In this document: in pieces, positions 1 through 37,615 of the stretch | Layout of the letters: each line of letters opens with the position of its first letter | Numbering within the stretch: position 1 is the stretch's first letter | From: Planctomycetaceae bacterium | GTDB lineage: Bacteria > Planctomycetota > Planctomycetia > Planctomycetales > Planctomycetaceae | NCBI GenBank assembly: GCA_021732415.1 | Contig: JAKFVC010000267.1 | Span: 1-37,615, forward strand | Length of the DNA stretch: 37,615 bases | Direction: 5' to 3' | Translations under genes and position numbers: made by a program | The notes under the pieces: generated by a model | Told to the model about the DNA's origin: nothing | What the model saw: only the letters and a program-made list of their open reading frames with translations | The model's database searches: none

Positions 1-128
1 CCTTCGCACATCATCTTGCTCCATGCATTTAAGGCAGAACACTTCTGTCTTAAATGCTGGCGCAAATCTCGTGCCGCTGGGGGGCGGCTCCCCAGAAAAC
101 TTGACGTACTTGTGTATAACCAACAGGC

Positions 129-170
129 GCTCAACCACCGGCTACTCTCTGTGACCCCATCCGGGGTCAA
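129..170 (+). repeat. Dispersed repeat copy (CAACCACCGGCTACTCTCT family)
   Basis: This stretch lies downstream of the minus-strand oxidoreductase. It shares the block CTCAACCACCGGCTACTCTCT with both arms of the large inverted repeat near 36.7-36.9 kb. A small hairpin-forming GACCCC/GGGGTC tail follows, as in the left arm there. Bases 1-128 show no gene I can support. The repeat could act as a transcription terminator or be a mobile palindromic element; the sequence does not decide between them. Confidence 0.7.
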
Positions 171-187
171 AAAATCTTTTTCGACTC

Positions 188-1288
188 TCATGAACCCGGT
201 TGCAACCCACACGCCTGCAACAACGTCGTCTGCACCGTGAGGTCATGCGCGTAGGAGAAATCACTCGGTTTCTCACCACGGATCACCCGCGCCATATCTG
301 CAGCGTCGTCGACATAGCGTTCGTACTTCGGGAACGTGACGTCTTGATATCCCTTTTTGAACTCACCGCGCGGCTTGGAAAATGTCACACGGGCTGAGGG
401 ATTATCCAACGGTTGAATGTGAAACGTCCCTTCCGAGCCGCAGACCACCAAATGCCGACGGTCGCCACCATCGACTTCCAGGGCACTCGATTTCACACTC
501 GCCGTCGCTCTCGGGTATGTCAGCACGGTCAACATGTTGTCGAGCAGCTTGTCATCCAGCACAGAAGAGTGCCGTGCGAAGGGAGTCACCGTATCAGGCT
601 TGCCCAGGACTCCGATCACGAGATCCAGAATATGGCAGCCCAGTTCGAACATAATCCCCCCAGGATATTCAGCCAACTCTTTCCGTTGTACCGGTCCGAC
701 GACCTTGCTCATCACCGCGTGGACTTCGAACACCTCTCCCAGCCAACCCTCGGCGAGACACTTTCGCAGCAACACCACGGCCGGGTTGTAGCGAAACATG
801 TAGCCCATCTGGACCATCAGTTTCTGTTTTTCGGCCAGTTGCAAGAGGCCTCGGTACTGCGGCAACGACTCTCCCGCGGGCTTATCGAGATGAACGTGCT
901 TGCCCGCCGCGACGCAGATCTCCGCAGTCTTCAACAAGTCGCGAACACGGGTCTCCACAAGGACCGCCTGTAGGCCGGATTCATTCAGCAATTGTTCCTG
1001 CGTCATCCACTTCAGCCCGCTAAATGGAGCCTGGGCTTCGGCTTGCTTCCGCAGCTTGGCGTCTGGCTCAACGATGCCGACGACTTCATAATCATCCGAG
1101 GCTCGGTAGACCGACAGCTTATTGGCATGTGCGTGCCCGACACCGATCTGGCCGATCTTGATCTTCGGGCGATCGGCTTTCGGAGCAGCATGAACGGGCA
1201 TAGTCCAAGAGAGCGAACTTCCTAACGCACCCGCCAAAGCACCACTGCCGACAGTTCCGAGAAATTCGCGGCGAGAATTGGTCGTCAT
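188..1288 (-). CDS. Gfo/Idh/MocA family oxidoreductase, Tat-type leader
   Basis: Predicted NAD(P)-dependent oxidoreductase of 366 residues. The N-terminus carries a twin-arginine-type leader (SRREFLG at residues 5-11, then a hydrophobic stretch ending near VHAA), so it is probably exported. The Rossmann fold starts at about residue 43, with GVGHAH at 49-54 as the nucleotide-binding loop. The DKP at 135-137 is the position of the family's EKP motif, whose lysine is normally catalytic. The start was set at the ATG at 1288 because AAGGTG lies six bases upstream; a GTG at 1297 is possible but overlaps that ribosome site. The family acts on sugars, inositols and related polyols. The substrate here is unknown, and there is no operon partner on this strand. 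The family call is secure; the export call is an inference from the leader. Confidence 0.93.
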   Translation of the reverse strand: MTTNSRREFLGTVGSGALAGALGSSLSWTMPVHAAPKADRPKIKIGQIGVGHAHANKLSVYRASDDYEVVGIVEPDAKLRKQAEAQAPFSGLKWMTQEQLLNESGLQAVLVETRVRDLLKTAEICVAAGKHVHLDKPAGESLPQYRGLLQLAEKQKLMVQMGYMFRYNPAVVLLRKCLAEGWLGEVFEVHAVMSKVVGPVQRKELAEYPGGIMFELGCHILDLVIGVLGKPDTVTPFARHSSVLDDKLLDNMLTVLTYPRATASVKSSALEVDGGDRRHLVVCGSEGTFHIQPLDNPSARVTFSKPRGEFKKGYQDVTFPKYERYVDDAADMARVIRGEKPSDFSYAHDLTVQTTLLQACGLQPGS

Positions 1289-1414
1289 GCGGAGCACCTT
1301 TGATTACGTATCATTCGGGGAGATTGCCATCCTGTGATAACTGCTATCTCATATCCCCCGCTCAAACGCAACTTGAGATTGATTTCCGCTCACGGATTGT
1401 CGACAATATAGGCC

Positions 1415-4400
1415 ATGAACAAGATCCCAATGACGTCCCCGAATCGGAGTTCGACACAGTCTTTTTCGGGTCCTGAACTGCAGCGAGGTCAACCTTTGGA
1501 TTTGCGAGCGAGTTTCGAATTTCACCGTTTGGCGTGCGGCACCTTCACATTTATTGCTTGCGGATTGATACCTGTTGTCGCCCAGGCCGAAAGTGATACT
1601 GACTTCTTTGAGAACCGCATTCGGCCGATTCTGGTAGCCAAGTGCGACGGATGTCATTCCAACGCCAAAGGTAAGACGAGTGGCGGGCTGGCCCTGGATA
1701 CCCGTGATGGTTGGCAGAAGGGGGGCGATAACGGAGCGGTGATCGTTCCCGGCAAGCCCGACGAAAGCTTGCTGATCAAGGCCATTCGATATCAGGACAA
1801 AGATCTGCAGATGCCGCCCCCGGAAAAGGGTGGCAAGCTGAGCGATCTCGAAATTGCCGCGTTGACCGAATGGGTAACTCGAGGAGCACCGGATCCACGC
1901 ATTACAGCCGCACGCATTGGTGGTATGTCGCGAGACGAGGCTCGCCGATGGTGGTCCTTTCAGCCGCTACGTGCCCCCGCAGTGCCGGCTGTCGCCGATG
2001 CCGCATGGCCGCGGACTGATCTGGATCGATTTATCGCCCATCACCGTGAGCAACATAGTGTGAAGCCGGTCGCCGATGCCGACAAGCGAACGCTGATTCG
2101 CCGCGCCACGTTTGATCTGACGGGACTACCGCCGACACCCGAGGAAATTCAGGCGTTCCTGCAGGATGACTCTTCGGATGCGTATAAAAACGTTGTCGAC
2201 CGGCTACTAGCTTCTCCTGACTACGGGGTCCGTTGGGGCCGGCATTGGTTGGACGTGGCCCGGTACGCCGACACGGCAGGGGATGGATCGGACTATCCGG
2301 TTCCTCAGGCGGGCTTGTACCGCGATTGGGTCGTGGACGCGATTAATAAAGATCAACCCTTCGATCAGTTCATTCGCGATCAAGTTGCCGGAGACATCCT
2401 GGCTCGATCGGCTTCCCCTGATGACTATGCTCGGTTGGTCACCGCCACCGGGTTTCTGGCGATTGGCAAACGCTACGGATATGCCCCGAATCCCGATTAT
2501 CAGTACCTCGATTTTGCCGACGTCATTGATTCGGTCAGCCGGTCACTGCTGGGATTGTCGGTCGGCTGTGCTCGCTGTCACGATCACAAATACGATCCGC
2601 TGACGGCCGCCGATTACTATGCTCTGTATGGGATTTTTCAAAGTACGACCTGGGCTTTCCCCGGCGGTGAAGAACAAAAACGTCCCTCGCAATTTCCGCC
2701 CCTGGTCCCCCCCGAGGAAGCCGCCAAACGCGATCAGGCCAAGGCGGCCGAAGTCGCCCGCTTGGACGGCGAGATCGCTCGCATCAAAACTGAAAAGGCC
2801 GCATTCGACGGCAGATTCTTCGCGGGTGGAATCGACCTCGGCTTCGAAGGTCAGCCGCTCGGAAAGCCACCATCCACGCCTTGGCTCGCTGCGGGAGCCG
2901 TTGCCGTTACGCCGGATGCTCAAAGTCCATTTACCCACGTGCATCCTGCAGGCAAGCAGGGGGCTCGATTGAGCTGCGCCGTGTTGAATGACGGAGTGCG
3001 GTATGTCTTCGAGAGATCACTACGAGCCACTCCCGGTCAACAGATGCATTTCACGGTCGATTTTCGCACCGTCGCGAATGCCGATCAACCGGGCTCATAT
3101 CGGTTCTATCTGGGGCGCGGCGTCGTGGCGTCAGTCGCGATTGATTGCAGCGTGAGTGCGAAAGAATTCGCCATCCGTAATGGAGCCAACTGGGAGGTGA
3201 TTCGCAAATTGGAGCCGGGGACCTGGTACACCTTGCGATTGAAGCTCGATCCCGCCAAGAAAACGTTTAGCGGAATTGTTGGGACGGCGGCTGATCTGAT
3301 TGCCTTCGAAGACAAAAAACTCGGCCTGAGTTGGGATGGTGTCGCCGACACATTTATTTGTGATGGAAATGGACACGCCTCAGGTCCGGCTCCGACTCGC
3401 GATCTCGATAATATCGGTTTGCAGACGACACCCTTTAATGCTCCCGGTGGGGAACCAATTCCGACGCCCGTGCTGCCTGCTGATTGGAAGGAACGCCTCG
3501 CCAAGCTGGATGTCGATCTGGCCGCGACAACGAAGTTGCGTGAAACGGAAGCGGCCCGCATGACCTATCCCGTGGCCTACGGCGTCAGCGAAGGTAAGCC
3601 GGTCAACGCAAAAATCCAAAAGCGGGGCGAGCCCGACCAGTTAGGTGACGAGGTCCCACGACGGTTCCTGGAAATCCTGGGAGGGGATCCGCTTCCCGCA
3701 GAAAATCCAGGCAGCGGCCGGCTGGAATTGGCCAACTGGCTTACCCGCCCATCCAATCCACTGACTGCTCGAGTCTTCGTCAACCGAGTCTGGCAATGGC
3801 ATTTCGGTCAGGGACTGGTGGCGACGCCGAGTGACTTTGGGACGCGCGGCGAATTGCCCAGTCACCCCGAACTCCTCGACTGGCTGGCGTCAGAATTCAT
3901 CGCGTCGGGCTGGTCGATGAAATCGCTGCACCGGCTGATTATGCACTCGCGAACATATCAACTCGGCAGCGATGACGATCCGGCTAACTTAAAGTCCGAT
4001 CCTGCGAATCGCTGGTATTGGCGTTACACCCGCCGCGCGCTGGATGCCGAATCAATCCGCGACGCGATGTTGACCATTAGTGGCCGTCTGGACCGATCGA
4101 CACCCGAAGTGCATCCGTTCCCACCTGTGGGGACGTGGGCCTTCACGATTCACAATCCGTTCCATGCGGTCTATGACAATAATCGTCGCAGCATTTATTT
4201 GATGGTGCAGCGTAATCGCAGGCACCCGTTTCTGGCACTCTTCGATGCCGCCGACCCGAACCAGAGTGTGGCAGAACGCCAGCCGACGACCACTCCCACG
4301 CAGACACTCTTCCTGATGAATTCGCCCTTCGTACACGAACAGTCAGAGGGATTCGCCAGCCGATTGCTCGCCATGCCTGGAGATGATGCGGCGCGGGCCC

Positions 4401-4591
4401 GGTTTGCATTTGAAGCCTGTCACGGGAAAGAGCCCTCAACGGACGAGATCAATGGTGCCCTGGCGTTTGTCGCCGGTTATACGCAAAAGTTGGCCGAACA
4501 GAGCGTTCCAGCAGATAAGCAATCTGTTGGAGCCTGGGCGGCGTTGGGCCGAGTGTTATTGACGAGTAATGGGCTGCTTTATGTCGACTAG
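1415..4591 (+). CDS. PSCyt1/DUF1549/DUF1553 multidomain cytochrome protein (pair 1)
   Basis: Large secreted protein of 1058 residues. A hydrophobic signal segment lies at about 38-58, after an unusually long polar N-terminus, so the true start may be downstream; no better ATG is present. Domains in order: PSCyt1 (CDGCH at 77-81, and the downstream MPPPEKG that is typical of the family), PSCyt2/DUF1549 ([11 protein letters not shown], then CARCHDHKYDP from 385), a beta-rich insert of roughly residues 465-700 that reads like a concanavalin/LamG-type fold, and PSD1/DUF1553 from about 770 (LANWLTRPSNPLTARVFVNR) to the end. Two CxxCH motifs suggest two c-type haems. The DUF1501 gene follows at 4726, the usual partner in planctomycetes. 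The biochemical role of the family is not established; a role in extracellular redox or polymer breakdown is inference. Confidence 0.95.
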   Translation: MNKIPMTSPNRSSTQSFSGPELQRGQPLDLRASFEFHRLACGTFTFIACGLIPVVAQAESDTDFFENRIRPILVAKCDGCHSNAKGKTSGGLALDTRDGWQKGGDNGAVIVPGKPDESLLIKAIRYQDKDLQMPPPEKGGKLSDLEIAALTEWVTRGAPDPRITAARIGGMSRDEARRWWSFQPLRAPAVPAVADAAWPRTDLDRFIAHHREQHSVKPVADADKRTLIRRATFDLTGLPPTPEEIQAFLQDDSSDAYKNVVDRLLASPDYGVRWGRHWLDVARYADTAGDGSDYPVPQAGLYRDWVVDAINKDQPFDQFIRDQVAGDILARSASPDDYARLVTATGFLAIGKRYGYAPNPDYQYLDFADVIDSVSRSLLGLSVGCARCHDHKYDPLTAADYYALYGIFQSTTWAFPGGEEQKRPSQFPPLVPPEEAAKRDQAKAAEVARLDGEIARIKTEKAAFDGRFFAGGIDLGFEGQPLGKPPSTPWLAAGAVAVTPDAQSPFTHVHPAGKQGARLSCAVLNDGVRYVFERSLRATPGQQMHFTVDFRTVANADQPGSYRFYLGRGVVASVAIDCSVSAKEFAIRNGANWEVIRKLEPGTWYTLRLKLDPAKKTFSGIVGTAADLIAFEDKKLGLSWDGVADTFICDGNGHASGPAPTRDLDNIGLQTTPFNAPGGEPIPTPVLPADWKERLAKLDVDLAATTKLRETEAARMTYPVAYGVSEGKPVNAKIQKRGEPDQLGDEVPRRFLEILGGDPLPAENPGSGRLELANWLTRPSNPLTARVFVNRVWQWHFGQGLVATPSDFGTRGELPSHPELLDWLASEFIASGWSMKSLHRLIMHSRTYQLGSDDDPANLKSDPANRWYWRYTRRALDAESIRDAMLTISGRLDRSTPEVHPFPPVGTWAFTIHNPFHAVYDNNRRSIYLMVQRNRRHPFLALFDAADPNQSVAERQPTTTPTQTLFLMNSPFVHEQSEGFASRLLAMPGDDAARARFAFEACHGKEPSTDEINGALAFVAGYTQKLAEQSVPADKQSVGAWAALGRVLLTSNGLLYVD

Positions 4592-4623
4592 TAAAACTTG
4601 AGGCAGGTGAGCCGGTTCCCGCG

Positions 4624-4670
4624 GCCGACGCTGCTAGCGTCGGCGCACCACCGACGCTAGCAGCGTCGGC
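4624..4670. repeat. Perfect 20-bp inverted repeat (CCGACGCTAGCAGCGTCGG family)
   Basis: The arms 4624-4643 and 4651-4670 are perfect reverse complements separated by seven bases. Each arm is itself close to a palindrome, so alternative cruciforms can form. Flanking bases (TTCCCGCG and CACGGGAG) extend the pairing imperfectly. It sits between the stop of the PSCyt gene and the start of the DUF1501 gene, so it could tune read-through or mRNA stability within the pair. No T-run follows, which argues against a classical intrinsic terminator. Confidence 0.88.
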
Positions 4671-4725
4671 CACGGGAGCGTTGAATTCAATATCGAACGT
4701 CGCAATCCATAGAAGGTCTTGAACA

Positions 4726-6123
4726 GTGAATTCTCCGATTACCTCTCGCCGTGAGTTTCTCCAAACTGCATCCGGGGGCTTTGGTGCGCTCGCTCTGGCC
4801 GGAATGTGGAACGAGTTGCAGGCCTCCACGTCGAATGATCCGCTCGCGGCGCGGCCCGGGCATTTTCCGGCGAAGGCTGAACGAGTTATCTTCCTCTATT
4901 CAACCGGCGGCGTGTCGCAAGTTGACACCTTCGACCACAAACCCAAACTCACGGCCGATCACGGCAAGTCGATCACCGCTTCCCGCTGGCTCAATAAGCC
5001 GGGCCAGTTTGCGCGGTTCCTGATCAAACCGCGGTGGGCGTTCAAACAATACGGCAAAAGCGGGACCTGGGTCAGCGATCTGTTCCCGCATATGGGTTCG
5101 GTCATCGACGATGTCTGCGTGCTGAATGCCATGTATTGCGACAGCGATGGCCATGATAAGGCAACCCTTGCTGCTCATACCGGTTCGGCCCAGTTTGCCC
5201 GCCCTAGTGCCGGAGCGTGGGTCAGTTACGGCTTGGGAACCGTCAATCGCAACCTGCCGTCGTTCATGGTGCTGGCTCCCGCCGCTCCCTATGCCGGAGC
5301 CCAAACCTGGGGCAGCGATTTCCTCCCCGCCTGTCATCAGGGAACCCACGTCATCCCCGGCCCAGAGCCACTGCCCAATCTCAAACCACGCGTGCCCGGT
5401 GTTGAGCTCCAGCAGTTGGAACTGAGCCTGTTGAGCAAGTTGAATCGCAGCCATCTCGAACGCCGCGCCGCAGACCAGGCCCTGGATGCCCGAGTGCGTT
5501 CGTTTGAGACCGCATTCGGCATGCAGAAGGAAGCCCCCGAAGCATTCGACCTGTCGAGCGAGACGGAAGAGACCTTGAAGTTGTACGGGGTCAATCGTGG
5601 CGCGACGACCGGCTTTGGCTGGCAATGCCTGGTGGCTCGTCGGTTGGCGGAACGTGGGGTCCGGTTCCTCGAACTGATCGACGTCGGGTCGAGTAACAAC
5701 TGGGATTCGCACGGCAATATGGCCGACCACGAGCGACTCGCCAAAGCGATTGATCAACCAATTGCCGGCCTCATCGCGGATCTCAAGCGGCGCGGAATGC
5801 TGGAGACCACGCTGATCGTATGGACGTCAGAATTTGGCCGAACCCCATTCCACCAGGACGCCAATCACGCCGGCCGCGAACACCACAATCTGGTCTTCTC
5901 ATCCTGGATGGCAGGGGGCGGAGTCAAAGGGGGCCTGGTCCACGGCAAGTCGGACGAATACGGCATCCTGCCCGCTGAAGGAGGCGTCCACACCCATGAT
6001 CTGCACGCGACAATGCTGCATCTGCTGGGCATGGACCACGAACGCCTCACCTTCCGCCACGCCGGCCGCGACTACCGCCTGACTGATGTGAAGGGGAAGG
6101 TGGTCAAAGAGGTCCTGACGTAG
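4726..6123 (+). CDS. DUF1501 protein, Tat-type leader (pair 1)
   Basis: 465-residue DUF1501 protein, a family related by fold to alkaline phosphatases and sulfatases. It starts at a GTG with AGAAGG about ten bases upstream. The leader SRREFLQTASGGFGALALAG has the twin-arginine form, so export in a folded state is likely. Family motifs seen: GGVSQVDTFDHKP at 61-73, TSEFGRTP at 367-374, GREHH at 383-387, AGGGVKGG, and the C-terminal HERLTFRHAGRDYRLTDV block. The Asp, Glu and His residues in these motifs are candidates for metal binding, by analogy with the superfamily. It lies 134 bases after the PSCyt protein and is probably co-transcribed with it. The substrate is unknown. Confidence 0.94.
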   Translation: MNSPITSRREFLQTASGGFGALALAGMWNELQASTSNDPLAARPGHFPAKAERVIFLYSTGGVSQVDTFDHKPKLTADHGKSITASRWLNKPGQFARFLIKPRWAFKQYGKSGTWVSDLFPHMGSVIDDVCVLNAMYCDSDGHDKATLAAHTGSAQFARPSAGAWVSYGLGTVNRNLPSFMVLAPAAPYAGAQTWGSDFLPACHQGTHVIPGPEPLPNLKPRVPGVELQQLELSLLSKLNRSHLERRAADQALDARVRSFETAFGMQKEAPEAFDLSSETEETLKLYGVNRGATTGFGWQCLVARRLAERGVRFLELIDVGSSNNWDSHGNMADHERLAKAIDQPIAGLIADLKRRGMLETTLIVWTSEFGRTPFHQDANHAGREHHNLVFSSWMAGGGVKGGLVHGKSDEYGILPAEGGVHTHDLHATMLHLLGMDHERLTFRHAGRDYRLTDVKGKVVKEVLT

Positions 6124-6204
6124 GCCATGATTGATAAATCCAGTAACCACCAAATTATCGGATCAGATTCACCACGGAGACACAGAGATCTAAGAAGACG
6201 GAGT

Positions 6205-6297
6205 TTTTGCCACAGAAGGACACGGAAGAAACACAGAAATTAGGAATCGAATTCGTCTTCTGATTCAGTGTTTCTTCTGTGTCCTTCTGTGGCAAAA
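6205..6297. repeat. 30-bp inverted repeat in intergenic region
   Basis: Arms 6205-6234 and 6268-6297 are reverse complements with one mismatch and a 33-base loop. The arm contains TTTTGCCACAGAAGGACAC. The T-tracts and A-tracts at the arm ends mean the hairpin could work as a bidirectional terminator after the DUF1501 gene. The purine-rich stretch just upstream (ACCACGGAGACACAGAG, from about 6170) is similar in character to the arms. The 372-base gap 6124-6495 has no gene I can support; it holds this hairpin, a short dispersed repeat at 6391 and a possible promoter at 6429. Confidence 0.85.
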
Positions 6298-6390
6298 CAA
6301 TCCATTGTGGCAAATACATCTGGGTTGATTTTCGGAGCCGTGGTCTGATCTGCGGCGGCTAAATCAAAGTGCATAATAAAATGAGTCGGT

Positions 6391-6416
6391 GAGCCGGGCG
6401 GAGTAAGCACCCGATT
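6391..6416 (+). repeat. 26-bp dispersed repeat, copy 1
   Basis: GAGCCGGGCGGAGTAAGC followed by ACCCGATT matches 18153-18178 at 23 of 26 positions. Both copies lie in gaps after DUF1501 or PSCyt genes. The function is unknown. Confidence 0.6.
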
Positions 6417-6428
6417 AATTGACGACGT

Positions 6429-6457
6429 TTGAATTGTCCTCATCAATGTACCATAAT
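6429..6457 (+). promoter_or_regulatory. Possible sigma-70-like promoter for the ECF sigma gene
   Basis: TTGAAT (6429-6434) and CATAAT (6452-6457) are separated by 17 bases and lie 38 bases before the ATG at 6496. The match to TTGACA/TATAAT is good for a GC-rich genome, but this is a pattern match only. An ECF-type autoregulated promoter would look different and was not identified. Confidence 0.4.
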
Positions 6458-6495
6458 GCACAAACGATTGGCTCGCAGACACATGCTAATCTGCA

Positions 6496-7158
6496 ATGGA
6501 TTCGGGGGATGATTCTCAACTGCTCCCACGAGAGCGGGAAAGACTGCCTGATATGGCCCAGACCGGCAATTCGTTTTCGACCTCGGCGTCGTTAATTCGC
6601 CGCGTCAAAGCGCGAGACCCAGTAGCTTGGCAAAGACTTTCTCGGTTGTATGGTCCGCTCGCCTATCGGTGGACTCGGCAATGCGGGTTGCAACCAAGCG
6701 ATGCGGCGGATGTCGTGCAGAATGTGTTTGTCTCGGTCTCGCAGAGTGTCGACCGTTATTCGTCTCAGGGGCCCAAGGCCTCCTTCCGAGGCTGGCTGTG
6801 GACGATTACCCGCAACGCTGTGCGAGAATTTCACCGCCAGCAAGCGTCGCTGCCACAGGCGGAGGGGGGCACAGATGCCCAAATCAGATTTCAGGAGGTC
6901 GCTGAGCCACTCGTCGCGAACGACGATACCCCTGACAGCAAGGATGGTTTCGATACCGCCGCCAGCCTGGCTCATCGCGCCCTGGGCTTGATCAAGGGGG
7001 ACTTTGAGCCTCTTACCTGGGATGCCTTCTGGCGAACGACGATTGACAATCAGCCCGCCACAGAAGTGGCCGCCGCACTGGGAATGACGGCCAAGGCTGT
7101 CCGGCAAGCCAAGTACCGGGTACTTTGCCGGTTGCGCGAAGTCCTGGCGGACGGATGA
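6496..7158 (+). CDS. ECF-type RNA polymerase sigma factor
   Basis: 220-residue sigma-70 family protein. Region 2 spans about residues 32-116, with DAADVVQNVFVSVSQSVDRY at 69-88 and FRGWLWTITRNAVREFHRQ at 97-115. The latter is the region 2.3/2.4 promoter-melting and -10 recognition part. Region 4 spans about 175-218, with a helix-turn-helix in ATEVAAALGMTAKAVRQAKYR. The linker between them is long, about 60 residues, and acidic. The next gene is a membrane Ser/Thr kinase. Sigma factors paired with Ser/Thr kinases are a recognised planctomycete group (the ECF-STK groups), so the kinase may control this sigma factor by phosphorylation; that is inference. No classical anti-sigma factor is seen. 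A second ATG at 6553 is a possible shorter start. Confidence 0.92.
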   Translation: MDSGDDSQLLPRERERLPDMAQTGNSFSTSASLIRRVKARDPVAWQRLSRLYGPLAYRWTRQCGLQPSDAADVVQNVFVSVSQSVDRYSSQGPKASFRGWLWTITRNAVREFHRQQASLPQAEGGTDAQIRFQEVAEPLVANDDTPDSKDGFDTAASLAHRALGLIKGDFEPLTWDAFWRTTIDNQPATEVAAALGMTAKAVRQAKYRVLCRLREVLADG

Positions 7159-7252
7159 TGACTTCCAGGTAACCGAATTCGCTAAAACCCCGTGAAATCT
7201 GACCTTTTGCAGCCAGAACTCTGGGCGAGTTCTGCTACGTGCGAATTTTCGC

Positions 7253-10200
7253 GTGGCGCTCGCGCATTGTATTAATAGCAGAGGTGTGAATTGTCCGCGT
7301 TCAGACTGGACCTCAGTCCGAATGAATCGAATGCAGGCCGCCAGAGTCCTCACAATGCCAGCGCAAATCGACTTCGAGTGCCTGATTGAGACCTTAGCCG
7401 AGCACGACGAGACATTTTCACGACCCGACGAAACCTCCGATTCCTCAATACTGGAGATCAAGGCGGAACTGCAATTGCTGGAGGCGAGTCTGCGTCGCTC
7501 CGATCCAGCCGACCCATTTGGCGAAGAATCCGCCTGCAATGAGGCCTTGAATATCGTCGAAGCCATCGGTCGCAATCCGTCATTTACGACGCGGCAACAA
7601 CTTGCTGAAGATCCACTCCCTTCGTCCGACGAATCAACGGTGCTCCCGTTGGGCGGTGTACTGGGGCAATATCGGTTGTTGCAGAAACTGGGCGAAGGTG
7701 GTTTCGGAACGGTTTATAAGGCACTGCATTCACGTCTGGACAAAATTGTCGCCTTGAAAGTCCTTACAGCCAGCCGGCTGCGAGACCCGCATGCCGTCGA
7801 TCGTTTTGATCGGGAAATGCGCGCGGTTGGCAAACTGCATCACATCAATATTGTGGCCGCACACGATGCGGGCGAGATTGACGGCATGCATTACCTCGTG
7901 ATGGAACTTGTCGACGGGATCGACCTGAGCAAACTGGTGAAGCAACACGGACGATTGCCAATTGGCGCCGCGTGCGAACTGATCCGGCAGGCGGCAGTCG
8001 GATTGCAGCATGTCCACGAACATGGATTGGTTCATCGTGACATCAAGCCCTCCAATCTCATGCTGACTCTGCCACAGAACCATGACGATGCCCCCGCCGT
8101 CAAGCTGCTCGACCTGGGGCTGGCGCTGCTTGATGAATCCCATCTCGAGCATGTTGGTGAGCTGACCGCCACCGGCCAGGTGATGGGAACGCTGGAATAT
8201 ATGGCGCCAGAGCAGGGCTCCGATACTCACACCGTAGACATCCGCGCCGACATCTATAGCCTGGGAGCCACACTTTATAAACTCCTGACGGGCAGAGCCC
8301 CCTTTTCGAGCGATCAGTATCGTACGCCAATGAAATTGCTGATGGCACTGGCGACTCAAGATCCTCCTCCGCTGACAGACCGCTGTGCCGAAATCTCTCC
8401 CGAACTAGAAGCGATCGTCCGGCGCATGCTGGCCAAGAATCCTGACGACCGCTACTCCACTCCGCGAGAACTCGCCGAGGCCTTGGCCCCATTCAGTCAT
8501 CCCGCCGATGTGCAGGCGCTGGTGGAGTTCCTCGCCAAGGCGGCGGACGAAGAAGTGATTGATGTCAACGCCCCGGAATTTATCGGTACTCTCAGCACAT
8601 CTCGATTGGGTTCGCCAGTGAGCGTGGCTTCCGATGCCGGCCACTCGACTCGGCGACCAGCGGGGCGGTGGCGTCCAGCGAAACTGGCACTCGCGATCAT
8701 GGCTTGCGGGATGCTCGTCGCGGCTGCGATCTATGTAATCCAGATTCAGACTCCACGAGGTGAGCTGATCGTCCAATCGGACTATGCGGGAATCATCGTG
8801 AAGGTGAAACGCGACGGACTCGAAGTCGATCACGGCTGGAGTTTGCTGAAGGGCAAGGACAACAAACAACTTATCCGCACCGGCCAGATCGAGATTGAAT
8901 TGCCTGCGGAACTGACCGGTGAATATACCGTCACGCCAAATCGCGTGACTCTCACCAGAGAGCGTCAAGAGATCGTTAGAATCGAACGGAAAGCAACGCC
9001 AGCTACGCCAATCGGAGAGAGAGAGCTTCCTCATCGCACACCTCCCACCGAATTCAGTAATGCGCCCAAGCCTGACGATCCAGCGAACTCAGTCGACCGC
9101 GACCGCGTAGCTGCGCAACACTGGATCAGCCGCGGTGGTGGAGGCAAGGTTGTTCTAAAGAGCAATGGAAAAACACTGTCAATTTCTCGCGACACGCGAC
9201 TTCCTGTCGTACCGTTTGAATTTCGTGCTGCCTCGGATTCCATTCCCGATATGGTCAGCGAAGACCTCGAACCACTCATTGGACTAACAGGACTGCAGAG
9301 CGTCGTTGTGGAGGGAAGTATGGTCGACGCTCGAGCGATTCGCTTTATGAGCAAGATTCCCAATCTCCGGAAAATTCGATTTACCAATAATCAAATTTGG
9401 ACGTCCGAACTGGGAGAGCTCCGCGAACTCTCCTTTCTGCACGAAATTCACATTGGTTACAGACAGGTAGATGATGACTGGAAGTTCATTCGCGAATTGT
9501 CACACCTGCGCAGCCTCGAGATCGCGAAATACACCGAACCTTCGATGGCAGATTTTCAAAAATGGAGTGAATTCCCCCAACTCCGTTCGATCCGGCTGGA
9601 CTGTTCTATCACTGAAGCAATGTCAGTCAAGGTTCAAGAACGCAATCCGCGCTGTCGGGTCGTCGGACGCTGGGTCGATCCAGACTCGAAGAACGGAGAC
9701 CCTCCCCGAACAAACCGCATCTACGGTGCCATAGGAATCGATCCCATAAGGACCGCCGCCAAGGTGCTGTTGCCGCTCGGGTTTCGGTTCTCTACTGCTG
9801 ATCGTTGGGACTCGAGCCATGAACTGACTCTGGCTTATGCGAAAGATCTCAGAAGTATCGACGCGTTTAATGTCTACACGGTACTCGTACCGCAGCACGT
9901 TCCATTCAGGGAGCAGGACCTGTCTGTCCTGGCACACTTTTCTTTCATCAGGCTGAATGCCGCACACTTGCCACAGGCCGACATATTCGCCAAGGTTCTA
10001 CCGTTATCGCTGGCAGTCGAAGAGATCAACTTCAGCAACTCCGACTTGACCGATGAAGGCTTACGGCACATTCAACGCATCGAATCATTCCCCATGTTGA
10101 ATGTGCAGGGCACCAGAGTCACGCGAACCGGAATTGAATCCTTCAAGCGAGCTCGACCCGCTTGCCAACTGATCAGCAATTTTTCTCCCCCCAGCGTGGC

Positions 10201-12394
10201 TGCCGCTCCGGAAGAACTTCCCTCCGCAACTCCGCAGAACCCTGTCCTTGCTGATCGTGAGCGTGCAGCAGCTGAGCTATGGCAGCAGCGTCTTGGTAGC
10301 GGAGCAACAAACGTTAACTTGCAGGGCGAGCCCACGTTCTTCGAACCATTCTCAAAGTTGCCTGACCAGCCTTTTTATCTGACTGAAGCGACAGGGCGGA
10401 ACGTCAAATTCCTGACGATCTCGGACCTTAAACATTTCGTCAACCTGACGGCTTTAAGGGCCTTTAGTCCTGGGGGAGAGGACATTGGCGTCAGGGCCAT
10501 TCCTTACCTCAAGCAAATGAAGGCACTCACTCGGTTGGATCTGACCAACTCCCGCATTCCGAGTTCCGCAGTCGCCGAGCTCCGCTTTATTCCGCACCTC
10601 ACCAATCTGGCAATTGCCGGAGACATGGTTGACGACGATTGGAAATTCCTGGATCAGATCAAGGTGTACCGACTTTTTCTATCCCGCTGTCAACCCATGT
10701 CGAAGGACTGGCAACGACTCCAGGAAGTCTCGCACTTGCGCCTGATTGAATTCCAGGACGACGTCGACATTGATGCCGCCGCACTCGCAGAATTCCAGCG
10801 ACGAAATCCTTTGTGTCAGGTGAAGCTGAGTCAACCAGAACCAAGAGTCGTCGGCGTGGATCCGGTCCGTGAGGCCGTTCGCCAACTCGCGGCAGGAAAT
10901 TCCGGGTTCAATATCATCTTCCCCGGAGTGCTCGGCCCCATCACGCAGAAGCTACTGGATGATCCGGCACCATTCGAAACACACATTATCCTCTTCAATC
11001 TTTCGAACGAGGATCCGACTCTTGCGCCAGATGCGTTAAGTCCACTGCGCGCGACTCCGTTTGCCGAACTACAGCTTCGTTCGCGGGGAGCCAGTGTTGA
11101 CAAGCTTCTGGCAGCGATGCCGGACGGTCTAGTGGGCAGACGTGTTAATATTTGTGACTGCAATTTGACCGATCAAGGGCTGCTGACTTTAAGCCGCATT
11201 TCGCGACCTAATACGCTAATCCTGTATAATACTCAAGTAACAGGTACAGGAATTAATGCTTTCCGTAAAGCACATCCGGATTGCCTATTGATAGGCAATT
11301 TCCCCACTTCCAGTACGGTCGCTGCCCCAGCAGATCGTGAACGTGCCGCAGCCGAGTTATGGCAGCAGCGCCTCGGTCGAGGCGTGTTGATGTATGCCGA
11401 ACAAGCCAACACGGTGTCATTCGATCCTTTCTCGAAGCTGCCCGACAAGCCATTTCATCTGTGTTTTGCCCAGGGCGAGGGGCTCAAGGAACTGACCAAC
11501 GCGGACCTGGAACAGCTCACCAATCTCGCCGATTTCAAATCCTTGTGTGCCTGGGGCGACAAAATCGATGCCGGAGCCATCCCCTATATCAAACAAATGC
11601 CGACGCTGATCGGGTTAGACTTGTCGAGGTCCCGCATCCCGAGTTCCGCAGTCGCTGAGCTAAGCGACCTGCCTCATCTTTCCAATCTGGTCCTTTCAGG
11701 AGAAATGATTGACGATCAGTGGAGATTCCTGCGGCAATTGAAATCGCCATACCGGCTCACGCTTACCAAATTTCAACCGACAGCAACAGACTGGCAACGT
11801 CTCCAGGAAGTTCCCCAATTGCGAGTGCTCCACTTCCACGACGACATTGATGTCGACCCCGTTGCGCTGGCCGAACTGCAGCGTCGAAATCCTTTATGCC
11901 AAGTTCTTGTCGGGTACCCGAAACGTCGATCGGTCGGCGTCGATCCCATGCGTGAGGCCGTCCGCGAACTCGCCAGTCGAAATATCGGATTGCAAATTCG
12001 AGTTGATCCTGCCATGTCGCGTGGTTCCACGGTGCAAGAGGTCCTGGATAATCCATCACCTTTCTATGTCGATATTCTCGAAATTCGACTTCCGAAAGAT
12101 CACCCAACTGTTAATCCAGAACTCTTCAAGCCGTTGCGCGCCATAACATACAACGAACTCCAATTTCGCTCAGAAAATGTCAGTGCAGACGATTTCGTGG
12201 CCGCACTTCCGGATGACTTGCGGGGCCAGTGCCTCAATTTCTCCGACACCGATCTCACCGATCAAGGACTTCTGCGATTGAGCCGCATTTCACGGCCAAT
12301 TCGATTAATTGTCAATAACACGAAGGTCACCCGCGAGGGAATCAACGCCTATCGCAAAGCCGATCCACACTGCCGGATCTGGAATAGTTTGTAG
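7253..12394 (+). CDS. Membrane Ser/Thr protein kinase with three tandem LRR-like modules
   Basis: 1713 residues from a GTG; ATGs at 7322 or 7355 are plausible shorter starts. Kinase domain about 140-410: GEGGFG loop 147-152, VALK with Lys169, HRDIKPSN 261-268 with catalytic Asp263, DLGLA from Asp287 in place of DFG, and APEQ at 318-321. All key catalytic residues are present, so it should be active. One membrane span lies at about 478-499, followed by a TPRGELIVQSD beta-rich segment often seen after the span in planctomycete kinases. The rest is three copies of one module, starting with Asp-Arg-(Asp/Glu)-Arg at 615, 1001 and 1361. Each has LRR-like repeats, an RRNPLCQV-type stretch, a VDPxREAVR segment and a closing DLTDxGL block. 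The kinase is probably cytoplasmic and the modules outside. The upstream sigma factor is the likely target. Confidence 0.93.
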   Translation: MALAHCINSRGVNCPRSDWTSVRMNRMQAARVLTMPAQIDFECLIETLAEHDETFSRPDETSDSSILEIKAELQLLEASLRRSDPADPFGEESACNEALNIVEAIGRNPSFTTRQQLAEDPLPSSDESTVLPLGGVLGQYRLLQKLGEGGFGTVYKALHSRLDKIVALKVLTASRLRDPHAVDRFDREMRAVGKLHHINIVAAHDAGEIDGMHYLVMELVDGIDLSKLVKQHGRLPIGAACELIRQAAVGLQHVHEHGLVHRDIKPSNLMLTLPQNHDDAPAVKLLDLGLALLDESHLEHVGELTATGQVMGTLEYMAPEQGSDTHTVDIRADIYSLGATLYKLLTGRAPFSSDQYRTPMKLLMALATQDPPPLTDRCAEISPELEAIVRRMLAKNPDDRYSTPRELAEALAPFSHPADVQALVEFLAKAADEEVIDVNAPEFIGTLSTSRLGSPVSVASDAGHSTRRPAGRWRPAKLALAIMACGMLVAAAIYVIQIQTPRGELIVQSDYAGIIVKVKRDGLEVDHGWSLLKGKDNKQLIRTGQIEIELPAELTGEYTVTPNRVTLTRERQEIVRIERKATPATPIGERELPHRTPPTEFSNAPKPDDPANSVDRDRVAAQHWISRGGGGKVVLKSNGKTLSISRDTRLPVVPFEFRAASDSIPDMVSEDLEPLIGLTGLQSVVVEGSMVDARAIRFMSKIPNLRKIRFTNNQIWTSELGELRELSFLHEIHIGYRQVDDDWKFIRELSHLRSLEIAKYTEPSMADFQKWSEFPQLRSIRLDCSITEAMSVKVQERNPRCRVVGRWVDPDSKNGDPPRTNRIYGAIGIDPIRTAAKVLLPLGFRFSTADRWDSSHELTLAYAKDLRSIDAFNVYTVLVPQHVPFREQDLSVLAHFSFIRLNAAHLPQADIFAKVLPLSLAVEEINFSNSDLTDEGLRHIQRIESFPMLNVQGTRVTRTGIESFKRARPACQLISNFSPPSVAAAPEELPSATPQNPVLADRERAAAELWQQRLGSGATNVNLQGEPTFFEPFSKLPDQPFYLTEATGRNVKFLTISDLKHFVNLTALRAFSPGGEDIGVRAIPYLKQMKALTRLDLTNSRIPSSAVAELRFIPHLTNLAIAGDMVDDDWKFLDQIKVYRLFLSRCQPMSKDWQRLQEVSHLRLIEFQDDVDIDAAALAEFQRRNPLCQVKLSQPEPRVVGVDPVREAVRQLAAGNSGFNIIFPGVLGPITQKLLDDPAPFETHIILFNLSNEDPTLAPDALSPLRATPFAELQLRSRGASVDKLLAAMPDGLVGRRVNICDCNLTDQGLLTLSRISRPNTLILYNTQVTGTGINAFRKAHPDCLLIGNFPTSSTVAAPADRERAAAELWQQRLGRGVLMYAEQANTVSFDPFSKLPDKPFHLCFAQGEGLKELTNADLEQLTNLADFKSLCAWGDKIDAGAIPYIKQMPTLIGLDLSRSRIPSSAVAELSDLPHLSNLVLSGEMIDDQWRFLRQLKSPYRLTLTKFQPTATDWQRLQEVPQLRVLHFHDDIDVDPVALAELQRRNPLCQVLVGYPKRRSVGVDPMREAVRELASRNIGLQIRVDPAMSRGSTVQEVLDNPSPFYVDILEIRLPKDHPTVNPELFKPLRAITYNELQFRSENVSADDFVAALPDDLRGQCLNFSDTDLTDQGLLRLSRISRPIRLIVNNTKVTREGINAYRKADPHCRIWNSL

Positions 12395-12582
12395 CTCTTC
12401 ACGCGCACGATTGAATGGGCGATCCATCCCAGTCACACGCGACTTGTATGAGTGGCGCCGGTCAATGACAAAAGCCAGGTGTCTGGAGGCAAAGCTCACC
12501 AGCGCTCTGGTCATTCGGCGGAATCTATAACGTAACGGCGCATTAAGCTGTTGAGTTGATGCGTCATCCTGTCGTATCGCTA

Positions 12583-12598
12583 GGTGGCGCGCGCCACC
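12583..12598. repeat. 16-bp perfect palindrome
   Basis: GGTGGCGCGCGCCACC is a perfect palindrome in the 290-base gap between the kinase gene and the first small membrane protein. It could be a dimeric regulator site or a DNA structural element. It has no loop, so a strong RNA hairpin is less likely. Nothing else in this gap is recognisable. Confidence 0.6.
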
Positions 12599-12684
12599 AT
12601 GAGTCGTCGTAGCCCCATGGATTGACATGCGCGGCCACGGCATTCTCCATAGCGCGCCAACACACTCTCTATTGTGAGGTCAAT

Positions 12685-12909
12685 ATGCTAAGACCGTTCG
12701 CATCGTTGCTCACGAATATCCTATTCATGGTTGTGCTGATCGCTGCACTAACCTGGGCAATGCGCGAGATCTCGCAATTCGATATCTCCGCGAATGGGGA
12801 GTCAATGAAAATCTATACGCAGCGAGGCGCAATCGTGATTCCACACTATCCACACATCCGCGAACACGAGGAAGACATGCGACGCCGTGGAATCAAGCTG
12901 TATCGATAA
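12685..12909 (+). CDS. Small single-span membrane protein A
   Basis: 74 residues, not recognised. The start is the ATG at 12685, preceded by GAGGT at a five-base spacing; an upstream in-frame start at 12622 has no such site. One hydrophobic segment lies at about 5-26 (ASLLTNILFMVVLIAALTWAM), followed by QFD and a charged C-terminus rich in Arg, His and Glu. It is clearly homologous to the protein encoded next (19 of the first 48 residues identical, with MLxP, LxxL, MxxLIxAL, W and QFD shared). The pair follows the sigma-kinase genes on the same strand, with 290 bases between. A role as a small partner of the membrane kinase is possible but only from position. Confidence 0.72.
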   Translation: MLRPFASLLTNILFMVVLIAALTWAMREISQFDISANGESMKIYTQRGAIVIPHYPHIREHEEDMRRRGIKLYR

Positions 12910-12932
12910 TAAGTCAAGTCCGTGGAGTTCTC

Positions 12933-13151
12933 ATGCTGAAGCCTCTCGTATCAGTGCTCAGGAGCGTTCTGTTGATGGCCGGATTGATCATGGCTCTTGG
13001 GTGGTTAACTAACCGGGTTGTCCAGTTCGATAGTGACGTCGCTGGTCCGGCAATGAGCATCATTCCGCGGAAGGGCGAAATGGCGGAACGTCAGCGGTAC
13101 CGCCAGCGCCAGGCAGAACTGCGAAGGCAGAAACACAAGCTGAGTCATTAG
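12933..13151 (+). CDS. Small single-span membrane protein B, paralogue of A
   Basis: 72 residues, not recognised. The ATG at 12933 has GGAG at a suitable spacing, and the gap to the previous gene is only 23 bases, so the two are probably co-transcribed. A hydrophobic segment at about 5-26 is followed by QFDSD and a very basic tail (many Arg, Lys and Gln; RQRYRQRQAELRRQKHK). It aligns without gaps to protein A over the first 48 residues, which supports both as real genes and points to tandem duplication. The tails differ: A is mixed acidic/basic, B is strongly basic. Confidence 0.72.
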   Translation: MLKPLVSVLRSVLLMAGLIMALGWLTNRVVQFDSDVAGPAMSIIPRKGEMAERQRYRQRQAELRRQKHKLSH

Positions 13152-13178
13152 GACCCAAACGAAATCTGCGTGTTGCGA

Positions 13179-14579
13179 TCACTCTTTCGGTACGCGCTTC
13201 AGCAACTCCGCAGGCTGACAAACAAGCCCACTCCGGATCACGTTCTCGATCTTGCGTGTGTTCCGAATGTCATCTAAAGGATTCGCCGTCAGCAAGATGA
13301 TGTCGGCGTATTTGCCAGCCTGAATTGAACCAAGGTATTCTTGCTGTTTGAGAGCCGCAGCATTGTGCAGTGTGGCCGCCTTCAAAGCTGCCGCTGGGGG
13401 CAGGCCCGATTCGACCAGCATTTCGAGCTCCTGATGCATGGAAAATCCCGGCACACACTGCGGTTCGGGAGAGTCCGTGCCGACCAGCAACGGAACGCCC
13501 GCCTTATAAAGTTTGCCCGTTAGCTCCTGGAACTTCGCGAATTCGCGGCGACGATCTTCGAGTGCTCCGCCTTGCGGGCAACCGGTCCGTTTTAAATAGA
13601 CGGGCCAGAAGTCTCGCAATCTTTTGGGTACTAGCGCGTTGTCAGGGTGATCTTTAACCTCGGGAACATCGGGCAACAGGATCATGTTGCGAAAAACGGC
13701 CAGCGTGGGATCGACGTACGTCTTGCGTTGCGCCAGATCGGCGACAAGTGCCTCGCACAGCGGATTGGACAGGTCGAGACGTCCGCGGTATCCCGGTTCT
13801 CGTTTGACATCACCGGGGATGACGTAGTTGTATACGGACCAAATGTGCTCTAAACAATCGATGCCGTCCTCGACCGCGTGCTGTGCGGAATAGTTTCCCA
13901 GATGAGCGGTGATAAACAATCCACGGCGATGCCCCTCGTCGATGATCGCCTTGCCGACTGGTCGCCCCGTACCCGCGTAAATCTTAACCGTGCTGATATT
14001 CCAGCGTTGCAGGTCGTCCAGGATCGCTGGGACCTGTGCCGGATCGGTGATGCCACGTCCGATGTCGCGGTGGATAGGAGGGTCCCCGTCGAGCAATGGA
14101 CTGCACGTAAAGACTCGCGGAGAGGATTCAGGATGAGCCATGGCCCAGCGGGCGACCAGCGTCGCCGCGACGATCTCTTCACCTGTGCTGCGAATTGAGG
14201 TGACTCCGGCGGCCAAGTAGAGCGGGAGGACTTCATCGCCGGTCATCCGCGCATAATCCAGGACATGGACGCTATGGGTATGCGCATCGATCAAACCGGG
14301 CAGAGCAAATTTTCCTCGGCCATCGATCCGTGTGGCGCCTTCGGGAATCTCCACCTTCTCGTCGGCGGCCGTCACCGACACAATTTTGTCGCCCCGGATC
14401 ACAATCGTGCGAGGAGTGAGCATCGTGCTGGATTCGGGGTCGAATACCGAGCAACCTTCAATCACCACGGCAGACGGAGTCTCTGCGGCCCATGTCGTTG
14501 TCGGGGAGGTCAGAACGACAACTCCCACGATGCCCCAGACGATACGAGATGCCGTCGTGCAACGTACTGTCGAAATCAC
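13179..14579 (-). CDS. Secreted metal-dependent amidohydrolase (imidazolonepropionase/prolidase-like)
   Basis: 466 residues from a GTG at 14579, chosen because GGAGA lies seven bases upstream and because it gives a clean signal peptide (hydrophobic IVWGIVGVVVL, cleavage near WAAE). An ATG at 14666 would add 29 residues without a visible ribosome site. The fold is a urease-superfamily TIM barrel. Metal ligands fit the two-metal pattern: His100 and His102 in DAHTH, Lys199 in VKIYAG (the position that is usually carboxylated), His226 in TAHLG, His245 in EHIW, and Asp369 in GTDSP. Family members hydrolyse cyclic amides or dipeptides; the substrate here is unknown. It is divergent from the GntR gene and could be under its control. 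Confidence 0.9.
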   Translation of the reverse strand: MISTVRCTTASRIVWGIVGVVVLTSPTTTWAAETPSAVVIEGCSVFDPESSTMLTPRTIVIRGDKIVSVTAADEKVEIPEGATRIDGRGKFALPGLIDAHTHSVHVLDYARMTGDEVLPLYLAAGVTSIRSTGEEIVAATLVARWAMAHPESSPRVFTCSPLLDGDPPIHRDIGRGITDPAQVPAILDDLQRWNISTVKIYAGTGRPVGKAIIDEGHRRGLFITAHLGNYSAQHAVEDGIDCLEHIWSVYNYVIPGDVKREPGYRGRLDLSNPLCEALVADLAQRKTYVDPTLAVFRNMILLPDVPEVKDHPDNALVPKRLRDFWPVYLKRTGCPQGGALEDRRREFAKFQELTGKLYKAGVPLLVGTDSPEPQCVPGFSMHQELEMLVESGLPPAAALKAATLHNAAALKQQEYLGSIQAGKYADIILLTANPLDDIRNTRKIENVIRSGLVCQPAELLKRVPKE

Positions 14580-14741
14580 GGTGATTCTCCGCGCAAGGCA
14601 TTCCCGAGTCGAATAAAGGACTACTGATCGGTGTGTAGAATCGCACATCGCACGACTTATTGCCATCTTGGCGACGGTGAAGGGTTATGCGGCTTGGGTA
14701 GGGTCTCAATTTGCTGACGTCGGATCCACGTTCTCCGTTTC

Positions 14742-14771
14742 TTGACACTCGCTTCCGTTCCGCAGTAACAT
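14742..14771 (+). promoter_or_regulatory. Candidate promoter of the GntR-led gene set
   Basis: TTGACA (14742-14747) and TAACAT (14766-14771) are 18 bases apart, and the -10 ends 60 bases before the ATG at 14832. The -35 is a perfect consensus match. A palindrome overlaps the -10, as expected for repression. This is a pattern-based call. Confidence 0.5.
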
Positions 14772-14780
14772 GTCAGACAT
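14770..14780. promoter_or_regulatory. Candidate GntR operator ATGTCAGACAT
   Basis: An 11-base palindrome with one central unpaired base. Its core GTCAGAC fits the GT-N3-AC form found in operators of FadR-subfamily GntR regulators, the class encoded 52 bases downstream. It overlaps the candidate -10, so binding would block transcription. The outer bases are A and T rather than the T and A of some characterised sites. Confidence 0.45.
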
Positions 14781-14831
14781 CTAACACGTTGAAAGGTTTC
14801 GCTCACTGTTTCCGCTGTTGGTCGGGTCGCT

Positions 14832-15596
14832 ATGCGCTTAAAGCCAATTCCACGTCGGTCGACGGTCGATCAAGTTGTCGATCGGATCCTGGCTGTCATT
14901 AAACAGCAGAATCTCCAGCCAGGCATGCGATTGCCCGGCGAATTGGAATTGGTCGAACAACTGCAGGTCAGCCGCCCCGCCCTGCGAGAAGCACTGGCGC
15001 GACTCGACAGCATGGGCCTGGTCAGTATTCAACGCGGCCGGGGAACTTTCGTCAGCGATCGAACCAGTCTCGTCAATTGCGTGCAACTCGTTCGCAGTGC
15101 CTTGACGATCTCCCCCCGCGAATTACTCATGTATGCCGAATTGCGATCGGCGATTGAGGTCCAGGCAGTCCGGCAAGCGGCCGAGCGAGCCACCCCCGAC
15201 GACATCGAGATGCTGGAAGAACTGCTGCGGGAATTGAACGACTTCGACCGTCCCTACGAACAGGCGCTCGAGGTCGACTTTCGCTTTCATCGCAAGCTCG
15301 TCGATATTGCCGGCAACGAGTTGATGCAGAATGTGATGGAGGTCATCTACGAATTCGTTCTGGTTCAAATGGCCCGCACGACTCCGGCGCCGCGTGATAA
15401 CGAGTTGGGGCACCGACTGCATAACGAGATTGTCGCGGCCATCCGCCTGCATGACCCTGATGCCGCCGAACGGGCGATGCGGGCTCATATGCAGGCCGTG
15501 TTGAGTCGACTTAAGATCGGGATCGTGGCCGACGCTGCTTGCGTCGGTGCGGACGCTGGCAGCGTCCGCCACGGGGGGGCAAATGCTCGCCACTAA
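14832..15596 (+). CDS. GntR family regulator, FadR subfamily (FCD domain)
   Basis: 254 residues. A winged helix-turn-helix lies at about 10-76, with SRPALREALARLDSMGLV (47-64) as recognition helix region and QRGRGTFV as the wing. The FCD ligand domain spans about 95-228; its usual metal ligands are present as Asp149, His153, His197 and His219, so a metal-bound carboxylate effector such as a sugar acid or 2-hydroxy acid is likely by family analogy. The last ~24 residues (from about 231) are encoded by a palindromic repeat and are probably not part of the fold. The gene overlaps the start of the next, a PSCyt gene, suggesting an operon. A palindrome in its promoter suggests autoregulation. Confidence 0.93.
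   Translation: MRLKPIPRRSTVDQVVDRILAVIKQQNLQPGMRLPGELELVEQLQVSRPALREALARLDSMGLVSIQRGRGTFVSDRTSLVNCVQLVRSALTISPRELLMYAELRSAIEVQAVRQAAERATPDDIEMLEELLRELNDFDRPYEQALEVDFRFHRKLVDIAGNELMQNVMEVIYEFVLVQMARTTPAPRDNELGHRLHNEIVAAIRLHDPDAAERAMRAHMQAVLSRLKIGIVADAACVGADAGSVRHGGANARH
15525..15572. repeat. Palindromic repeat embedded in the 3' end of the GntR gene
   Basis: Two units of the CCGACGCTAGCAGCGTCGG family in tandem: 15529-15547 (one difference from the reverse complement of the core) and 15550-15568 (three differences). In the second unit, positions 2 and 18 have both changed, C to G and G to C, keeping the base pair. The repeat encodes the regulator's C-terminal tail and lies just before the likely start of the next gene at 15583. 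Confidence 0.8.
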
Positions 15597-18126
15597 ACTT
15601 CTCTCACTAGCGACCCCAGCCATGCTACTTAAACTGCAATCTTGCTTGCTTGTGGGATGTGTGCTCGTCGCGATGACCGGCCAAGTCCAGGCAAACGATG
15701 ATGAAGCGTTCTTCGAATCGAAGATCCGGCCGGTGCTGGTCGAGCACTGCTACGAGTGTCACTCCAGCAAAACCAAAGTCCCCAAGGGAGGCCTCCGGGT
15801 CGATAGCCGCGCCGCATTGTTGCGTGGGGGCGATAGCGGCCCGGCACTGGTGCCCGGCAAACCGGACGAAAGCCTGATCGTCAAGGCGATGAATTATGCG
15901 GATTCCGCCGTCGAAATGCCCCCGAAAGCGAAACTGGCCGATCCGGTGCTGGCAGACTTTCGACTCTGGGTGGCCAGAGGAGCGGTCGATCCGCGTAACG
16001 AGGTTCCACTCGTGGCTCAGCCGGCTGGCACGGACCCGACCAAGGGCCGAGATTTCTGGGCCTTTCAAGTGCCGAAGTCACATCCAGTCCCCGCTGTGAA
16101 GGATTCCCACTGGCCGCACACGGACGTTGATCATTTTCTACTCGCCAAGCTGGAATCGAAAGGACTGAAGCCGGTTCCCGATGCCGACCGTTATACATGG
16201 CTGCGACGCGTTTCCATCGATCTGACCGGCCTTCCGCCGACCCCCGAGCAAATCACCGAGTACATCGCGGACACAACGCCCCAGGCCAACGAACGCGTCG
16301 TCGATCGACTGCTGGCGTCGGCAGCATTCGGAGAACGTTGGGCGCGGCACTGGCTGGATCTGACTGGCTATGCGGATCAGATTGGGACGGCCAACGATCT
16401 CTTCGCCGAGCACGCCTGGAAATATCGCGACTACACGATTGCAGCGTTCAATACAGACAAGCCGTTTGATCAATTCATTCGAGAGCAAATTGCCGGGGAT
16501 CTGCTGCCTTATAAAACAGTGGAAGAACGTGCCTCGAACTTGATTGCAACCGGCTTCCTGTTGCTGGGCGATCTCACAGTTGTCGAAGCCGATAAAGCCA
16601 AGCTGCGGATCGATGTCGTTGATCAGCAGATCGACAAAGTGAGTAAGGCGTTCCTCGGGCTGACGGTGAGTTGTGCCCGCTGCCACGATCATAAGTTCGA
16701 TCCGATTTCACAGCGCGATTATTATGCGCTGGGCGGAATCTTTAATAGCACGGAATCGGTCCATAAAGTCGAGTGGGGCGTCTGGAGTTGGCCCGTCATC
16801 GCTGAGCTGCCAGAAACGGACCCTCAACGCGCCGAGCGTGCAACCAAACTCGCCCAGCAGCAGCAACGGATCGAACAACTGAAGGCCGAACGCGAGCAGG
16901 CCAAGCAGCGAAAGACTGTTGTTGCCACGGCCCTAAATGCGAAAGATGAAGAGGAGCCCGATCAGCCGACTCGCGAACGACTGGAAGCAGAACAAAAGGA
17001 GTTGGATGCCCGGATCAGGGGACTCGACACACAGATTCCGCATGCCGAGTTCTTCGCCCCCGCGGTGCCGGCAGCGTTCGCCGTACACGATTATCCTCAA
17101 CCCGCCGACATGCAGATCACCATTCGCGGGAACGCACATGCGTTGGGAGAAGCGGTGCCGCGCGGGGTCGTGCAGATCATGTCGCCCAAGCCGGTCACCA
17201 TTCCCGCCAACGAAAGTGGTCGCCGTCAACTCGCCGATTGGCTCATCAGTCCCGACAATGCTTTGACCGCCCGTGTCACGGTCAATCGCATCTGGCAGAA
17301 GCTCTTCGGCGAGGGGCTGGTGCGATCGGTTGATTACTTTGGAGTGCGTGGCGAACTCCCTTCGCACCCCGAGTTACTCGACTATCTGGCAACCCGGTTT
17401 GTTGCCGATGGCTGGTCGCAGAAGCGTCTCATTCGCAATCTGGTCCTCAGCCGGACATACCAATTGAGCAGTTCTCATAATGCCGCCGAAAACGCGGTTG
17501 ACCCCGACAATCGTTTGCTGTGGCGAATGAATCGCCGGCGCCTGGATGCTGAATCACTGCGCGACTCATTGCTCGCCACTTCGGGTCAGTTGATGACGTC
17601 GGCCGGTGGACCGGGTCTTCCCTTAGAGTATCCTGAAAACACCGGCGGCCTCTCCAAAGGTGGCGTCAATCCCCCCAACTTCCGACTCAACAAATTCCGG
17701 CCCGAGCAGGAGTTTGTGCGGACGATTTATCTGCCAATCATTCGCTCGGCGCCCCAGGCGGGACCAGCCGAGGTTCGCAATGTGTTTGACTTCACGCTGC
17801 CCGCGGAATTCGCCGGTCAACGCTCGGTGACCACGGTACCGACGCAAGCCTTGTTCCTAATGAATGCCAACGTCTTAAAGCAACGAGCCCGCGAACTGGC
17901 CCAAAAGGTCTTGTCTGTACCCGACGACGCGGCGCGGCTGGAGTCACTTTGGCTCCGTGTATTAAACCGCCCCATCACCGACACCGAACGTGCCGAATCT
18001 GTCGCGTTCCTGAATGATTTGCGTACGCTAGAACCAGGAACTGAAGCGGCGGCGACGGACCTCAAGGTCTGGTCGGAGCTGTGTCATGCGTTGCTGGCTT
18101 CTAATGAGTTTCTAGTGAGGATGTGA
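15583..18126 (+). CDS. PSCyt1/DUF1549/DUF1553 protein with coiled-coil insert (pair 2)
   Basis: 847 residues from the ATG at 15583, which follows a G-run; it overlaps the GntR gene by 14 bases. An ATG at 15622 would place the signal peptide (LLVGCVLVAMTGQVQA) at the very start and is a good alternative. Domains in order: PSCyt1 (CYECH at 56-60), PSCyt2/DUF1549 ([22 protein letters not shown] from 364), a charged Gln/Glu/Lys-rich coiled-coil stretch at about 410-480, and PSD1/DUF1553 ([22 protein letters not shown]) to the end. In pairs 1 and 4 the corresponding position holds a beta-rich domain instead. The DUF1501 partner follows at 18258. A periplasmic or surface redox protein is inferred from the signal and haem motifs. 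Confidence 0.94.
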   Translation: MLATKLLSLATPAMLLKLQSCLLVGCVLVAMTGQVQANDDEAFFESKIRPVLVEHCYECHSSKTKVPKGGLRVDSRAALLRGGDSGPALVPGKPDESLIVKAMNYADSAVEMPPKAKLADPVLADFRLWVARGAVDPRNEVPLVAQPAGTDPTKGRDFWAFQVPKSHPVPAVKDSHWPHTDVDHFLLAKLESKGLKPVPDADRYTWLRRVSIDLTGLPPTPEQITEYIADTTPQANERVVDRLLASAAFGERWARHWLDLTGYADQIGTANDLFAEHAWKYRDYTIAAFNTDKPFDQFIREQIAGDLLPYKTVEERASNLIATGFLLLGDLTVVEADKAKLRIDVVDQQIDKVSKAFLGLTVSCARCHDHKFDPISQRDYYALGGIFNSTESVHKVEWGVWSWPVIAELPETDPQRAERATKLAQQQQRIEQLKAEREQAKQRKTVVATALNAKDEEEPDQPTRERLEAEQKELDARIRGLDTQIPHAEFFAPAVPAAFAVHDYPQPADMQITIRGNAHALGEAVPRGVVQIMSPKPVTIPANESGRRQLADWLISPDNALTARVTVNRIWQKLFGEGLVRSVDYFGVRGELPSHPELLDYLATRFVADGWSQKRLIRNLVLSRTYQLSSSHNAAENAVDPDNRLLWRMNRRRLDAESLRDSLLATSGQLMTSAGGPGLPLEYPENTGGLSKGGVNPPNFRLNKFRPEQEFVRTIYLPIIRSAPQAGPAEVRNVFDFTLPAEFAGQRSVTTVPTQALFLMNANVLKQRARELAQKVLSVPDDAARLESLWLRVLNRPITDTERAESVAFLNDLRTLEPGTEAAATDLKVWSELCHALLASNEFLVRM

Positions 18127-18152
18127 TGACTTGTTAAGAAACCGACTTAGGA

Positions 18153-18178
18153 GAGCCGGGCGGCGTAAGCCCCGGATT
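18153..18178 (+). repeat. 26-bp dispersed repeat, copy 2
   Basis: Matches 6391-6416 at 23 of 26 positions (shared GAGCCGGGCGG and GTAAGC). It lies just after the PSCyt stop and just before another repeat at 18190. Confidence 0.6.
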
Positions 18179-18189
18179 CTTCGTCAACA

Positions 18190-18208
18190 CCGACGATAGC
18201 AGCGTCGG
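18190..18208. repeat. Single unit of the CCGACGCTAGCAGCGTCGG palindrome
   Basis: CCGACGATAGCAGCGTCGG differs from the core by one base and is followed by CTACGG, the same flank (C-T/C-ACG) as other copies. It lies between the PSCyt and DUF1501 genes of pair 2, the same position as the copy in pair 1. Confidence 0.7.
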
Positions 18209-18257
18209 CTACGGAATCCTTGAGACTGATACGCTTTCACTGCCGCTGAGATCTAAT

Positions 18258-19685
18258 ATGAACAAACTAAACTTCCAAACGAGTGACTGCATTAATCGTC
18301 GTCAAGCACTGCAAGCAACCGCCTGTGGATTCGGTGGATTGGCTCTGCAGAGCATGATCGGCAACCTGGCTCGCGCGGCGACGAATCCGCTCGCGGTCCG
18401 CGCGCCGCACTTCACTCCGCGTGCTAAACGGGTCATCTTCCTGTTTATCGCGGGCGGGCCGTCTCAGCCCGATCTGTTCGATCCGAAGGAGCTGATTCGT
18501 AAGAAGCATGGCGAGAAAATCACCCCTGGGATCGATGGGCGAGAAGTCAGCGTCGGGATCGACAAATACCTCGCATTGGCTCCCGTCGCACCTGTGAAGC
18601 CGCGCGGGCAGTCGGGGATGATGATCTCGGACCTCATGCCGCATCTGGCCAGTGTGGCCGACGATATTTGTATGCTCCGCGCGGTCCACACCGACAACGA
18701 AGCTCATGCCCCCGCGACATTGCAACTGCATACCGGCGTGTCGATTGATGTGCGGCCCTCGATGGGATCGTGGTTCAGCTATGGCCTCGGATCCGAGAAT
18801 CAGAATCTGCCGAGCTTCATCACCATTCATCCCGATAGCGATGTCCGCACTTATGGATCGGGGTTCTTGCCGGCAGCCCATCAGGGAACTCCGGTCAACG
18901 TTTCAGCGGGTAAGGATTCGGCGATCAAGTATCTCGTCGATCCCGAAACGAGTCCCGCCGCCCAGCGCCGCCGCCTTGACTTCGTCCAGCGGATGAATCG
19001 CCGGTTACTGGATCGTGTGCAATCGGATCTGCCGATGGAAGGAATGATTGAATCATTTGAGTTGGCATTCCGGATGCAGACTGAGACTCCGAAGTTGATC
19101 GATCTGAGTGGAGAAACGAAACCTACCCAGGAATTGTATGGAATTGGCGAAGGAGCGACCGACCGAAATGGACGGGCTTGCTTGTTAGCGCGACGGCTCA
19201 GTGAAGCGGGCGTCCGTTTCGTGCAAGTGACGATTGGAGGCTGGGATCATCATGGCAACATTAAAGGGGCATTGCCTGGAAGTTGCGCGGGGTCAGACAA
19301 ACCGGTCGCCGGGTTGATTAAGGATCTCAAAGCGCGAGGACTGCTCGACGACACACTCGTCGTCTGGTCGGGTGAATTTGGCCGGACTCCGTGGAGCCAG
19401 GATTTGTCGGGAACGTCACCTATTGATACGCACGGCCGCGAACATCAACCGGAAAGTTACTGTGCCTGGATGGCTGGGGGCGGGGTGAAGGGGGGCCTGA
19501 CTTACGGTGAAACGGATGATTTCGGATTTCGCCCCGTCGCCGGGAAAGTGCATCTCCACGACATGCATGCCACGATGCTGCACTTGCTGGGGATGGACCA
19601 TGAGCGGTTGACCTATCGGCATGCGGGGCGAGATTATCGTTTGACCGATGTACATGGCGAAGTGGTGAAGGAGATTTTGGCGTAG
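18258..19685 (+). CDS. DUF1501 protein, Tat-type leader (pair 2)
   Basis: 475 residues. The leader NRRQALQATACGFGGLAL at about 13-30 has the twin-arginine form. Motifs: GGPSQPDLFDPKE from 66, GEFGRTP, a GREHQPE at 393-399 where the other two typical copies have GREHH or GRDHH, AGGGVKGG, and the C-terminal HERLTYRHAGRDYRLTDV. The His-to-Gln change at 397 may alter a metal site; whether this His is essential is not known to me. The gene is downstream of its PSCyt partner by 131 bases and upstream of a dehydrogenase. Confidence 0.94.
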   Translation: MNKLNFQTSDCINRRQALQATACGFGGLALQSMIGNLARAATNPLAVRAPHFTPRAKRVIFLFIAGGPSQPDLFDPKELIRKKHGEKITPGIDGREVSVGIDKYLALAPVAPVKPRGQSGMMISDLMPHLASVADDICMLRAVHTDNEAHAPATLQLHTGVSIDVRPSMGSWFSYGLGSENQNLPSFITIHPDSDVRTYGSGFLPAAHQGTPVNVSAGKDSAIKYLVDPETSPAAQRRRLDFVQRMNRRLLDRVQSDLPMEGMIESFELAFRMQTETPKLIDLSGETKPTQELYGIGEGATDRNGRACLLARRLSEAGVRFVQVTIGGWDHHGNIKGALPGSCAGSDKPVAGLIKDLKARGLLDDTLVVWSGEFGRTPWSQDLSGTSPIDTHGREHQPESYCAWMAGGGVKGGLTYGETDDFGFRPVAGKVHLHDMHATMLHLLGMDHERLTYRHAGRDYRLTDVHGEVVKEILA

Positions 19686-19695
19686 AAGCGCGTTT

Positions 19696-19832
19696 GAGAT
19701 GGGAGGGCGAGGCTCCCGCCGAGCCTACTACGACCGCAGGTCGGCGTCCGCCGGAGGCCGCGTTCTATGCCTCCGGCGGACGCCGAGCTAAAGCTCGTGT
19801 TAGGCTCGGCGGGAGCCTCGCCCTCCCATCTC
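19696..19832. repeat. Nested inverted repeat (32-bp outer, 17-bp inner)
   Basis: The outer arms 19696-19727 and 19801-19832 are perfect reverse complements. Between them a second perfect inverted repeat has arms 19742-19758 and 19769-19785 with a ten-base loop. The element fills most of the 204-base gap between the DUF1501 gene and the dehydrogenase gene. A partial match to the outer arm (GGGAGGGCGAGGCT) occurs again near 37477. It carries no coding region and could be a non-autonomous mobile element or a strong transcription barrier. Confidence 0.88.
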
Positions 19833-19889
19833 CAGCACGCTATTAGAAATTCTGTGTTCTGTTACACCCATTAGAGAGAAGTTTGAAAA

Positions 19890-20888
19890 ATGACTGGTCG
19901 ACGGGGCAAGATTGTTGTTGCCGATTTCATTAACGACGGGCTCGAGATCGAGCGTTCTATTCTCGGCGCAGTGGCCGACATTTCCGCTCTCGACGCCTAC
20001 AGCGAAGACGATCTGGTCAACAAGATCGAAGATGCCGACGCGGTCATGCTGTATCACTGCATTCAGTTCAGCGAACGGACGATTAATCGCCTGCAGCAGT
20101 GCAAGCTGATCGTGCGCTGTGGCGTGGGTGTCGATAATGTCGACCGCGCGGCGGCTCGGGCGAAGGGGATTCCTGTCGCCAACGTGCCGGACTATGGGAC
20201 CGAAGAAGTGGCCGATTCCGCAATCGGCATGGCACTGACGTTGTCCCGCGGTATTCACTTTTTGAATTCGCGCCTGCAGCGAGAAGTTTATCCGTGGACC
20301 TACCTGCAAGCCGCGCCGATCCATCGGCTCCGCGGCCGAGTGTTCGGCATCATCGGTCTCGGCCGCATTGGCACGGCGGCCGCCGTGAGAGCCAAGGCTC
20401 TCGGCATGCGTGTTGTGTTTTATGATCCTCTGTTGCCGGACGGATATGATAAGGCTCTCGGCATCGAACGAGTCGAAACCTTAGAGGCGTTGCTCGCTCA
20501 AACTTATGTCCTCAGCCTGCATTGTCCGTTGACCGAACAGACGCGCCAAATTGTGAATGCGCGGACGCTGGCGCTGTTGCCGAAGGGCTCATTCCTGGTC
20601 AACACGGCACGCGGCGGCACGGTCGACCCCATGGCCGTGGTGGAAGCATTGGCGAGCGGCCACCTGGCGGGGGCTGGGCTGGATGTTCTCGTCGACGAAC
20701 CACCGGTCGAACCCAGTGAGTTGTTGATCGCCTGGCGCGACCCGAATCATCCTGCCCATGATCGCCTGATCCTCAACCCGCACTCGGCTTTCTATTGCGA
20801 AGAAGGTTTGAATGATATGCGGATCAAGGGGAGTCACGCGTGTAAGAGGGCGCTGGAGGGCCTGCCGTTGCGAAATATCGTGAATTAG
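19890..20888 (+). CDS. NAD-dependent 2-hydroxyacid dehydrogenase (D-isomer family)
   Basis: 332 residues, cytoplasmic. The nucleotide-binding GLGRIG lies at 156-161, with Asp179 at the end of the second strand favouring NAD. The catalytic triad is seen as Arg241 (NTARGG), Glu270 (VDEPP) and His298 (NPHSA). The length and absence of a C-terminal ACT domain make it closer to CtBP-like or hydroxypyruvate/glyoxylate reductases than to full-length phosphoglycerate dehydrogenase. It interconverts a 2-oxo acid and a D-2-hydroxy acid. It is last in the GntR-led set but separated by a large hairpin, so its expression may be partly independent. The family is secure; the substrate is not. Confidence 0.93.
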   Translation: MTGRRGKIVVADFINDGLEIERSILGAVADISALDAYSEDDLVNKIEDADAVMLYHCIQFSERTINRLQQCKLIVRCGVGVDNVDRAAARAKGIPVANVPDYGTEEVADSAIGMALTLSRGIHFLNSRLQREVYPWTYLQAAPIHRLRGRVFGIIGLGRIGTAAAVRAKALGMRVVFYDPLLPDGYDKALGIERVETLEALLAQTYVLSLHCPLTEQTRQIVNARTLALLPKGSFLVNTARGGTVDPMAVVEALASGHLAGAGLDVLVDEPPVEPSELLIAWRDPNHPAHDRLILNPHSAFYCEEGLNDMRIKGSHACKRALEGLPLRNIVN

Positions 20889-20900
20889 CCAATTTGGACT

Positions 20901-21061
20901 GCGGTGATTCATCACCGCTTTCTTATGGCACGTTTACGATCAGGACGGACTGGCGAATTCTTCAGAAAGATTGATTCGCCAGTCTTCCCTTACAAATTGG
21001 CAAGCAGAACCCGACTCGGAGAGTCAGGCTACAGGACTGCGGTGATTTATCACCGCAGTCC
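20901..21061. repeat. Intergenic hairpin cluster
   Basis: Three hairpins occupy the 303-base gap between the dehydrogenase and the next DUF1501 gene. 20901-20907 pairs with 20912-20918 (GCGGTGA, four-base loop). 20948-20958 pairs with 20974-20984 (GACTGGCGAAT, 15-base loop). 21034-21045 pairs with 21050-21061 (GGACTGCGGTGA, four-base loop). The first and third share GGACTGCGGTGATT-(C/T)-ATCACCGC, so they are copies of one element. No gene is seen in this gap. Termination of the upstream transcript is a reasonable role. Confidence 0.8.
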
Positions 21062-21191
21062 AAATCATAAGAACTCGCTTTGCCTGATATTTGTACGTAT
21101 GATGGATCGGCAAGAGTTCGCCGATACATTGATATCCGCGCCCCCTTTGGTGCGGTACGATTTAATCCGATAATCGCAGAGCAATAAGCGT

Positions 21192-22553
21192 ATGCCACAA
21201 TCACTCCTCCGCGCATCTGGCTGTTTCGACTTTCGATCGCTTCTTAATCGCCGTCAGGCCGTGCAGGTGGGTGTCTGCGGGGCACTGGGACTGACTCTGG
21301 GCGACTTATTTCGCCAGCGAGCCCTCGCCGATACCAAGGGCAAGCCAGAGCCCAAGGCCCTCAGCGTGATTCAGTTGAATCTGCCGGGCGGAATGGCACA
21401 GCAGGAATCATGGGATCCCAAGCCTGAAGCTCCCGTCGAATACCGCGGTGCGTTCAATATCGCCAAGACGAACACGGGCGAGATCTTCAGCGAGAATTTT
21501 TCGCGACTCTCGAAGATTGCCGACAAACTGACGATCGTCAGATCGGTCGTCGGAAAGATCCCGGATCATGGTCAGGCGACTTATCATCTCTTTACCGGCT
21601 ACACTCCGACGACGGTCATTGACTATCCTCAGATGGGGTCGGTGATTTCTCAAGCATTCGGGCCGCGACACGACATGCCACCTTATGTCGCCATTCCCAG
21701 CTTGCCGGGTTACTCGGGAGGGACTGGGTACCTGGGCAGCAAGTTCGGCGCATTCCAGCTTCATGCCGATCCCGGTGGGCAAGGCAAATTCCAGGTTCGC
21801 GATTTCTCCGTTCCCAAGGATGTATCTTCGGAACAGTTTCATCGACGTCAGGCCGCGCGAGAACTCGTCGAGAATCGTCTACGCGAATCACAGGCGGCGC
21901 CGGATCTCCTCAACACGATGGACGAGTTCTATCGGCGGGCCTATTCACTGCTCAGTTCGAAAAAGTCGCAGCAGGCGTTCTCGTTGTCCGATGAGCCACA
22001 ATCGATGCTCGATCTGTATGGCCACGACTACATCCTGAAAGCCCGTCGCGAACCGGCGGGGATCGGGCCGCGATTGCTGCTGGCTCGGCGACTGGTTGAA
22101 GCGGGAGTGCGGTTCGTTACCGTCGAGTATGGTGCCTGGGATTCGCATGTCGGCATTAAGGAAGATTGCCTGGATCGGATGCCGGCCCTCGACCATGCGG
22201 TGACGGGCCTGATCACAGATCTGGATCAACGCGGATTGCTGGATACGACCTTGGTCATGGTGACCACCGAGTTCGGGCGAACGCCTCTCGTCAACCAGTC
22301 GAACGGCCGCGACCACTGGGCTCGGGTCTATTCGATGTTGCTCGCCGGCGGTGGCATCACCCGTGGTCAGATCTACGGAGCCTCCGACGCGACAGCCGCC
22401 GAACCCGCCCGCGATGCGGTACCGTTGGAAGATTTCCTCTACACCGTCTATCACCAGTTGGGCATCGACGCGAACGACGAATTGCTGGCGTTCGGGACAA
22501 GGCCGATTGAGATTGTGAAAGACGGGAAGCTGGTGAAGGGCATCGTGGCGTGA
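21192..22553 (+). CDS. DUF1501 protein, divergent subtype, first gene of a four-gene run
   Basis: 453 residues. Twin-arginine-type leader (NRRQAVQVGVCGALGLTLG, Arg20-Arg21). The motifs follow the family but differ from the other three copies: GGMAQQESWDPKP at 66-78 in place of GGxSQxDxFDxKP, TTEFGRTP, GRDHW at 372-376 in place of GRDHH, and AGGGITRGQIYG. It also lacks the HERLTxR...RLTDV C-terminal block. It therefore belongs to a second subtype of DUF1501. It leads a run with a PPC-domain protein, a DUF1549/DUF1553 protein and a cytochrome-WD40 protein, whereas the other DUF1501 genes follow their partners. Confidence 0.92.
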   Translation: MPQSLLRASGCFDFRSLLNRRQAVQVGVCGALGLTLGDLFRQRALADTKGKPEPKALSVIQLNLPGGMAQQESWDPKPEAPVEYRGAFNIAKTNTGEIFSENFSRLSKIADKLTIVRSVVGKIPDHGQATYHLFTGYTPTTVIDYPQMGSVISQAFGPRHDMPPYVAIPSLPGYSGGTGYLGSKFGAFQLHADPGGQGKFQVRDFSVPKDVSSEQFHRRQAARELVENRLRESQAAPDLLNTMDEFYRRAYSLLSSKKSQQAFSLSDEPQSMLDLYGHDYILKARREPAGIGPRLLLARRLVEAGVRFVTVEYGAWDSHVGIKEDCLDRMPALDHAVTGLITDLDQRGLLDTTLVMVTTEFGRTPLVNQSNGRDHWARVYSMLLAGGGITRGQIYGASDATAAEPARDAVPLEDFLYTVYHQLGIDANDELLAFGTRPIEIVKDGKLVKGIVA

Positions 22554-22680
22554 TGTGTCCGCTGAATTGCTTCGTCGAGATCCGCAATTCAAGCGTCGCG
22601 GCAAAAGTTTAGTCCCGCATCTTATCCGCACGACAATCGCAACGATTCAACGCCGTTGATGCAGTAAGAATATGTGACTT

Positions 22681-25152
22681 ATGAACTATCACCGAGACTA
22701 TCGATCACATCAACTCACCATCGCTCTCTGCGGATTTTGGGTTGTTGGGTTGCTTGTGATGCCGGCATTCGCCGGTCCGCAAGTGCATCACATTGAAGCC
22801 ACCTTCCCACGATGCGGCCAGCGCGGGACGACCGTGGAGGTCGTGCTCCAGGGAACCTTTCTGAAAGACCCCAAGGAGATCGCGTTTTTCCGACCTGGAA
22901 TCAAAGCGATCGAAGTTTCACCATTGCCACCGCTGCCGCGTCAGTCCGTGGCGCATGGTGGATGGATCGAAGACCAGGTGCGTTGCAAGTTTGTGATTGC
23001 GCCCGACTGCCCGCTGGGCGAGCATCCCTTTCGATTGCGCACCGCGACCGAACTGACGATGGTCAGCACCTTCTGGGTCACGCCGTTTGAAGTCGTTAGC
23101 GATCAGGAATCCGGGCACGGTCGCAACGACACCATCGCCACGGCCATGTTGGTACCTCGCAATGTGACAGTCCAGGCGAAGATGGATACTGGCCGCCAAG
23201 CCGATCACGACATCTATCGGATCAGTGGCAAGAAAGGCGAGCACCTTTCTGTGGAACTCACGTCGGTCTGGCTGACCGACAGGTACTACGCGGAATCCGA
23301 ATTCGATTTGATGGTCAGCATTCTTGACGCCAAGGGACATGAGCTGGCTCGCAACGACGACAGTGCCTTACATATTCAAGATCCCATTGCATCGGTCATT
23401 CTGCCCACCGATGGAGACTACTTCGTCGACGTCCGCCAGCGAATCTATAAGGGTGGCCACAATACCTACTATCTCGCCCATATCGGTACCAATCTGCGTC
23501 CGCTGGCCGTGTTTCCTGCAGGAGGTCCCAAAGGACTACCGCTGGCGGCCAAGCTATTCGGTGATCCTGCGGGTGAGATCGACCGTACGATTCCGTTGCC
23601 CGCTGCGACTGGCAACTATGACTTCTACGAAGACGCCCCGTCCCCGTTGCCGATGCGAGTTTCAGACTATGCCAATGTGCTCGAAAACCGCGCAGCGGAC
23701 GAAACGTCGGTCGCTCAAATCCCGAGTGCGTTGAATGGCATCATTGAAACACCGGGGGATGTGGATGCCTTTCGACTGACCGTCAAGAAGGGAGATCGAT
23801 ACCGCGTTCGTGTCTTCGCGAGAGCCTTGGGCACGCCTCTCGATCCTCGCATCTCGATTCGTCCGGCCAACTCGGATCAACCGGAAATTGAAGGGGATGA
23901 TGCGAACCACGCCGATCGCGACTTGATCGGAATTTCGACTGCCTTCCACCGCAAGGATTTACTCGACCCATCGCTGATTTGGGAACCCAAACAAGACGGC
24001 GAATACATCCTCAGTATTACCGACATGCGTAACGCGGGTGACCCGACTTCGGTTTATCGCATCGAAGTCGAGCCGACACGGGATGCCATTCACACATATC
24101 TGTTTGCTCCAGTGATCGACAGTGCGGAATGCCCCCGCCTGACGAGTCTTGCGATTCCTCAAGGGGACCGCTTTACCGTGATCGTGCTGCTCGGCGAAGC
24201 ACAGGGGAATACTTATAAGGGTGAGTTGGAGATCACGGCAAAGGGCCTGCCACCCGGCGTCCAGATGATCGCCCCGAAAGTGCCCGCTGGTCAACGCTCC
24301 ATTCCCGTGCAGTTTATTGCGTCCGCAGATACACCGCCGCAGACCGCGGTCATCGAACTGCAAGCTCAACCGGCGGACCATTCGCGCCGGATCGAGAGTG
24401 GCTCACACCAGGCCTTTCCATTCCTCAGCCATTCCGGCGGAAGGGCATGGCACACCGTGGTGGTCGACCGCTATATCCTCGCTGTGACGGAGTCGGCGCC
24501 GTTCACCATCGAACTGGTGCCGCCACAGATTCCCCTGTCACAAAGCGGTGAACTCGCCATGCAAGTGAATTTGAAACGTCGCCAAGGATTTGATGAACCG
24601 GTCGATTTCCAATTCGACTGGAGCCCTCCCGGCGTGCAGACTCAGCCCACAGTGACCATTCCCGCTGGAGAATCTTCTTCAATCCTGAGGCTGTTCGCGA
24701 GTACCTCGGCCCAACCGGGCACTTGGAAGATGGCGGCGACCGCCACCACCACGGGAGGTTCATACTATCTGGGAACTGGGCGGCAAAGGAACTCGACAGC
24801 CTTCGTCGACCTGACAATAGCCGAGCCCTACATCGCGTTGAAGAACAAACCGTCGGCCGTGCGGCGCGGGGACAAATCTCAGATCATCTGGGATGTGGAG
24901 CACAAGAAACCGTTCCCGGGAATGGCCGATGCGGTGCTGCTTGGATTGCCCAAAGGTGTGACCATTGTGGAGCCGGCACCGCAACTGAAAGTGGGCGACA
25001 AACAACTGGTATTTGAAGTCTCTGCGACCAATGACGCACTGCTGGGTCAATATAAAGAATTGACTTGCGAGATCATCGTTCGTCAGGCGGGACAGGAAAT
25101 TCGACAGCGGACGGGCAAGGGAATCTTGCGAGTTGATCCGGCGGCGAAATAG
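22681..25152 (+). CDS. Secreted protein with PPC-like and Ig-like beta domains
   Basis: 823 residues with a signal peptide (ALCGFWVVGLLVMPAFAG). After it comes an IPT/TIG-like segment (PQVHHIEATFPRCGQRGTTVEV). Two bacterial pre-peptidase C-terminal-like domains follow: about 175-270 (DIYRISGKKGEHLSVEL ... DGDYFVDV) and about 360-465 (DAFRLTVKKGDRYRVRV ... DGEYILSI). The C-terminal third has beta-sandwich, Ig-like character. No catalytic motif is recognised. Such proteins are regular neighbours of DUF1501 and DUF1549/DUF1553 genes in planctomycetes, and a binding or scaffolding role outside the cell is the likely reading. It is 127 bases after the DUF1501 gene. Confidence 0.85.
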   Translation: MNYHRDYRSHQLTIALCGFWVVGLLVMPAFAGPQVHHIEATFPRCGQRGTTVEVVLQGTFLKDPKEIAFFRPGIKAIEVSPLPPLPRQSVAHGGWIEDQVRCKFVIAPDCPLGEHPFRLRTATELTMVSTFWVTPFEVVSDQESGHGRNDTIATAMLVPRNVTVQAKMDTGRQADHDIYRISGKKGEHLSVELTSVWLTDRYYAESEFDLMVSILDAKGHELARNDDSALHIQDPIASVILPTDGDYFVDVRQRIYKGGHNTYYLAHIGTNLRPLAVFPAGGPKGLPLAAKLFGDPAGEIDRTIPLPAATGNYDFYEDAPSPLPMRVSDYANVLENRAADETSVAQIPSALNGIIETPGDVDAFRLTVKKGDRYRVRVFARALGTPLDPRISIRPANSDQPEIEGDDANHADRDLIGISTAFHRKDLLDPSLIWEPKQDGEYILSITDMRNAGDPTSVYRIEVEPTRDAIHTYLFAPVIDSAECPRLTSLAIPQGDRFTVIVLLGEAQGNTYKGELEITAKGLPPGVQMIAPKVPAGQRSIPVQFIASADTPPQTAVIELQAQPADHSRRIESGSHQAFPFLSHSGGRAWHTVVVDRYILAVTESAPFTIELVPPQIPLSQSGELAMQVNLKRRQGFDEPVDFQFDWSPPGVQTQPTVTIPAGESSSILRLFASTSAQPGTWKMAATATTTGGSYYLGTGRQRNSTAFVDLTIAEPYIALKNKPSAVRRGDKSQIIWDVEHKKPFPGMADAVLLGLPKGVTIVEPAPQLKVGDKQLVFEVSATNDALLGQYKELTCEIIVRQAGQEIRQRTGKGILRVDPAAK

Positions 25153-25213
25153 GTGGTGGGTAAGCGGCGATACGATCGCGTATCTGCGATTTGACTATAG
25201 AGCGGATTCTTGA

Positions 25214-27439
25214 ATGTCTCTTTCTTTGCGACAACTGGTTGCCCTGGCCATCTCGACTATGGCTATCGTATTTTCTCCAATCGTAGGCAGGGCAGAAGAT
25301 GTCCCTTCCTTCCGGCGGGATGTCATGCCCGTCCTGTTCCGGGCCGGGTGCAACTCGGGAACGTGCCACGGATCGGCCCGCGGCAAAGACGGTTTTATGC
25401 TCTCGCTGTTTGGATATGATGCCAAAGGGGACTACTACCGAATCACCCAAGATCTTGTCGGGCGCCGCGTCAACATTGCTGTCCCCGAACAAAGTCTCGT
25501 GCTGTTGAAGGCCACGGGGAAAGTCCCTCACACGGGCGGAGAGCTGTTCAAAAAGGACAGTCCCTATTATCAAGCCATCTATCGCTGGATCGAAGCCGGT
25601 GCACCTGATGATGAGGACAAGGTTCCCGAGCCTGTCGAAATCACTTTGACTCCCGAACGCATGGTGTTTACGGGTGCCAAGGCCACCGAACAGACCAAGG
25701 TCATGGCGCGATACTCGGATGGTTCGACGCGGGATGTGACTCATCTGGCACGCTATCTGTCGAATAATTCGACCACGGCAGTCATCGATCCGAATGGCAA
25801 GGTCACCGCAGGTCAACATGGTGACACGTATGTGTTTGCCCGGTTCAATCGCTTCACCATTGGCTCGGAGGTGATCGTCCTGCCGGCCGACTCGAACTAT
25901 CAATGGACCAAGCCGCCGGCTCAGAACTACGTCGATAAACTGGTTTATGATCGGCTGCAAAAGCTGCATTTGTTACCGTCGGAACTCGCCGACGATGAAA
26001 CGTTCGTGCGGCGCGTCTTTCTTGACCTGACCGGCGTGCCTCCGACGCCCGAACAATATGCCACGTTTGTCGCTGACAAATCGCCCAACAAGCGGGATCA
26101 GCTTGTGGATGAGTTGCTGAAGACCGATGCGTTCGCCGACGTGTGGACCGCAATCTGGGCCGAGTCCTTGCGTGTTAAAGGGGGTGGATATGCTCCTTCT
26201 GCGACTGACATCAAAGCGGCGGAAACTTACTTCGAATGGATCCGCGAGCAGATGCAGCAGAACCGGCCGCTGAATGAATTCGTCGCGGATCAAGTCGTCG
26301 CGAGTGGCAGCAATCTGACCAACGGGCCCGCAAATCTATATACGATGCTGGTCCATGACGTCCGGTTTATTCCGAAGAACTTCGCCGCCGATTTTTCGCA
26401 GTTATTTACCGGCGTCCAGATCCAATGTGCCGAGTGTCATAACCATCCATTCGATCGCTGGACGATGGATGATTACTACGGCTTCGTCAGTATCTTTAAC
26501 GGCATTCAGCGCAAGCAGGGGGCCGAGCCTCGCGAGTTTTATATCTACAATAACGCAGCGGCGGCACCAGCCAAAAACATCGTGAATGATCGGCCCGTTC
26601 CGGCAACCGTCTTGGGTGGCGAGACGCCGATTGCTCCGAATACAGATCCCCGTGTAGCCCTCGCAAAATGGCTGACGGCACCTGACAATGAGCTGTTCTC
26701 ACGCAACCTTGCCAATCGCATCTGGGCCCATTACATGGGCCGCGGTCTGGTCGAACCACTGGACGATATGCGAATCAGCAATCCACCCACCAACAAGCCG
26801 CTGCTGGACGCCTTGGCGCAGCATCTCGTCGATTCCAAGTTCAATCTGCGAGCTCTGGTGCGTGATATCTGCACGTCGCGTGCCTATCAGCTTTCTTCCA
26901 AGCCGAATGCCACCAATGCCCTCGACGACCGGCAATTTTCACGCAGCCGACTGCGGCGCCTGCGAGCGGACGTCATGCTGGATACCATCGTGCAAGTGAC
27001 CGGGGGCGAACGCGGCTTCGGCAATTTCCCGCAAGGAACCAAGGCGATTCAGTTCTACCCACGCACCTCTGGCGACACCGGCGGACCACATCCCGGCGAT
27101 CCGTTCTTCGAAACGTTTGGCCGATCGTCGCGTGCCACAATCTGTGCCTGTGAAACAAAGACCGAGCCAACCCTATCCCAAACACTGCACCTCATTGCGG
27201 GCGATACTCTGCAAGGTCGCATCGGTGGTGGCGGCGTGGTTCCCAAGCTGATCGAGTCTAACGCCACTCCCGAGGCGATCATCGAGACTCTTTACATCCG
27301 GGCACTCTCCCGGAAGCCGTCCGCAGATGAACTGGCGGGAATGTTGAAGCTCGTGGGGACGTCAACCAAAGATCGCCGAGTCTACGAGGATCTCTTTTGG
27401 AGTTTGATGAACTCGACAGAGTTTATGTTTAATCATTAG
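25214..27439 (+). CDS. DUF1549/DUF1553 protein with CX4CH motif and Ig-like domain
   Basis: 741 residues with a signal peptide (LAISTMAIVFSPIVGRAED). The N-terminal region has CNSGTCHG, a CX4CH motif (Cys46, Cys51, His52) in place of the usual CxxCH. A bacterial Ig-like (BIG2-type) segment lies at about 145-235 (YSDGSTRDVTHLARYLSNNS). PSCyt2/DUF1549 follows (DLTGVPPTPEQ; CAECHNHPFDRW from Cys405). PSD1/DUF1553 runs from about 480 (AKWLTAPDNELFSRNLANRIW) to the end. The second motif is a normal CxxCH. It lies 61 bases after the PPC protein and 100 bases before the cytochrome-WD40 gene. This is a distinct architecture from the three longer PSCyt1-bearing proteins in the window. Confidence 0.93.
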   Translation: MSLSLRQLVALAISTMAIVFSPIVGRAEDVPSFRRDVMPVLFRAGCNSGTCHGSARGKDGFMLSLFGYDAKGDYYRITQDLVGRRVNIAVPEQSLVLLKATGKVPHTGGELFKKDSPYYQAIYRWIEAGAPDDEDKVPEPVEITLTPERMVFTGAKATEQTKVMARYSDGSTRDVTHLARYLSNNSTTAVIDPNGKVTAGQHGDTYVFARFNRFTIGSEVIVLPADSNYQWTKPPAQNYVDKLVYDRLQKLHLLPSELADDETFVRRVFLDLTGVPPTPEQYATFVADKSPNKRDQLVDELLKTDAFADVWTAIWAESLRVKGGGYAPSATDIKAAETYFEWIREQMQQNRPLNEFVADQVVASGSNLTNGPANLYTMLVHDVRFIPKNFAADFSQLFTGVQIQCAECHNHPFDRWTMDDYYGFVSIFNGIQRKQGAEPREFYIYNNAAAAPAKNIVNDRPVPATVLGGETPIAPNTDPRVALAKWLTAPDNELFSRNLANRIWAHYMGRGLVEPLDDMRISNPPTNKPLLDALAQHLVDSKFNLRALVRDICTSRAYQLSSKPNATNALDDRQFSRSRLRRLRADVMLDTIVQVTGGERGFGNFPQGTKAIQFYPRTSGDTGGPHPGDPFFETFGRSSRATICACETKTEPTLSQTLHLIAGDTLQGRIGGGGVVPKLIESNATPEAIIETLYIRALSRKPSADELAGMLKLVGTSTKDRRVYEDLFWSLMNSTEFMFNH

Positions 27440-27539
27440 TCGGGACGTTCCTTTGGTCCTTTTGAATTAAGGGACGGAAAGGACAGAAGTGATGTTGGCA
27501 CAATAGAGACCCTGGCAGCGACGATAAAGAAACCATCCG

Positions 27540-28961
27540 ATGATCATTGATCGCCCCGACAATCGCATTTTTCGAGTCGTACTGCGGACCGCCCTGATGG
27601 TTCTGGCAATGTCGACTGCGGCATCAGCAGCCGACCCACAGCCGGTCAACTACGACGAACATATCAAACCGATCTTCCGCCAGTACTGCTTTAAATGTCA
27701 CGGCGAAGATCCGCAGAAGGCTGACATCAATCTCACATCGTTCACAACAATCCTGAAGGGCGGTAGCGCCGGGAAGATCGCGGTCGCCGGCCGGGCGAGT
27801 GCCAGCTTATTGTTTGAAGCGATCACCAACGAGGATGAAAACGCCCGCATGCCGCCCAAGAGTCCGCCGCTGCCCGCGGAAAAGATCGAATTGATCCGAG
27901 TCTGGATTCAAGAGGGACTCCTTGAATCCTCGGGGAGCAAATCCTTGGCCTCGGTGCGCGACCTGGGATTCAAGCCCAGCGCGACCGCCACGATCAAGGC
28001 TGACGGCCCACCTCCCATGCCGGAAAAGCTGCCCACTGTTCAGGTCCCGGTGACGAAGCGACCGTTGCCGATTCTTGCGATGGCTGCGAGTCCCGTCGCG
28101 CCGCTGTTGGCAGTTTCCGGTCAAGAGCATATCAAGCTCATCGACCTGACCAACCAGCAACAAGTGGGAGTGCTACCGTTTCTGGAAGGTGAGCCGCACG
28201 TGTTGCGATTCAGCCGCGATGGTCGAGTCCTGATGGCCGCGGGTGGACGCCCGGTGCAGTCGGGTAAGGTAGTCCTCTATGATGTGCGTAGTGGTCAGCG
28301 ACTGACGGCGATCGGTGACGAAATCGATGAAGTCCTCGCCGCTGATCTCAGTCCTGATCAGAAGCTGATTGCCTTAGGTGGCTCGGGTAAGGTCGTCAAG
28401 GTCTACAGCACGGAAGATGGCAGTCTGAAGTACAAGATCGCCAAGCACACCGACTGGATCACGGTCGTGGCATTCAGTCCCGATGGCAAGCAACTCGCCA
28501 CGGCCGACCGTGCCGGCGGCATGCATTTGTGGGAACCGAAGAATGGTGCGATCCTGCTGACTCTGGCAGAACACAAGTCGGCCATCCGCACACTCGATTG
28601 GCGGAGCGACAGCCGCACGCTGGCTTCCGGGGGCGAAGATGGCCTGTTGATCTGGTGGGATGCCTCGGACGGCTGGCCCGCGATTTCCAAGAACGGGCCG
28701 CACACGCCTGCCAGGCCGCAGGGCGTTTATGGCAAGCTACCGAGCGGTGTCCTGTCCGCGTCATTCGGACCGACGGGGCAGTTGCTGAGTGCCGGCCGAG
28801 ATCGGATTGTGCGGCTGTGGGATACGAATGGGAATCAGATCAGCACCTTCCCCATCCCCGAATCGCTGCCGACTCAAACTGCCGTTAGCTACGACGGCGC
28901 GACTCTCATCGCCGGTGATGCTGCGGGAAAGATTCACTTCCTGAGATCGCCCAAGCCGTAG
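27540..28961 (+). CDS. PSCyt1 cytochrome domain fused to WD40 repeats
   Basis: 473 residues with a signal peptide ([19 protein letters not shown]). A PSCyt1-type domain follows, with CFKCH at 50-54 and the downstream MPPKSPPLP. From about 165 to the end there are WD40-like beta-propeller repeats, clearest in [31 protein letters not shown] and the [21 protein letters not shown] region. The haem domain plus propeller suggests a redox protein with a protein-docking platform. It closes the four-gene run and may supply the PSCyt1 domain missing from the preceding protein. Confidence 0.92.
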
Positions 28962-29037
28962 CGCAGGGCCGTCTTTATCAGAGTCAGGGGTGAGTGATCG
29001 AGGCGATTCTTTAATTCCGCCTGGCCATCAAAGCAAC

Positions 29038-29058
29038 GCCGACACTGGCAGCGTCGGC
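29038..29058. repeat. Single unit of the CCGACGCTAGCAGCGTCGG palindrome
   Basis: The 21-base unit differs from the family core at two positions and is followed by TACGCGG, like other copies. It lies in the 106-base gap between convergent genes, just before the stop codon of the minus-strand oxidoreductase, where a bidirectional terminator would be useful. Confidence 0.65.
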
Positions 29059-29067
29059 TACGCGGAG

Positions 29068-30390
29068 TTAAACCCCCTTCGGCACGGACCAATGGTCCGT
29101 TCGATATTGCCGCTTCACTAATTTGGCTCCTGCTTCGTTGTTGGTGATTTCTTCCTTCTCGGGATTGAAATGTAAGACTCCGTCAACGCGGGCTGCGATA
29201 TTGGATAGATGCACGACCGTGGCGGCCAGATGCCCGACCATCGGATTCGCGTTGGTCTGTTTCGCCGTGCCACGAATGACGTCCAGGAAATTGGTGTGAT
29301 GGGCTGGCAAGTCGGCCGCGCCGGTGCGCTCTCCGAGGAGCTTGTTCCTGGGGCCGTACAACTTCCAGCCCACCGTGTGTCCCATGATCAGCACGCCCTT
29401 CGTGCCGTAAAAGGCGGCTCCGTTTTCATAGCCATCCTGCACGTAGGGCGACCAGATTCGCTGCTCAAAGATGAATTGCTTCTGTTTTCCCGTCTTGGGA
29501 TCAGGGGCATATTCGGCAATCGTATACTGCGTGTCGGGAAACTGCTGATCATCGTCGAAGAACAGCTTTGATCCGAAACAGGAAACCCGCGTGGGATGTG
29601 TCGTGACGCCCAGCCCCCACAACGCCACGTCGACATCGTGTACGCCGTCGTTGCCGATATCACCACAGCCAAAGTCATACCACCAACGCCAGACTCCGGG
29701 CAGCAAATTGGGTCGATACGGAACCGCGGGGGCCGGCCCCAGCCAGGTATCAAAATCGAGATGTGCTGGCGGAGTGCCGGGCTTACTCTTGCCAATGGAC
29801 CCTCGCAACTGGCTGTTCCATGCTTTGGAAACCAGGACCTCGCCGATCTCCCCGTTGAGGACGCGTTGAATGCCTTCCATCACGCACGCCGTACTGCGGC
29901 TTTGCGTGCCAACTTGAACGACTTTGCCCGACTTCTGAGCCGCATCCACCAGCAATCGTCCCTCGCGCACATTGTGCGAGCAGGGCTTCTCGACATAAAC
30001 GTGTTTGCCAGCCTCCAAAGCCAGCAATGCGGCGGGCGTATGCCAGTGATCGGGGGTCGCAATCCAGACCGCATCGACACTCTTATCCGCCAGGACTTCC
30101 CGCAGATCTTGCGTGGTCTTAACCGTCTTCCCCTTCGCCTGTTTGACGACTTCCGCCGCACTCGCCATCCGCTGTTGATCGACGTCACACAGCCAGGCAA
30201 TGTCGATATCGTTGCGAGCAGACAGCGTGCGAACATGGTTTGAGCCCATGCCCCCCGTGCCAATGACGGCAACGGTGATCTTGTCGTTCGCACCAGCCGC
30301 ATGCAGCGAACTCGCCCCGGCACCGATGACAAGCGCCGCCGCACTCGCATCCTGCAGAAACTCGCGGCGAGTGGTGGGATTTGTGGCCAT
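29068..30390 (-). CDS. Gfo/Idh/MocA family oxidoreductase with Tat-type leader (second copy)
   Basis: 440 residues from the ATG at 30390, which has AGGA a few bases upstream; an in-frame TTG at 30396 is less likely. Leader TTRREFLQDASAAALVIGAGA is of the twin-arginine type. The nucleotide loop is GTGGMG at 44-49 and the catalytic-Lys motif EKP at 134-136. DVDVALWGLGV and the GNDGVHD stretch belong to the C-terminal substrate domain. It is longer than the 366-residue copy at 188 and is of a different subgroup, the longer planctomycete dehydrogenase type. It has no same-strand neighbour close by. The substrate is unknown. Confidence 0.93.
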   Translation of the reverse strand: MATNPTTRREFLQDASAAALVIGAGASSLHAAGANDKITVAVIGTGGMGSNHVRTLSARNDIDIAWLCDVDQQRMASAAEVVKQAKGKTVKTTQDLREVLADKSVDAVWIATPDHWHTPAALLALEAGKHVYVEKPCSHNVREGRLLVDAAQKSGKVVQVGTQSRSTACVMEGIQRVLNGEIGEVLVSKAWNSQLRGSIGKSKPGTPPAHLDFDTWLGPAPAVPYRPNLLPGVWRWWYDFGCGDIGNDGVHDVDVALWGLGVTTHPTRVSCFGSKLFFDDDQQFPDTQYTIAEYAPDPKTGKQKQFIFEQRIWSPYVQDGYENGAAFYGTKGVLIMGHTVGWKLYGPRNKLLGERTGAADLPAHHTNFLDVIRGTAKQTNANPMVGHLAATVVHLSNIAARVDGVLHFNPEKEEITNNEAGAKLVKRQYRTDHWSVPKGV

Positions 30391-30767
30391 AATCAATCCT
30401 TCCTTCAGTCAACTGTTGCGGAAATTGAGACGCTAGTCCAGCAAACATTGATCAGCATCAGGCAGCAAGGGCTCGAGCATCATTTACCCCAACTGCACGA
30501 CACCATCGCATAAACGTACCCAATTACGTTAGAAATACCAACCTTCGAGCCAATTGAACCGGTAATTCGGATACACTCCACAGTGGAAGATCTGCATGGC
30601 CCGCTGCAGATCTCGGCGTTTTCGGCCCTTGGTCACCAAAGTTTTGCATGATTTTGTAACCACGGCCGCGATAGTGGCATCGAATAGTCCGAGGTCGAAG
30701 GACTGATAATTAAAGCGTGAGCTTCTCACAATAACTCTGACGCTCCGCTCAGAAATCGGGGGACATC
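30391..30767. other. Intergenic region between divergent genes
   Basis: A 377-base gap with no gene I can support. It holds a perfect 9-bp hairpin (30588-30596 with 30605-30613, eight-base loop). A 66-codon minus-strand reading frame at 30529-30729 starts with GTG, has no clear ribosome site, and resembles nothing I know, though its aromatic-rich end (YRFNWLEGWYF) is protein-like. It could be a gene remnant. Promoters for both flanking genes should lie here but none is clear. Confidence 0.5.
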
Positions 30768-31913
30768 GTGAATCACGTTCGAGGTTCGCTGACTAATCTG
30801 CTTCGCGTGCTGATACTTTCGTGTATCGGAATCACGATCATCCACAGTCATTCGAGAACATCTGCCGCACCGCCTAAATCGAAAGGCAGCACACAGAGTG
30901 AGCCCGTTCAGGAGACCGCCGTTGAAAAACCGTCTCTCCCTTATTTGACGTTGATGCTCGCCCGCGACCCATCCGTGCACGAGGAGCTCGACCTCGACCC
31001 GAAACAGCTCGACAAGGTAAACGCAGCCATCGCCAGTGTGGATCAAGCACTTTGGCTCCTGCGTGATGTCCCCGTCGAAAAAAGTGGGACACAGACGTCC
31101 GCCTTGCTGGACCAACTGCGAGATCAGCTCAAAGGCACAATGAAGAAGGCCCAACTGGAACGGCTCGATCAACTCGTATTACAGGCCCGCGGAACCAAAG
31201 CACTAGTCACTCCGGAAGTCTCACAGCGGCTAAAACTAACAACCAGCCAGGTCGCGCAGCTTAAGAAAGTCCTGGCTGATTCCGCGGCCGCTCTGGAACC
31301 TGCCAAGAAAGACGATGCCAAACCGGCTCGCAGCCAGGACGCGGTCAACAAAGCCGAGATCAAGCGGGTCAATGATGTGCTGAATGCGAAACAGAGCACG
31401 TCCCTGTCGACCCTGCTTGGCAAGCCCTTCAACTTCGGTCGAGTCCAGCAAATTGGTTGCGTCGCCCCTGAGATCCGCGACGTCCAGGCCTGGATCAACA
31501 GTGATCCGCTCACGCTGGAAAAACTCCGCGGCAAGGTCGTCGTCGTCCACTTCTGGGCTTTTGGATGCATCAACTGCATTCGCAACTTGCCCCATTATCA
31601 AAGCTGGTATGAAAAGTTTCCTCAGGACGAAGTCACCATCATTGGCTTTCAAACCCCCGAGACCGAAAGCGAGAGCAACCTGGACAACCTGCGCCGCAAC
31701 GTGCGGGAACGCAAGATCCAGTACCCGGTCGCCTTCGACCTGAACCGCCCCAACTGGAACGCCTGGGCCAACAACATGTGGCCCAGCGTGTACTTGATCG
31801 ACAAACGCGGCCAAGTCCGCAACTGGTGGTACGGAGAACTCAACTGGCAGGGAGGCAACGGTGAGGAGTTCATGCGCAAGAAAATCGAACAACTCGTGGC
31901 CGAGCCCGATTAA
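30768..31913 (+). CDS. Thioredoxin-like (TlpA/AhpC-type) protein with helical N-terminal region
   Basis: 381 residues from a GTG preceded by GGGGGA. An N-terminal signal or anchor segment (LLRVLILSCIGITII) directs export. Residues 55-215 are helical and resemble the LTxxQ-type repeats of Spy/CpxP-like proteins (LDLDPKQLDKVNAAI; ALVTPEVSQRLKLTTSQVAQLKKVL). The thioredoxin fold spans about 235-381: GKVVVVHFWAFGCINCIRNLPHYQSWYEKF with the redox pair Cys267 and Cys270, and the cis-proline at Pro339 (MWPSVYLIDKRG). A role in thiol-disulfide exchange outside the cytoplasm, possibly for cytochrome c maturation given the many haem-motif proteins nearby, is inference. Confidence 0.9.
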   Translation: MNHVRGSLTNLLRVLILSCIGITIIHSHSRTSAAPPKSKGSTQSEPVQETAVEKPSLPYLTLMLARDPSVHEELDLDPKQLDKVNAAIASVDQALWLLRDVPVEKSGTQTSALLDQLRDQLKGTMKKAQLERLDQLVLQARGTKALVTPEVSQRLKLTTSQVAQLKKVLADSAAALEPAKKDDAKPARSQDAVNKAEIKRVNDVLNAKQSTSLSTLLGKPFNFGRVQQIGCVAPEIRDVQAWINSDPLTLEKLRGKVVVVHFWAFGCINCIRNLPHYQSWYEKFPQDEVTIIGFQTPETESESNLDNLRRNVRERKIQYPVAFDLNRPNWNAWANNMWPSVYLIDKRGQVRNWWYGELNWQGGNGEEFMRKKIEQLVAEPD

Positions 31914-31961
31914 TGGTCATCAATCCATGACACTGCGCCAGCGGGTACCGACTGACAACAA

Positions 31962-33425
31962 TCACGCCAGTATGTCCCGCACCACTTTGCCATGCACGTC
32001 GGTCAGCCGGAAATCGCGCCCCTGGGCCCGATAAGTCAGTCGCTCGTGGTTAATGCCCATCAGGTGCAAGATGGTCGCATTCACATCGTGAATGTGTACC
32101 GGATTCTCGGCAACGTTATAGCTGAAATCATCGGTCTTCCCGTACGTGGTACCGGGCTTGATGCCTCCACCAGCCATCCACATCGTGAAGCACCGTGGGT
32201 GATGATCGCGACCGTACGTCTCCTTGGTGAGCGTCCCCTGGCAATAAACCGTGCGGCCAAACTCGCCACCCCAAACGACCAGCGTATCGTCGAGCAACCC
32301 GCGCTGCTTGAGATCCTTGATCAACGCCGCAGACGCCTGATCTGCCGCGCGAGTCATCTTGCGGATGTCTTCGGGCAACTTGTGATGTTGATCCCAACCA
32401 CCCAATACTACCTGTATAAATCGTACATCGCGTTCTGCCAGACGACGAGCAAACAGGCAGTTCGCCGCGTACGTGCCCGACTGGGTCACATCAGGTCCGT
32501 ACATGTCGAGAACATGCTTCGGCTCCTTGGAAATATCGATGAGCTCCGGAACCGAAGTCTGCATCCGGAACGCCATCTCGTACTGCTCAATCCGCGAGGC
32601 AATCTCCGGATCTCCCTTCACGGCCAGACGCCGCTGGTTCAACTCGGACAGACCGTCCAGCATTAAGCGGCGCGTTTCGCTATCCACTCCGGCGGGGTTC
32701 GAAAGATACAGCACAGGATCGCCGACCGAGCGGAGCAACACCCCCTGATGAGTCGTCGGCAGGAAGCCCGAGCCCCACAACCTTGAGAACAGCGGCTGCG
32801 CATCCGGTCCATTGGGAACGCGGGAATGCAGCACGACGAATGCGGGCAAGTTGGCATTCGGACTGCCAATGCCATAGGAGAGCCACGCCCCCAGGCTCGG
32901 ACGACCGGGAATCTCACCACCAGTCTGCAGGAAGGTCAATGCGGGATCGTGATTAATGGCATCCGTGTGGACCGACTTGACCACCGCAATGTCATCGGCA
33001 ACTGTCGCCATGTGCGGCAGCAGTTCACTAAACCAACCACCTGATTTCCCATGCTGAGCAAACTTGAACATCGAAGGAGCAATCGGCAATCGGCTCTGGC
33101 CCGAAGTCATCGTCGTGATCCGCTGATTGAGGCGAATCGAATCGGGCAAGTCCTTATCGAATTGGTCGATCAGGTTCGGCTTATGATCGAAGAGATCCAA
33201 CTGCGAAGGAGCATCAGCCATCAACAACCAGATGACGCGTTTGGCTCGCGGTGCGTGATGTAAAGCGGGCAGGGCTCCCAGGGTGGCTGTGGATGGCTCG
33301 TTGCCTCGACTCGATAACGGATTCAGCAGTGAAGCGAGCGCAGCACTCCCCAATCCCAGGCCGCTACGTTCGAGGAAGTAGCGGCGGTTGATCTGCTGCC
33401 TGAATTCAAATGGTGAGTCCAGCAT
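31962..33425 (-). CDS. DUF1501 protein, Tat-type leader (pair 4)
   Basis: 487 residues. The start is the ATG at 33425, since AAGGAG lies eight bases upstream; a GTG at 33434 would overlap that site. Leader [22 protein letters not shown] is of the twin-arginine type. Motifs: [42 protein letters not shown], and the C-terminal [18 protein letters not shown]. The upstream PSCyt gene stops five bases before this start, so the two are almost certainly translated from one message and may be translationally coupled. Gene order (PSCyt first, then DUF1501) matches pairs 1 and 2. Confidence 0.95.
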
Positions 33426-33430
33426 TGCCC

Positions 33431-36400
33431 TCACTCCTTGGTGATCGTTTCATCGAGATTGAGCAACAGATTCGCAAGCAGGGTATAGGATGCGTGCTCG
33501 ACAGGATCGAGCTGCGTGTTCCGAGGTGATTCACCGACCGCCAGTAGTTTCTCGGCAGTGGTCTTATCTCGCTGAAATCGTTCGCGACTGCGGTCCAGGA
33601 CGCGAGTCAGTACCGCGATTTCGGTGGGTTCCGGATGCCGTGCGGTGACCAGGCGGAAGCCGTACGTCACACGTGACTCTGGAGTGGTCCCACCTTCCTT
33701 TAAAATTCTCTCGGCCAATTTACGGGCTGCTTCGATGTATTGTTCGTCATTCATCAACGCCAAGGCTTGAAGTGGTGTGTTCGTCCGAGGCCGCCGCGCC
33801 GTGCAGGTATCTCGCGTGGGCGCGTCGAACACCATCAGTCCGGGTGGCGGAGCGGTTCGCTTCCAGAACGTATAGAGACTGCGGCGGAACAGGGCCTCGC
33901 CGGTCCCGCGCTGATACTTGCTCGTGTTACTTGAGGAATGGGCTACGACTTCCCAGATGCCGGGAGGTTGATAAGGCCGCACGCTGCGACCACCAATCTG
34001 CAATGAGAGCAGTCCGCTTGCGGCCAGCGTCACATCGCGGACCACTTCTGCATCCGCGCGGAACCGTGGACCGCGTGCCAGCAGACGGTTCTCGCGGTCT
34101 CGACGAGTGAGATCGGGTGTCACGTGCGAATCCTGACGGTAGGTCGCCGACAGGACGATTTGCTTCATCGTCCGTTTGATATCCCAACCATGCTCCACAA
34201 AATCGAGAGCCAGCCAGTCCAGCAGTTCCGGGTGTGAAGGCCACTCGCCCTGGGCACCAAAGTCTTCTGATGTCCCCACCAGCCCGATTCCAAACAACTG
34301 TTGCCAGTAGCGATTCACGGTCACGCGTGCCGTTAATGGATGCTCGGGCGAGCACAACCAGCGAGCCAGCGCCAGCCGATTTGCCGGAGCGTCCGCGGGC
34401 AAACGGGGCAGGGCCGCGGGCACGTTGGGTAGCACCTTGCGATTCTTATCCGGCTTGTCGTACTCGCCACGGGTTAGGACAAACACTTCAGTCGCCGCAC
34501 CCAAGCGTTCTTCCATCACCATGGTCGAAGCAATCTGCTTCTCGTGATCGTCATACGCTTTCTTCGCTGCCGCCAGATCCTGCTTGAGTGGCTCGATCAG
34601 TTCCCGTGAGCCGCTGTGAGCAAATTCGATAAAGTAATCTCGCAGCCGTTGTTGTTGCTCGGCCGAGCGCTGAGCCGGTTCCAGCTTGATGATCGCCAGG
34701 ACGTCCGCCGTCAGCGTGCTCTTCTCACGTTTCTTTTCTTGTTCTTCCCACACCTTTTGCGAGGCGAAGTGTGTGGGTGGCTTTCCGGTCGTGACGACGC
34801 CGGCTTTGTCCCAATAGACGGTGCCATCGAACTGCACGAAGTTCCAACCTTGCAACTCGGTGCCCGGTTGCAGTCCGACATCGGCGACAGGAACTTCCAG
34901 GCGAACCCATTTGCCCGATTCGGGGAGTGGTCCCATCGGCTTGCGCCCCGGAGAATTGTCCTGATCGACATTCACCAGGTTCTCGCCCCAGTAGGCGCGA
35001 TGCGAATAAGAAGCGTCAATCACGTGCAGCATGATCGTCCGCGGGGGATTCGCCGGGTCGAGGTACACATAGGCGAAGAGGACATCCTTCTCGGCGATCT
35101 TCAGCCCCGGCTTGGCTCCGGTGAAATAGTGCTGCCCCAAGCCCTTTGACGTTCGAGTATTGGAACGCTCCCCGGAGAAGACAGGCGCCGCACCTTTCGT
35201 CACCCACTTCCAGGATTCCGCCTTTTCATCACCTTGGGGCACCGCGCCACTGGGTAGCGCATCATCGATCCAGACGATCTCTTCGGTCGTTGGCGCGGTC
35301 GATTCCGGAGCACCCGTCGGTTCGACATAGCTGAATGCGGTCACTTTTTGTCGCAGCGTTTGCTCTTTCGTCGCCACTTGCTGAGTCAGCTCGGCCTTGC
35401 GGCGAGCTTCTTCTAACGTGGGTACCTGGATGAAGGGCGGCGGCAACAGCGCGTTGTCGTCCAGGGGCTTGTCGGTGCCGTTCGCGAAGTAGGCAAACAG
35501 TTGATAGAACTCGGCCTGCGATAGAGGATCAAACTTATGGTCATGACAGGCGGCACATTGCGCGGTCAGTCCCAGCCAGACCTTGGCAGTGGTTTCGACT
35601 CGGTCAGCCGCATTCCTCACACGCGCTTCTTCGACAATCGAGCCCGGCTCATTAGTGGTCACATTACAACGATTGAACCCGGTGGCAATCCGCTGCTCTA
35701 ATGTCGGAGAAGGCAACAGGTCTCCCGCGAGTTGCTCGATCGTAAACTGGTCGAAGGGCAGGTTCGAATTGAAGGCTCGAATGACCCAGTCGCGATACGG
35801 CCACAGGGAACGCTCATTGTCGAGAAACAATCCATGAGTATCCCCATAGCGTGCCATATCGAGCCACGATCGGGCCATATGCTCGCCATAGTGGGGCGAT
35901 TCCAGCAACCGGTCGACGAGTTTCTCATATGCATTGGGAGACTCATCGGCCAGAAACGCATCGACGGCCTCTAACGTCGGCGGTAGCCCCGTCAGATCGA
36001 GAGTCACACGGCGACAGAGGGTCGCACGATCCGCCTCGGGACTCTGGTGCAGTCCTTCCCGATCGAGCCGTTCCAGGACAAAGTGGTCGATCGCATTCCG
36101 CGTCACGGCACCCGCTTGACGCACAGGGGGAATAGCAGCCATTCGCGGAGTCTGGAACGACCAGTGACCTTGCCAGATCGCGCCGCCGTCAATCCAGTCT
36201 TTCACCAGTTTGATTTGCTCGACGGAGAGCGTCTTGCCACTGTCGGGCGGCGGCATACGCTCGGTCGCTTCGGTCGAGATAATGCGCTGATACAACTCGC
36301 TCTCGGCACTGTTCCCCGGCACGATCGCCACGATGCCCGTATTGAGCTTCGCCAGCGACGAATCCTGCCGATCGAGCCTGAGTTCAGTCTGGCGTTTCTT

Positions 36401-36583
36401 CTCATCTGGACCATGGCAGGTATAGCAATAGTTCGACAGAATCGGCCGGATATCGCGGTTGTAATCCGGCTTCGGATCCGCGGCCAGCGCGGACGAATAC
36501 CACTGCCCCGATCCAAGAATCGCGAGGATCAAGGCCCATCTGAAACACGGCATCCGATTGAGAAGTTGCTTAACGATTTCCAA
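33431..36583 (-). CDS. PSCyt1/DUF1549/DUF1553 protein with beta-sandwich insert (pair 4)
   Basis: 1050 residues from a TTG at 36583, which has AAAGGG at an eight-base spacing; the ATG at 36553 is a shorter option without a visible site. Signal peptide: [21 protein letters not shown]. Domains: PSCyt1 (CYTCH at 53-57, [10 protein letters not shown]), PSCyt2/DUF1549 ([22 protein letters not shown] from Cys343), a beta-rich insert at about 425-620 ([10 protein letters not shown] ... VYWDKAGVV) that may bind carbohydrate, a short coiled coil, and PSD1/DUF1553 from about 740 ([23 protein letters not shown]) to the end. The DUF1501 gene starts five bases after its stop. Confidence 0.95.
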
Positions 36584-36670
36584 ATCCGTAACCCTTTGGG
36601 AGTCAGGCGTGGGACATGGACTCTGTCGTCCAAATCATTGATTTGATCACGGGTTGAGCTGTCCTTCTTT

Positions 36671-36870
36671 GACCCCGGAGGGGTCGCAGAGAGTAGCCGG
36701 TGGTTGAGCGCAGCGACACCACCGGAAACGGTTAATCGAACGAATTCCGACCCTGAAGGGGTCGCAGAAACGCTAATCTGCGACCCCTTCAGGGTCGAAA
36801 ACACCGAATGTTACTAACCGGTGGTGTCGCTGCGCTCAACCACCGGCTACTCTCTTTAATCCCTCCGGGA
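36671..36870. repeat. Nested inverted repeat (38-bp outer, 21-bp inner)
   Basis: The outer arms 36688-36725 and 36818-36855 are perfect reverse complements over 38 bp, with flanking GACCCC-type and CCCTCCGGGA sequence extending the element to about 36671-36870. Inside, 36748-36768 and 36777-36797 form a perfect 21-bp stem with an eight-base loop. The outer arm sequence recurs at 129-170. The element occupies most of the 354-base gap upstream of the PSCyt gene; no gene is seen there. It has no reading frame for a transposase. Confidence 0.9.
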
Positions 36871-36937
36871 TAATACGAAATAGGCGATCTCATGCCATCC
36901 CACTACAGCATGACCCAAACCCCTGTTTGCTGCTCTA

Positions 36938-37345
36938 CTACTTAGCGAGCTTAAAGTCCGCCTTATTGCTGCCCACCTTCACCGTTGCCGTCAACCCGCT
37001 GGAGGCCGGCTGCGTGTACTTAGCCGGAATGACAACCTTGGCTGCAGTGCTGCGCGATGCCATTGGTGACGGCGCAGATGCAGGCTGAACGGCCACTTTG
37101 TACTCACCGACCTTGAGCGCGCTAGTCATCTTATAGGCGCCCGCTTTCACTGGAGTCGATTGCCCGATTCCACGTGACGGATCCTCGAAGGTCACAATTC
37201 CGTCGCTCAACGGTACGTCATCCAGGGTCACGGTACCAGAGACCTCACCGACTCCCGAGTTGCCGCAACCCGCCAGAGCCACGATTACTACGGACAGACT
37301 CAACAAAATCGCCGCACGAATGGGCTCCGGAAATGAACACCGCAT
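36938..37345 (-). CDS. Small lipoprotein with carboxypeptidase-regulatory-like beta domain
   Basis: 135 residues from the ATG at 37345, with GAGGT eight bases upstream; a TTG at 37360 is less likely. A lipoprotein signal peptide ends in LAGC (hydrophobic AAILLSLSVVIVALAGC), so the mature protein should begin with a lipidated cysteine. The rest is a single beta domain (GEVSGTVTLDDVPLSDGIVTFED ... GEYKVAVQPA), typical of small planctomycete lipoproteins related to transthyretin-like or carboxypeptidase regulatory domains. The function is unknown. No co-directional neighbour is close, and 37346-37615 shows no further gene, only a partial repeat near 37477. Confidence 0.85.
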   Translation of the reverse strand: MRCSFPEPIRAAILLSLSVVIVALAGCGNSGVGEVSGTVTLDDVPLSDGIVTFEDPSRGIGQSTPVKAGAYKMTSALKVGEYKVAVQPASAPSPMASRSTAAKVVIPAKYTQPASSGLTATVKVGSNKADFKLAK

Positions 37346-37615
37346 GCACTGTAACCTCAATGGAACAGAAGAATTGGAACAACACCAAAGAGCATCAGCG
37401 GCCTCATCGACCGCAACTGCGAGCAGTCTAACTGAAGCTTTTCCTGATAATCAGGCGGTTACGGATCAAGGTCGCTGGGAGGGCGAGGCTGGGATGATGC
37501 CTCTCGTCAAATAGCCCAGCGTTTTTGAATTGAGCTGGGGTTGTGGAAATCGGGAGTTTCTGTTGCGCTAGATCCTGTGAACGGTTTCATTCTGCACTCG
37601 GGTGTCAGGTTTGGG

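Follow-up and report, generated by a model that had tools for sequence, protein, structure and literature searches.

The locus described here lies in a window of 37,615 nucleotides from a Planctomycetaceae bacterium (genome G000; the relatives G001, G002 and G003 were used for comparison). It is probably a two-gene signalling module, an ECF sigma factor with a membrane Ser/Thr kinase, to which two small membrane proteins, A and B, were added in one lineage; if these participate at all, they would act as an optional membrane accessory. The initial annotation had proposed one four-part signalling locus. The evidence instead supports two parts plus a lineage-specific add-on, because G002 keeps sigma factor and kinase without A and B, the loci of other genera do not contain them, and a third paralogue, C, is located elsewhere.

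All four same-strand genes of that annotation are genuine, and the open reading frames (ORFs) follow one another on the plus strand in the order and at the positions given there (sigma 6496-7158, kinase 7253-12394, A 12685-12909, B 12933-13151). Their coordinates also bear out the gap of 290 bases between kinase and A, and the gap between A and B is 23 bases here versus 116 in G003. Two gene starts were moved. In G003 and G002 the sigma gene has its earliest in-frame start at the equivalent of position 6553, and the kinase of G003 begins at the codon corresponding to 7355. The kinase of G002 has kept the equivalent methionine, yet its frame is open for 32 codons further upstream. With the revised starts the spacer between sigma and kinase genes comprises 196 bases.

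Table 1. Features of the sigma-kinase locus and its surroundings (window positions).
Feature	Position	Strand	Remarks
Possible sigma-70-like promoter, TTGAAT-17-CATAAT	6429..6457	+	upstream of sigma gene; consensus scan 9/12
ECF sigma factor	6553..7158	+	ORF open from 6496; start 6553 by orthologues
Conserved 32-bp spacer element	7248..7279	+	core 7255-7274 identical in three species, single copy per genome
Membrane Ser/Thr kinase, 1679 residues	7355..12394	+	from ATG 7355; ORF open from GTG 7253
Protein kinase domain	7670..8464	+	Pkinase match; GEGGFG, VALKVL, HRDIKPSN, DLGLA and APE motifs
Kinase transmembrane segment (predicted)	8684..8743	+	hydropathy
Sensor unit 1, leucine-rich-repeat type	9095..10183	+	repeat comparison
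Sensor unit 2	10253..11302	+	AlphaFold model mean pLDDT 87.2, pTM 0.85; LRR matches in about the first 205 residues
Sensor unit 3	11333..12391	+	repeat comparison
Small membrane protein A, 74 residues	12685..12909	+	C-terminal tail more conserved than membrane half
Small membrane protein B, 72 residues	12933..13151	+	constrained membrane half, drifting tail
Convergent amidohydrolase, common downstream neighbour	13179..14666 (start approximate)	-	context, outside module

The sigma factor belongs to the ECF superfamily. It contains sigma-70 regions 2 and 4 only and matches TIGR02937 (sigma70-ECF) over residues 44-216 with 53.1 bits (cut-off 42.9); the Sigma70_r2 match reached 4.9e-12, and the region 4 models alone stayed under the Pfam cut-off (13 and 12.5 bits). 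Matches to the planctomycete NCBIfam models TIGR02984 and TIGR02989 were far below cut-off. The G002 orthologue shows 82% identity, and region 2.2 reads PSDAADVVQN in all three orthologues. The N of this motif occupies a position that is acidic in 16 of 17 other sigma factors, and the Ser preceding DAAD, present in each orthologue, was found in 0 of 17. The DAED region still has two aspartates, so its negative charge is lowered but not lost. The promoter candidate upstream of the sigma gene is weak when taken alone, because the scan gave 7 sites in this region and 4.5 (sd 2.4) in shuffles. Visual inspection of the alignment shows its hexamers and spacing in G003 too and, as TTGAAT-17-CACAAT, in G002; over the 200 bases upstream of the sigma gene, the alignment with G002 was not above shuffles (64 of 300 reached it).

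Sigma factor and kinase are supported as one unit. Family matches confirmed the annotated pair, which is adjacent in the window, in G003 and in G002, and a kinase adjoins 26 of the 27 related sigma loci examined. These comprise all 12 found in G000 (11 with a kinase), 8 of the 30 found in G001-G003 and 7 top-ranking loci of other genera, where the best 18 candidates per genome were scored and distant members may be missed; for sigma and sensor-module neighbourhoods alike, the loci counted are best-ranking matches and not a random sample. The sole exception, L066, ends about 600 bases past the sigma gene, with 0.9 kb read on the other side. The annotation had also seen no anti-sigma factor, and indeed no anti-sigma family was detected among the 13 window genes scanned besides the four, the nearest being a DUF1501 gene upstream and the convergent amidohydrolase downstream. 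The locus thus shows the arrangement of kinase-linked ECF sigma factors, an adjacent Ser/Thr kinase and no adjacent anti-sigma gene. Alternatively, the sigma factor might not be a direct target of the kinase; an unlinked anti-sigma factor could sequester it, or its abundance could be the only control. Retention of DAAD in region 2.2 would fit this, as a review (PMC8999054), in the part excerpted, notes that charged residues are retained outside ECF43 and that such groups may have another mechanism, but the kinase adjacency and the scanned neighbours speak against it, and we regard it as unlikely.

An unexpected observation was a 32-bp element in the spacer between sigma and kinase genes that is conserved in three species. 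The local alignment of the spacers of G000 and G003 scored 169, reached by 0 of 300 shuffles, and none of 300 shuffles was as good as the 32-bp match with G002. The 20-bp core is identical in the three species and occurs once per genome. A genomic repeat was ruled out: allowing up to 3 mismatches, three genomes had a single match apiece and the fourth had none; a control pattern gave one match, in G003. Nor did the element qualify as an RNA, with a fold z-score of -1.2, 28 of 200 shuffles equally good and no Rfam match.

Hanks-type kinases are recognized by a P-loop, a catalytic Lys, HRD, D[FL]G and APE. The kinase of this locus carries a Pkinase domain (6.8e-50) with these motifs intact by position, and its strongest hydrophobic stretch begins at ORF residue 478, as judged by hydropathy only. 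The sensor had been annotated as triplicated. Three C-terminal units of about 350 residues each are indeed present (ORF residues 615-977, 1001-1350 and 1361-1713), but they are not equivalent, with 53% identity between units 2 and 3 and only 28-29% between unit 1 and either of them. Pfam leucine-rich-repeat (LRR) matches in the kinase were below cut-off. The structural assignment comes from an AlphaFold model of unit 2 alone, of the three, which shows an LRR fold over about residues 1-205; LRR proteins made up most of the similar structures shown, with Z 13.4-9.8 over 141-180 aligned residues within that part, and Foldseek gave E values down to 9.9e-8 with TM-scores of only 0.20-0.34. This kinase was found in three species only (G000, G003 and G002), among which number and type of the sensor units vary.

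As annotated, the small membrane proteins are paralogous, sharing 24 of 72 aligned residues (33% identity, E 3e-13), each with its strongest hydrophobic stretch at the N-terminus by hydropathy only. Compared with G003, pN/pS was 0.35 for A (bootstrap 0.22-0.58) and 0.55 for B (0.37-0.79); judged by these substitution patterns, both are genuine genes under purifying selection. Pfam and NCBIfam searches gave nothing above cut-off for A or B. Assignments of A to FixQ or PufQ (Pfam, E 0.04 and 0.07) or to NF045890 (NCBIfam, E 0.004), all below cut-off, were discarded. In PHROGs A reached only E 0.12 and B nothing, and A as query had no match in plasmids, phages or viral contigs.

It is conceivable that A and B tune the kinase from within the membrane, either through contacts between helices or because their tails reach the outer sensor units. 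Each has one membrane helix, and the place beside the kinase is kept in both genomes that have them. The last 34 codons of A have a dN of 0.08 versus 0.26 for the first 40, and the charges flanking the helix of A and B (+1 before, -1 after) weakly favour a tail-out orientation, on the side of the sensor units, although the far tail is positive (+3, +7). A precedent is ScrA, which interacts with the transmembrane domain of SaeS, as far as the excerpt of that study goes (PMC12239555). However, the kinase is kept without A and B in G002, module-bearing loci of other genera are devoid of them, the third paralogue has no kinase on its contig, and the kinase-to-A spacer is not conserved between G000 and G003 (score 17, reached by 262 of 300 shuffles). 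The model of A is also poor beyond the helix (pLDDT 64.5, pTM 0.33). We consider modulation improbable.

Regular partnership, as the annotation suggested, did not hold in the wider comparison. Among 59 relatives A and B were found in G000 and G003 only, two species of one genus, and they lie at the kinase in two of the three species found with it. G002, a metagenome assembly (97% complete, 5% contamination), has the same sigma factor and the same modular kinase, and the convergent amidohydrolase follows 22 bases past the kinase; neither BLAST nor the profile, built from six sequences, detected a small protein there. In a search of 392 genomes of the phylum (best 15 candidates per genome scored, distant members may be missed) only the own genome gave a credible match. 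The proposed check for homologues beside kinases with the same C-terminal modules found none at the 11 loci read in other genera, and 7 further sigma loci of other genera were likewise negative. Matches in G024 (E 0.025), G090, G243 and G385 (E 0.002-0.006) lie inside open frames of 701-1118 residues, so they were taken as chance membrane-segment matches and left out of the counts. A 156-residue protein of G003 (L072, E 0.00045) was dropped, as it aligned across 31 membrane residues only.

The annotation would have been contradicted by homologues without a kinase nearby, and this applies in part. Paralogue C occupies another, conserved site in G000 and G003 beside an unrelated neighbour, with no kinase or sigma match on its contig in either genome, the contigs being short (0.6 kb left to the end in G003, 2.4 kb in G000); A and B themselves stay beside the kinase in both species. 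No paralogue C was found in G002 at the threshold of the 59-relative search. A and B could accordingly be bystanders, members of a small duplicating membrane-protein family that settled by chance between convergent genes. The position of C, the lack of any small-protein match in G001 and G002, the unconserved kinase-to-A spacer and the differing A-B gap agree with this, while purifying selection on both copies, in place in two species, argues against it; we regard it as a realistic alternative, if somewhat less than probable.

On another reading, this sigma factor transcribes A and B as its output, and the kinase is followed by a slot for swappable envelope cargo. A large surface-protein-like ORF is the next same-strand gene in 5 of 10 sigma-kinase loci examined in this genome, window included, which suggests that the slot often holds envelope proteins; here it is occupied by A and B, which are membrane proteins. 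This count is post hoc, the surface-protein motif having been drawn up once the examples were known, and 18 loci of other genera did not show the motif. Moreover, neither the two species upstream of A nor the regions upstream of sigma and A (229 of 300 shuffles in G000, 92 of 300 in G003) share a motif, and a promoter common to both genes was rejected. We think this reading rather unlikely. We give still less credence to the proposal that an ECF sigma/LRR-kinase switch has newly acquired A and B as a membrane accessory. They would have arisen by duplication in one lineage and settled at the kinase, where the near-invariant tail of A would read or gate outer sensor units whose copy number is itself changing fast; if true, small-protein regulators would here have been recruited only recently to a sigma factor under Ser/Thr kinase control.

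In the preferred two-gene module, outward-facing leucine-rich-repeat units would bind an envelope or surface ligand and thereby switch on the inner kinase domain. The activated kinase may then phosphorylate the neighbouring sigma factor, with the Ser just before DAAD in region 2.2 as candidate site. As described for EcfP/PknT, phosphorylation could bring back both the negative charge and the binding to RNA polymerase, which would make an anti-sigma factor unnecessary. The simplest course would be that the ancestor of two species acquired A and B between kinase and convergent neighbour; in G002 the core was retained without them. Because the kinase was found in three species only, their absence rests on one orthologue and more distant loci, and a loss in G002 instead of a gain elsewhere is possible. 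Counter to the two-gene module, A and B lie beside the kinase in both species having them, and the A tail is nearly unchanged. The core is a clear case of the little-tested planctomycete kinase-linked sigma factors, and its three orthologues permit phosphosite prediction. Sensor-unit turnover under one kinase offers a tractable case of bacterial receptor diversification, and A and B illustrate how a neighbour can resemble a pathway part in one genome and yet be a recent local gain.

LRR membrane kinases from other members of this planctomycete family (G027, G004, G278, G234, G427 and others) have the same sensor module. Of the 11 loci read in other genera, 8 encode it together with a kinase domain in one ORF and 1 has it next to such a domain (best 12 candidates per genome; distant members may be missed); these loci differ in having no related sigma gene or small protein in the 4-15 kb read per locus. 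ScrA-SaeS likewise places a single-span protein beside a sensor kinase. A and B are comparable by position and topology, no sequence relation being claimed, and here a genome lacking them still has an orthologous kinase. The core itself is an ECF sigma/membrane Ser/Thr kinase pair of a kind already known in planctomycetes. The sources, as excerpted, list as kinase-linked ECF43 (EcfP/PknT in Vibrio, EcfK/PknS in Xanthomonas), ECF59, ECF61, ECF62 and ECF217, the listed model members of the latter four being planctomycete (PMC8999054). Like these systems, the locus pairs a sigma gene with a transmembrane Hanks-type kinase and has no anti-sigma factor, and the negative charge of region 2.2 is weakened. 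ECF43 is defined there by replacement of DAED with uncharged residues including a phosphorylatable Thr. The sigma factor falls outside this EcfP/EcfK type: in all three orthologues the motif keeps two Asp and contains no Thr, a Ser stands just before it, and the kinase carries a leucine-rich-repeat sensor.

All four genes of the candidate locus, encoding the ECF sigma factor, the kinase and the small membrane proteins A and B, were found on the + strand by the ORF calls in the window, as stated in the initial annotation. The sigma factor passed the ECF superfamily cut-off in a family model search, and the kinase shows a full-length Pkinase match, the usual kinase motifs and, by hydropathy, a single strong hydrophobic segment. 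A and B are paralogues with 33% identity. The gene order DUF1501, sigma, kinase, A, B and convergent amidohydrolase is the same in the window and in G003, one of two other species with this locus. The sigma start at 6553 corresponds to the earliest start in the orthologues from G003 and G002, the second of these species. In G003 the kinase begins at the codon matching 7355; G002 has the same Met and an open frame that reaches 32 codons further upstream. Several PSD1/PSCyt2 (DUF1553, DUF1549) and DUF1501 genes surround the locus.

Coordinates of the features at the locus and of the third paralogue C
Feature	Sequence	Position	Strand
Sigma factor gene	window	6553-7158	+
32-bp element in the sigma-kinase spacer	window	7248-7279	
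Kinase gene	window	7355-12394	+
Sensor units of the kinase	window	9095-12391	+
PSD1/PSCyt2 and DUF1501 genes	window	1415-6123, 15547-19685, 21192-28961	
PSCyt1 cytochrome and WD40 domains in one protein	window	27540-28961	
Paralogue C, same genome	L013 (G000 C186)	about 2429-2650	
Paralogue C, second species	L012 (G003 C643)	about 7029-7250	

In the assembly containing the window (G000, 9.87 Mb) the search found 12 relatives of the sigma factor, including the one in the window, and 11 of them are adjoined by a kinase. At the twelfth (L066) the contig ends after about 600 bases, and 0.9 kb was read on the other side. A kinase was also adjacent at all eight loci read out of 30 matches in G002, G003 and the further relative G001, and at all seven top-ranking loci read from other genera of the family. 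Overall, 26 of the 27 related sigma loci read showed this arrangement.

At five of ten sigma-kinase loci examined in G000 (L062, L063, L064, L070 and L071) the next gene on the same strand is a surface-protein-like ORF, a count that covers the loci read and is without a genome-wide base rate. These ORFs comprise 1001-1854 residues, two being cut by the stretch read, and have Cadherin, Calx-beta, SdrD_B or FG-GAP matches together with an N-terminal motif, which we take to be LEPR-like. With a pattern defined post hoc, this motif was present only in these five among 394 ORFs of at least 120 aa at 20 loci, and in none of 262 ORFs at 18 loci of other genera.

The spacer between sigma and kinase aligned far above shuffles between G000 and G003, and it contains a 32-bp element that differs from its G002 counterpart at one base (31 of 32 identical). 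G000, G002 and G003 share an unchanged 20-bp core of this element, which occurs once per genome when up to 3 mismatches are allowed; under the same setting G001 gave no match, and a control pattern in the same search gave one match, in G003. This element might, at a guess, be a promoter or operator. The spacer 5' of A aligned no better than shuffles between G000 and G003. Upstream of the sigma gene, hexamers and spacing of a putative sigma-70-like promoter are kept by eye in three species. Since the 200-base region 5' of sigma was not above shuffles against G002 (64/300), the case for this promoter is weak. A genuine promoter of this type would point to the sigma gene being transcribed in a housekeeping manner.

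The sensor, described earlier as triplicated, indeed consists of three C-terminal units in the window kinase. The orthologues contain two (G003) and three (G002) units, and the types kept differ. A tree of the eight units has two fully supported clades: the unit-1 clade holds two G002 copies, and one G002 unit pairs with window unit 2 (72% identity, support 100/99). The second unit of G003 is nearest by identity to unit 3 (64%), with no supported branch uniting the two. From the differing number and type of units and from this tree we infer that units were gained or lost after the split of the three species. The structure model of unit 2 (mean pLDDT 87.2, pTM 0.85) matched mainly leucine-rich-repeat proteins over residues 1-205 or so among the best 50 matches (Z 13.4-9.8), the top two being coupling factor B. 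Foldseek likewise returned LRR proteins, with E-values down to 9.9e-8 and TM-scores of only 0.20-0.34.

Using an A/B model, the pair was detected only in G000 and G003 among 59 relatives, and the third paralogue C in the same two genomes; a weak match in G024 was dropped. G001 and G002 gave none at E 0.1. In the wider phylum 4 of 392 genomes matched at E 0.01, of which only G000 itself was credible, G003 possibly lying outside the draw. Kinase and amidohydrolase are separated by 22 bases in G002, compared with 785 in G000 and 1024 in G003, and neither BLAST nor profile search found a small protein on the 17-kb contig of G002. The check whether the small proteins recur beside kinases with the same sensor module gave no support for this: none was found at the sensor-module loci of the 11 best-matching genomes from other genera (best profile E 0.4). 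The sensor unit lies there inside a kinase ORF (8/11), adjoining one (1/11) or in an ORF cut by the contig end (2/11), and no sigma relative was detected at these loci (BLAST, E 0.01). Paralogue C lies near a contig end in both genomes, on contigs of 18 kb (G000) and 8 kb (G003) without kinase or sigma matches. A conserved neighbour gene without Pfam match adjoins C in both.

Comparison of G000 with G003 yielded pN/pS values of 0.09 for sigma, 0.10 for the amidohydrolase, and 0.22 for the first 470 or so kinase codons; in A the ratio is 0.35 (bootstrap 0.22-0.58) and in B it is 0.55 (bootstrap 0.37-0.79). The last 34 codons of A are its most constrained part (dN 0.08 vs 0.26 before), and B has a constrained membrane half (pN 0.20, pS 0.76) and an unconstrained tail (pN 0.46, pS 0.44). 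Judged by these substitution patterns, A and B are real proteins under different constraints and therefore probably not redundant. Titles and abstract openings retrieved in a limited literature search mentioned no small proteins of this kind next to sigma factors linked to kinases, from which we do not claim absence from print. In sum, A and B were gained specifically in this lineage, and any link to the sigma/kinase pair is putative.

Region 2.2 reads PSDAADVVQN in all three sigma orthologues. At the position of their N, 16 of 17 other aligned sigma factors carry an acidic residue and the remaining one T; a serine preceding the DAAD core occurs in none of the 17. According to published work, the kinase of EcfP phosphorylates a Thr in the region 2.2 motif, by which charge and activity are restored, and in EcfK phosphorylation occurs also in the inter-domain linker (PMC8999054, PMC13147305). 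According to one review the same role is played by Ser in ECF59 (PMC8103513), and according to another, groups outside ECF43 keep DAED or similar charges (PMC8999054). By analogy, phosphorylation-type control is predicted for the sigma factor of the window, and the sigma/kinase pair is a further case of an already known kind of system.
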